Origin: Sclerodactyla briareus
Lineage: Eukaryota; Echinodermata; Holothuroidea; Dendrochirotida; Sclerodactylidae
Reading direction: 5' to 3'
Assembly (NCBI GenBank): GCA_026419785.1
Contig: JAODTK010003143.1
Location: 124,001-188,000, forward strand
DNA: 64,000 bases
A program made the translations under genes and the position numbers. Each line of letters starts with the position of its first letter. The first letter of the stretch is position 1. The notes below the pieces were generated by a model. The model saw only the letters and a list, made by a program, of their open reading frames with translations, was not told the origin of the DNA and made no database searches. Positions 1 to 64,000 of this stretch are shown here, piece by piece.

Positions 1-1320
1 TAGTCACTTTTTAAAGGGCACCTTCCTCCGATCTCCGGCCCACGGTGCATCCACGGACGTGGGGATGGTACCATGGTCTGAAGCTAGTAGTGTATTTGGT
101 CCCTGGGAGAATCGGTGGGCTGGGGCGTTTTGTGACGGGGAGGGGGCAAAAAACGAAAAGCACCTCACAGGTAATTTATCAACACACACAGTCCAATTAC
201 GAGATTTGCATACAGGCCTTTTCAGATCGCCTTTCTTTCGACTCTTGGTGTCGTTGCACGAGTGATGGGACTAGGGTATAGAGCTAGTTGTCTTCCCCTC
301 CCCTTAAAAATATTGAGGCTGAGCCCTTCTGTCACCGAGAGGGGACCCAAAACAAAAAGCACCTCACAGGTAAAATGCCAAATTCCACACACTAAGTCAA
401 TGGGATTTTTCCTACACAAGTCAATTGAGATTATCTTTGACAATAACAACACTTTTTAGGCCACTCTCCCTCCGCTGGTGCCCACCGTGGCATTCAAGGA
501 CGTGGGGATGGTACCATGGTATAAAGCTAAGTAGCATATTCCGTCTCTGGAAGAATCAGTGGGCTGGGGCGTTTTGTGACGGGGAGGGGGCAAAAAACGA
601 AAAGCACCTCACAGGTAATTACACACAAAGTCAATAGGAGAATTTATGGCATAACAGGCACTTTTCAGATCGCCCTTCTTTCGATATCTTGGTGTCGGTG
701 CACGAGTGGATGGTACTGGGATAGAGCTAAGGTGTCTTCCCCTCCCCTTAAAAATATTGAGGCTGAGCCCTTCTGTCACTGAGAAGGGGACCCAAAACAA
801 AAAGCACCTCACAGGTAAAATGCCAAATTCCACACACTAAGTCAATGGGATTTTTCCTACACAAAGTCAATGAGAGTATCTTGGCACAAATAACACTTTT
901 TAGGGCACTCTCCCGGTGGCCGACCGGGGGTGGCATTCAAGACGTGGGATTGTACCAGGGTATAAAGCTAAGTAGCATATTCCGTCTCTGGAAGAATCAG
1001 TGGGCTGGGGCGTTTTGTGACGGGGAGGGGGCAAAAAACGAAAAGCACCTCACAGGTCACTTACCACAAAGTCATGGGAGAATTTTGCAGCAAGCATGCA
1101 CTTTTTCGGATCGCCCTCCTTGTGCCATCTTGGCATCGATGTACAAGTGGATAGTACTGGGGTATAGAGCTAAGTGTCCCCCCCCCCCCCCCTCCCTCCA
1201 AAAATTTTGAGGCTAAGCCTTTCCTCCCCCGCGAGGGGCCCAAAAATAAAAGCACCTCACAGGTAAAACACCAAATTCCACACACTAAGTCAATGGGATT
1301 TTTCCTACACAAAGTCAACA
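1..1320. repeat. Tandem repeat, about 445-bp dimeric unit, three copies
   Basis: The words 'gtgggctggggcgttttg' (near 115, 560 and 1000), 'aaaagcacctcacaggt' and 'gtcaatgggatttttcct' (near 396, 841 and 1289) recur with a period of about 440-450 bp. Each unit contains two diverged halves, because 'aaagcacctcacaggt' occurs twice per period (for example 152 and 350), so the array is a dimer repeat of roughly 200 + 245 bp. The first unit is cut by the window edge. Reading frames across the array break at every unit and look non-coding. Confidence 0.85.
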
Positions 1321-1467
1321 ATAGCTGCGCGCTGACTGTGTAAAGTTTCGGGTTTTAGCATTGTTAGGGGCGCTGAGACCTACCTGGGAGATTTAGCCTA
1401 TTATCTTACAGTATAACTGGAGTATCTGAGTCAATCAACCTACCGAGTAGCAAACATTCGTCAGTTT

Positions 1468-1618
1468 TTAACTTCAACCAGCTATGCTGATTGAGCTATT
1501 GAAATCTGCATGTCACTCTGTTTATCTATCTATCTATCCAGTGTGTCCAAATGGCTTTTTGGCACCCAAACAGCATTCCTGTGAATGATGTTCCCGCCCA
1601 AACTTGGACACAATATTT
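1468..1618 (+). mobile_element. Family B element head, truncated
   Basis: A degraded head hairpin ('caaccagctatgctgattg') is followed by 'gcatgtcactct', a short (TATC)n run, 'ccagtgtgtccaaatggc' and 'tttttggcacccaaacagc'. The same module order recurs at 23701 and 51337. The match stops near 1618, where LINE-like sequence begins, so the element looks interrupted or truncated there. Confidence 0.6.
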
Positions 1619-1639
1619 AGCCTATTGAACACAAGACTA

Positions 1640-1862
1640 GAGAATTACCAGAAGACTGGCTCAACGCAAATGTGTCACCAATATTGAAAAAGAAAACTGC
1701 TCGGTCCTCTTCAAACTACAGGCCTGTTTCCCATAACCTCTATCCTGCGTGAGCTCTTGAACATAGCCTATAATTCACACCAATTTCATGAGTCATTCTG
1801 AGAATAATAGTGTCTTGAATGACGAATAGCATTGATTCCGTAAGGGGCGTTCATGCGATGTA
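1640..1862 (+). mobile_element. LINE reverse-transcriptase fragment (RT motif region)
   Basis: Conceptual + strand translation with frame slips reads LPEDWLNANVSPI, a Lys-rich step, SSNYRPVS, then RELLNI, and later a degraded QHGF-like turn followed by RKGRS. This order (LPxDWxxAxVxPIFKKG, NYRPVSLT, QHGFRxGRS) is the hallmark of the N-terminal half of non-LTR retrotransposon RTs of the Jockey/CR1/L2 group. Only about 220 bp survives, with stops and frameshifts, so it is a dead fragment. The clade cannot be fixed from this much. Confidence 0.75.
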
Positions 1863-2238
1863 ACGGCGAATCCATGAACGGGCACCTGCGAAACCTATCA
1901 TAATGATTTTTTCGCAAATAGCATGTTGCAGTGGATTGTGGGATAATTTTGATGCATGCTGGGATACTTCAGCCTCAGGGGCAGTTTTGTGTTAGCATGT
2001 AATGGAAAAACTTGTGAATTCTAATTAATATCTTTCATATTGTCTGTGCATATTCTCTAATTTTCATCTGATCGTGCCAAATTGATTAAATGTGTCATAT
2101 TTTTCGCCAGGTAAAATCAATTTTATCCACCTTCCCATTTGTCCTTCCAAATCTTGCTACTTTGGGCCCCCTGTAGCTAAAAAAAAAACCAAACCACAAT
2201 GCATTGCGAGAGGCTATTTGCCAAAGGCTAATATCCAT
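1863..2238. other. No gene seen
   Basis: AT-rich sequence without a convincing reading frame. A weak 'gtgttagcatgtaatgg' near 1990 resembles the terminus of the MITE that follows. Confidence 0.4.
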
Positions 2239-2682
2239 GGGCACTTTGTGTTAGCAGTCAATTGGAGCAAGCAGAAAAATTTCACCATTTGTGAGTGTAT
2301 CGCCATCAATCCTGATATTTTGTTCTGCATTCTACTTAACATAAAAAATGCCAGGAATTCTATTGAAAATCGATTTTTCAACTCAAATTTAAAGTGTTTT
2401 CTGATCACGTAACGCAGCTACCAGGTTTTTTTTCTTTTCTCTCTTGACCTGATAAACAGTAAAGGCTATGCCTCCATGGAACGCATATTGGGCCAAGAAG
2501 CAAAATAATGCTTGATTTGAGTTCGAAAAATCGGATTTACAATGAAAACTTCTGCAATTTTGATGTGAAGTAGAATAACAGATTACAAGAACCCTGTGGC
2601 GGCAACACATCAATAAATGAGTGGAAATATCATGTTTCTCTCTGGCTTGCTCCATCGACTGTAAACACAAAGTGTCCTATGA
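2239..2682. mobile_element. Fold-back MITE with long terminal inverted repeats
   Basis: The left end 'gggcactttgtgttagcagt' followed by 'ggagcaagcagaaaaattt' is mirrored at the right end, where the reverse complement of 2634-2682 reads 'ggacactttgtgtttacagt' and then 'ggagcaagccagagag'. The inner halves also mirror each other around 'attgaaaatcgatttttc' and 'cgaaaaatcggattt', so nearly the whole 440 bp can fold back on itself. There is no transposase. Partial copies lie at about 8960-9276 and 9429-9740. No clear target-site duplication can be called by eye. Confidence 0.75.
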
Positions 2683-3150
2683 AATGAGTTTCGCATGTTG
2701 CCTGAGTCGATCCACCGCCTATTATTTTAATAATGGATAGGCATAGGGCACGCTATGAGTGTATCATTCGAACAAAAACTTGCCAGCATCGGATCGTTTG
2801 GAGCGAACATGCAGTTCGTCGAAACATGCGGTCAAAAAATGGGTAATCTTTCCATTATCAACTTTGAGTAAAAAAAAAACCCAATGGGGGAAGGATGGTA
2901 GTTGTCACATAAAATCAAATTACAATGGTGTCGATTTTACCTAAAATCATGACAAACAACCTACTATTTCGTGCTTCCAGTTCCAGCGTCGCTTCGAGGA
3001 TGGACGACATTCCAAAGCGTTAATTGTTGGGAAAAAGTTTGTTTATGAGCAAAACGCATGTACTTTTGCTAGGCTTTGAATCACGAATCGGAAAGATGAT
3101 GCTGTGTTGAAGGCTGCCACCTATTTTTTTGCCACACCATTTTTTGATTA
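2683..3150. other. No gene seen
   Basis: Unassigned spacer between the MITE and the family A element. No coding signature or repeat partner was recognised. Confidence 0.35.
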
Positions 3151-5215
3151 ATTGACGAAGTCAGAGGATTATGCAGTCATGACAGGTGTGTATGTATGTA
3201 GGTATGTGTGTATGAAGCTGGCTTGTAAACACGAGAAATCGACCCCACCTGGATGGATGAAGCTCATACTTGGCGTTGTGTGTGCCCATGATGAGTACAT
3301 GGAAACCAATGATTTTGGGGTCAGGTAGATGTCATTGAGGACAACAGAGGTCCAAAGTAGAAAAACCTTGTAAACACGCTAAGTCCAGAATGGTGGTCTG
3401 ATCAAGTTGAAATTTGGTGTATTGCTTTTTATGGGGAGTACAGGAACACTAATGGTTTTGGTTCGGGTCCGGGGTCGGGTGTAAATTTTGGTCAAAAAAT
3501 AGGAAAAATTGGTGAAAGTTGATATTGAACCAATTTGGCTTTGTAACACGATTAATCTACCCACCTGGATAGATTTAAAGCTAAGACTTGGTATAGTGTG
3601 TTCCCCATGATGAGTAAATGAACCCTATTGTTTTGGGGTCAGGGCAGAGGTCATCAAAGGTCAACAGAGGTCAAAGTATGAACACCTTGTAAACACGCTC
3701 AGTACAGAATGGTTGTTGGGTCTTATCAAGTTGAAATGTGGTGTATAGCTTTTTATGGGGAGAGAAGACAGGGACCCTATTGTTTTTTGGGTCAGGTGGG
3801 GTGGGTGAATTTTTGGTCAAAAAAATTGAAAAATTGTTAAAAGTCAATTTTTGGGCAATTTTGGCTTGTAAACCACGATAACTCGAACCCACCGGATGGA
3901 TTAGAAAGCCCATAATTGGTATTTGTTTCCCCATGTGAGGGCATCAACCTATTGTTTTGGGGGTCTCAGGTAGAGGTCATTTAAGGTCAACAGAGGTCAC
4001 AAAGTTGAAACTTGTGAACATGCTCTGTCCAGAATGGTGGTCTGATCAAGTTGAAAGTTGGTGTTATAGCTTTCTATGGGGAGTACCAGGAACCCTATTT
4101 TTTGGTTCGGGGTTTTTTTTTTTTTTTTTTTTTTTTTCGGGTGAATTTTCGGTCGAAAAAGAAAAATTGTGAAAAGTCAAGAAATTGGCCAATTTTTAGG
4201 CTGGGAAACCGATAACTCTACCCACCCCCTGGGATAGATAAAGGCCATACTTGGTATGTGTGTTCCCCATGATGAGCACATGACCGATTGTTTTTGGGTC
4301 AGGTCAGAGGTCAAAAGAGGTCAAAGTATGAAAAAACCTTGTCAACTGCTAAGTCAGAATGGTTGTCTTATCAAGGTTGAAATGTGGGTTGTTATAGCTT
4401 TCTTTATGGGGAATGGGAAACACTATTGTCTTTGGTTCAGGTCGGGGTAATTTTGGTCAAAATAGAAAAATGTGAAAAATTAAAAAAGTCCATTATATTG
4501 GCCAATTTTGGCTTGTAATCATGATAACTAACCCTACCTGGATGGATGAAGCTTTTATAGTCCTAATTTGACCTAAGTTTGGCTCGTAAACACGATAACT
4601 CACCTTACCTGATGGAATAAAGCTTATACTGGTAGTGTGTCCCCATGATAATACATGAACCCTACTGTTTTTTGGGTCATTCAGAGATCATCTGTAGGTC
4701 AACAGAGGTCAAGTCTGACAACCTTGTAAACCACGATAAGTCCAATGGTTGGTCTGATCTGTGAAATTTGGGGTAGATTTCTTTTGGGGAGGGGAGTACA
4801 GCAAACCCTATTGTTTTGGTCCAGGTCGGAGGGAATTTTGGTCCAAAAAATGAAATTTGTGAAAAAGTATATATTATGCCAATTTGTTTGTTAACAAGAT
4901 AACTTAACCCCATCTGGATGGATTAAGCTCAGCTTGGTTATGTGAGTTCCCCATGATGAGTACATGAACCCTATTGTTTTGGGGTCAGGACAGAGTTCAT
5001 TTTGAGGTCACTAGAGGTGCAGAGTCTGAAAACTTGGGATTTTGGTGTGTAGCTTCCTTATCCAGGAGTATAGGAGCCCTACAGGTTGGTTGGGAATGGG
5101 AAATTGTCAGACATTCTGGTTCCATAATGAGCTGGTGCACTCTCCATTGTCATGTGTGGCTATAGGTTGTACGAAAATCAAAACAATTTCTGAGCCTTTG
5201 GCTTATGGTTTATCA
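3151..5215 (+). mobile_element. Family A composite element (Helitron-like ends, tandem core)
   Basis: It starts with 'ttgacgaagtcagagg' and 'atgcagtcatg', then a short (TG/TA)n run. The core is made of about six degenerate monomers of about 330 bp, each with 'ttgtaaacacgataact', 'ccccatgatgagtacatgaa', 'aggtcaacagaggtcaaag' and 'tttggtcaaaaaat'. It ends near 5190-5215 in a small hairpin (gagcc-ttt-ggctt) followed by 'atggtt'. Further copies lie at 9774, 18655 and 49902. A T-run interrupts the core at 4108-4137. The head, microsatellite, tandem core and hairpin tail resemble HINE/DINE-1 or bivalve 'pearl' elements; that assignment is my inference. Confidence 0.65.
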
Positions 5216-5249
5216 TAAGAAGACGACAGACAAGAGGATATTCTGGTCG

Positions 5250-6295
5250 TTCTTGGTAGCTAAAACCAGCTATGCTGGATATGCCAAAATGTTGTGATTT
5301 GATGAATCTTGACCAGACTTGGTCAAAAGTTGATTGACTAATGCGGTTCATGTTGACCACCTTACTCTAAAGGTAAAAGTCAAGGCATTAAAGGGATACG
5401 ATGGGCCATAAGTGGAAAAACTGCAAAACAGCTAGTACTTCTACAAATTCAATACAGTGCTGATGTTCAGTCAATCGATGTCTAAACCTTTGGGGTGTTT
5501 AGGATTTCTTGTTCATGGGCCCATTCTATGAAATTTCACACAATGGTACTTTAATTGCATCTCCTTCCACAGGTACAAGTACATGTAAGCGGTAGTGGTC
5601 AAGGGGGGGGTGTTTGGGAAATTCTGGCTGAAGGCCCAATGTGGGCTCTAGGGCCTACATGATAGATCAGGCAAAACCTTTACACAATTTTGGAGCACAA
5701 GTCAGGGTTGATGTTCGGTCATCAATGAGGTCTAGTAGCAGTACCTCCAAGGGTTCGCTGGAATTTGACTTGACGCCCAGTTTGGGGACTTTTGGCCCGA
5801 GGGACCATCACGGCATCAAAGCAAAAATATTTCTTTATACAGTGCTGATGCTTTACATAAGTGAGGAATAGTTATACCATGGGTCCTCAAGAATTTTTGG
5901 TCTAGGACCCCTTAGCCTAACAGCTAATCTACTCCACCAATGTGTGACCATTGCTTTTTGGCCCCCAAACTGTGAGGGATGTCGACACCAAACTGTCAAC
6001 CGACACATTGTATGGACCCATGAGACATGTGGGACTTTTGTGAAGGTCAAGAGGCAGTATAGGCCATTATCCATCAAATTTAAAAATGATCTTCTCCTAC
6101 AAAGGACATCAGAGTTCTTGAAAACTGTGTATAAGTTCCTTTGGAGGTGCTTCGTTTCAGCGTGATTTGAACATTTTGGATGAAAATCATATTGTCGTTA
6201 GAATTAAAACAGTAACATCTAAAAAGCCATGCCTGCACACGGGCGGTAGCGTTTTTCTCGAAATCACACAACCTCTTCTCACTTATGTGTGTATA
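5250..6295 (+). mobile_element. Family B composite element, degraded
   Basis: A decayed head ('accagctatgctggatatg', near 5267) is followed by GGCCC-rich monomers (about 5390-5870, 'gatgttcggtcatcaatg', 'tagtagcagtacctccaa'). Next comes the module 'gctttttggcccccaaact' (5953). The right-hand module around 6110-6230 ('gaaaactgtgtataagttc', 'attttggatg', 'aaacagtaacat') matches the 535-bp unit at 25-26.6 kb. No protein is encoded. Confidence 0.55.
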
Positions 6296-6339
6296 GGCGC
6301 TAATATAAGAACCGTGTAGCCTACTATTATTATTGTTAT

Positions 6340-8120
6340 TTTTTATTCCTTGTCCGAGCCCCCAGGACTCTATGCAGTCACGCGTGGCGTATGTGTGTGG
6401 GTGTGTATGTTGTGCGTATGTGTTTAATGCGACCTTGGTATCAGGTTAATTCCAGCCATGCCTGATGGATCAAGTTCAACTTGTGTGTTCTTCCCATGAT
6501 GAGGACCTGAGCTATTTATTGTTGTCTGCCGTATGGGGTCACTTTGGTCAAAAAATTAAACTTGTAAACTTCCTGGTATTTTGGGCATCTTTCTGTAATC
6601 AATGCAAGTCCAACATGCCTGGTGCTGGTGATCAAGTTCAAACTTGGTGGGGGGTGTGTGCTTCCATTATGAGTAAATGAATGCGATTTATTGTTGTTGA
6701 GTAGGGGTCAATTTGGCAAAACGTGGAAACTATTAAAATTCTGGTATTTTGGGCAATTTTACCACCGTTGTAATCAGGCAAAGTCCAACAATGCGCTGGG
6801 ATCAAGTTCAAACTTGGTGGGGTGGCTCCCATGATGAGTACATGAACGCTATTTATTGTTTATGAGTAGGGGGAGTCAATTTTGGCAAAAAGTTGGAAAA
6901 TTGTAAAATTCTGGTATTTGGGCACTTTTAACCTTGTAATCAGCAAAGTCAACATGCCTGGTGGGATCAAGTTCACACTTTGTGTGTGTTGCTTCCCATG
7001 TGAGTAATGAACGCTATTTATTGTTGTGTAAGTGGGTAGGCGGTAAATTTTGGGCAAAAAGTGGAACTTGTAAATTCTGGTATTTTGTGCACTTTTACCC
7101 TTGTAATCATGCAAGTCCAACATGCCTGGTGGGATCAAGTTTCAAACTTGGGTGGGTGTGGCTTCCCATTAGAGTACATGAACGCTATCTTTTGTATGAG
7201 TAAGGGGGTCAATTTTGGGCAAAAGTGGAAACTTGTAAATTCTTGGTATTTTGGGGCCCTGTTTACCTTGTAATCAGGCAAAGTCCATAATGCCTGGTGG
7301 GACAAGTTCAAACTTGGTGGTTGTCTTCCAATGATGAGTACATGAATGCTATTTATTGTTGTATGATATGGGTCAATTTTGGGCAAAAAGTTGAACTTGT
7401 AAAAATCTGGTATTTTGGGCACTTTTCAAATACCCTTGTAATCAGGCAAGTCTAACATGCCTGGTGGGATCAAATTTCAAACTTTGTGTGTAGCTTCCTT
7501 CCCATGAAGGTAAATGAACGCTATTTATTGTTGTATGAGCTAGAGTTCAATTTTGGTCAAAAGTTGAAACTTGTAAAATCTGTATGTGGGGCATTTAAAC
7601 ACTTGTAATCAGGCAAAGTCCACTATGCCTGGTGGGATCAAGTTCAAACTTGGTGGGTGTGCCTTCCCATGAGGATTACAATGAATGCTATTATTTATTT
7701 GTGTATGAGTAGGGTATCAATTTGGGCCAAAAGTGCACGTGTCAAATTCCGGTATTTAGAGGCCCTTTTTTAACCGAACCTTGGGATCAGGCAAAGTCCA
7801 ACATTCCTGGTGGAATCAAGTTCCAACTTGATGGGTGTGGCTTCCCATGATGAGTACATGAACGCTATTATAGTTGTCAACAGTTCGAGCGAATACCCAT
7901 CATAACTGGCTTGTAAATTCGGTATTTTTGGCAACCTACATTGTTTCTTACCTTGTAATCAGAGCTTTGTTTCAACTGCCGGGCTGGTCATGACCATGCC
8001 TGATCATTATTGCTATTGATCTCAGTTTAAGCATGAGACCTGGTGTTAGTCAAATTAAGAACTTGAACAACACCAGAACCGTTGTGTCCAAGGAATCACA
8101 CAGCCTTGTTTGGCTTTCTG
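6340..8120 (+). mobile_element. Family C composite element: family A ends with a different 168-bp tandem core
   Basis: The head ('ctatgcagtcacg' plus a TG-rich run, 6370-6420) and the tail ('aatcacacagccttg', hairpin agcc-ttgttt-ggct, then 'ttctgatt', near 8090-8118) are those of family A. The core is different: about nine monomers of about 168 bp ('atgcctggtgggatcaag', 'gaacgctatttattgttg', 'ttgtaatcaggcaaagtcc'), starting near 6455, 6612, 6789, 6955, 7122, 7291, 7458, 7626 and 7802. The last monomers are the most decayed. Confidence 0.65.
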
Positions 8121-8955
8121 ATTGTTTATTATTGTTCATTATCATTATTAATTAGCGTAATCAACTATAACGCCTAAAAGACATTAAAACTTCAGAATTG
8201 CCAGGTTTTGGAGATTTAATTTAGCAAATACTTGACATCAATGGTTTAAACAAATGCAAATATGTGTTCAAATGGTGGCCGGCCCGTTGAAAATTGAGAG
8301 ACTTTGTCTCATTACTAGTGTTGAACAGTTAGGAGTGTTTGCTTGGAACATATTGACCATAACATTGTTCTCTTCTCTGCACTCTCGGGCTACAAGCCAT
8401 TAAGATTTCAATGGGGAATCCTCGGAAATCAATTACTGAATACCACGAGGCACGCCCGCGCCGCCCGCTCTGGTGTCTGGAACAGCTCCGTTGTGAAATC
8501 CTTGAGCGAGTTTACCCGCCCGCCCCATGTGACCTGAAAACGCCACTGACGGATGATCGACCTCACGATTGGGGTTGCACGGATTGGTTACGTAAAATGT
8601 GTGTGTATGCCCAGTGCCCTAACGTTTTCTTACATGCTTAAGGGACTTTTCTAAGTTTTCGCAGTAGAATTAAGGGTCTCGTTTTTTTTTAGAGGACTGT
8701 TGTCAAGTTTTTTGCACAGTAGAAATATTGATCGAATATGCCACCTTTGTGCTGAATTGAAGGAAATGGTTATGAACCTATCTTGACAAGTCGATACGTG
8801 ATGTCAAGAAACTTTCCCCATTACTTTGTACTGGGTTCACTCTTGTTTACCCTAGGACCGTCAGTAGGTGGTATCATCGCATTGTTTCGTAGGCATTTGC
8901 CCGTATCTCGATCATTTGCCTTGCATTTCGTTAGTAGACCTTGAAACGATTATTG
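8121..8955. other. No gene assigned; short GC-rich island at about 8440-8600
   Basis: Mostly AT-rich unique sequence. The stretch 8440-8600 is clearly GC-richer and open for about 75 codons on the + strand, but no family is recognisable and no splice signals frame it convincingly. It could be a stray exon, a regulatory CpG-rich patch or a repeat fragment. Confidence 0.3.
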
Positions 8956-8959
8956 TCGG

Positions 8960-9276
8960 CAAACGTGCAATAGTTTGATTGAAATCAGATTTTTTTCCAA
9001 CTCAAATCGGGCAATTATTTTTGGTTTTGGCTCAATATGCCGGTCCCATGGAAGCCTAGCCTTCACAATTTATCATGGTAGGGCCTGTATTCGGAGATGA
9101 AAAAAAACAGCCTCATTTAAGTTAGAAATCCGATTTCAGTCAGAATTTCTGCAAGTTTTAGTGAAGTAGAACACCAAAACGAACTTTTCAAATTTGGTAG
9201 CGATACACTCACAAATTAGTGAAATATCATAATTTTTTCTGCTTGCCCCATTGACGGCTAACACAAGTGCCCCGGA
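8960..9276. mobile_element. MITE copy, right part
   Basis: The internal mirror 'attgaaatcag...ctcaaatc' against 'gttagaaatccgatttcagt' and the end 'ccccattgacggctaacac' (about 9243-9262) match the right half of the fold-back element at 2239-2682. The left terminus is not recognisable. Confidence 0.55.
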
Positions 9277-9428
9277 CTATTTATGTCCTTATTATAGCTG
9301 TTCTCTTCCGCTATACTGCTACTACTATCAATAACGCCTAGCTGGGTCCCGATAAGGCGCTAGGTTGAATTTAGCCCTTAACGTCCGTTATAGACCAGCT
9401 ATAAGGCAACGTACAAAACTTGTTTCAT

Positions 9429-9745
9429 AGGGCACTTTGTGTTAGCAAGTCATGAGCCAGCCAGAAAAATTACGATATATATTTCACTCATTGTGGGTGT
9501 ATCGCCAACAAATGCTGATATTTTGTTCTTGTCATTTGTACTTACAGTACCTACCAATTGCATATCTGATTGAAAATCCAATTTTTCCCACTCAAATCAA
9601 GCGATTTTTTTTGGCTCAAATATATGCTTGTCATGGAGGCCAAGCCTGCACTGTTCATCATGGAAGGCTGTTTGGAGATTCACAGAAACGGCCTCAATTT
9701 GAGTAAGAAAATCGGATTTCAATCAGAATTTTAGCAATTTTATGT
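9429..9745. mobile_element. MITE copy, left part, truncated
   Basis: It opens with 'gggcactttgtgttagcaag' and proceeds through 'aaaatccaatttttccc' and the mirrored 'aaaatcggatttcaatcag'. It stops near 9745, before the expected inverted terminus. Confidence 0.6.
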
Positions 9746-9773
9746 TTTTGTTTTAATTAAATGTTGTTTTTTC

Positions 9774-10725
9774 TTCCTTGACGCAGTCAGAGGGAATCTA
9801 TGCAGTCTGACAGTGTTTTTGTGTGTGTGTGTGTTCGGTGCGTGTGCGTGTGTGTGTGGTTTGTTTGTGTGTGCGTGTGTTTTGTGTGGTGTGGTGTGTG
9901 ACGCCAGCCTTATAACACAATTACTCACCCGCTTGGATGGATCAAGTTCATACTTGTCTATGGATTCCCATAATTATACATGATCTCTATTGTTTTGGGT
10001 CCAGGTCAAAGTTCATCTGACGGCCGAGTACAGGAACCCGTATTGTTTTAGTGTCAATCGGGGTCCAGAATTCGTGAAAAATTGGGGAAATAACACGATT
10101 ACTTCGACCCCTACTTGGATGGATCATTCACACTTGGTATGTGTGTTCCCTATGATGAGATCATGAATCTTATGTTTTGGGGTCAGGTTCGAGGTCACTA
10201 GAGGTCAAAGTTAAACCTTGGGTAAACATGATCGGTCCAAATATTGGTCGTTCTGAACAGGTGGACTTATTGATGTATGTAGCTTTCTTTTGGGGAGTAC
10301 GGAACCCTATTGTTATTGATTTAGGTCCGGGGTGAATTTTAGTCAAATGAAAATGCGGGATAGTCAAATTTTTGGAACCATTTGGCATAATATGTGACTC
10401 ACTTTACATTTCCTTGGATTGATGAGGCCCATACTTGTATGGTGTGTCCCACAGTATACATAAATCCTGTTTGTTTTGGGGTCAGGTCATGAGTCCATCT
10501 GAGGTCACCATAGTTTCGAAGTATGAAAATCTTGGAATTAAGTGTGTATCTTGCTTACCTAATCAATAGTATGGAACCAATTTGTTTGGTTGGGATAAAT
10601 GGGAAATTTTCAATGTTATTTCCCATAATGAGCTGGTGCAATTTCACATTTGTCCTTGTGTATAGCTGTAGGTTGTCAGCAAAGAGTCAAGGAATCACTA
10701 AGCCTTTTGCTTTCTTGGTTCTAAT
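9774..10725 (+). mobile_element. Family A composite element, upstream of MLH1
   Basis: The head 'ttgacgcagtcagagg' / 'ctatgcagtctgac' is followed by a (TG)n run at 9814-9900, about two and a half 330-bp monomers, and the tail 'aatcactaagccttttgct' plus 'ttcttggtt' near 10690-10720. It ends only about 150 bp before the MLH1 start codon, so the MLH1 promoter must lie in that short gap or within the repeat. Confidence 0.65.
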
Positions 10726-10870
10726 TGAAATCCAAATCAAGCAATATTTTTATGCCTCATATGTTATGCCTTTCATTTTCTCGAGCGTTGCTCAACAGGC
10801 CCCAATTGTATCAAGTGATGGTGATTTTATGTACATACAGTAATAAACTGTGATCACAGCGATTTACGCC

Positions 10871-10986
10871 ATGGCCGGCGTCCATTCCCGGGACTAGATA
10901 TACGGTCGTCAATCGGATAGCAGCTGGGGAATTGAATCCAGAGACGCAGCTACTGCGCCACTTCCCTCAAGAGTGATTTGGAACAG
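10871..10986 (+). CDS. MLH1: MLH1 exon 1 (start codon to helix of the ATPase N-motif)
   Basis: ATG at 10871 opens MAGV, two residues before [15 protein letters not shown]. The human protein has three extra residues (MSFVAGV). The exon ends 'gaacag' at 10986 and is followed by GTAC. It ends two bases into a codon, the same phase and position as human exon 1 (after residue 39, second base). Small indels occur after 'ggcgtc', in the RRLDE stretch, and in the distal third, which should encode the catalytic Glu/Asn helix (KEMIEN-like) but is scrambled by frame slips. Confidence 0.9.
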
Positions 10987-13900
10987 GTACTATTTATTGC
11001 ACAGTTTATCACACAAAAGCAAACAATCACGGCTTGGCGTTGTCTGCCAACAGAAACTGGTATCATGTCCGGAGAGTAAATAGGACACAGGGAGTAGACT
11101 TGGCCCGGGTATGGACATTTTTCGACATAGCGAAGGCCTGAATCGGGAGACTGTTATTGACCGCCGGTGCTGTCAGTCCCGTAGTAAAGAGGCTAGTTAT
11201 TGTTCCCAGAGCATGTTCCTGGGGTTCCATGTTCCCCAAGTTCCTGTTCCCGAGGTTCAATTTTCCGAGGTTTGATGTTCCTGGGGCTTGCTGTTCCCCC
11301 TTTTTTTTTTTTTTTCCTTTAATTGAATTTCCTAATTGATTCGGCTCAATGATCCCCGTTTCTTAACTTCGGAAACATAGAACCCGGGAACATCGGTTAT
11401 ACCCTGTCTATAAAAACGTGGTTCTTTTTCAGCCCCCGTATAGTCCGAGACCGACCAAGAAGTTTACCTGTACCTGCTCCTCATACTGTTTTCCCCTAGC
11501 GTTGTTGAGTTACAACTCTCCCCTAGCCGTACGCCTTGTTGACAATGAAGGGGGTGGGGGTGAAAAAATTGAAGACATAAGGGCACTCGATTCCATGGTT
11601 CTATTAATTTGTTTGTGAATCCCTCTCATCCATTGTTCAGTTTAGATCTGGGCAGTACGACAATCCAGGTCACTGTCAAATCTGGGGGCTCAAGCTTCTG
11701 CAGATTCCAGACACGTTCTGCTAGGGTAAAAAATAGGCTCTTGTTACCAATTATCTTGTCCTCAACATATGCGTCCTATACAAAAAGCTAATAGTGGACC
11801 CTCTTGTTCCCTTCCATACATGTCAGCGGTGAAATGCTCAGCAGAACTGGTAATGACTTCTCATACTCTTCAGGAGTCAATGAAGGTTATTAATATGCAG
11901 ACCTATAACATCATGTGTTCAGATGCTTCTATGAATTTTCAGTGTTGTTTTACCCTATATGGATTGTTTGAGTTGAAATGAGTTTTGTCACTATTTACTG
12001 TATAACGTTGCTATGTGCTCTCTCATTGGCTCAGCATAATTGGCCACAGCAATCAGTACTCACATATCCAGGTAGCTGCATGTGCGAGTTTCATATATAT
12101 ATTTAGATCTATTGTGCATGGACCTGTGTAGTCATTGATGTTGTTGATTGGGCCCTCACACTCGTATATCAGAAGAGTCTACAAGAACTTTTGATCAACC
12201 ACAGATATGGAGGTTCACGTCATTAGTGTAGCACAGGGGAAAAAGAAGCTTTTGAGCTAAATGGAAGGCACGGTGCTGAACAACGTCAAAGTGTCTTGGA
12301 CGAGGACACGGTTAATGGCCCTATGATTAAACACCTCGATTGGTGACTTTCTCGTTTCAGCCAGCTAGTCATGGATGGTATCCCGTACTTTGTCGCCTTA
12401 TGTGAATGATGTTTCAATTATTTTTAAATTCCGTGATGAAGTCTGAGGAAGTTATGTGGGCAATTTGGTATTTGGTGTGCATTGATGACGGCTTGTGAAC
12501 ACAATAAACTCGAAACTTGGTAGGGGGTTCTCATAGGAATTACATTCACCCCATCATTCACTATTAACCTATAGGAAGGCAGAGAGTTGACCACTAAAAG
12601 CCATTTGAGCATTATGTCAGAATACTTTGTCTGATCAAGTTGAATCTTGTGTATAATGAAAGCTTTCTTGTGGGAGGTATAAGAATGCTCTTGTTTGCGT
12701 GACAGTAGATGGGACTTCTTTTTGAAAATGAAGAAATTGTGGAAAATATATATCTGGACAAATTTTCCCTTGTGACATGAGGACCCCACCAGAATGGAAC
12801 AAGCTCATAATGGTTCCCCATTTATATGCAAACCTTGTTGTTTGGGGACCAGTCACATGAAAGTATGGGGAACCTCTAATTTTTGGTGTGGATCAGGAAA
12901 ATTTCTGGTCAAATTGGCTTGTGAACTTGACCCCACTTTGATAATTCAGATGCATACTTAGTCATGGGTACCTCTGATACTGTAATTAAGTAATAACCCC
13001 AAGTTGGTTTTTGGATCAGGTCAGTCAAAAGTCAAAGCCTAAAACCTGAGAACACGAGTTCTTGGCGAGCAAGTTGAAACTGGTGTTAGGCATTCTATGG
13101 TAGACCTGCACAAGCAGCTGCTTTCTTGTAGGTGTTCGTGGCAATGAATTGGTAAAAATGCCATTTTAATGATGGAATTTTATGTTTTGGGTATTTTTGT
13201 TTTGTAAACACAGAAACCATACTGGATGGATGAGGCTTTTCCCTGTCCGCTGTATGGTCCCTATTATTAGTACTGCAAGTGTCATTGATCCAAGTTCCAT
13301 TCAGCCTTCATTTCATTTCCTCCCGCTCCAGTCACAAGCGACCCATACTGTAGTAATCTGTTCTATTGACTGATATAAAAACTACAATTGCATTTTTTTG
13401 TGTGAATGAAAGTATTAGGTCGAAATTTGTAATTCTGTGGAATAGACTCTGTGGCGACGAATATATTGTTACGCCGGCCGGCTTCTTTTCAATTCTACTT
13501 TTTTTATTAATTGATTCTATTTTTCTCCCAAATAGAAATATTTGAGCACTGTTATTCTGACTGAAGTTCTTCTCGTAAGGAGGTTCTAAAACGATGTTTC
13601 ATTTTTACCATCTCATTGATGCTTATTTTCTCAAATAATACTAAGGGCTGAACGAGCTTTATATTGCAATCATTGGTTATTAAATAAGAGGTAACCCTGG
13701 ATGTTTTCCCACTAGTTTTTACATGTCGTCCATAATCTATATAGTCCTCCTCATCATCTAACAGAGCTAATGCAACACACCACACTAATCTACCTACCAT
13801 CTTCTATTCCACTTTCAGAAAGATTACATGGACGTCGTTTTGTGAGCGATTCATACACAAGCTTCCGGATTTCAACGACCTGAAGAGCATAGCAACATAT

Positions 13901-16900
13901 GGCTTTAGGGTGGAGGGGAGTCTAGAGTGTACATCACATTCAACTGGTTCTCAGCCCAGCTATTGTGATTGCCATTCTTCTATCTATCCTTCTATCATCT
14001 ATCCAGCCGTAACTTTGGTTTTGGGGCTACCAAAATGTTGGTGCTTCGATAATCTCGACAGACTTTCGTCACAATGTTTATTGAACTGATGGGGGTATCG
14101 TTTTGATGATTGATTTATTTATTTAGTTATTGATTACAGTACTTATACAGCGCCTTTCCAAAAGATCAAAGCGCTGTACAAAAATAACGGATATTTTACA
14201 AAAAACATAAAGACTGTGTATAAAAACATAAAAGAGACACGATGAAAACATGTTAATGATTTACTCAGACGGAAAAAGATGATTTTTCAGAAGTTTCTTG
14301 AAACATTGCACATTGTGCTTCACGAATCCGAGAGCAGAGCATTCACAATTCGTAACCAATCACCGAGAATGATTTGTCACCGATAACAAGTCTAGTGACT
14401 GGGATGGCAAGAACGAGTATCGGTCGCTATTGGATCTGGAGACCCGGTCGGCCCCGTTTTTGTCAGTGGTGATTGCTCCCAGTAACTGGGCGAAGAGATT
14501 ATCATATACACCTTAAAAACCTTACTAAATCTTAAAAGTGATGCGTTTGTTCAATTGGGCAGCCAGTGCAACCGCGGAGAAGTGGGGCTGCTGAGGTAGT
14601 TTCTATCACCTGATATATGAGACGCGCAGCGCGATTCTGCAGAGTTTGCAAACAGCGTAAATCATGCGGACGAGGAAATGCCTGCCAGTAGTGAGTTTGC
14701 AGTAACTCAAGTCTGGAGAGTATCAGGATCTACCCTGCATACACAAGTAGAACGGTCAATAAGCGCTGCCCCATGTATAAATTACGTAAGTGATAAATGA
14801 TATTTCTGCACCCGTATCGCCTGGTTTTCTTGTGAGGGTATTATCAAAAACCACACCTAATTTCTTGCGTTTTGCAGAGATGATTGCAGACCCTCCAATG
14901 TCAAGTCCCATAGAGGTATGTTGGTTCGTTTGCCTAGGTCATGAATCAACAAGAGCTCTGTTTTCGTGTCATTCATCTTCAACTATTGTCTCTCAACCAT
15001 GATCGCACTTCACGAATACAATCTGTAAGCCGCAATTTAGCTGCGCAGGGTCAGCCTCACAATTTAGTATCCAAACTTGTATAAGCTTATATCATAGCAT
15101 ACATATGATAGTCAACAAACACGAAAACGCCGTATGATGTTTTTTTACAGGCTTAATATAGGCAGTGAGAAATGTGGGCCGCAATCGACCCTGGGGCACC
15201 CATTATGCAAATCAAAATGTTCAAGTATTCACCAGAACATGTACACTATTCGACGATTGCTTAGATAACTCTCCACCCAAGAAATAGCGAGTCTCTAATA
15301 CGAAATCAGTACCATTCGACGATAAAACAAAACTTTCTATGATCAATAGTAGCAAATGCTGATGCGGATCAAGGAGGACGAGAACAACTGCCCTCCCACG
15401 ATCTAGCTCACAAGGTGTCCTTTTGACTTGAGAAGAGCCGTTTCAGAGCTGTTATATCTCTTATATGCGGACTGATATTCCAAAAGCCCTTGACCATTTG
15501 ATGAATCCTTGAAGGTGGACACGGCTGGTTACTCTAATATCTTACCCAGAGTGGGAAGAGTAGAAAAACCATGCTTTAATCATTCCAAACAGAAGGGTCA
15601 GACTCGATTTTTCTTCGGGAGGTGTGAGACTGCTTGACGGAGTACTGATGGAAACGCCCATGCCTATAACAATTGTAATGATGGAGTTATATTGGAAGTA
15701 GAGGGCATACAGCGTTTGAGTTCCAGGTAGGAATGATCAAGGGTCTTGTTTTGCTAGGAAGGGTAAGCAGAACCCTCCTTACCTCTTCCTGTGCAAAGCA
15801 CTTCAAATTTGAGGAGTGAGAGTTAACACATTCGTCCCACCCAGGCGCAGTCGGTGCCATGTCAACCGAAGTAGCACCATCATAGACATCCACCATCTGG
15901 GTGCTGATTAGTATGATTGTGAGACTTCTGATCAAGCTCACGCCTGCTGCCTGCAACTTCTCAGTGACGAACTGAGCAAACCTGTTTTACTTAGGCATCA
16001 ACGGTTAGTCCCTGCAAGCTGAAATTTCCTAGGAGAAACATTTAAAATATTAAGAACATTGTACATTGTACATCCGTTGACACACCTGAAGGCAGGTCAA
16101 TGGATCATTAAACTGGCATAATGGGCCATTATGTTGGAAACTGCAAAACGCTACCTCTACAAATTCCGGTGCACAGGCGGATGTTCCTCATATCGACGGT
16201 CTAATAGCTGTACCTTTGAGGGTGTTCAGGAATTGTCGATCCAAGGTCCCACAATGGTACTTGAAATGCTCTCTCCCCAACGTTCAATCATTTTCTTCAA
16301 GTTACTTTTTATGGTCCTTGGTAAAGGCCATTGGGGTTTTTCTGACGAATTTGGGCCTTATTGCCCATTATATGAAATACTGCCAACTCTTGTATCTCTG
16401 ACCAATTCTGCCTGCACAGTGCTGCGGTCGGTCATAATGCTGGCCTGATGCCGTAACTTCAGGGTGCCCAGGGAATTTAGGACCCATGGCCATTGTGGGC
16501 CCTGGGGCCCATCATGTGAATTACGCAAACTGCTTCTCGGTCATTATGATGGCTCACAGCCGTACCTTCGGGGTGGTTTTTTGGGTCCAAAGCCCCCACG
16601 CGGGCCCAAAGGGCCATTTTATGAAATTTCACACAATAATTACTGAAAATGCATCTCCTCTCTCCTCCCACACGATTCCTTTGATGTTCTTCTGTTACAT
16701 GTATGTCCTTGGTAGGAGGGCCATCGGGGGTTTTTGGGATGGTTGGGCTCATCCCCACTTGGGCCCTAGGGCCCATTAGAGAAATACCCGCACAATCTTG
16801 TAATCCTACATTTTGTTGCAACACTGCTGATGTTCAGTCATGATGGTGGTCCCCTAATAGCCATATCTTTAGGGTGGCCCAGGGAATTAGGTCCCAAGGC

Positions 16901-19900
16901 CCAGTGTGGCCCTGGGCACAACATGTGGAATTTAGTAGCCTTCATTAATACAATCTGTGCACAGACTCATGTTTGTAAAAATGTCGTATATATAAAACTA
17001 TAATTGAAACCTAACTTGTGTTTTTCTCCACTCAGAGATGGCCTTGAAAAGAAGTTAACTTTTGGGGCTCAGAGTCCTTTGCCCAAAAAGCCGATTTGTC
17101 ATGGCCTTCGGCCTGCCGGGCCTCCGGTCACCTCTACTGCACCCCATTGCCATGTGCATCTCCCCACTGTATTCTCCAACCTAGGCTATTGTCCACCACG
17201 CCAACGTCAATGGTTATGATAGGCTAATAGCTTGAACATACTCAACACCGAAACTCATTGCTAAATTTGAAGCTAAACTGCAGGTACTTTCCTCATGTAA
17301 CTGCTGATTTTTGTCTCATATTATCAGTATGTTCTCGGTCCCATACACAATAACAAACTACTGTTAAGTAGCATCAGTGTGTAACCCATTTCACTCATAA
17401 TTCCTATCTCTGCCCATAGGCTTCTTCGGATCTTACTTGCTGATTCAACTTTCCAATGACATTCAGGAAGCCTTTCAAGGCCTGTCTAGTAGTCCTGGTT
17501 ATTTTGATCTTGAATAACTCACCTACTCTTTCAAGAAGTGGTTCAAGATACCAATGCAGGGGTGTAACCTGTTTCCAGGTTCCCTCCATGTTACGTCCAT
17601 CCAACAGACAATCAGTGAATCTCCAGGATCCGACCACTTTCTCAGAACTTGGAGAAGCAAAAGATTTCATTCCCCATTGACTGTTACAGCCGACTGCCAA
17701 GAGTTATTGTGAAACCATCCCGACAGATACTTACAGGTCCACTGCACATGCGCAATTGGAGCAGAACCAGAAAGGCAGCCACAATGAAATATTGGGCATG
17801 TTTTCGTATGATTTCAGCTATAGCTGCTTGATCACATTAATGGAACAAAATTTGGGTGGTAGTAGATCAATCATAATTTAAGGCACTAATCACCGTCATA
17901 ATGAGTAATTTGCCTTATTCCAATAGATTGTGTAGTTATTCAACGCTCTTAAGCAGTTACGGGCCATGGGACCAGCTACGGGGGAGCTAGTAATGAATGA
18001 TGTTTTTGACTTATTGGCTAGGTAGATGCAGAAATGGCAGAAGTGTTCAGTGAACATGACTAGATTGTAGCGCATAGAACTCTAGCTGTGAGCAGTTCAA
18101 CGCATGCTGTGTAGTTTCGATTAAGGCACTCTAGACCGGGTATCACACGACATGGGTGGGAATTCTCTCTCAAGTTGTTAAAAACTACATCTTCAACTCG
18201 ATATGTATAGTTAGCTAGGCAATTGCTTCATTCTAATAGTAGAAACCACTGATTGCACAAGCAGTCGAGACACTTTGAAACAGATTCACCATGGCCTTTG
18301 TTCTCTCTCAATTGGTATTCTTTGATGATTTGAAACCGAATAAGTACAATGTTTATTGACTCTAAGACCGCTGTGGCCCATGAGATCAGGTCAAAGGTTT
18401 TCAAAGGGTCGAAAATAGGCAAATTGTTTGAAACTGCCTTCTTGACTTCATGATCTCACACATATGACACATACTTTTGAATTTTTCTTGTTCATTTGTG
18501 CGTTGAGCTAACAGCACCATTGTGCCTCTTGTTTCATGTGACATTACAAACATGATGTTTCTCTTCTACAGGCCTTGCAAGCATTAGTCATGTCGCCCAC
18601 CTCACCATACCCCCCAATACGCCGTGCAGTGTGGCTTTCATGTGAGTTTTTCAATTCCTTGGCGATGTCCGAGTCAGTTATGCAGTCATGTCGTGTGTGT
18701 GTGGACGCCATCTTGTAAACATGATACTTATCAGGTCTGAGTAAGATCAGGCTCATACTTGGTCATGGTGCGTTTCCCCATGGATGAGTACCGAACCCTA
18801 TTGTTCAGGGGGTGAATTTGGTCAAAATCGGAAAAATTTTGTGAAAGTCAATATTTTATGCTTGTAAACTCGTAACTCAACGCCCACCTGGATGGATGAA
18901 GCTCATCAGGTATGTGTGTTCCCCATGATGAGTCCATGAACCCTATTGTTTTGGGGTCAGATCAGAGGTCCACCAAGGTAACGTCCTGAGAACCTTGTAG
19001 ACACAATAGTCCCATAATTGTTGGGTCTGATCAGGTTGAACATTTGGTGGTGTAGCTTTCTTATGAGGAGTCATGAACTCTACTGTTTTTGGTTTAGGTC
19101 GGGTTGAATGTGGTCAGGAATTGAAAAATTATTGAAAAGTCATATCTGGCCAATATTTGCGTGTAAACACGATAACATCAACTCCACTTGGATTGGTGAG
19201 CTCATACTGGTATGTGTGTTCCCCATGATGATTTCATGAACCCTCTGTTTTCGGGGTCAGTCAGAGGTCATCTGAGGTCCAAGTTCGGAAACCTTTGAAA
19301 TTTAGTATGTATAGGAACCCTATTGGCTGGGTTGGTAAAAATGGGTTTGGTCAGACGTTATATTGCTTAAATTTTTATATCATATGAAGCTGACATTCTC
19401 TCAATTTGTCCTTGTTTCTGGCTATAGGTTGTCATAAGAATCAGGATCACTACCTTATGGCTTTTGGCTTTTTTTTTTTTTATGGCGGCGTGGTTATAGA
19501 ATCGTCTCCCATACTCATGCTGCATGCTGATTGCACTCGTGCCTGGATAAAAGCACATGCACACATACGGGACCTTCTCACATTCATGTTGCTCTACTCT
19601 GAATTGTCCTCTTGCAGCATGCATGCATGTAATTTCAGAGTTAAAATAATAAACACAAACTGGATTTGTCTGATACAATGTTATTCCACACAGATACAAT
19701 TGCTTGTTGGTTCAGTGTAGCCGCACAGGGCCACTTTTTCCTTCAAATAGTTTTCATGCATTCGCCTGCAAGGTCCATTTATGGAATCCGGTGTGTGTGC
19801 TGAATCTGGCAGGAGATGTATAGCTTGTGGATTCCCTAGTATATGCACTTGTCGCACTGAGTTTGAGCGCCTGATCTGCTGGGCCTAATGTCTGGAACAG

Positions 19901-22900
19901 GGCAAGGTTCCGCCTTTCCTTGTGTTTGGTCCTGCTGTCAGTGGAAACCGTCCAGGGCGACTCTTCTCCTTGCCACTGTTATCAGTGGCATTGGTGGCAG
20001 TGTGAGTGTGAGCGGTGGATGGTTGGGCTGGCATGCAAAGTCCTGTCGCTGGGTAGTGGCATTCAGTGGTCACCTATCTAGCCAAGGTCAAGCTCTGTGT
20101 ATTCACTCTGAATTGGTCCCAGCTTTCTATAAATGTGAGTGATGGCATGCTAGCACACTGTATACATGTAGGGCTGAGACAAAGGTTTGATTATGCTTTC
20201 CTCAATTTCTTCATATGTTATTGGTTCACTGCTGGCAGTACCCGTGTCGCATACAGGGTGCACAGGAAGTGTGGATATGGTGGGTCAGTTACCCTGATTC
20301 TGTGCATCTCTGTGCATCATTGAGCATATGGCGTGGGATGGCTTCATAGCTCTGGATCGCACCTCTTCCCATTTATTTTATTTAAAAATTTTTTAAAAAA
20401 TTACCTTAGGAAGCTAGTGGGATGGGCACAGGCCTAGGAATGATGGCTGCTCGGAGGAGACCAGGAACTGGACGCGGTGGGGTGAGGCTCCCTGGCATTT
20501 GTCCCCATGAGTGAGTTAGTGAGTTGGGGAGTTCATGAGTGAGTATACCATATTGTATCCCTGTTTGATCATACCAAGACTAAAATGTGTCCTACTGCCT
20601 CTTTGCGTGGTGTTCCACATTCTCCAAACCATCTCGTGCCTTCGTGAAACGTGCCAGGGCACTTCTAGTTATTTAACTGGATGAACAAGGCTACCACATA
20701 CAAACAACTTTGTTAAGATATCATTCTCAACCTGTTTTTCCCTATTGTTTTCCAATATTGGATCCCACACTCTACCACCAATTCTACCGTAATCAAACAT
20801 TCTGGCTAACTTTCTAAAGTCCACTCAGCAGTGGCACTATAGCCCTTGGAAAAGGCAACCACCTTGATTCATGTAAATATCAGGTGCCTGATAACCCTGC
20901 TAGGGTTGGGGGTGTCGGGTCCATTAGTTGGTACCACCCCAGGGTCACGACCTAGTCCGGTTTTGTCGAGCTTGTATGAAGAGAGTTAGATTAAGATCAA
21001 GATCAGGTTATAGTCTTGGTACAAGGCATGCCTCCTTCACACGACTGCGACTTATTCCCCTGGTCATTGTACCTGCTGAATACCTTGTCCTGCCCCCCCC
21101 AGGAGGCACGTTCGCTCACAACATACTAACACACCTGGCAGCCAACGCAGCTTGCGCTACTTCTGTTCTCGCATGTCACCCATTTTTACACGAGGGTAGC
21201 GGTGGAACATTCAAGGAGAAATGCCTTGTCCTAACAGCACTGCAGAAAATCCTCCGGCTTTCAATGGGATTTGAACTCACAATCCATATGTTAAGTCTGA
21301 AGCTCTAACAGACGAGCTAATCATCCGCCTCATCCTGAGAGTAACCAATGTAGGCAGAAAGGTGAGTCCACACATTGAACTACTTGATCAACTAGTTTTG
21401 ACCCTGCGACAGGTGTTCCAAAGTAGTTCACAACTGCATTATCGAAGCTGTGGATGATGCCGCTTGTTTTCCAACAAGTGTTGTTATGAAGTTACCTTCT
21501 TCCAGAATAGTTTTTGCCGTGTTCAAGTAGGTTGACTGTTTTACTTTACTTCCATTCTCAGGGGCAGTTTCCACTGATGGGAAGCTGACGGGCCCAGTCA
21601 AGCCTGTGCTGAACCAAGGACTCGATACTGTACGGAACATAACCAACCCTCAATTATGGTTGGTAATGTACTGGCTTTAATACTTGACTCTAGTGTGTGT
21701 GTGTGCTTCAAACTGTCTGCCAACATGAAAAAAGAAATGGTCACAACTACATGACCTGAAGGGGAACCCACATGTTTCTGGGACTCCTTGGACACTCCTC
21801 CTCACTGAAGATCCAGGTCAATGTGATTAGCCTTGAGCATATCCTTTGCACGGGCCACCCAGCGAATATCGCATGAATCCTTCCCAGTCTCTCCCACTGG
21901 TGATTTGTTCAAATGTCCCCTGATCTGTGACTTGTCTGCCCCTCTACATGCTCTTGAACGTTACCATCATTAATGCACAACATATCCGGATGATTCCATT
22001 AAACGCCCCTCCCTACTAAACGGGGGAGCCCCCACTTTTTTCTCGTCAGTGACTCATTTTTGGACCAAGCCCTGGCCTTTGCCAAGGATCCTACATAGCT
22101 GGAAACGTTTTTCCAAATGAAAATGTAGAGCAGACTGATACCGTGTCCCAAACATCGAGAGATAAAAAATAAACTGTGTAACGCGGTTTGCACAAAGTTT
22201 GAAATGCGCACAATGACCGCAAGAGTGCTGATTACCGACTGTAAATTCTGTCCAACCTGCAAGCATTGTATGTATAGTATAACACTGCTGTGTTTGTTAC
22301 ACGACACGCACACTTCTATCACCTCCTGCACTAGTGCTTACACTACGTTTCAAACATTTTTGTTTTTTTTTATTTTTTTTTTTTTTTGTTTTTTTTTTTT
22401 TTTTTTTTGTTTTTTTTTTTGGGGGGGGGGGGGGTTTTTTTTTTTTTTTTTGCAATACTCAGCATATTTAGTTAGGCCCGTAAGGTTCCAACAACCAGTC
22501 AGTTGCTAAATTCACGTTTTTTATGACTAGTGATAAAATCGCCCCAATGTTACATGGCATAATTTTGACAGTTTGCAAAAGGTAACTTTTGACTTTCCAA
22601 TCGTATGCTTGCTGAAATTTCAACCAATAAATATCTAGTTATCATCTTTAAAAATAGTTTCAAAAAAGTTTTGATCAATTTTTCCATAGGGCGTCTGAAA
22701 CCCATACGTAGACTTCGGGTGTGTGATTTCCCGGTTGTGCCCCCCTCACGCGATCGCCTTGTATCCTGTACCAAGAGAATTTTTCGTCGAATTAGATTTC
22801 GTATTAGGATTATTAGCCAATCACAGATCACAAATCGAACAGGCGAGTCCAATTCCAGTCTCGGCCACGATTACCGTCAGAGTGGTTAAATTTCCCGCAG

Positions 22901-25900
22901 CATTATTCTAGAGTTGTGATTTCGTACGAAGCTTTTTGGGAACTACTTGTTATGGCTAACACAGAACCAGATGTTGTTACTAAATTCAAGTGCATACGCA
23001 GTTTTTCCAGCATACAAATATTTGGACACCATATATCGGTGAGTCACTGTCCACAAAATGGTGAATAACAACGTACTGGACAACCATGCAGTTTGCTATA
23101 CCACAAAAGGAAAAGATCGTCGGCATTTACGGGGTAAATTTTTTGGGGTATTTTAATTAAGACAATGAGAGATTACGCAAAAGTCCACCTATAAGAGAGT
23201 CTCGCGCTATTGCTGGGTGGCTGAATTCCTGCACACATCATTTCTGGACCAAAGGCACTCATCCAACGTCTCAAAACAGATTTCATAACGTAGGAATTTT
23301 ATCTTGAAAATTACCTCTATAAACGCCCCCCCCCCCCTTTTTCGAAAATGAACCCCCCGGGCTTTAATGGAATAATATTGTAGTAACACATATGTCATGA
23401 GTCCGCCAGTATAGCATGAGTGCATCCAGCATGTTGAATATTCAGATCACCGTCTGACCAATTAGAAACACTACTAGTTCATGAAAGATTCTAATCGGTT
23501 AAGTACGCTCTCAACTTCAGTAAATGATAATATGACTTGTGTTGGGAGTATTGGGATTGGCTGATCGATGGTCCGAATCAACGAGGCCTACCGTGAGCAA
23601 GACACTGACATCATAAGGTCGCACAATAAGTGAAGATCCAATCAAACAATATGTGGTCCTCTTCCAGGATATTCAAAGTTTTGGTTTATCCTGTTTTTTA
23701 GCTTCAACCCAGCTACGCTGGTTGAGCTATTGGCATCTGCATGTCACTCTATCTATCCTAATCTATCTATCTATCTATCTCCCTTCTATCTATCTATCTA
23801 ATCTATCTATCTATCTTATCTCTCTCTCTATCTTCTATCTATCTATCTATCTATCTCACTATCTATCTATCCATCCATCCAGCCTCATCATCCATCCATC
23901 CATCATCATCCATCCATCCCTCCATTCCATCATCCATCCTCCATCCAGTGTGTCATAATGCCTTTTTGGCCCCCAAACATTCATTCTGAGATGCTGTTAT
24001 CAATTTACATGTATGGTCCGTGGGTAGAGTGCCTTAGAATTTGTTCAGGAATTTGGGGCTCAAGGCCCAGTTTGGGCCTAAGGGCCCTTATATGAAATAC
24101 CACAAAATCTTGTATCTCCTCCCAATAGTTGCGCCATGCTGATGTTCAGTCATAATAATGGTCTAATAGCCATACCTTCAGGGTGCCCAGGAATTTAGGA
24201 CTCGAGGCCTGGTGTGGGCCCAAGGGCCCATCATGTGGAATTACGCAAAGTGCTTCTCCTCTACAAAGTTTGGTGCACTGTGCTGACATTCGGTCATAAT
24301 GATGTTCCCCACAGTCGTACTTCCGGGATGTTCAGGATTTTTTCATCCAAGGGTTCCCGATGGCTCATTCTATTAATTCACACATGTAATCACACATTAG
24401 TACTTGAAATGCATCTCTTCCCACAAGTTCCAATTGATTTTCTTTAAGTTACATATAATACTCCTTGGTTAGTAGTCCATCAGGGTGTTTGTGAATCCTG
24501 GCTTATGGCCCAATGTGGGCCCTAAGGCCCATTTTAAATCACGCAAAATGCTTCTACAAATTTGGATGCCTATTGTCAGTGTTGATGTTCGGTCATAATG
24601 ACGGTCTAATCGCCCGTTACCTTCGAGGCTCCCAGAAATTTTGGACCTGAGACCCAGTGTTGGGCCCGAGGGCCCATCATGTTCGATCACGTAAATGCTT
24701 ACCCTCCTACATATTTTGTGGCACAGTGCTGATTGTTCGATGATGGAATTGCCATACCTACAGGCTTTCAAGAATTTATTTTGGGTCCAAGGTTTCACTA
24801 ATTGGGTCCTACAGCCTATCTACCCGATCCAGTGTGTCAACAAGTGCCTTTTGGCGCCCTAAACAGTCTTCTGTAAGATTTACGCAAACTTGGACCAATG
24901 TTAATTGACCTTGGACATGCTTGATTTTGTGAAGGTCATGGTCAAAGGTCGTTAAAGCGGTAGTATAGGCCATTATGAGTATAATTTCCAAATGTAATCT
25001 CCACACAATACATTAGATTTTCTTGAAACTTCCTCAATGTTCCTCTTCAGCATGGTTTTGCAGATTTTGGATGCAACATCATATAGTGTCATTAGAAATA
25101 AACAGTAACATTTGATGAAAATAAGCAAAACAGTCATTCTTCGATGGATGTTGATCAAACTTGGATCGAATGTTCATTGACCTTTGGGACATCTTTGACC
25201 ATGTGAATGTCAAGGTCATGGGTCATTAAAGTGACACAATAGGCCACCGTGTGAAATTGCCTTTTTCTCTCTCAATTGATCATTCTTTGATGGAGGTTGA
25301 CCAAACTGAGTAGCAATGTTCATTGACTGCTATTGACATCTGTGGCATATGAAGATCAATGTCAAAGTTTGTTACAGGGGCACAATAGGCCATTGTTTGG
25401 AACTGCCTTCTGGGTCTCATGATCTTGAGCATTTAACACATTCGTCTTGGTACATTTGTGCGGTTTGAGCTACAGCAACAGTGGTGCTCTAGTTTATTAT
25501 TTTTTATGCTCAAATGGTTCACATTTGATTTATTGGTGGACTACACAGTAGATTTTCTTGAAACTGTGTCATAATGTTCTCTCTTCAGCTGGTTTGCAGA
25601 TTTTGGATGCAACATCATATAGTGTCATTAGAAATAAACAGTAACATTTGATGAAAATAAGCAAAACAGTCATTCTTCGATGGATGTTGATCAAACTTGG
25701 ACCGAATGTTTCATTGACCTTTGGGACATCTTTGACCATGTGAATGTCAAGGTCATGGGTCATTAAAGTGACACAATAGGCCACCGTGTGAAATGCCTTT
25801 TTCTTTCTCAATGATCATTCTTTGATGGAGGTTGACCAAACTGAGTAGCAATGTTCATTGACTGCTATTGACATCTGTGGCATATGAAGATCAATGTCAA

Positions 25901-28900
25901 AAGTTGTTACAGGGGCACAATAGGCCATTGTTTGGAACTGCCTTCTGGGTCTCATGATCTTGAGCATTTAACACATTCGTCTTGGTACATTTGTGCGGTT
26001 TGAGCTACAGCACCATTGGTGCTCTAGTTTATTATTTTTTATGCTCAAATGGTTCACATTTGATATATTGGTGGACTACACAGTAGATTTTCTTGAAACT
26101 GTGTCATAATGTTCTCTTTTCAGCTGGTTTGCAGATTTTGGATGCAACATCATATAGTGTCATTAGAAATAAAACAGTAACATTTGATGAAAATAAGCAA
26201 AACAGTCATTCTTCGATGGATGTTGATCAAACTTGGACCGAATGTTCATTGACCTTTGGGACATCTTTGACCATGTGAATGTCAAGGTCATGGGTCATTA
26301 AAGTGACACAATAGGCCACCGTGTGAAATTGCCTTTTTCTCTCTCAATTGATCATTCTTTGATGGAGGTTGACCAAACTGAGTAGCAATGTTCATTGACT
26401 GCTATTGACATCTGTGGCATATGAAGATCAATGTCAAAAGTTGTTACAGGGGCACAATAGGCCATTGTTTGGAACTGCCTTCTGGGTCTCATGATCTTGA
26501 GCAAATTTAAACCACATTAGTCTTGGTACATTTGTGCGGTTTGAGCTACAGCACCATTGGTGCTCTAGTTATTATTTTTTTGCTCTCAAAATGGTTCACA
26601 TTTGATATATTGGTGGACTACACAAGTATACCAGGAGTTCTGCCTTCTGGTACCCTCATAGACATAAAAATAATGTAATATGCGGAAAACGTCTTTGGGT
26701 TGAGTTCTTTGTGCCAATTCTCTCAAGGGAAGCAGTGGTTTTTCAGGAAGCATTTGTATTTGTTAGGCTCCTAGAATGAATCACTTTGAAAAGTTTGGAG
26801 GATTTCTAGATAATCTGATGCAGAGTCTATCGTGGCTTTTTTCTTTACTCTCCTATTTTTGTGTGTTATTCCTTGGTTGAATGGTTCACATTCAGCACTA
26901 AGACATGAATATGAAGATGAAGCTAAGACAACTTTATTGGACTGGAGATTTGTCTTTCTCGTGATTACGAATACACAAAAGTTTCCATGTGTCTCCAGAG
27001 GGACTAGTCGGCTTATGGGTCCCAATGTGATTTTGAGAAGCCATGCGAATGAGGACTAGGAGGCATTAGGGCTTAGCGAATGACTATAGAAGGCACGGAT
27101 AATTGAGTGCCTATTACTCCTATTTCTCATGCTGTACCAAAAAATCCATCATACGTCGTGCAGTGTGTATGCGTACGTGCAGAATGTATCATTCTGAATG
27201 CAGCATAGGTGCACTGTGGCACAAGCAATGTGTCCTGGGCATAGCATGCACATGGAACACCTATTCCCTGCTGATAATGTTCATTTATTGTTCTGATTCC
27301 ACAAGTTTGAGTGGTCCAGGCATAGAGGTGGAGCGACCGAGCCTGAAGATCCAGGCCTACTATATGGAGTTCTATTTCACAGTATCCTGAATAAGCTTAG
27401 AAAAAGATCTGCTAATGTAGTGACTCCTCCTCTTGAGCATGTGTTTCATCTACTGTTCCATGAGGTAACTCAAGGTGAGATGTTAAAACCTCTAGGTATC
27501 TCAATGGGAATTCAGGCTTGCATATAACGAGATCAGATTATATAAAACATGGAAAACAAATTAGAAAGACCAAATTCAGGACAGGATTTAAAACTAGAAA
27601 CAAGCATAACCTAAATTGACATGAGTATTCAATTGAGAAAATCAAAATAGCGCATATAGGAATGTTAAAATTTGGTTGCACTAATCTGGAGGAACACATC
27701 CGACACATCAGAAAGTTGGCTAAAAGAGAGGACTATTTGTTGTTCATTTTGTCTCGCCTGAACTGGTTTAAAGGAGAGAAATAGTGGTCACTTTGTTGTG
27801 TGTGGTTCTGTATGTCCGTTCTGTCGGGATGTCTGTCTGTCTGTCTGTCTGTCCGGTTCGTCAGTCTGTCTGTCTTCGGTTGTCTGTCTGTCTGTCTGTT
27901 TGTCTGTCCGTCTGTCCGAATGTGGGTTCTAGGTGCTCGTGAGATGTGTGGTGGTAATTTGAGGGTTTCATTAATAAAACAACATCTACAGAAAGGTCAA
28001 CAAGGTCAAAGGTCAAGTTTTAAGAAAATGTTGGCTTTATTTCAGGAGTTACAGGCCAAAGAAATAAAAACTGTCGATGCTTGGAGATGTGATAGTTCTC
28101 TGTCTGCTACACAGACGAAACCAACTCCCGCTGCGATCTGACACCCTGGTCTCAAGTTACAAGGGGCCAAAGGTTGATTTAATACCTTTTGGCCGATAGC
28201 ATCGAGATGTGTACATGAACATAATGCTTTTGGGATGTTTGCATCACATTGAGGCAAGCATTTTTCATAAAAACCGTCATGTCATCAAGCGTCATCGAGG
28301 TCCAAAGAAAAACTGCAAATAATAACATTTTCTGAAACATTCTAGTGACTGTTGTGATCGGCTGAAATTTTGGGATCATGATTGCATAGATCAAGGGTAA
28401 CATTTCATTTTAAATCGTAGTCATCAAAGTTTCATTTCATAGTCACTTAGGGACCAAAAAACTGCAAATAATAACATTTCCGGCCAACAACCTCCAGAGA
28501 CTGTCCGCTACTGTGTAGAAGGTATAGTCTTTGGGCACCCCTAGCTCATGACCAGCATGATGCTGATGAAATCACTGTATTATAGCTTGCTATCAATTAA
28601 CAAACTTTGCAGAGTTTTACTCGTTTCAACCCCTCAGGCATGTTACTTCCATTCATCCTAAATTAGTATTCCTATCTGTTTGCCAGACAGAGATCTCATA
28701 TATTTTCAAAACCTGCCTTTTACCTTGAGGTTCACTCTTGCCTGTCATAAACGATCTTCTGGGCCCCCTACACTGCCATATAAAGTTAAACACTAAGTCA
28801 TTGGTTTTACTTACTCCAGGCACCTATTCAAGAATAGAATGAAGGGTGTTAGGTTACACCTGCAGAAGCTCCGGTGTGTGAGATAGGGGGTATTAAATGG

Positions 28901-31900
28901 AATCTTATGGGTGAACACGGAGTATAAAGACAAACTTAATTAGAGAGGACTAGCCGTCCATATGAGCTGTGGTTACCTTTAGTCTCGCCAACAAATGTTA
29001 ACATGAAAGTTCACTCGGGGTTTTATGCAGTGTGTATAAATTGCTTGATCATGCAAAGTTCAAGTTTGTGAATTCCGATGATGAACATGTATTAAGTGTG
29101 GTTCACAATTGGTCCGAGATAAGTGACCAGAGTGAGGGAAAACGAAAAATGGGTCAACAGAAAGTTGATTATTGTATAATTGCCGAATTTAGGCAACTTA
29201 GTCACATTTCCACAAAACTTATATGGTAGAACATTGTCAATAATCAGTCCTTACGGATTTGAAATTGGTCACTGATTAGTAGGGCGTTCTGTCAATTGCT
29301 AATACCAGAATCTTAAAGCAGTCTTAAATGCCTTGCATTGTTTGCATGGTGACTAATAGACTGAAACACTGATCGCGTACCAGGCGAGACACTGGGGGCG
29401 GTCGCCTTGTTTGTAATCGCTCATTTGTTTATATTCAGGGTAACCTGTCCAGCAAGTCCCATAATCTGTACCAATTTTAGAGGACTTGCCGCCTCCAATC
29501 TACCCTAGAATGATGCATCTTTTCCACAGGTGGAGGATTTGTTCTACAATGTTGCCACCAGGAGGAAATCTCTGAAGAGCCCGTCAGAGGGTGGAAGCAC
29601 GGGGAAGAAGATCTTGAAGGTGGTCAGCAGTGTATGCGATACACAATGCAGGGACTCATTCACACTCAAGAAGGTAATAACTTGGAGGTGAACCACTATA
29701 GGGGATATGTAGGGAAAGTTTCGTACCAGTTCTACAAAATGATAACAGATGCTCCATTGCATTTCACACAATAATAATATCCTATGTAATAATATATGGG
29801 TACTTCAAATAGCATCCTTTCCATCATAGTGCTCAGGGGCCCTCTCGTCAGGAAATTACCTATCATAGGAACTGGGTTGCACTCCCAGGGAGAGTCTGTG
29901 GCAGCGCTAATACACCACTGGTTGTACTCTTTAGTCCCCACAGTCCCCTTTATTTAAGCCACCTGGGGTGGAGAGGGGCTCCGTCATGATGTATCTTGCC
30001 CAAGGACACCTCGGAAAAGCTGATCAGCTTCTGTGGGATTCAAGCTCACAATCTATCGATCAACAGCCTGAAGCCCTACCGACTGAGTAAGCAGATAAGC
30101 AAACAGCCGAAGCTCTCTATCAGTCAATTTAACTGAAAGGATCAAAGGATGGTTTCTTTGGTTCCTGGGGATGGATTGGCTATTGGTGGAGCGCAGGACT
30201 GACAGAGACATGGTTGTTGAGTTGAATTCTTGAGAGACCCAAGAGACCAATCAGCGGTCCTAGTGTGTGGGTGGGCAAGGCACTTGTCTTCAAGCTCTAC
30301 TCCACCAGAGATGATTGGGGACCTGGAGGATCCGAGGGACCCCCGCACTAATTGGCAAACAGCAAATCCCCGGGATGTTCAGAGATTGTACTGTGCAGTT
30401 AGGGTAATTATTGAAGTGCTGCGGAACATGAATGGAGACGTTGGAAAGCACTAACTATATGGCACACATATTTTTTTAGAATCATTGGGACCATGGACAG
30501 TAATTCATATTCCATACATTTAGGAAATCCCAAACTCCTGGCCAATTCTCAGTTGATATATACATGCAATGACTTGGTTGCAACAACATATCTGAATGAC
30601 ATATCATGGAACCCTGTCTAAAAAAAATATCAGTGCGAAAATATTTCGACTGGGCTGATAAAGGGACAAATGTGCCTCTGTTTAGAATTCCCATTCTTCC
30701 TCAATACTACCGTCTTTCCCTGTCAGGAGAACTGAGGACAGTTAATACTTGAATATGTTACAAGGGAGTAATATGAGCGGGTCTGGTATCAATTCTCTGA
30801 AATATTTCAACTAAGTTGGAAATTTTTGAATTAGGAAAACTCAACAATGGGTCAGGGTGTTGCAAGGAAGGAGTTTGGGTATATTGATCTGCTGTCTCCA
30901 TTGCCATATTGAATTGGGAACAGAACTTTGTACAACTTTTTATTAAAAAATCATTTCCTCTTCGCAGCAGGACAAGTGGCTGTGATGTCAAGAACACTAG
31001 CATCAGCCACACTGTAGATAAATCAGGACAGTGTTTTGGTCGCCAGTGTAGCAGGTGAGTTCAGCGACCACTGTAGATAACATCGAACAGTGGTTTGGTC
31101 CAGTGCATCAAGGTGAGTTCAGCGCCTACCATGTAGCTACATCAGAACAGTGTTTGGTCCCAGTGCAGCAAGGTGGTTCACGACCACTTATAATAACATC
31201 ATGACAGTGCTTGGTCCCATGTAGGCAAGGTGATTCATAGCCCACTGTAATAACATCAGGACATGTTTGGTCCAGGTAGCATGGTGGTTCAGGCGACCAT
31301 CTTAGATAACATCAGACAGTTAGTTTGGTCCCAGTGTAGCAAGGTGAATTCAGTGACCACTGTAATTAACATCAGGACGTGTTTGTCCCAGTGTAAGCAT
31401 GGTGAGTTCACAAGCCAACCCTGTATATAACATCAGGAGTGTTTGGTCCCAGTGCAGCAAGGGTTTAGTTTCAGCGACCACTGTAGATAACATCAAGGAA
31501 GTGTTTGGATCGCCAGTGTAGCAAGGTGAATTCCCATGAGCGACCACTGTAGTACATCAGGACAGGTTTGGTCCCAGTGTAGCATCGGGTGATTTCAGCG
31601 ACCACTGTAGATAATCATACAGGACAGTGTTCAGTCCCAGAGCAGCAAGGTGAGTTCAGCGACAACTGTAGATAACATCAGGACGTGTTTGGTCCCCGTG
31701 TGCAGATGAATTCATGACACTGTACGATGACATCGACAGTGTTTGGTCCCAGAGTAGCAAGGTGATTCACACCCCAAAACCTGTAGATAACATCAGACAG
31801 TGTTTGGTCACGTGTAAGTCAAGTGAGTTCAGCGACCACTGTAATAACATCAGGACAGGGTTGGGTCCCAGTAGCAAGGTTAATTCAGTGACCACTGTCA

Positions 31901-34900
31901 TAACGTCAGGACAGTGTTTTGGTCCTGGTAGCATGGTGAGTGGTTCACGCACTGTAGATAACATCAGGACAGGTTTGGGGCTCCAGGTAGCCAGTGAATT
32001 CAGTGACCAATGTAAGATACATCAGGACCGTGGTTTGGTCCCAGTGTAGCATGTGAGTTCAGCCACCACTGTAGATAACATCAGACATGTTTGGTCCCAG
32101 GGCAGCAAGGTGAGTTCAGAGCACCACTGTAGATAACATCAGACATTGTTTGGTCCCAGTGTAGCAAGTGCATTCAGTGACCTCACTGTAGGTAACACAT
32201 GACAGTTTTGGTCCCGTGTCGCAGGTGAGGTCAGCGACCACTGTAGATAACCTCAGGACATTTTTCAGTCCCAGAGCAGCAAGGTGAGTTCAGCGACAAC
32301 TGTAGATAACATCAGACATGTTTGGGTACCCAGTGAGTCAAAGAAAATTCAAGTGACCACTGTAGTGACATCATGACAGTGTTTGGTCCCAGTGTACAAG
32401 ATGAATTCAGTGCCCCACTGTAGATGACATAGTACAGTGTTTGGTCCCAAGGCAAGTTGTTCAACGACCCGGTAGCTTGACATCAGGACAGTGTTTGGGG
32501 CCCAGAGTAGCAATGTGAGTCCACGCGTCCCCCACTGTAGATAACATCCAGGACAGTGTTTAGGTTCCCATTTAGGCAGGTGAATTCAGGGTGACCACTG
32601 TATATGACAGAACAGTGTTCAGTCCCCATAGTAGCAAGTGATTCAGCAACCCTGTAGATAACATCAGGACAGTGTTGGGTCCATGCAGCAAGGTGGAGTT
32701 CAGCGCCCACTGTTAGATAGCATCAGGACGTGTTTGGTTCCCAGTTTAGCAGGTTATTTCATTGACCACTGTAAAATAAAATAGGACAGTGTTAGTCCCA
32801 GAGTAGCAGGTGAGTTCAGCGACCACTGTAGATAACATAGTGACAGGTTTGGTCCTTTGCATGCATCAAGGTGCATTTCGAGCGAACACTGTAGATAACA
32901 TTAGAACAGTGTTCAGTCCCCATAGTAGCAAGGTTAGTTCAGCCCCCACTGTAGATACATCAGGACAGTGTTTGGTCCCAGTGTAGCAGGTAGTTCAGCG
33001 ACCACTTGTCGATAACATCAGGACAGTTTTCGCCCAGTGTAGCAAGGTTAGTTCACAGCGAACCACTGTAATAACATCAGACGTGTTTGGTCCCATGTAA
33101 GCAAGGTGATTGTTCAGTTAACTGATTGCCAAGGAGTTTCAATGCCAAATCCCACAGAATACTCCCGTTCATTGAAACAGCAACAGAAATATATAGTCTT
33201 TGTTTCCCAACCATTTTTATACTCTGAAAGACAAATCTGACACTTTGTTTTCATGTGTAGGAAGGAGACTGGCGTAGTAATTAGGTGAGTCCCACTGTGG
33301 CCACACAATCTTCAGGCCCTGTCTTGACACTTCTTTCTCATAATATCACATCAGTACTGTGATTGACTACTGCAGGAGGATGTCACACGTCATGAAACCC
33401 TGGAACAAGACCATCAACCTCTTGCCACTCTAAATTAGCCAGGACCTTTTGAACTGATTATGTGGAAACTGATCGATTTATATCAGGATTTGAACAATGA
33501 AGGGTGAAACTTTATTAAAATGTGAAACTTTATAAAATGTGAAACTTTATAAAATGTTCAGTGATTTTCAAAGGTTAAGGTTACCCTGTATTGCCAGTCC
33601 ATTCACCATGGTGGCTTAGTCAATAATACGGTGGCAGTTCCTTTGGTTTTATGGTTTGGTTGAATTATTTCTCTCTATTTTTGGGCAGAGAACTTTAGAT
33701 TGAACCAGAAAAACGTAACTCGACTTCACGATCAAGGGTCACATCCTCTAATATGCCAACTACTACTACTCATCAGAAGTGTGTCCTCCTACCCTTCATA
33801 ACTCGTGAGTAACACATCATTTCACTGCTCTCATAATTGTTGCCTAAAATGAGTCAACATTGTTGATAACCTTCTGTATTGCTCTCGTCATCTGTGTGCT
33901 TGTTATATTTTTTAAAACACACACACCGTGACTCATCTCTGCTTCTCGAAGGGAAAATAATGTGCAAGACAGTATTGGAAGCAAACCAATTTCATGTAAT
34001 ATCTGTTGACCAGCCGTGTTTACAAGCCCACCGCAAACTATAGGGCTCTCATTCGTGCCCGGGGTATATTAATTCGTACAAGCATGGCAGGGAAGTTCAT
34101 TTACCAAGGATGTCGGAGGCACCCTGATGTGTTGGAGGTGGTCTGGTTCCCCTGTTCATTCTGCTTCTGCTTGTGTTCCATAGCCTGCTCAGCAGACGAT
34201 AGAGGAAGCCTTGCTACATAGAGGGGGCTATCCCCCTTTATTATCATACCATAGTTGAATATTACCAACATGGAGGACTGTAGGACTTTGTTTGACAAAT
34301 CCCAAGAAAATTGGGATTCTGCTCAAACGATTCAGGTGAGGTAGATGTCAGTCATCAGTAGCACACGGGCATCAATACAGATGGGAGCAATCCTGAATAG
34401 ATTCCGCTAAAAAAGGCTCCACATTTTGGTCATGAAATTTTTACAGAAGACTTTCAATAACCTTTTACAATACCGAGAATGAAAATTTATCGAAGATCGA
34501 TGCATTTGAAGCCTGGAATGAACTGAAGCCACTGGTTGTAGCTAGGTGCAGGCGTATTTCCGCTTGTTTGGTATCGCTGCACAATTCAGAAAAATATGAA
34601 TCCTTCAAATGGGGAATTAAAAAAGAATATCCATCTAACGTATGCTAAAACTAGGTTGGAGGTTTGTCGAAACAATTCCAGATCAGATCAATTGAGTAAT
34701 TTCCCAGCAGGTGTGGCTGTTTCCCGTATTTAGTAAAATGAGAGAATGTTCGATTGCACATCGCCCGCTAGTCCTGCCCATTATCAGTTCGAACGACGGC
34801 AAGCTCACAAAGTCGTCACAGGCGTTTGTTTGGGCAAATCACCGATTGGTTAAAGGGTCATCCTGCACATATGAGTGAATGAGGCTGATATGAGGTGAAC

Positions 34901-37900
34901 AAAGTCAAATGCATGGCCTGTTTCAACAGGCTAGTGTTTCGGATGATGTTTAATGGACATTCTGCCACATATTTTCTAGAGAGCGTGCTGGTTATTGGGT
35001 ACCGATTGAGGTCGGCTCATTGCACAGCTCGAGCCACCTGCCCGAAGGCACCATCATGCATCCAAGCTGAAGGTAGATTCTGCTTTATTTGTTTGGTTTA
35101 TATAGACTGTAGGGATAACTCATACCCCCCCCCCCCCCCCCCCCCCTCATTGCCAATCAATGAGGACCACTGAGGATACGGAACCCTACACAGCACTGGT
35201 TTACCTGCTCAGGCAGCCTACTGTGGTAGTAGCTGAAGGTGGTTTTGTCTCCTCATGCCCTTTTTGCACAGGGTAAGGTTTGTTTACTTAGCTAAGCTGC
35301 CTGCATTACGGTTTCCATATCTCTGATTGAGAGGTCGTTGGTACCTCAAGGGAGGTTGGGGCAATATGGGCTATTTTTATATCGTTCTGATCAACTTATA
35401 CTCCAGGATTGAGTGCTCACCTGGTTTCCATTTGTATATCCATTGTGGACCACTATGAACAATTGGTGGTAAGCCACTATAAAGATACAATATATTCTTC
35501 TAAGCACTCAATTAATCACAGACAGATTGGTTGACTCGTCGAGTTTGCGGAAAGCCATCGAAGCTGTCTACTCGACTTACTTGCCAAAAGGGATGCATCC
35601 ATTCCTATACCTAAGGTAGTCAGTCTTTATATCTCACTGTCGAGATTTCACACTTGTGATATACTACTGTAAAACTCCAAAAATCCAAAATGTTAGAACA
35701 AAACAGCATGATAGGGCAATGAGGCAGTATGGAATTCTGCAGAGCTCCTTTCCCCCACCCCTTTGTCAGGTTGACAGGCATCAGGAAGGAAGGAGTAGTG
35801 CAGGTGGGAGACTGCAAAATTGAGAAAGACACATGTGAAATGGTTGACAATGCAAAGAAATAAAGAAAGAAGAGGGCCATGTCTGTCAGAAGTGAAGTGC
35901 AGAGGCTGGAGGGCAATTGGACGAGGTTAGAGGAAGAGAGAGGCCCAGAGGGCCACACCATGATTGTTTACAAGACTATATGGAGGCACTTGCTCAAGGA
36001 GATGCACTTACAATAATAATAAGGAAGAGGAAGATCTACCTCACCAGTACCCCTTGGGTAATAAAAGTAAAACAATAATGCAATTGTTAGTTCCATTTCC
36101 ATGTTCCGTTCTTGCTGCTGGGGTCTCCCGCTGGTCTTGTTTGGCTGAATTGTTTGTGTTTTCCCTAGTGGTGCCTAGCTCTGCAGTCGCAGGCCTGTGT
36201 ACACCTCTAGGAATCAGACTGAAAAAAAAAAAAACAGTCTCAGGCTAGATTCCATAGGTGGGGATGTGAGATACAACGTGACATCAAGAATAGTGGATTC
36301 AGCACGTGAAAAACATGAGGAGTATCTTAATCATCTACAAATAGTTGCAGAGATGGGACGAGTTCCATAGCGGCAAAGTATCATCCAAATAGAATGGAAC
36401 AAACTGTGAGTAGACAAAACAATGCTGCACCAACGTCAAATTGATTCAATTGAATATCTTTTCCTAATAGAGGCAATTTTACATCCCGATTTTAATTCCC
36501 CTCCTAAAATATCACTTTGTTGGCACAATTCTGATTTTCCACATTCATACTGCCTGCACACAACATCCCCATCTATGAAATTCTAGCCTAATTGTCCTTT
36601 TGTGTCATATGGCACTCCAAGTGTCATTCATATACCTCAAGCAAATGTCAACAGGGAGAGTATCAGAAGAGATCCTGAAGGAAACGTAGCATTCTGAGAA
36701 AAATATGCATGTACTGCATAGACACTTAGGAATCACGAAACTATTATGCGAACACCTGCAAATTTCACTGCGGAGGCAGTCTGGTGTTGATAGAAATTAC
36801 ATATCAAGTTGGAGAGTCCATCGTTCCTAAACTGGACAAGGGTACCAATTCTTACAGGCACGAAAGGATATCCAAAGGAAAAACAGCACTATCCTCCCGA
36901 AGGGGGATGTCATGTTCAACATTGATGGAACTGCTTCTTTTCTCCATAATTTCTACCTGGGTTGAATGGCACCCAGGGGGAAGATTTGGAGAGTAGGAGG
37001 TGTGGAGGATTTAACAGCCGGACTGTACAGAGAATGAGGCAAGGAGAAAGAATACCACACTATGCAAATGGCGTAATTCAAAATTTGCGCACTCTGTCTG
37101 GCACTGCTTCCCCCATACTAGCTGTTGGGCTCTGTGACAGTGAACGTTCCCCAGGAGGGGGACCCATTTGCCAAAGAGGCGTTTGATGACTTCTTGAGAA
37201 TCCTGCCAATAAGCCCAACTTGATCAAGAGCCTTTTCCATAATGTAGGTCATGTAGTAATCTTGCAAGCTATTGCAACGGCAAAAAAGTTGCGACAGAAT
37301 TCTCACAGGCACGAAAGGATATGTGAGTGAGGATCTAACAGCCCATACGTAACGGAATAAGGGAGAGAGAAAGAGTACCACTCCTGTTTGTTTCAGCTAT
37401 GCAAATAGCTAGTTCTAGCCTAGTTCTAAATTCGCGCACTTTGTCTGGCACTATACGTCCCACACACTACGTTGGCTCGCGACAGTGAACGTTTCCCCAG
37501 GAGGGGGACCCATTTGCCAAGGTGGCGTTTGATGACTATGGCTTGATGACTTCTTGAGAATCCTGCCAATAAGCCCAACTTGATCAAGAGCCTTTTCCAT
37601 AACGTAGTAACTTGGCAAAGCTATGCAACGGCAAAAAAGTTGCGACAGAATTCTCACAGGCACGAAAGGATATGTGAGTGAGGATCTAACAGCCATACGG
37701 ACAGGAAATAAGGGAAGAGAAAGAGTACCACTCCTGTTTGTTTCAGCTATCAATACTTAGTTCTACCTAGTTCTAAATTCGCGCACTTGTCGGGACTATA
37801 CGTCCCACACACTAGCTGTTTGGCCTCTTGCTACATGAACGTTTCCCCAGGAGGGGGACCAATTTGCCAAGGTGTCGTTTGATGACTATGCTTGATTGAC

Positions 37901-40900
37901 TTCTTGAAATCCTGCCAATAACCCACTCGATCAAGAGCCTTTCGCATAACGTAGTTAACTTGGGCATAAGCTATGCAACGGCGAAAAAGGTTGCGACAGA
38001 AATCCTCTGCGTATTTCGAGAAGCATTTTTTTTTCAAAATTCCCCTCCGAGGCCACCTCACACCTCTCAATTGACAATCTCATAAAATCCTAATGTTAGG
38101 AGCTGATACTTGTGACTGGTGGGTTAAGACGGAAGCATAAGTTACCATCTGTGCCCCTCTGTCTATGGCTGCAGTAACAACATGTTGGATATTCAACATA
38201 CTGTGGGGTGTTGGATATGTCCTGCGAGTTCAAAACATCCTTTTAACATTCACATGAACATCGGCTTTTAAATCACGTCATTGTGTGTGTTTAAATTTGA
38301 CTCTGAACGTATTACCACCGTCCAGCTCTTGAAGAACAATTGCAGGCCTGGATACAACAAAAGCAATTCCTGGAAAATTGGGAAACTATCTAATAGGCCC
38401 TAACCCATTCCCATAAATGTTCCTATGGGGAGGTTATGGCATTCAAAGTTTTGGTCATATGCTGAGAAATTGGGTAGAATCCCCAATGCACATAATGCAA
38501 TGACATCACACTTGACAACGCCGGGAAGTCTATTTCATGTATTTTCATTGTTTCTTTTGTTAAAAGTCAGGCATTTGTCAGAAGTTCTGTTGTCTTCACT
38601 CACCAAAGTAACCATCAACACCTCCACCCATTAACAGCAATCCTCTCCCATAGACTTAATGCTTTCTGATTGAAAATTGTACTGAATTCCAATGGAAACA
38701 AAGATTGTATGCATGTTTGTGGCCGAGTATGACATCATTTAAATATTGCATGAATGGGATGCTCCTCCGATCTTGCACAATATACATGCACAAACTTAAA
38801 AGGTCTGAACTCCATACGGAAGGTCGTATTGAACTTAGGGTTTGGACGGATGCATTCAGTTTTCCTCCTGCGGATATATTAGCCTCTCCATAATCATCCT
38901 GCAGTGGTCCTTTAAAAATCTGAATTTTGAGCTTCGTATCTCTCACAAAATAAGTTAGGTTTCTAGAATTTGCACAGTCATTCCAATCCTTCAACACCCT
39001 GCGCCTCGAGATGCCCCCGAATGTGACGTCAACGTCCACCCCCAACCACACAACCAATCCCACAAACACCACAACTGGGGGAGTAAACATGAGGTCAATT
39101 TCTTGCACGAAGAGGACATCATCGAGGACATCCAGAAGACCATTGAAACGAAACTCCTCAGCTGGAACTCCTCGCGAACGTATTTTGCTCAGGTATGACG
39201 GCATAGTTTTGCTCCTTGTTCAGGAAGCACTGCCTTTATAGGTGGCTATCACCAACACTAAGCCAGTTTACATCAATTCTGGTCACCCCCAAATCCTTGT
39301 GACTGATATTTTCTAATTAGTAATAATCGGTAGGAGTACTCCCCCAAAGCACTCAGCTGTAGGTGCTCGCTACCTGCTGGTGATGCGTTAGTTGTGGAGC
39401 AGCAGCTCTGCTTAGACACCATGTTTGGTCTGCAATGCAATCATTCCATAGGCCTCATGCTGTAGTAACGTGATCCCATGGCCTATACATTAGCCAACCC
39501 TTTCCTCCATCCGTTTGCCTGTCCTATGGCTACTTTGTATATACTTCTTATATACTTTAACTACTGGCAGTAGTTTTTTATTGTGATGCCCATGGGTAAC
39601 CCTGATCCTACTACACGTAACATCTTATGGTTTGACAAAATTACTGTACTTAACAGTAATCCTTCCAAATCCTGCTCAGATTCCCACTTCCCAATGGGGC
39701 TATTTGGAGTTACCAGATACAATTACCAGTTAGCCTAAACGGCCTTGGGTCAATGCGCCACTGCAAGGAATATTGATATGAAATTTTTCAGAGCAAAGCA
39801 TACCTCGCATTCTTTTTCACATGGTACTTTAATAATTCAATGAAGAATCTGCATTGACACATATGATTCCATTACAGATAGACCCGATTCTCACTGGATA
39901 TAGTAGATACAACTGTAATAAACAGCTTTAGCAATGATTCTTTCACATTCCAACACAATTTCCATGCAAAATTGAGGCATTCTTTCGGCAGTTGATAGTT
40001 TAAGGGCTACTAGCTGTTGGTTTTACTGGGTGGAGCTACAATTTTGAAAGAATAAGAAAAAAACTGGGAACACATATTGCAAGCACGCACAATTGTTCCT
40101 GAACCCCTTCCCTGATTCAATGTTATAATTGGATCGATCATGCTGCCTAAATACAACCCCAGTGAACTGGGGAGCATGGCTTTTTATTAGTATAGTGTAG
40201 GTCCATGGGCATGGATAGATCTTTGCTCCAAGGAAAGTTGTGGGTGCTTATGGGAGAGGGGCAGTATCCAGAAGGAATCTGGTAAAACTTGTGGTGCTTG
40301 CCCCCTTGATCAAGGATTATAGAATAGGCACCCAATGAGGGAACGATGTCGAAATGTGGATAGAAGGTTGTGTTATAATAGTAGCTAAATTCTTAGTTGG
40401 TACCAATGCTTCCATCTCTTCTACCAGGCGGCCCCGTACCCGTGTCACGAAGTGACTTCCAAGGATGGTCAGAGGCGAGTTTCGAGACCTCGACCCCCAA
40501 GAGCCGTGAGACGGTACATCAGATGGTCCGGACGATGCGAGGGAGCAGAAGCTTGATGCTTTCATTCCATCGTCCAGAAATCAGCTCAGACCAAAGCAGA
40601 GGCGGGGCCCAGCAGGAAATCCCATGCAGGGTCAGGGGGGTCGAGAGACGGATCACCCCAAGAGGCCTGGAGATGAGCAGGTTCTCCCGCCCTATTGAGT
40701 AGACACCACCACAGATCGCCAGGGAGAAAGGCAATTTACCCTTACCTGTTTACAGTTTACCTGGAATCTGTGGTTGAATATTTAAGACAACAAATACGTG
40801 GAATCACATATCACTCTTCTTCTGTTTTTAATTTTTTTATTTTATGAGAAATTCTGAAGGCACCAACAGCTTCAGTGGAGTACTTTTACAAGATGCATGT

Positions 40901-43900
40901 TTTTGATTAATTGGATTTTAAACACTACAGTTTTTAGAGCCAAAAACTCCGGCAGAACATATGCCAAAGAATCTAATTGATTGACATTGCAGATTCGAAC
41001 AATATTGGCTCAAAATCTAACCCAGTCTTTGCCAGTGTGGTTGTGACTTGGCATGTTTGTGTATTTTTTGCTTGCTGCCTTGATCCATTCAGGCCTTTAT
41101 TCCATGAAGCTACCTATCTTTAACTGGATCTATTGTATGGACGTAAATAAACTACGATTGAAAAAATCTGGTTTGAATACGATATTATCGATGCGGTCAA
41201 AACAAAACAAATTTATTCTGTTCCGGCCGGCCGACTACTCTGGAAATTCGCGTCTGATCACCATTTTCTCACATACAAAAATGGAATTTGAATGCTGTAC
41301 TTTGACTGAAGTTCTTCTTGTAAATGGAGTTTTTGAATGGAAAGCGTGGAATGAATTTTCCATATCATTGAGCTTGAAGCCTTGAAGGTTGAATGGAGCT
41401 TTACGACTGGAAATGAATAAATATCTACCCCATATCCCCTCTGCGGAGAGAACGATTGACCAGGTTTCCCCTCTGCCACTGGAGAGGAGCCTCCTTCCTC
41501 TGAAGAAGTCTGGGGTGAGGCAAGAGCCAGTGGTCCCCCTTCAAGGCAGCACCACCGACCGATCAAGCTCACCAGCATCCTGAACCTGCAGCAGTCGGTA
41601 GAGGAAATGAGCCCACCAGGGATTGAGGGCACTGTTCAAGAACGGCACCCGTCGTTGCTTGCGCAACGCTGAATATGCATGCTCAGCATCATACGAACTG
41701 TAACCTTTGTAAACACTAATACGAAATGAGGTTAGTCTCGTGTGTAGCTTGTTGGTTGAACCAGTACGGGTATTGAGGGTATTTTTGAGGAACCACACCA
41801 TAACAGAGATGAGGGTATTTTTGAGGAACCACACCATAACAGAGATGGAGGGTATTTTTGAGGACCACACCATAACATAGATGGAGGGTAATTTTGAGAA
41901 CAAACCATAACAGAGATGAGTCTTCTTCTCCTGTAGCAGGGTAAGTTTTTGGGTTTATAGAAGGCATGCAATGTGATCTATAGGGATCACCCAGACAATG
42001 GTCATACCAAGTCTTGAAAAGAATGTGCCGTTTGCTATGGTCCCTAACTGAAAGAGTGGCTGTGGCAGCTTCAGTCAAAACGGTTCTGAACCCTTACAAA
42101 ACCACAGCCCTACCTAATACAACAGTCAGACATCTATGGATTTACAAACCTCTGACATCGAACACCATCTGAACATCAATCTGAAATATCCAACCATCCG
42201 TGGTTGAGAATCCGGGACTGACCATAGTTCATTAACATAGTTTACCAGGGACGACCTAGTCCATTGCTCTTGTTTGCTAAGCTAAACAGGAGTCATAACC
42301 CTATCTATTTCTATTTCCATCACATTGAAGAGTCCCTATCCTAGCAATGGAGCAGGGAGTCACTCTAGGTTGTGAATTAAAACGTACTTTAATTGACTTT
42401 AAAGATAACTGACAGCAATCTCCGCCATCCAGCTCCACAACCGATTCTCTCATTTCCGGCTGTCAGTGTTGACGTAATGCTCCATGGAGTTTTGCAACAT
42501 CCCCGTTCGCTATGAATAATTCACCTTGCATAGGATTAATTTTGGGTGCAACTGAGAATTCGAGATAATGTTTTTTTTTTTTTTTTCCACCTATGTGGAA
42601 ACCCTTTTGACCTGATGAGTCATTTTGCTATCATGTTTATAACTAGGTTGCAGAGTGTGTTGTCCTAGTCTCGGACAGATTCTTGTGGGCCTCTGTGTTA
42701 ATTATTCCGACATAGCTTGAACTAGCATCCATGGCTGGCATTGAATTCAATTCATTATATCTGACTGGTCATATTTTGTTCTCTCCTCAGCAAGGAGCTA
42801 TTCTACCAACTGTTCCTGTTCGATTTTGGGAATTTTGGGAATCAATGAGCTTTCATGGAGTACAGTAACATTCTGGAACAGTGTTTTTGACATAGGGTGC
42901 TTCTCAGTGCCGCCTATTTTTTAGATAGGTCACTCCTGCGTCGTTGTTTTCTGTACATTTCAACAGAAAAGATAGTCTAATGGATTTCAGTGCACATGAA
43001 CTGTTCAGAATTCCTCAATTGCTCAATGCCTCATTTTGGCACGAAATGTCTCTTATCCAGCCCATCTGCCCTACAAACACCGACTGCTTTTGTCTCACAA
43101 TCCTCCTCCAACATCAATAAGGGTTTGCAACTTCATTGAATTTTATCTGAATATTCGAATGTAACCCTATTACATTTCTACATACTGTTAAAAAGATCTT
43201 TGTGATCATTGCAATGGTAGAGTGACTATAGAGAGTGGGTGCTTCAAACAACTACAATCTAGTGATTTCTGCACAAAACTGAATGTCAACCATGTCGCTT
43301 ATGGCGCGTGGATGAGGGTGAAGGCAGTGTCGACTATAGTTGCCAGTGGCAACTCAAAGGTTCCGTGTCTTCATGACTACTGTCGCCAGTTGTTCAAATA
43401 ATTCCCTACTAATTTTAGAGACGGTAATATTTCCCACTCACACATGATCAAATTGAATGACATGACAGTACTTTGTATGCATTGGCTAATACTAGACTCC
43501 GTGGTGTTGTAGCAACCCTCCGTTATAATGACCAAAGTAGCTTCCTAAGTCCGTCACGTCACATTCATGAAATGCCCGTCCCAACACCTCCATGCTTCTG
43601 GCCAAGCAGATTTTTGAAACAGTTGACAATGGGGCGGCCAAATCAACCAACCGGTGGAGTACAACTCTCCATTTTTTCTTGATCGAGTATTATTGGAACG
43701 TTATATGCGAATCTACTTGCATATAAAGGGAAACTCTATACCAGCGATGGACTACGGTGAGCCAACCTGACATCATAAATGGCACAACGTAGAGCCTGTT
43801 ATTCCAGTGATAGCTGGCCAAAATTGCCAAACATCAGCCTAAATGGAGGGGGGGGGGGGGGCACCTGTTGCAAGGAAGTCCCGATGAATGTTGACCTAAC

Positions 43901-46900
43901 TTTGTGACATGGTTCATTGCTGTTGAACATCACTTGAATATTGCGATGTCAACCACTGTTTGAAAAATGACCAAATGGCTTACTTCTAATGAAACTACAG
44001 TATAGAATTTATGGAAATCATGTAAATGTTCCTTCGACAGTCGGCAGTTATTCTTCAGGATTTTTCACAGATTTATTCTATTATTAGGTTGTATGGTTTG
44101 AAGCTACTGCACATTGGTGCTCTTGTATCTACTAGGTGCTGTTTACTTTTGATATTAGGGTGACAATAGTTATCATGTTTTATACACCTTGTCAATCAGT
44201 GGGCCCCTAGGCGCTCAAATCCTTCGTACAAAGGATTATAAAGTTCTCATGTTGGATATAAATTTGACCTGACGATTTAGTCGCAGTGGAACGGCCAGGG
44301 AAGGGGGGGGGGGAAGGGGGGGGGGGAACACAGCATTAAAACCTAATGTTCTGAACACTTGCGGTTGCAGGGATATAATTATGGATATATCTTGACGGTT
44401 TCTTTTTTTAGTGATAGAAAAGCCAGGGAGATTAGGATCAGCAGATTTAGGATCCGAGCATTTGAAAATGGTTAGTTGTTTGTCTGTGTGTATGTGAGAT
44501 CATTCCTCCTAGGTTGGGTGTCAGTGTTTTGTAGAGAGGGGGGGATTAATCCAATGTCCCACAAGATTTCAATAGTGCCAGGTTTCCAGTGTTCACTGGA
44601 CATTTTCCCTGGACCCTAGGTGGCCTGTACTTGCAGTTTTGATGGGCAAAAAGTTCCTCACGCTCCACTTCATGGTTTCACTGTAACAAAGTGGGTTTCT
44701 CGAAAATGTTTTGGGATATTTGCAATTAGGTCTCTTTGATCAGTCGGTGAAGCAGTTCTTGTTGGACATGGAACCTCTTCCACTCCTCTAGGTTCAGAGT
44801 GGAGTTCACTGATCGTCCCCTCGAGAGGATGTGAAACGGTTGGTTCCGGGAGATGGTTGGGATTGGTTACACCCCCTCGGCCTCGATATAATTGAGCATA
44901 GTCGAGAAGGCAGCAAAATTAATCTCTAGTGCTCATCCACTCAAATAGGGCAGCTACGATTCCCTGATGATCATTTATTCGCTCACCGAACCTGTAGACT
45001 TCAAATTCAACATATGCGAGAAAAAAAGTTATAGTGCCAGTATAATACCATATGGCTATAATTGAGGCATAAAACTGTATATAGCTGATTGAAGTAACAG
45101 CGGTTGGAAGTTGGAACATGACTTCGAGATTATGAGATGAGACAGACTTAAGGCCACATGTGTGCAATCATGTGGCGCAACTTGTGTCTAATAATTGAAA
45201 ATCACTATTTGGCAGCAGTGTCTGATGTGTCCTGATTGTGATCAATCAGAGGGTCCATACTTGAATCAGCTGATTCGTTTCTAGCGATTCTAGTCATTAT
45301 GACTTCGACAAAATGGCAGCCTCCATGGAAGGGACGGAGCGCCCAAAATAGACGAGATCTAATAGGAGTGTGAGGAAGCGTGGGTCTGTATTTAGATCGT
45401 GTCAATCTTAGTAGGCCTACAGTAAACCGAGCTCATTTCCGGCTGTCTGTTGACGAATGCGTCCCATGGATGGTTTTTGGCAACAAACATCCCAGTAAGC
45501 TATGAATAATCTGCATATTGGATTATTCCACATTGCATAGAGATTAAAGTTAAAATTTTTGTGCACGGAGATTTTAGATATGTTTTTGTTTTTTTTCCAC
45601 ATATGATGGAAACCCGTTGTTGACTGATGATCATTTGTATAATGTTATACTAGGTTGCCGATGTGTGTTGTCCCTATCGCTCGGACATTGATTCTTTGGG
45701 CCTCTGTGTTTTATTCCGAGCATAGCTTGAATAGCTCCCATGGCTGGCAATCGAATTTCAATTCCAGTATATATTACGGTCAGATTTTTGTTCTCTCCTC
45801 AGCAAGGACTATTCTACCAACTGTTCCTGTTGATTTTTTGGAATTTTTGGAAATCATGAAGCTTTCAGTGATGTACAGTAACCTTCTGGTACGTTTTTGA
45901 CATAGGGTGCTTCTCAGTGCCGCCTATTTTTAGATAGTAGTCCTCCGGAAGTCGTTTGTTTTTCTGTATAACCAATTTCAACCGAAAAGATAGTCTTGGA
46001 AAATTTACGTGCACTGACTGTTCAGAATCCTCATTGCCTCATGCTCATTTTGTGGCACTGAATGTATCATTCCATCCTCTGCCTCCTACAAACACACGAC
46101 TGCTTTTGTCCACAATCCTCGAACATCAATAGGTTGCAACTTCATTTGAATTTTATATTCGAATTTTGAATGTACCCTATACATTTCTTACTGTTAAAAG
46201 ATCTTTTGTGATCATTGCAATGGTAGAGTTACTTTAGAGTACGTGCTTCAACAACTACAATCTAGTGATTCTGCACACACTGAATGTCAACAATAGTCGC
46301 TGATGGCGCGTGGAGGAGGTGAAGGCGTGTCGACTAAGTTGCCCTGGCTCAAAAATGGTCGATGTTTCATGACGACTTCGATCCATTTTTTTCAAATAAT
46401 GCCCTACTATTTTAGATTAGACCGGTATTTTCCCAATCACATGATCAAATTAATGACGACAGTCATTTGTAGGCATTGGCTATAGCTAGACTGTGGTGTT
46501 GTAGCAACTTCTCCGTTATGAAATGACGAAGAGTAGCTTCCTAAGTCAATGGAGTGAATGGAGTGATGCAATCTTTTTTCACACCTTCACCGAATATAGT
46601 GGGAGAGCCATACGAAATCAGGGTGACATGTTTGGCGTGGAAGGCTTACTCGACTACCGTTTTTCCACCCCCCCCCCCCCCCCTTCGCTTCTCTTTGCCC
46701 TTTCATTAGACATCAAACATAAACTATCATATGATGTATCTTTTTAAGCTTTACGAAATATAAAGTGGAAATCTATAGAAAAGAGTTTGGCCGTTACGGG
46801 TTGGAAGGTCGAATCTAACCCCTTCTCTTCTCTCTCTTCAGCCCAAGGGTCATTGTAACAGATTTTTCTTTAACACGCCCAGTGAAAGAGGGACTATCAA

Positions 46901-49310
46901 AAACACACCACCACCCCAATTTTGGGTTCTAGCATTTCACCTTGTTTGAGTTATGTCAATTTGTTTTAAAACGAATTTTGATAATTGGATGACGTCACCG
47001 AGAGGGGGGGGGGGTGGGGATTCGAGGCCGCTCGTTGGCTCCAAAACAGTAAAATGTGGCAATTTTGAACTCTCATGAGAGTGATATTTACACAGAAATT
47101 AACAAAGATTAATCTTTTATATTCTGTTAACACTTTACATTTTTGGCACATTTGCCATGTTGTTCGCACTTGTGGTCACACTTGTGTCCGCAAATTGAGC
47201 CAAAAAAGCTTGCGTCCGAGTCGGCACATGTTGCGCACAATGTGTTGCAACCAGTTGAATTGTACACATGCCTTTATTTTTCATGCAATTCTCTATGACA
47301 TCACAGGGGCAAGAAAATGACCTCTCAATGCAAATAGTAAATACAAAACTTGACTTTTGAAAACATTCGGAAGAATTCTTAGGATAAAGAAATGGAAGCA
47401 TTCTCATTTCAATTAAACCTAAATCACCTTCCCCTCAGAAGGTCCATTAATGTTGTAAACTCAATACAAGAATTTATTTGGTTTCCTCGTTACGTGACTG
47501 GACCTGAATTCTTATTGTGAACGTAGCGTAAGACGGCATACGAGATAAGTTTGGAACTTCAAATTCAAGATTAGCTTTGAAGTACGCTTTTCCATCCAAT
47601 GTGAGATAACATGAATCACGGCCCTTGTTAAACTCTTTCCACTGACCTCTAAAAAAGACACACAATCTGACAAGGCAACATTACCAAGTTTTTTCTTGAC
47701 TTCAGTCATATCTTGCATGAATTCACACGTTGGTTCAATGCAATACTTATGAGGATACCACCCCTAAGGTTTCAAAAGAACCTAAACCATCCTAGATAGT
47801 TGCTGTGTTTCCGCTCAGTATAGCACTCACTATCATCTTCTACGGATCTCCTAAATAAGGAACTATGGACTGAAGAAAAAAATTGGCCACGTTCTTTGTG
47901 AACTGCCGCAGAATTTCATTCAATAGTTTTAATAATTCCAAAATGATCTACAGAGTCCCGGATCCATCTTTGAGTTGGCGTGATGTCTCTCAATTCCATT
48001 CCCCCTCCCCCGAGAGTGGATGTCCTGAGGCATGTCCCAAGGATCCACTTGCCCATTACATTGTGACTTGCTCAAGTCAATGCTGATATGCTTGGTGATA
48101 TGTTTCTATGAAGATTGATGACGTAAGTCACTTTTTGCAGTATAGATTTGTATCTCTGCATGCGGGGATGTCATTGTGGATGGCTGAGAGGTCCTCTCAG
48201 AGATTGACTGTTTCCTGAGCTGACAGTGACCCCAACTTTATGCCAAGAAGTTGACACCATTGTGGCAGGAAGTCACCTAAGGGTCTATAGAGGTCAAAGT
48301 CTTAGAAACCCTTTTGAACATGATAACGGTAATGAGGTATGGCTTATACTTGACAAGTAGGTTTGCCATGTGGAGTAAGATTTATCCCATTTGTTTTACG
48401 GTCAGATCCATGATCAGCGAGGTTAACAGAGATCTGTGTTTCTAGAAACCTAGTACCTGATATCTGACCAACAACGAGTGTGGAGTTCTCCCTATTTGCA
48501 ATTGGTTGGTCACAGAGCGTTTATTGGTGTGCAATCAACGTCAACAGAGGTCAAATTCAAGTGACCATAAAACATGGTAACTGCAACGACCCACGGTAGC
48601 TAGGGCTCATATATGTCATCTAGGTATAGGCCATGGGTAGCCGATGATCCCTATCATTTCCTTCAATCAAGGTTCAAAGTCACCTACAGTCAACAGATTA
48701 AGGTATATAACCTCTTGTTACCACACTATTTCTTCAATGCAAACAGGTCAGCTGGTGTGTTGTTGGTCATTCAGATTGGCCATATAGTGTGCATGGTTGC
48801 TTTTTACTGGAGCCACGTCACCTGATGAAAAAGGTGAAAAGATAACTGTTTTATAACGTTCCTCAGTTTATATCATTATTCTAAGTCTTCCCATACACCG
48901 TGAGGATTCTTCCTACGCGTGCATTATTAATGTTTCCTTCTCCAGATATGTGGAAGACTTTTGACAATTGTCAACAGGGTTAACAATTTTAGCAAATTTG
49001 TGGTAACATATAATCTGTGTTTCCATAATAATTAATCCCGTTGTACGAATGGAAGGCAGTATCAAACATCATTGGGGTTTATCTACAGATAATGCACCTT
49101 CTTGGGGCTCCTTCTGTATGCCCACCACCTTGTGGCATTGTCCATGTTGATAACCTTGCTTGACCTTGGACTGACCCCTAAGCACGCTTCTTTCCACTTA
49201 TTCGCCTTACCGATGGTAATCTGTGTACGTACCACTATTGCCCTGGATAACTACCTCCCTCCCATGGAAGTGTTTTACCAATGTTTGGTTCTGAGAGACT
49301 TGCCACAGAG
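10871..49310 (+). CDS. MLH1: MLH1 DNA mismatch-repair protein gene (exons 1-16 equivalents; 3' end outside window or not found)
   Basis: MLH1 is the MutL homologue that pairs with PMS2/PMS1/MLH3 partners and couples mismatch recognition by MSH2 complexes to strand excision in the nucleus. Its N-terminal GHKL ATPase domain contains the ENS/ENC, DNGxG, GFRGEAL and HPTK motifs, and the C-terminal domain makes the dimer. Here the fragments occur in family order on one strand: [18 protein letters not shown] (exon 1), [12 protein letters not shown] (2), CERF and ATYGFRG (3), ASISHVAH (4), [18 protein letters not shown] (6+7), [11 protein letters not shown] (8), [16 protein letters not shown] (10), [19 protein letters not shown] (11), HQMVRT (12), [11 protein letters not shown] (13), [15 protein letters not shown] (14), SPESG and HYIV (15), [10 protein letters not shown] (16). 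Splice sites and phases agree with the human gene almost everywhere. Most exons carry small frameshifting indels, and I cannot tell sequencing error from decay. Exons for the last ~130 residues were not found. Confidence 0.95.
10987..11640. other. MLH1 intron 1, no gene
   Basis: Contains repeated 'gttcc' words at 11212-11290 ('gttcccgaggttc' type short repeats) and a T-run at 11299-11316. The acceptor 'ccattgttcag' ends at 11640. Confidence 0.6.
11641..11725 (+). CDS. MLH1: MLH1 exon 2 (ATP-lid strand and DNGxG motif)
   Basis: The acceptor 'cattgttcag' is followed by codons reading [16 protein letters not shown], matching human LDAKSTSIQVIVKEGG. The first base completes the codon left open by exon 1. 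The distal part (QIPDNGSGIR-like) is visible only with frame slips ('ccagacacgttctgctagg'). It is 85 nt against 91 nt in human, so several bases are missing. The donor is GTAAAA at 11726. Confidence 0.9.
12430..13265. mobile_element. Family A-related repeat, degenerate, in intron 2
   Basis: Contains family A words in order: 'gtgatgaagtctgagg', 'cttgtgaacacaataaactc', 'tctgatcaagttga', 'agctttct', 'aaaatgaagaaattgtgg', 'catactta' and 'ggtcagtcaaaagtcaaag'. Monomers are strongly diverged, and neither terminus is convincing. Confidence 0.5.
13266..13818. other. MLH1 intron 2, distal part, no gene
   Basis: AT-rich. The final 20 bases form the exon 3 acceptor ('tctattccactttcag'). An antisense frame of about 80 codons at 13552-13800 has no recognisable family. 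Confidence 0.5.
13819..13916 (+). CDS. MLH1: MLH1 exon 3 (GFRGE motif)
   Basis: After 'actttcag' the exon reads with slips as [30 protein letters not shown]. It matches human exon 3 (KEDLDIVCERFTTSKL...STYGFRGE), the signature motif III of MutL ATPases. The 3' border is approximate because 'ggctttagggtggagg' appears to have lost a base. The human exon ends two residues after GFRG. Confidence 0.9.
14100..15960 (-). mobile_element. Decayed LINE (CR1/L2-like) reverse transcriptase and 3' tail
   Basis: Read on the - strand from 15960 down, the pieces occur in RT order: [14 protein letters not shown] (start of RT), SSETALLK and [12 protein letters not shown] (15480-15350), VPQGS near 15190 (YRPVS-to-VPQG spacing of the family), [15 protein letters not shown] helix near 15010, KTELLLI-like, then [13 protein letters not shown] (about 14650), a LHWLP-like block and a KNHLFPSE terminus near 14270. 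The 3' end carries 'cagcgctttgatc' and 'ggaaaggcgctgtataag', a common tail of this LINE group. Many stops and frameshifts make it a pseudogene. The 5' part is missing. Confidence 0.8.
15975..16965. repeat. Family B GGCCC-rich tandem monomers
   Basis: Repeated words include 'gatgttcagtcatgatgg', 'ccatatctttagggtg', 'cccagggaatttagga', 'gggccctggggcccat' and 'atgaaatttcacacaata'. They alternate between two monomer types (a 'frame' starting 'acagtgctgatgtt' and one starting 'ttgggttttt...'). The block continues the family seen at 24 kb and 60 kb. No protein is encoded. Confidence 0.65.
17437..17693 (-). CDS. Candidate - strand exon, unknown protein
   Basis: On the - strand an open stretch of 85 codons is bounded by an acceptor-like 'actcttggcag' (ending at 17694) and a consensus donor GTAAGA (17436-17431). 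It includes [34 protein letters not shown] and [15 protein letters not shown]. Composition looks protein-like (amphipathic Leu/Lys/Glu helix, Trp residues), and it has no internal frameshift. I do not recognise the family. It could be an exon of a nested gene in MLH1 intron 3, part of a retroelement, or chance. No partner exons were found nearby. Confidence 0.35.
17700..18225. other. MLH1 intron 3, no gene
   Basis: No coding or repeat signature recognised. Confidence 0.35.
18226..18538 (+). mobile_element. Family B element right end
   Basis: Contains 'ctctctcaattggtattc', 'gtttgaaactgccttcttg', 'catgatct' and the terminal 'gagctaacagcaccattgt' / 'gcctcttgtttc', all matching the right ends at 25.5, 26.0 and 26.55 kb. 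It finishes about 33 bp before MLH1 exon 4. Confidence 0.6.
18572..18641 (+). CDS. MLH1: MLH1 exon 4
   Basis: The acceptor 'ctcttctacag' is followed by GCCTTG, then codons for [11 protein letters not shown] matching human [13 protein letters not shown]. The exon ends 'gtggctttcat' before GTGAGT at 18642. It is 70 nt against 74 nt in human, with a lost G in the second codon and slips around 18610-18625. The phase agrees with the human exon 4/5 junction. Confidence 0.9.
18655..19480 (+). mobile_element. Family A composite element in intron 4
   Basis: It begins about 13 bp past the exon 4 donor with 'ccttggcgatgtccgagtc' / 'atgcagtcatgtcg' and a TG run. It has about two and a half 330-bp monomers ('ccccatgatgagtccatgaa', 'ggttgaacatttggtgg'). 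It ends 'ttatggcttttggcttttt' near 19470, merging into a T-run. Confidence 0.65.
19485..20900. other. MLH1 intron 4, middle part, no gene
   Basis: Unique-looking sequence with a short (GAGTGA)-rich patch at 20510-20545 and an AT-rich run at 20365-20400. No supported gene. Confidence 0.4.
21190..21330 (-). mobile_element. tRNA-derived SINE head
   Basis: The reverse complement of 21258-21328 reads 'gattagctcgtctgttagag' (A box with a perfect gctc/gagc D stem) and later 'gtgagttcaaatcccat' (B box). The anticodon arm is imperfect. The adjoining 'aggagaaatgccttgtcc' is typical SINE body. It is a decayed tRNA-like pol III promoter rather than a functional tRNA. Confidence 0.6.
21562..21629 (+). 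CDS. MLH1: MLH1 exon 5
   Basis: The acceptor 'ttccattctcag' is followed by a stretch that reads, with slips, [14 protein letters not shown] then CAGNQGT-like. It corresponds to human [24 protein letters not shown]. It ends before GTACGG at 21630. It is 68 nt against 73 nt in human; bases are missing in 'cctgtgctgaaccaagg'. Confidence 0.85.
22363..22452. repeat. Poly-T / poly-G low-complexity block
   Basis: About 60 T with scattered G and A, then 14 G, then 16 T. This is the most extreme homopolymer in the window and may mark an assembly or basecalling problem. Confidence 0.85.
22453..23700. other. MLH1 intron 5, no gene
   Basis: Unassigned. It contains a C-run (23325-23337) and an open + strand stretch at 22605-22911 with an Arg/Ile-rich translation that resembles no family I know. 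Confidence 0.35.
23701..26585 (+). mobile_element. Family B composite element, most complete copy
   Basis: Module order is as follows. Head hairpin 'caacccagctacgctggttg' (23706). Microsatellite (TATC)n grading into (CATC)n at 23748-23945. Link 'ccagtgtgtcataatgcc' / 'tttttggcccccaaacat'. GGCCC-rich monomers (24000-24830). A second link copy (24829-24860). Three copies of a 535-bp unit (25000-26585). Each of the three ends in 'tttgagctacagcaccattg' + 'gtgctctagttt', where AGCACC-ATT-GGTGCT is a perfect hairpin followed by CTAG-T. The head consensus AGCTCAACCAGC-TAT-GCTGGTTGAGCT is also a perfect hairpin (clean copy at 51337). No transposase. Confidence 0.7.
25000..26585. repeat. 535-bp tandem triplication
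   Basis: Copies start near 25000, 25545 and 26078 with 'gtagattttcttgaaactg' and run through 'gatgcaacatcatatagtg', 'gatggatgttgatcaaact', 'gtgaatgtcaaggtcatgg' and 'aactgccttctgggtctc'. Copies two and three differ by only a few single-base indels over about 500 bp, so the amplification is recent. Confidence 0.9.
27829..27918. repeat. (TGTC)n microsatellite
   Basis: Interrupted runs of 'tgtctgtctgtctgtctg' with single-base variants. It is followed by 'caacaaggtcaaaggtcaag' at 27998, a typical arrangement in invertebrate dispersed repeats. Confidence 0.9.
27990..29529. other. MLH1 intron 5, distal part, no gene
   Basis: A short duplicated word, 'aactgcaaataataacattt', occurs at about 28310 and 28459. 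Otherwise unassigned. The exon 6 acceptor 'tcttttccacag' closes it at 29529. Confidence 0.45.
29530..29673 (+). CDS. MLH1: MLH1 exon equivalent to human exons 6+7, fused
   Basis: After 'tcttttccacag' the exon reads [20 protein letters not shown], then with slips GKILKVVS, RYAIHNAG, FTLKK. Human exon 6 starts at the same Val (152) and human exon 7 ends at the same Lys-Lys (196), but no intron separates them here. The donor is GTAATA at 29674. It is 144 nt against 135 nt for the two human exons; the extra bases are frame slips near 29590 ('gggtggaagcacggg'). Confidence 0.95.
29985..30115 (-). mobile_element. tRNA-derived SINE head
   Basis: The reverse complement reads 'tactcagtcggtagggcttc' (A-box region), then 'gtgagcttgaatcccacag' (B box). 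The adjacent 'cttgcccaaggacacctcgg' is SINE body. Same class as at 21.2 kb but a different head sequence. Confidence 0.6.
30968..31054 (+). CDS. MLH1: MLH1 exon 8
   Basis: A good acceptor ('catttcctcttcgcag') is followed by [15 protein letters not shown], then [14 protein letters not shown], matching human [30 protein letters not shown]. The donor is GCAG|GTGAGT at 31055. It is 87 nt against 89 nt in human, with the same phase. The 3' half of this exon plus its donor is the founder sequence of the tandem array that follows directly. Confidence 0.95.
31055..33110 (+). repeat. Minisatellite made of MLH1 exon 8 end plus its 5' splice site (~35 copies, 59 bp)
   Basis: Each unit is the donor and first intron bases (gtgagttcagcg), then 'accactgtagataacatcag', 'gacagtgtttggtcccagtg' and 'tagcaag'. 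The exon-derived part would encode [16 protein letters not shown], the same peptide as exon 8. Counting the 'ttggtccc' block gives the true exon plus 35 further units ending near 33110. Subtypes exist (gtgagttcagcgacc, gtgaattcagtgacc, and ttcagtcccagagcagc). Units lack a polypyrimidine tract, so they offer donors without acceptors. Reading past the true donor gives an immediate in-frame TGA (agg tga). Confidence 0.95.
33111..33688. other. MLH1 intron 8, distal part
   Basis: A three-fold 18-bp repeat ('gtgaaactttataaaat') lies at 33505-33555. The acceptor 'ctatttttgggcag' ends at 33688. Confidence 0.6.
33689..33804 (+). CDS. MLH1: MLH1 exon 9
   Basis: Reads with several slips as ELLEIE, TIKGHISNANYY, KKCVFLLFIN, corresponding to human [37 protein letters not shown]. 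It is 116 nt (human 113). The donor is GTGAGT at 33805. This is the most indel-damaged exon of the series. Confidence 0.85.
33805..35521. other. MLH1 intron 9, no gene
   Basis: Contains a 22-base C-run at 35126-35147 and several unassigned stretches. No supported gene. Confidence 0.45.
35522..35615 (+). CDS. MLH1: MLH1 exon 10, undamaged
   Basis: 94 nt, exactly the human exon 10 length, with no indel. It encodes [20 protein letters not shown] then [10 protein letters not shown]. The acceptor is 'attaatcacag' and the donor GTAGTC at 35616. Human: [30 protein letters not shown]. Its integrity shows that the locus is not uniformly decayed. Confidence 0.97.
35616..37089. other. MLH1 intron 10, proximal part, no gene
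   Basis: No gene assigned. Fragments of the 350-bp unit described next ('acaggcacgaaaggatat') already occur at 36854. Confidence 0.4.
37090..38010. repeat. 350-bp tandem repeat, three copies, with a short conserved open frame
   Basis: Copies are keyed by 'gtgaacgtttccccaggag' at 37140, 37485 and 37835 and share 'gttgcgacagaattctcac', 'aggcacgaaaggatatgtg' and 'aattcgcgcactttgtc'. In copy one the + strand reads [19 protein letters not shown], then RILPISPT and a stop. The frame is damaged by indels in copies two and three. It looks like duplicated sequence that once contained an exon or processed fragment. I cannot name it. Confidence 0.85.
38011..39003. other. MLH1 intron 10, distal part, no gene
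   Basis: Unassigned. A large antisense open frame overlapping 38656-39204 is the shadow of exon 11. Confidence 0.45.
39004..39192 (+). CDS. MLH1: MLH1 exon 11 with in-frame insertion in the HPTK motif
   Basis: Reads [13 protein letters not shown] (slip at the first Val-Asp), then a 39-nt insert, then [36 protein letters not shown], donor GTATGA at 39193. Human is [25 protein letters not shown]. Between HP and KHEV the Thr codon is replaced by [14 protein letters not shown]. The frame is open through the insert and correct on both sides. The Lys of this motif contacts the ATP gamma-phosphate in E. coli MutL (K307). The acceptor is 'accctgcg', probably ctgcag with a base error. It is 189 nt against 154 nt in human. 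Confidence 0.93.
39193..40396. other. MLH1 intron 11, no gene
   Basis: AT-rich, no repeats or coding signature recognised. Confidence 0.45.
40397..40680 (+). CDS. MLH1: MLH1 exon 12 equivalent (linker region)
   Basis: Contains LLPGG at the start (human exon 12 begins TLLPG) and HQMVRT followed, with a slip, by AREQKLDAF, the only conserved island of the variable linker. The rest is Arg/Gln/Gly-rich linker, as usual for MLH1. Two starts are possible: 40397 after 'aattcttag' (keeps LLPG) or 40428 after the pyrimidine-rich 'tctcttctaccag'. I favour 40397 because LLPG is conserved. The 3' border is uncertain since the expected GT donor after 'gatgagcag' is GTTCTC. Confidence 0.85.
40681..41448. 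other. MLH1 intron 12, no gene
   Basis: AT-rich. The open + strand stretch at 41053-41385 shows no family resemblance. Confidence 0.4.
41449..41730 (+). CDS. MLH1: MLH1 exon 13 (start of C-terminal domain)
   Basis: Linker sequence ([19 protein letters not shown]) leads into [18 protein letters not shown] (human RRIINLTSVLSLQEEINE). Then, with slips, come LFKNGTFVGC and NAEYALAQHHTKLYLVNT-like segments (human [27 protein letters not shown]). The donor is GTTAGT at 41731, in the human phase. The start is approximate (acceptor near 'cccctctgcggag'). The exon is longer than human exon 13 because of extra linker sequence. Confidence 0.9.
41775..41918. repeat. 37-bp minisatellite, four units, just inside intron 13
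   Basis: Units 'gagggtatttttgagg' + 'aaccacaccataacagagat' start near 41775, 41811, 41848 and 41884. The array begins about 44 bp after the exon 13 donor. Unit four is the most diverged. Confidence 0.9.
42449..43550 (+). repeat. 1.1-kb segmental duplication containing MLH1 exon 14, copy 1
   Basis: From 'ctcatttccggctgtc' to 'agtagcttcctaagtc' it matches 45431-46545 in order with scattered indels and substitutions. Shared landmarks are the T-run plus 'ccacctatgtggaaaccc', 'gggcctctgtgtt', exon 14, 'cttctcagtgccgcctattt', 'gatcattgcaatggtagag' and 'ctacaatctagtgatt'. Spacing between copies is about 2.98 kb. Confidence 0.9.
42791..42855 (+). CDS. MLH1: MLH1 exon 14, copy 1 (donor apparently lost)
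   Basis: The acceptor 'ttctctcctcag' is followed by C, then [16 protein letters not shown] (human EELFYQILIYDFANFG). The end reads 'agctttcatggagtac' where copy 2 has 'agctttcagtgatgtac', so the GT donor is missing in this copy unless a G was dropped. There is one inserted base after 'aatttt'. The intact exon would be 64 nt, not a multiple of three. Confidence 0.9.
43551..45430. other. Spacer between the two exon 14 copies, no gene
   Basis: Contains G-runs (43848-43862; 44306-44327) and a degraded family B right end ('gaagctactgcacattggtg', near 44101). An antisense open stretch (44919-45167) is hydrophobic but unrecognised. Confidence 0.4.
45431..46545 (+). repeat. 1.1-kb segmental duplication containing MLH1 exon 14, copy 2
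   Basis: Partner of 42449-43550; the similarity ends with 'agtagcttcctaagtc'. The flanks beyond both ends differ. Confidence 0.9.
45803..45867 (+). CDS. MLH1: MLH1 exon 14, copy 2 (splice sites intact)
   Basis: The same acceptor 'ttctctcctcag' is followed by LFYQLF, then with slips FDFGNFGIMKLS, then donor GTGATG at 45868. It ends in phase 0 after Leu-Ser, which joins in frame to exon 15 (S-P-G-S-I-F-E against human E-P-A-P-L-F-D). It has a G deletion near 'aaggactatt'. This copy has the better 3' splice junction of the two. Confidence 0.9.
46546..47095. other. MLH1 intron 14, no gene
   Basis: A C-run at 46668-46683 and a G-run at 47006-47014. Otherwise unassigned. Confidence 0.4.
47147..47270 (-). 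CDS. Cys-rich short open frame, unknown
   Basis: On the - strand a frame reads [19 protein letters not shown], then [24 protein letters not shown] and a TAA stop near 47150. That is 10 Cys in about 44 codons, arranged mostly as CxxC, CxxxC and CxxxxxC steps with interleaved His. It could be the last exon of a zinc-binding or secreted Cys-rich protein, or chance. No start or acceptor is certain. Confidence 0.3.
47474..47720 (-). CDS. Coding-like fragment, unknown
   Basis: The - strand frame includes [20 protein letters not shown] and [12 protein letters not shown], ending NEETK and a stop. An adjacent frame ([14 protein letters not shown]) suggests a slip near 47650. The balanced composition and shared strand with the Cys-rich frame 200 bp downstream hint at one small gene nested in MLH1 intron 14. 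Family not recognised. Confidence 0.3.
47954..48094 (+). CDS. MLH1: MLH1 exon 15
   Basis: The acceptor 'gatctacag' is followed by [20 protein letters not shown], and with slips [19 protein letters not shown]. Human is [45 protein letters not shown]. The donor is GTGATA at 48095. It spans the sequence of human exon 15 plus parts of 14 and 16, so intron positions have moved here. Confidence 0.88.
48200..48830. mobile_element. Strongly diverged family A-related repeat
   Basis: Words 'agaggtcaaagtcttag', 'aacatgataacggtaatg', 'gtcaacagaggtcaaatt' and 'accataaaacatggtaact' echo family A monomers but with low identity. No termini. Confidence 0.4.
49197..49310 (+). CDS. MLH1: MLH1 exon 16 equivalent
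   Basis: With slips reads [35 protein letters not shown]. Human is [39 protein letters not shown]. The upstream border is pyrimidine-rich ('cgcttctttccac') but lacks a visible AG. The donor GTAATT at 49311 follows ATE, a few codons earlier than in human. Downstream exons (the KECxxFY block and the C-terminal FERC end) were not found before 64000. Confidence 0.85.
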
Positions 49311-49895
49311 GTAATTTAATGCCAACCCTCTCTTCAAATTCCTTTCCCTCTCTCCTTCTTGGGTTTCATTGATAATGACAGTCCTTTAAAACAGTATTCA
49401 TCAATTGTGTACCCCGCATGCTCCATCCAGAGGAGGGCCCAAAAATAGCAGCTCCATCATCCCTTTGTGGGTTTCAAGAACTCCTGGTAAAGTTCATTAG
49501 CTAAAGTCCAATAGGTCTACGAGTGAGACTTTTTCTTGAGGTATACATCACACCCACATCATTTCTGAGGGCTCTGTTTCCAGAAGTCCACAGCTTCATT
49601 CTAACTCTGAAAGTGGCCAAGAATCGATTGAATTGAGTGAGTAAAATCTGACAAGCATGAACTACGAAATGTGACCAACATTACCCCCAACTGGCCCTAA
49701 CATCTGTAATTTCGTTAAAAATGACCACAACAACATATGGTGAACCTGGTAAGTTCATCAATGGAACAGCCGTAATAACAGATTGGCTAGTTGAAACATG
49801 AGGACCCTATCAATACAAATTGGTGTCTTTGGAATTGCTTGCCATTCTGGAAGAACCACATTTTACTTTTTGATAGTAACCAACCCTTCAGTTTT
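49311..49895. other. Intron after exon 16, no gene
   Basis: Unassigned sequence. Confidence 0.4.
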
Positions 49896-49901
49896 CATTC
49901 C

Positions 49902-50645
49902 TTGACGAAGTCGGACTCTATGCAGTCAAGTTGTGTGTGTGTTTGTGTGTGTGGTTGTCCCACTGTAAACACAATTCTTGATCAGGTCTGCGTAGATCAA
50001 GCTCATACTCAGTAATGTTTGTTCCCCATGATGAGTAACATGAACCCTAATGTTTTGGGGGTCGGATCAGAGGTCCCTAGATGTCAAAGTCTGAAAACCT
50101 TGTAAACACGATAATTCAAGAATGTTTGTTCTGACCAGGTTTAATTTGGGTATGTACTTTCTTATGGGGAGTACAGGAGCCCCTATTGTTTTTTTGGTCC
50201 AGGTCGGGGATGAATTTTGGTCAAAATAGAAAAATTCGAAAAGTCCATATTTCGCCAATTTTGGCTTGTAAACTGATAAACTATACCCCACCTGGATTGA
50301 CAAGTTATACTTGAAATATGTGTGTTCCATGTGATGAGTCGAATGAACCTATTGTTTTGAGGTCAGTCAGAGGTCATCTGAGGGTCACCAGACGTCAAAG
50401 TCTGAAACTTTGTAAACCGATAATTCCAGAATGGTTTGTCTGATTCGTTTGAAATTTATTGTGTGCTATCTTATCAGATTATACGGAACCTTAGGTGTGG
50501 GTTGGGGAAATGTGAAATTTGTCACACGAGATGTTTCCCATAATTAGTCTGGTACGATCTCCCATTTTTCCCTTGTGTCTGGCTATTGTTTGTGGTCAGA
50601 AAAAGTCAAGTAACACGTGATCCTTTTGGCTTTCTGGTTATACCT
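49902..50645 (+). mobile_element. Family A composite element
   Basis: Head 'ccttgacgaagtcggactc' / 'tatgcagtcaag', a (TG)n run at 49930-49955, two monomers, and tail 'gatccttttggctttctgg' + 'tt' near 50620-50640. The tail gives the cleanest CTGG-TT ending of the family. Confidence 0.7.
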
Positions 50646-50659
50646 TCCATCCCAGCCGT

Positions 50660-51335
50660 TAATTTAGGACTTTTTCCAACTTCGTGGGATTGAGTCTTGT
50701 CTGCAGTTGAGTATTGAGTGCTTTTTTGTGTAATCTGTGCTTGAATAGGAATGAATACAATTGTCTAAATTGTTCACTGATATCTCTAATTTGAACTATG
50801 ACACTGTTTTTAATGGTTGTGAGTAACGAGAATATAAATTTAACAATAACAAGCCTTTTGCAAGAAGCTTTTCACAAGTGCTTATAACCTTTGGCACTGT
50901 CGTATATTATGATGTGTGTCTTGGTCATATACGCCACAAGCTGGGCTCTAAATGGTAATACGTTATTTCCCAAGTCTTTGAGATTGGATTCTCTGATAAA
51001 GGTCCATTGGATATTTTTTGGTGAGAAAAAAAAGTCTATCTCCACATTCTTACTGCCAACCCATAAAGCCCAAGCAGTTTGATATAAATTTTTCTGATGT
51101 TATATCCCTGGTATAGGGTTCTCAACCCGACCGTCCCATCTCTCAGGTGGCAACCCCCCCCCCCCCTCCCCCATCCCATGACATATAGGCTAATTCATAC
51201 CATTGGTCCATCTTCATTTTACCTTCGAAGATCGACTGTAGGACTGACTATAACAGAGGTAGTTTTTTGGGAAGTGGAGATGTAATCTATAGTTTCCATA
51301 CCCCTTTCAATACAATTTCCTGTATGGTTTATTAG
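50660..51335. other. No gene seen
   Basis: A C-run at 51154-51170. Otherwise unassigned. Confidence 0.4.
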
Positions 51336-51336
51336 C

Positions 51337-51480
51337 TCAACCAGCTATGCTGGTTGAGCTATTGGAGAATCCTATCTGCAATTTCACTATCTACTATCCA
51401 GTGTGTTAGCAATTTCTTTTTTGGCCCCCAAACAGTCATTCTATGATGTTGTCCGCCAAACTTGGACACAATATAAGAGT
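51337..51480 (+). mobile_element. Family B element head, cleanest hairpin
   Basis: AGCTCAACCAGC-TAT-GCTGGTTGAGCT is a perfect 12-bp stem with a 3-nt loop. It is followed by 'cactatctactatcc', 'agtgtgttagcaa', 'ttttggcccccaaacagtc' and 'aaacttggacacaatat'. The element is truncated after this point. Confidence 0.7.
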
Positions 51481-51489
51481 TGTTAGACG

Positions 51490-52300
51490 GGTCGAGCTTG
51501 CATTTTTTAAGTACAATTGCCACTTGCATGAGAACGTTCCTTGTGCCATAGAAGAAACCATCCAAAGATGACACTTGATACCTATTCATAAAGCCCCTCA
51601 TTTGCATAATTATGTTATTAGCTCCACGTTATCGTCCAGATACATTATTGTGTTATTTTAACCCCATTTCAGCCTAGAAACTGGTAAATTTTGTTACATC
51701 TTGAGTATATTTGAGATGAGGAACTCATTTCTGAAGAAATTGTTGAAATTTATGAGTCATATTTGCACATTGAAAGTCCAAAATTGCCGCTGGCCCATTG
51801 TGAAATTAGAAGAAAGAAAAAAAACAATTCGAAATTTTGAGTGACCATTCTTACGTTACTGTCACTTTATTTGAATTGTTGATCTCAAAAACTCATTTAC
51901 AACAATGGTATGCTGATCATGGCCCCATGATAGTCAATCTTTAGCGCTGGTTACGTGCCTTGGTTTGAAGTCCCGCTCAGTGGTACGGTTGCAATGTTAA
52001 TCATGGATTCTCTAGATGTCCCCCATTTTTTTTTACCACCGCTGATTGCAGGCCTCATAGACCGCATACCCACAGTCCCGAAACTCACATGTGTGGGAGG
52101 GCGATACTGAACCGTGACGAATCAGCATCAAAGAAGTTTGGTAATAGACTACATGAACAATTGGTCATTTGCCTCAGAAAAGAACGGCAGCCAGACCTGA
52201 GCAGTGTCCTCTACAGCTTGGCTTGTAGGAAAATATCGAACAAGACACAAAATGCGGTTTTGATCATTGTGTTGATTTTGATGATCATATTCTGACTCCT
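51490..52300. other. No gene assigned; unassigned + strand open frame at 52089-52295
   Basis: 52105-52250 on the + strand reads NRDESASKKFGNRLHEQLV and CLRKERQPDLSSVLYSL. It looks protein-like but I do not recognise it, and it lies just past the C-terminal end of the - strand gene. Confidence 0.3.
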
Positions 52301-52329
52301 GTTTTTTTGTTCACACACGATCCAGTCAC

Positions 52330-55300
52330 AACCCACGTTGAAGGAAACAGCTCACCTTTGCGCCACATAGTGTTGTACAGGCTGTCTATTTGTACAACAT
52401 TTGCAGGGAGGCTTGCAGTCGCTATAGCACCCCATCTTGCGGCTGTGGTAGTTTGCGTGAGATTACAGGTATGGTAGGTGTACACTGGTTAAACTGTCGC
52501 AGCATCCCTAGTGCCTTGCTTCCAGCCCCACTTTGTCGGAGATTCGGGGAAGGTGATTCTTTCTGGAGAATTCCCCCGACGTGCCACTCTGAAAAAATCA
52601 ATAGTGTGGATATGTGAACGCAACTAAAGGAATGACAAACATGTACCATGGAAATACTTTTCCTGGGATTGGTATACACTGTAACAAAAATTGAACTTCT
52701 TAATATGAAGTCGAGTACTTGTACTTACTGACACGTACATTCCATGCTGGGCACGTGGCCCATGTGATAGTTCTCTCCAACCCTGCGGTTTACATTTGCC
52801 TGAATGTGCTGAGTCCTCCCCCAATTTCCTGATGTGGAAGGTTTCCCACTATGGAGAATTAGCCGCTTCATCTTGAGAGAGCGATCAAAACTTCCACGCC
52901 TATAATTTTTATAGGCCCCAATAATATACAGTATGACCCAAATACCTATAGTCCGTTTCTAGCATGTGCTGGTAAAGCTCAATCGCTGCTGGGTGGGCAT
53001 ATGTCAAAGTCTCGACCTTGTTGGAAGATATGCTAAGCGTGCTGCCTATACTGTTGATATAATCCTCGTCCTCCACACTGTACAGCCGAATCACAAACTG
53101 ATGAGACTGCGGTGTGGCTCTCGATCATCTCAATGTTGGGTTGGCACATGAGCGCTGCTGCAGTGAGCGGTAGAATCGGCAAGGCACTGCCACACTGACC
53201 AAGCAGATTTTTTCCCTTTGCCAAAGGAACGCAGACCACGTGTCGCATCATTGAAGTGGCGTGGAATGCAGGAGGGCCATTGCCTTGTTTGGTCCAAGAT
53301 TGCGTGGCTTTCATGAGCTGGGATGTACCTTGATAATACAATTGGAAAATGAATGGGTATTGGCGGAATATTTAAAAAAAATTAACATTCAACATGTTTT
53401 CCATGTGAACAGAATTAATTTCAATTAATCCTAATGGCTGTGTAACTATCACCTGAGGTACCTGAAATTTCGGCCCGACTCCAAGTGCAAAACCGCACAG
53501 TTGGTCAATTCTTCTGTTGTAGAAGGGGGTGGTGGTGCGAGCTACTGAGACTGCCAGGGGCCGCAACCACTTCGTTCTAGGTCGGGGACTTGTACGGTGA
53601 TGATAACGGTGGGCGGTTACGGGTGGGACCATTATCTAAGCAGCAGCCACATGCAGGAGGATTTCTCGTGGGTCTGCTTCCGCGTGAGAACCCAGCGTAA
53701 TTGCACCATATCAGCGCCAGACGGAACACACACACAATCATTGAAAAGATGGTAGTGAAGAGCGTTTTACACCCCTGAAGAAAAAAAATTAGAAGTACTG
53801 AACATACAAGATGATAAAGCGAGAGTACAACTAAAGCATGAATGGAAATTGGTGGTACTCATGTAGCATATCATTAAGTCTACTCACCTCAGTTATAGTA
53901 ATTGCTGCAAGTGGCTTTGCGAGCGCAACAACACCCTGCTTTGTTCTGGTCCACCCGAGGAAAGCTGCCAGTTTGCGCGGGAAACTTTTGTTGTGAGTGT
54001 CCACTCGCCTACGTGTGCCACTTCCTTTGTTTGTTCTCTCTTGTGGATGACTTCCAGACATTGTTTTGATACACAGTCCCATACATGTCTAGCTCTTCGT
54101 TATGTTAAACCATTTGAAGACATATGGGACCGAGGACTGTGAAGCGTAATTACAATTGTTTGGCATTTCTGGGCGCAAGCATTTGCACAATCACTGGCCC
54201 ATCGAGAAATTGCGCAGGTTGTCTGTGCTTTCTTATCTCCATTGTCCACCCGGATGCTTTCCTAGTATCTCACTCTTGGTGCCATGGTAATATTCTTCCC
54301 TTTCCTGGTCAATGCTGGCCGAAACTCACTGCTCTCATGCCTTGAGTATGGACTCAAGATGTCTCTTCTGGAGTGTGTGGCAAGCAAAATTTGTGAGACT
54401 TTTCCTTGTTGGTCTTTCATGGTGCAGCAGTGATTTCTGAATTTGAGGAAGCACCCGAATGCAGCTTGAAGAGCCGAGCTTCAATTGCCGAATAGGTGGC
54501 CGGGAAGGCCTTTTCCTGTGTGAGAATTCTCTCCATGAGAAATTGCCTTTGTTACGCTTCTTCTCCCCTACGTTAGAACAATTCCTGACATTCTCCACAA
54601 ACTTCTTGCATGATGATGGCCTGTCACGATCCAATAGCTCATTTCTTCTGCTAGGATGATTCCCCAGTGCCCAATGCGGCAATGAGACTTGCACCTCATC
54701 CTGGAGAATGAGACAAACAAAGGGAACGCATCAGGCAAGAAGCCGAAGGTAAAGTACCAAATAACGAAACAGGGGGAAAAAAAAAAAAAAAAAAAAAATA
54801 TGATGTGAAAACGATAGGTTTTCACATTTGAATAGCATTACCCCTGAGGAACTGCTCATGATGTCGCTGATCCCCGACATCTCTACTCCCTCCAACTCGC
54901 TAATAAGAACGAGCCATCTGCAGGTCGTCCACCTTGTTTCACGACTGAAGTACGAGAATCGCTAAGTGCCAACTCATCCCCTGCCCTCATTTTCAGCCAG
55001 TCCACTAATTGCTCATGCTCTGATCAAGTGGCAGCATGGTAAATGCAACGCTGGATGTCTGTCCCATGAGTGCCTCCTCTTAAATCAACCGATAGTGCAG
55101 GGTGACGTTCTTCCAGGGTCGATAAATCTCGAGATGTCCAAGGTAAGTTCCGTGGTGTAGTGAACATGATCCATTGCTGTTACCCATGGCATCAGAAGGT
55201 GTAGGGTTTCACAGTACAGTGCCAAGTCTGCAATCCTCTGCATGACTTTACAACTGAAATATTAAAAGAAAAATTAAGGTACTAAGTTTATTTGTGTGTC

Positions 55301-57650
55301 AAAACCTCATATCATTAGTAAGTTTTGACAGACCACGAACAAGGTCGAATTTGCTTGTAGGAAGGCGTGTCGGGTGCGTCTGTGATTCATAGTAATAGTA
55401 AATGATTGGATCCGGGCAATCAATAAGAAATAGTGGATGTGACGCATTGCTGCCCATGTGACAGGATTGTAGGGGTAGAAAGTATCGTACATATCTATGT
55501 GGGTGGCATCGCGAGATTGAATGGTGCAATTAAAAAAAGGAGCTCACAGCGATTGGGTAGATTGAGGCTTGCCTCGAAAATCGTTTTTTGGGCATATAAT
55601 CTCCTTACCTGCAGGATAGTATATCAAGTTTCCATTGACTTTTAAACAAGATCGCTTGTGGGTGAGAGAGACTCTTCTGTTTGATCCACTCTTTTCATGG
55701 ACTGGGGAAGCTGCAGTGGGTACCCCTTTGGAGCTGAATCGTACCATCACCCTTCTTCATATTCCAATATATTTAGCATGGGCCTTCTTCATCAGGTTAT
55801 ACAGAGCTGTGGCTGATGCTGGTGTACGTATCTGGTTCTGCATATGTGTGATGTGTACAGAGGAAGGACTGTGCCGTTCCGCTAGTACCACACCACTGTT
55901 GGTAATAGCTGTAGTCCACCCACTGTACTCTAGGCCAGTCACCCGCGACTGTCCAAAGCATCTTTTCGATGTGCATAGCTCCACGCATTACCATATACTT
56001 ATCTTTCAGCGATGGTCCGTATCCGGAAATTTCCATTGCAGATGTTTCGGCAATGGTGTAAAGCAGAGCTTGTCAGCAACAATTACGTATTTGGTCCTGA
56101 CTGAGGTATCAATGACCGTTTTACATTTTCATGCAATGACCATGGGGTGATCTGGGTTGTTTGCCCTGATTCTGTTCGGAGCGCACGCATGTGTGATTCT
56201 TGATGAAATGTAGGCAAAGTGGCCTGCACTGCTTGTAATTCAGACAAGATATCCATTCTTTTTCCCTTTCCAGACGTCTATACAGGTTGTCCATTTCCAA
56301 TGATCCACCCATTGTAGCCATCTTTGAGTACCTCTTGCAGCGCGAGAGGCAGCGACTGGGTGACTATTTTATACTGTGGAGAGCTGGAACATTGCGTCAC
56401 CCTCATCCTTCGGCAGAGAGAGATCTTCCAATTACCGTGAATAGTGGCGGGGAGGGTTCGCGTTGTCTTTTGGCCCCCATTTCTTGAACTCCAGACAGGC
56501 TGTTGATGCTTCCTCTGTATGGTTCGAGGGGAATGTTGCATGATGCTTATCCCAGTTCCATGCTACAACTGGGAGATGATGCGGTTGTGGACGAAGGGTT
56601 GTAGTCCAGTGTCAACTCCACCTGTTGTGAAGACTCCCTTCTTGTCTTTGAGGAGCTACAACCCCCTCTTGTCCCAATGCAATGGCGGAATTGGCAAGTT
56701 CATACTCAGCTGACGACGACGATGATAGGAAATGCACATGCTCTTCTGCCAACGTATTTACAAGGGTTTTGCTGCCCGTCTTCATATTTATTTTCATTGC
56801 CAGCATATGACAACGGATCTCCGATCACGTTGAATGCGGGTTCCACCCTGTGTATTATGTGATCTCCTGAACACGGAGTTTGTTCATTATGTTTTGAGCC
56901 CGTGCTAACACAATCTTCTCCAGGAAGCAGTTGGTCATCGCATCGATACCTGGACCATCTAACAGTAATGCAAGAACGATGCAATATCGGTACGACTGTT
57001 GGTTTTTCAGAAGACTTCAGCAGAAAAAGTACCTGTACAGTTTTGTTTCTTTCTTTTCCATAATAATATCTCTCCTTAGGATTTTACTGCTTGTGATATG
57101 ATTTTGCAATGTCTGTTGAAGCTGTGTCCTCCTTGACGGTTTGACTCAGATCATGTCAAACACGGATTCAATGTCCCGATGCTTGTTGCACTTCCGATGT
57201 CAGAATTGAAACTGACATGTCTTGTCGGAGTCGAGTTGTAGACCGTGCTGTTTGGGTAACCAAGTAGTTTTTTTAGCGATTATCATACATGCCGTCAATT
57301 CTGCCATTGTTTAGTACGTGCCGTCCACCGATGGTCCTCTATGTAGTCGAGAAGCTCCTCGAAGGCCTGGGCTCTTAGAATTTTGGCCCTGTACGTCCTC
57401 ATTTGAACCTTATCCATCGCATCTGCCTACTATAAAGACTGCTGAGGCATGCGAGGTGGTAATAAGCAGCCTCGCAAATCATGTCTCCTGCCGATAGTTT
57501 ACACTGGAGTTGTAGATCCGGACTGTCCTTGCTGCTCTTTGACCTTCTGGTAAGGCCAAACGTGGATGCTCTTCTCAAGTTCTTCCTGTCGCCAATCTCC
57601 TCACAGAAGAAGCATTTCATTTCAGGAGAGGCCTCAGTTTCAGTCGAATT
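52330..57650 (-). CDS. Uncharacterised multi-copy invertebrate gene (CxxC finger, GxHIE, HEEADTR and TSO1/CXC-like blocks), nested in MLH1 intron
   Basis: Read from 57650 downward the family's blocks appear in order. (1) CFFCEE-(x)-LRRASTFGL and KLSAGDMICEAAYYHLACLS with LYSR, an N-terminal zinc-finger-like module (57620-57410). (2) AFEELLDYIED helix (57340). (3) a MELGISIMQH-like block, corresponding to FHGTxISLxQHP (56560). (4) DKYMVMRGAMHIEKMLWTVA and GTSGTAQSFL (56000-55880), then TALYNLMKKAHAKYIG (55770). (5) RRRV...FPRKLAAFLGWTRTK (54000-53940). (6) a SHAEADPREILLH block, family SHEEADTRxxxH (53690). (7) VSVARTTTPFYNRRIDQL and GVGPKF (53530-53470). (8) PAFHA then GKGKNLLGQ, family AFTGCDT..GKGKxxxW (53280). 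(9) EAALxQH..QAGxxWGQ-like (53000). (10) a Cys cluster GCYSDCKPPCKCCTN (52430). Blocks sit in different frames, with stops and a poly-A run at 54777-54798, so introns, errors and decay cannot be separated. The family is known to me only as predicted proteins, some labelled TSO1-like CXC; function unknown, possibly a mobile element. Confidence 0.7.
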
Positions 57651-58155
57651 ACCCTGACAGTCCCATAGCCACTATCATTACTCATTCACCTTGTTCTCAC
57701 AGGACTGTGTTTCCGTTTTGTGCGGCTTTCTTGACAGCACCGTCCACCTTTTGTTGGTTGACATCGCTTCTACAATTCTTATGCCATACAGCCTGTTTGA
57801 CATGTCATAATGTCGACGTTGTAGTCGATGGTTTCATTCACACCCAACAAGAATATATCATCTTTCCTACAAACTTGTCACATCACCATGCTCCTCGAGT
57901 CTGTAATATTCCGCACATTTCTTTGTAGTCACATTTCAATTTGTGTAAGCTACCACTCAATAACTGCTGAGGCAAGGATTTGTGACTGTTTCATCTGTAG
58001 CCGACTGGCCAACACATCAAATTCCAGTCACCGTATCCCACTGGCTATTTTCAATCGTCCTTGATGCCAATGGTGATAGATTTTACCTGCGAAAAATGAG
58101 TTAAAAAAAAGGGAAAAAAAAAGCTTGGGAATCGAAATAGCCAGTCACAGCAACC

Positions 58156-58217
58156 GTGAAGTGTGGTGGCTAATTGGTTAAGGTGAGAATAGTTTTGTTG
58201 GTTCGAGTCCACTTTTA
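58156..58217 (+). ncRNA. tRNA-like pol III promoter (SINE head or decayed tRNA)
   Basis: A box 'tggctaattggttaagg' starts at 58167. B box 'ggttcgagtcc' at 58200-58210 is a perfect consensus match. The spacing of about 33 bp is right. The possible acceptor pairing (gtgaagt with acttttac) is imperfect, and the T stem is weak, so it is more likely a tRNA-derived SINE head than a tRNA gene. It lies just 5' of the - strand gene. Confidence 0.45.
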
Positions 58218-58219
58218 CA

Positions 58220-60040
58220 CTTGTCTCCAATTGCTCACATTGAGAGGATAGGCATGTACCAGTTGGTCGTTTTGTGTGTAGACCCCTCCCTGACATTGCG
58301 TGTCACGCGCAGAGGCTTTATTCCTATTCTGACGAAAGGTTCGCATCTGACGATTGTGCAGTGTCAAATCTGCACCTTCGTCGTGCGTGCCCTTTATGGG
58401 GTTCGATATACATGTCTGGCAAGTTGACCATAGATGAGGGCAGATAGCCATTCCCTGCCATTGTCCATTGCTGTGGTAATGTATGCATCGTACTTCTCTC
58501 TCTCTAAATGCAAAAATCAAAGATGAAAACTGATCCCCAGTTATTTAAACTTATTTGTATAATTCGATGCTAAGCCTGACAAAACCAGGACGCCCAGCTG
58601 AAAGACAATGCAAGTGTCGTTAGCCAACTTGATATACGTAAAGAGGTAATCCGTGTAGCACTAGTCGAGGATCGATTCCCTGCCACACAGGCATTTTCCA
58701 GCGGTGCTGTACTTATAGTTCGACGTGCGTGTTCTTGGTATTTGCTCTCTGGCCCTGCTGTCGAGCAGTGGGCTTTGGAAGTTTTTCGGGAGGGGGGGGG
58801 GTTGTTTCAAGGACACTTGCATATGGTGTGAGCATGGGGTCGAGCATGTCGCTACGTCAGGCTCGTAGAAGAGGTCTGATCCTGGACGCTATAACAGTTT
58901 GAAATATTAAACGAGACCCTGGTTCAATACATCCCCAAATGACTCACTCACCCTCCCCATGTTCTTTGTCCTGCTTCCCTAAAGACTGACCACCATTGCC
59001 CTGCACTCCCCGCACTGACAAACTACTGCTCCTACAATACATTTCCAATAGTAATAATGATTAGGCCTATAAGGCTCACCTTACAATATCTACATAGATG
59101 TGCATGATTTTACATAACACTAGGCCCGACAGAGTTGTCAGGACAAGAAATTTAACTAAATCTTCCAAATAAACGACCGCCACCATCCCAGCTACCTCGA
59201 ACCCTCAGTTTACAGTGAATCTAGCTATTAAATACAACTCCACATTGGTTACTCTCTTGGTCCCTTTGTCTTGTGAATATGTTGACGACTTTTGATTTCA
59301 GGTGCACAATTCTCATTCCATGGGACATCGTTACTATGGCCACGGATAGTTCATAAGAAGACCAGCACAATAAACTGTAAATGCGCCACCCCTTGAGCAA
59401 GATGCCCATGGGAGACACATCATATTGTCCCATAATAGAACTATAAAACTTATTTATTATGATTGTTACTATTTACACACGTTTAATAACCGATGTACTG
59501 GGTTCTTTCTCCAGATAAAATAAGTATCAAAGCATGAGAACCCGGGCTTTGTAAGGTATAAAGTCTGAACCATTTATATGATCACTTGGGGTGGTTGATA
59601 AGGTACTACTAGCATCAACGATTTTCCTGGCTTTAAATGAAATACTGTAATGCAAATGCACCCCCGGAGTGTGCATATTTTCTTGGCTTCCAAGAGGGCG
59701 GTCCGGGCCGCCATTCTGGGATTTAATATCCTCGTACGTAGCAACTGTCCATACTATTTAAAAATGATTCCCCCCTCTCAAACGCAGTCTCATTTGACTC
59801 ACTGTGCCTTTTTTATATTAAGCTTTAGGAGTGTCAAATTCGGAGTGAAACTCTCCCTTCACATGAATGCCTAATTAGCATAATTTATTAATGCAACTTA
59901 GGGCCCTATATAGTCCATATTGAGTGGTCTCTTTGGATAAATCTTTTCTGCCTTTCTGTGGAACATCCATGCCAGTTAGACATTTGTACTAAAAAATGCA
60001 GTACATGCCCTTTTTTGAGCACTTAACCACTCTACTACAA
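58220..60040. other. No gene seen
   Basis: Contains a G-run (58792-58801) and unassigned sequence. No exon of MLH1 was found here. Confidence 0.4.
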
Positions 60041-62100
60041 TGTTCATTGACCCATGGGACATGTTGACTTTGTGCAAGGTCAGGTTCGAAAGTGGGCATT
60101 AAAGGGGCGTATAGAGCCATTATGTGTGTGAAATTTCAAAAGTATCTCCTCCTACAAATTTGGTGCACAGTGCTGACCTGTTTGGTCATAATGATGGTCT
60201 ACAGGACGCCTACCTTCGGGGGTTCAGGAATTTGGTGGTCCCAACCCCGGTCCCATTTGGGCCCGAGGGGTCATTTTGTGAAATTTCACACAATATACTT
60301 GAAATGCATCTCTCCCACAAGATTCAATTGATGCTCTTCAAAGTTACAGTAATGGTCCTTGGATAAAAGGCCATAGGGGGTGTTCGGGAATTTTGGAATC
60401 GAGGCCCAGTTTTGGCCCTGGGCCCATTATATGAAAATACTGCAAACTCGTTGTAGCTCCTTACAAATTTGGTTGCACAGTGCTGATGTGCAGTCATAAG
60501 GTGTTCTAATGATGTACCGCCAGGGCGCCCAGGGATTTAGGTCACAAGTGGCCCAGTGTGGGGCCCTGGGGCCCGTCATAATGGAATTATGCAAAAATGC
60601 TAGAACTCCTCTTACAAATTTCAGTGCACCGTGCTGCCATTAGGTAATAATGATAGTTTAGTGTATCAGCCGGACAATTTGGGGTGTTCCGAATTTTTTC
60701 TAAGGTACCACTGGCCCGTGGCCCATTGTATTTAAATTTCACACAAAATGGTACTTGAAATGCATCTTCCTCCCACAAGATTCAATGATGTTCTTCAACA
60801 GTTACATGTAATGGTCCTTGGAGAGAGGGCCATTGGAGATGTTCGGGAATTCTGTGCCAAGGCCCAGGTTGGGCCAGAGGGCCCATATATGTGAAAGACT
60901 TGCGAAAATCTGAGGTATTCTACAAATTTTGTTGCCACAGTGTCATGTTCAGTCATAATGGTGGTCCAATTACCATATCTATGGGCCAAGGAATTCGGTC
61001 AAGGGCCATGGTGGGGTGGTGGGGCCCTAGGGCCCATAATTGGGGATTTACGAAAAATGCTTTATCTTCTTACAAATTTGGTTGCACAGTGCTGACTTGG
61101 GTCATAATGTATGGGTCTAACAGCTTTCCTTTGGAGTGTTCAACAGGAATTTTTTGGTCCAAGTTCCTACTTAATTGAGCCCATGGGCCATTTGACTGAA
61201 ATTTCACACATGGTACCGAAAATGCATCTCCTCCCACAAGAGTCAATTGACTTTCTTCAAACTTAAATGGTCCTTGGCGGTGAAAGGGCCATTGGGAATT
61301 TCGGAATTTGAATTGACTGAGACCAATGGACTAATGTTTGCAAGATTGCCAAGACAATGATACTAAGAGGCAAGAAACTCGAAATTTGGGGAATTGTGAG
61401 TTATAATCACATTCTAAAGCAAGGAGCAGTTGGGGGGTGAGATGGTAACATAAACCTTCTGAACTGCTCCCCCCTACAAGGCCCTTTTGGACCCCCTCCC
61501 CTACCAAGTAGATTTGGAGGGGAGAGGTCAGGCGTGTCATGAGCATTCGAACCAGTTCTGTTCCTTTGGGGGGCTTCAGGAATTTTGGGCCAAGGTCCTA
61601 CTTGGCCCTATGGGCCCATGTCAGAAATTTCACAATGGTACCTGAAATTGCATCTTCCTACCCATAAGCTTCAATTGAGTTTTCTTCGAACTTACATGTA
61701 ATGGTCCTGGGGGTAAGTAAAGGGCCATGGGCATTTGGGGTCCCCTAGGGCCCAATATTATGGGATACTGACAAAATATCTTGGTCTTCCTACCAATTGT
61801 TTGCACGTGCTTTGTTCAGTCATAATATGGTCTAATAGCTGTACCTTCGGGTGCACAGGGATTCAGGACCAACGGGCCCAGTGTCACTGTTGGCCCTGTG
61901 GCTCTTGTGTGGAATAATTTAGTGACTTGCAAACAGGCTAAGACATATTAGGCCATATGAAGATTCAGTCCAAAAGTCGTAAAAAGAGCACAAGGCGGCC
62001 ATTTTTTTTGTTTTCAAAAAACTGCAGACAGAATTGTAACATTCGTCTTGTAATTGTGCAGTTTGAGCTACAGCCACCCGTGGTGCTCTAGTTGACTTTT
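60041..62100 (+). mobile_element. Family B composite element: GGCCC-rich tandem array and right end
   Basis: Monomers alternate 'acagtgctgatgtgcagtca', 'cccagggatttagg', 'gggccctggggccc' and 'gaaatttcacacaatat', 'gaaatgcatctctcccac', 'ttgaagttacagtaatggtc'-type words from 60120 to about 61920. The right end 'agtttgagctacagccaccc' / 'gtggtgctctagttg' is at 62057-62095. 61320-61550 is an unrelated interruption between monomers. Confidence 0.65.
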
Positions 62101-63490
62101 CGAAGGCACATATGTGAAGTGGTTGCGAATTCGAGCTCATAGCTATCGGAGTATGTGTGGTTGCAGTTCTTTATCTTGTCTTCTTTTGGTGAGGAGGTCT
62201 CCTAAAAGCCAGACATGACTGTTATATTGAAAATGTTTTGTTAGTGTTTATTCAGGTTTTCCAAATTTTCCATGGTTAAGTTGTGTAGGATGTCTTATCC
62301 TTAAGGTTAAGAGTGTCTTAAATGTTAGAGGTGTTAATTCCCATAATCCAGATTGGCATTTGTGTCCACAGGTCTAGATTGGGAAATGGAAGAAGAGGGC
62401 TTCAAGGCCCTAGCACAGGAGTGTGCACTTTTTTACAGTGTCCATCGAAAGCGCAGCTGAAACCAGCTAAATACTTGCTCAAAGGTTAATTGAACTATAT
62501 GTTATTTTCATGCCTGGTCTGTATTTTTATCACTGTCTGACAAATTCTGCAAAATTATCATTATTATGACCCTTTCATGCCAAGCTATTTTTACACTGTG
62601 TGCCTCTCAGCGCCGTCTATCTTAGACCTGATAGCATCTTTTGGTGCATTGCCTGAGGTACCTGAGGAAACTGTGATGTTGACGATTTATGTTATTTTCA
62701 ATGCCTGTCTATAGTTTTATCACTGTCTAACAAATTCTTTCAAAATTATCATTATTATTATTAGTTGACCCTCCACTGCTAGCTTTTACCACTGTGTGCC
62801 TCTCAGCACCGTAAGCTCTTGTATGGTGCGTTGCTGAGGTAAGGTGATGTCGCAATAGTTGAGGATGGGGCCCCCCCCAACAAAAATGTTTTTGAAGGGT
62901 AAAGTCATAACACACAACTGAGCAAGGGAAACTGTCCAGCTCCCTAAATCAGAATCGTGGCGACTTGAACCACCACTGGGCCCCCTGAAGATTTTAATGA
63001 CAATGGATGTAGCTCCAGTTTGTTAGAACGTTGAAGGTTTAGTGTTCATCCTCTTCAACATATATGAGAGTTTTTCATGGCTCACAGGTGCCAAAAGCTA
63101 CGCATGGGTGCCAAACGGAATCAAGCTCTCAGCGAGAATCACCCACCCGGCCTCTGGTAACCCACCAGAGAATCAACTGAGAACATTTAACCCTTCCTTT
63201 GTTCCATTCTTGCTTCAGTGGATGTTTATGGTGCATGAGAAATGGAGTTTCTTTCCAGTTAGCAGCAGTGCTAGAAACCAGTCACGGATTTCTTATTTTC
63301 CTATGACTGAGTACATGCATGGAATGCACTCGTACTTGAACTTGAGCAGAAGGACTCGAGGTCAGTCCAAGCTTCAAAGTTCGTCTTTTTTTTCAATGTC
63401 CTTGGGTGTGATTCTCCCCGCAATATTCCATTCCTCCCAATCATTCCTCCCATCCGACCCAGGAAAATTCATCGGGGGAACAGGGACGAG
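62100..63490. other. No gene assigned; local ~190-bp duplication at 62505-62850
   Basis: 'ttatcactgtctgacaaat' (62528) and 'ttatcactgtctaacaaat' (62713), 'gtgtgcctctcagc' (62599 and 62795) and 'atgttattttcatgcctg' show a tandem duplication with a period of about 190 bp. The long + strand frame at 63042-63521 has no family resemblance. Confidence 0.5.
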
Positions 63491-63559
63491 TTCCCAACCT
63501 ACAACTGGAGTTGGACCATAGAGCAGTCATCTACCCAGTCCCTGAAGTCATTCCTATTC

Positions 63560-64000
63560 CTCTTCCACCAGATCTTTTGCTGAGGATGGCCATCATCCTA
63601 ACCGATCGCCAATCTTCCGATCTGTACCAGGGTTCGACGATGTTGATGCAGGGGTTATGGTTGAGACAAAACCTGGTCCGTTCCTTCTCCCGGCAAGTAT
63701 TTGCCAGAGGATACCATCTCACACAGAAGGTATGCGGAGTGTGCCACCATCGAGGGAGGGCCAGTCCTTCCCCCTGCCATATACTAGTGATGGTACACAA
63801 TCTGTTACGAGGTGTTTTTGAATGATGTTGATGCAGCGGGGTCATGGCGGGATGAATCTGGTCGTTCCTATTATTATCTGCCAAAACCATCTGGCAAATT
63901 GCAAGTTCCTAAAACCTGCAATATTTTGCCTGATCTGCAACAGGTATGCCTGGATACAAAATTTGAACAGTTCCAATCTTTCGCACTCAAGCCCCCAAAT
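63560..64000 (+). CDS. Coding-like sequence, unknown, runs to the window edge
   Basis: The + strand reads FDDVDAGVMVETKPGPFLLP then ASICQRI (63632-63715). About 185 bp further on it reads NDVDAAGSWRDESGRSYYYL then PKPSGKLQVPK, open to the end of the window from about 63820. The two segments resemble each other (DVDAG.../PGPFLLP against DVDAA.../YYYLPKP), suggesting a duplicated exon or protein repeat. The family is not recognised, and splice limits are not clear. Confidence 0.3.

Follow-up and report, generated by a model that had tools for sequence, protein, structure and literature searches.

The end of MLH1 exon 8 and its 5' splice site are repeated in tandem at the start of intron 8, and the resulting array is probably a neutral intronic minisatellite, born across the exon-intron boundary of MLH1, whose first donor is the one used in splicing.

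The MLH1 gene and the array behind exon 8

The window (the whole stretch of DNA analysed, 64,000 bases) holds an animal MLH1 gene on the + strand, with exon-like matches in order over 10871..63643. An unguided tblastn search of the window with human MLH1 gave 7 matches at E ≤ 0.05, all seven in gene order. Frameshift-aware alignment, run in stretches preset by hand from the tblastn matches, extended the matches from human residue 4 (10871) to residue 756 (63643), the exon 14-15 row being a weak match; exon numbers beyond 7 to 10 are row labels and may differ from the human numbering. When exons 7 and 8 were read in a consistent frame, all 77 residues aligned with human MLH1 (PDB 4p7a, E 8.2e-18), and no other PDB chain came up at E ≤ 0.001. 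The ordered tblastn and frameshift-aware matches, together with that to 4p7a, assign the gene to MLH1 throughout. In the Pfam search, exon 10 matched PF01119 (DNA_mis_repair), and the other three of the four MLH1 pieces, the exon 7 and 8 reading included, gave no match at E ≤ 0.001; in Rfam, the window gave 0 matches at gathering thresholds. The MLH1 exon for human residues 555-572 (row 16) lies in a 1.1-kb stretch that is present twice, at 42449-43551 and 45432-46547, with 80% identity and 153 gap bases in 1,186. The first copy showed 0 frameshift steps and the second 3, and the pair is either an exon duplication or one locus assembled twice.

Exon 7 (29530..29673, + strand) ends at the donor AAG/GTAATA, slashes marking exon edges. 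Exon 8 (30968..31054, + strand), which lies between the acceptor TTCGCAG/ and the donor CAG/GTGAGT, contains several apparent small indels, because of which its unedited letters match MLH1 weakly (tblastn E 46 over 30984-31055; frameshift-aware score 47 with 4 frameshift steps). Exon 9 (AGAACTT... KCVLLPFI, about 33689..33804, + strand, edges read by eye), with the donor CTC/GTGAGT, aligned weakly with human residues 236-262 in the frameshift-aware comparison (score 47, with 3 frameshift steps and 1 stop). Since this exon starts with AGAACTT, the codon joined across exons 8 and 9 is AG/A GAA, which gives the R E of human MLH1.

Unit 1 of the array (31009..31066, + strand) is the end of exon 8 plus the first 12 nt of intron 8, and differs from the consensus by 5 indel bases and 0 substitutions. 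It is followed within intron 8 by 35 further 59-bp units (31067..33117, + strand), made of 47 exon-derived and 12 intron-derived nt and occupying 2,051 of the 2,634 bp of the intron, and then by the remaining 571 nt (33118..33688, + strand), which end in TTTTTGGGCAG. Tandem Repeats Finder (TRF), the check proposed with the initial annotation, reported a 58-bp period and 36.0 copies at 31003-33109 (score 1769), and wrap-around alignment gave a stable 59-nt consensus in 36 units at 31009-33117, preceded by a 6-base partial start. As the end of exon 8 is counted among the 36 units, the array of about 35 copies annotated behind exon 8 is real in the assembly, but it ends at 33117 and not, as annotated, at 33110. 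The consensus, ACCACTGTAGATAACATCAGGACAGTGTTTGGTCCCAGTGTAGCAAG/GTGAGTTCAGCG, reads as a 17-residue peptide followed by GTGAGT, in agreement with the description of a unit of about 47 nt of exon end and about 12 nt of intron that spells the MLH1 peptide. With a 59-bp unit in 36 copies, the array is a minisatellite (tandem units of about 10-100 bp). Searching the window with the unit at E ≤ 1 gave 37 matches inside the array and none outside it.

The window region is rich in tandem repeats. Further arrays were found at 38-1318, 3219-4083, 6457-7877, 37183-38001 and 41774-41920, and at 25005-26624 a unit of about 535 bp stands three times in tandem, its copies 95-97% identical and much less gapped than those of the exon 8 array. 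Together with the latter and the rows that TRF gave at 25-26 kb, the tandem stretches number eight and, shorter or simple repeats excluded, make up 7,192 of the 64,000 bases (11%).

Birth and growth of the array

The junction at which the array was formed is legible, and shows how a minisatellite can arise from the edge of a coding exon. Exon 8 ahead of the array reads GCA-TCAG-CCAC (exon side of the junction, GCATCAGCCAC), the consensus junction between units reads GTGAGT-TCAG-CGACC (GTGAGTTCAGCGACC), and the sequence after the last unit reads GT-TCAG-TTAACTG (GTTCAGTTAACTG); the raw donor of the last unit, GTGATTGTTCAG, was taken as a probable GTGAGTTCAG with a two-base insertion. A 4-base microhomology, TCAG, is thus common to exon and intron at the duplication junction, and its presence at the exon, unit and post-array junctions indicates that TCAG is where intron and exon were joined in the first duplication. 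The MLH1 homology, the phase of exons 8 and 9 and this junction bear out the origin from the end of exon 8 and its donor that had been proposed initially.

Substitutions shared between units exceeded expectation at a lag of 3 units (0.55 versus 0.28 ± 0.09 per pair, reached in 0 of 500 shuffles), part of the growth having therefore come in three-unit blocks; among lags 1-15 the runner-up was lag 11, whose value was matched in 4.6% of shuffles. A tendency towards lag 3 is seen in the shared indels as well (0.48 versus 0.31, 4.2% of shuffles), so that some of the indels may be real. The only units free of substitutions are units 1 and 36, the two ends of the array, which fits both ends being founder copies; the probability of this pattern for two random units of 36 is 1 in 630, and it was noticed post hoc. 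The array would have started with the tandem duplication, at TCAG, of a segment across the boundary of exon 8 and intron 8, and would then have expanded to 35 extra copies, partly in three-unit blocks, presumably by replication slippage or unequal exchange.

Splice sites, constraint and sequence noise in the units

No unit is free of indels (0/36). Over 2,122 consensus positions, the array departs from the consensus by 107 deleted and 94 inserted bases (201 indel bases) and by 127 substitutions, and 159 of the 178 indel events concern one base. Apparent frameshifts were found in 12 of the 16 other MLH1 exon rows, with 42 steps in 1,883 nt, a count that excludes the rows of exon 8, of exons 14-15 (a weak match) and of 16b, the second row 16 copy, and of which some steps may be overrun of the aligner past exon edges into introns; rows 10, 11, 16 and 19 showed 0 steps. 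The pattern suggests a long-read assembly with uneven polishing, the repeat array being presumably the part hardest to polish. Alternatively, the frameshifts may belong to a decaying MLH1 copy, which this sequence does not tell apart from sequencing error.

Donors and acceptors were ranked with simple scores, that for acceptors being derived from human frequencies; both scores are approximate, and the species may deviate from them. The first donor, that of exon 8, scored 8.5 of a maximum of 8.6, compared with 2.8 for the exon 7 donor and 2.1 for the exon 9 donor. Like the repeats of IFI6, the units carry a 5' splice site (consensus AAG/GTGAGT), and GT is kept in 33 of 36 units in the aligned columns. 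In raw letters, 9 of the 36 units reached a donor score ≥6 and 20 a score ≥4; when gaps were filled with consensus letters and insertions dropped, which by construction biases the counts toward the consensus, these numbers rose to 19 (strong donors) and 30. The exact string AGGTGAG occurs in raw letters at 7 places in the array and at 5 elsewhere on the + strand of the window. The initial statement that most units keep an AG/GTGAG-type donor is therefore not upheld as worded, being too strong for the raw letters. The picture of dozens of authentic donors facing the splicing machinery is borne out by half: strong donors are present in 19 of 36 units after gap filling but in 9 of 36 in raw letters, and the donor positions carry no sign of preservation. 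Donors with a score ≥6 amount, in raw letters, to 4.3 per kb on the + strand of the array versus 0.15 per kb in the rest of the window, and the minus strand of the array has none. Neither the donor score (Spearman −0.13, p 0.46) nor the substitutions in the other columns (Spearman 0.26, p 0.12) followed the position along the array; an impression of weaker donors in the last units, gained from raw letters, was gone once gaps were filled.

Among the 228 AGs of the array, none scored ≥6 as an acceptor and 2 scored ≥4, the best reaching 4.2. The AG before the GT of the consensus scored −3.6 and the best consensus AG −0.4, whereas five of the nine acceptor stretches of the gene itself (rows of exons 3, 7, 8, 9 and 19) scored 4.3-5.9, with 5.8 and 5.9 for exons 7 and 8. 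The score is a blunt one and does not decide the matter: the best candidate of exon 13 reached 3.7 and exon 2 gave 2.2, and for exons 10 and 16 no value above 0 was obtained. The claim that the array offers no acceptors is by and large right but not clear-cut, as two of its AGs reach ≥4 and the gene's own acceptor stretches in rows 2, 10, 13 and 16 stay below that.

The extra copies show no visible constraint. In units 2-36, the distinct changes took up 11 of the 35 synonymous changes that are possible and 32 of the 100 nonsynonymous ones, so that nothing points to the copies being maintained as coding sequence. Over the nine donor columns, 30 substitutions were counted (3.3 per column versus 1.9 elsewhere), the fifth highest load of 59 circular nine-column windows (median 18). 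These columns are more variable than the others, and nothing points to preservation of the extra donors. Sequencing errors may account for singleton substitutions and would then mimic a lack of constraint; of the 13 changes present in three or more units, for which read errors are an unlikely source, 4 are in the nine donor columns.

Readings of the array and relation to known systems

We infer both the use of the first donor and the neutrality of the other copies. Exon 8 would keep its own acceptor and a near-consensus first donor; once this donor is spliced to exon 9, the other copies would be removed as intron and MLH1 would be made normally, and the array, a minisatellite within the intron, would drift neutrally while its decoy donors decay. 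As pointed out initially, read-through past exon 8 meets AGG TGA in the sequence and 59 is not a multiple of three; it follows from the consensus that any later donor would bring this stop at once, truncating MLH1 at about residue 226. A strong donor persists, after gap filling, in about half of the units, which speaks against the neutral reading, as does the chance that this MLH1 copy is not intact. Use of the first donor is not assured either, because in the duplicated-donor experiments of Reed and Maniatis and of Eperon and colleagues, equally strong sites reportedly often favour the donor nearest to the acceptor. Several units might accordingly be real alternative donors, whose in-frame TGA would lead to nonsense-mediated decay, the array tuning MLH1 dosage. 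We regard this as unlikely: the donor columns are not conserved, donor strength is without trend along the array and, MLH1 being required for repair, heavy loss of its transcripts to decay would be costly. What speaks for it, besides the 19 units with strong donors after gap filling and the enrichment of high-scoring donors, in raw letters, over the rest of the window, is the precedent of human IFI6, where two downstream repeat units serve as donors (available text of PMC4526556). A highly doubtful extension of this idea is that the array acts as a length-variable U1 trap setting MLH1 output, in which more strong donors would give more late joins, hence the stop codon and decay; if true, polymorphism of the repeat would adjust mismatch repair from one individual to another.

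The array, or its length, is very unlikely to be an assembly artefact of noisy long reads. Indels in every unit (201 indel bases in 2,122 consensus positions), the 42 frameshift steps of the other MLH1 exon rows and the nearby 1.1-kb stretch, which may itself be assembled twice, all invite such a reading, but a three-unit period of shared substitutions is not expected from random error, both flanks of the array are unique and the junction is legible; the copy number may still be off. Hardly credible, finally, is a role of the units as stepping or new-intron modules, in which the AG/GT of each unit would serve as both donor and acceptor. The AAG/GTGAGT within the unit recalls the tandem AGGT duplications linked to introns in ATP2A1 and fission yeasts (available text of PMC4974935), and two AGs of the array reach ≥4, more than some acceptor stretches of the gene itself, but the consensus AGs lie far below the five better own acceptor stretches, and a normal acceptor is present at exon 9. 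The locus offers a natural duplicated 5' splice site experiment, with many donor copies in the same exon context, one acceptor and a repair gene that fails on a wrong choice. It is a natural test of the first against the acceptor-near donor.

The minisatellite of the human interferon-induced gene IFI6 (6-16, G1P3) was reportedly described by Turri, Cuin and Porter in 1995, and its unit is 12 nt long. The MLH1 array resembles it as a tandem repeat whose units carry splice donors, but has a unit of 59 nt that copies 47 nt of conserved coding exon. According to the available text of PMC4526556, which cites Turri 1995 (cited also in that of PMC2572611 and PMC2915984), two downstream repeat units of IFI6 are used as splice donors, yielding three mRNAs; later-donor use is thus reported in IFI6 and hypothetical in the MLH1 array. 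A literature search, mostly a surface survey, found no published report of the MLH1 exon 8 array. The initial impression of novelty holds to this extent for the array itself and is weakened by IFI6 (PMC4526556): a donor-supplying minisatellite is already known as a kind, of which the MLH1 array is a variant and not a new class.

Intron gain via tandem AGGT duplication, as reviewed in the available text of PMC4974935 (ATP2A1; SPOG_01682 and SOCG_00815 of fission yeasts, where several 24-bp copies are involved; potato RdRp), likewise rests on tandem duplication of a splice-site segment at or across an exon boundary. In those cases a new intron is made, whereas in MLH1 it is apparently a pre-existing intron that grew longer, with its boundary retained. 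With ordinary intronic minisatellites the array shares the local tandem arrangement, the short junction homology, the three-unit pattern and the lack of visible coding constraint; unlike them, it has an identifiable founder, the end of a coding exon together with its donor.
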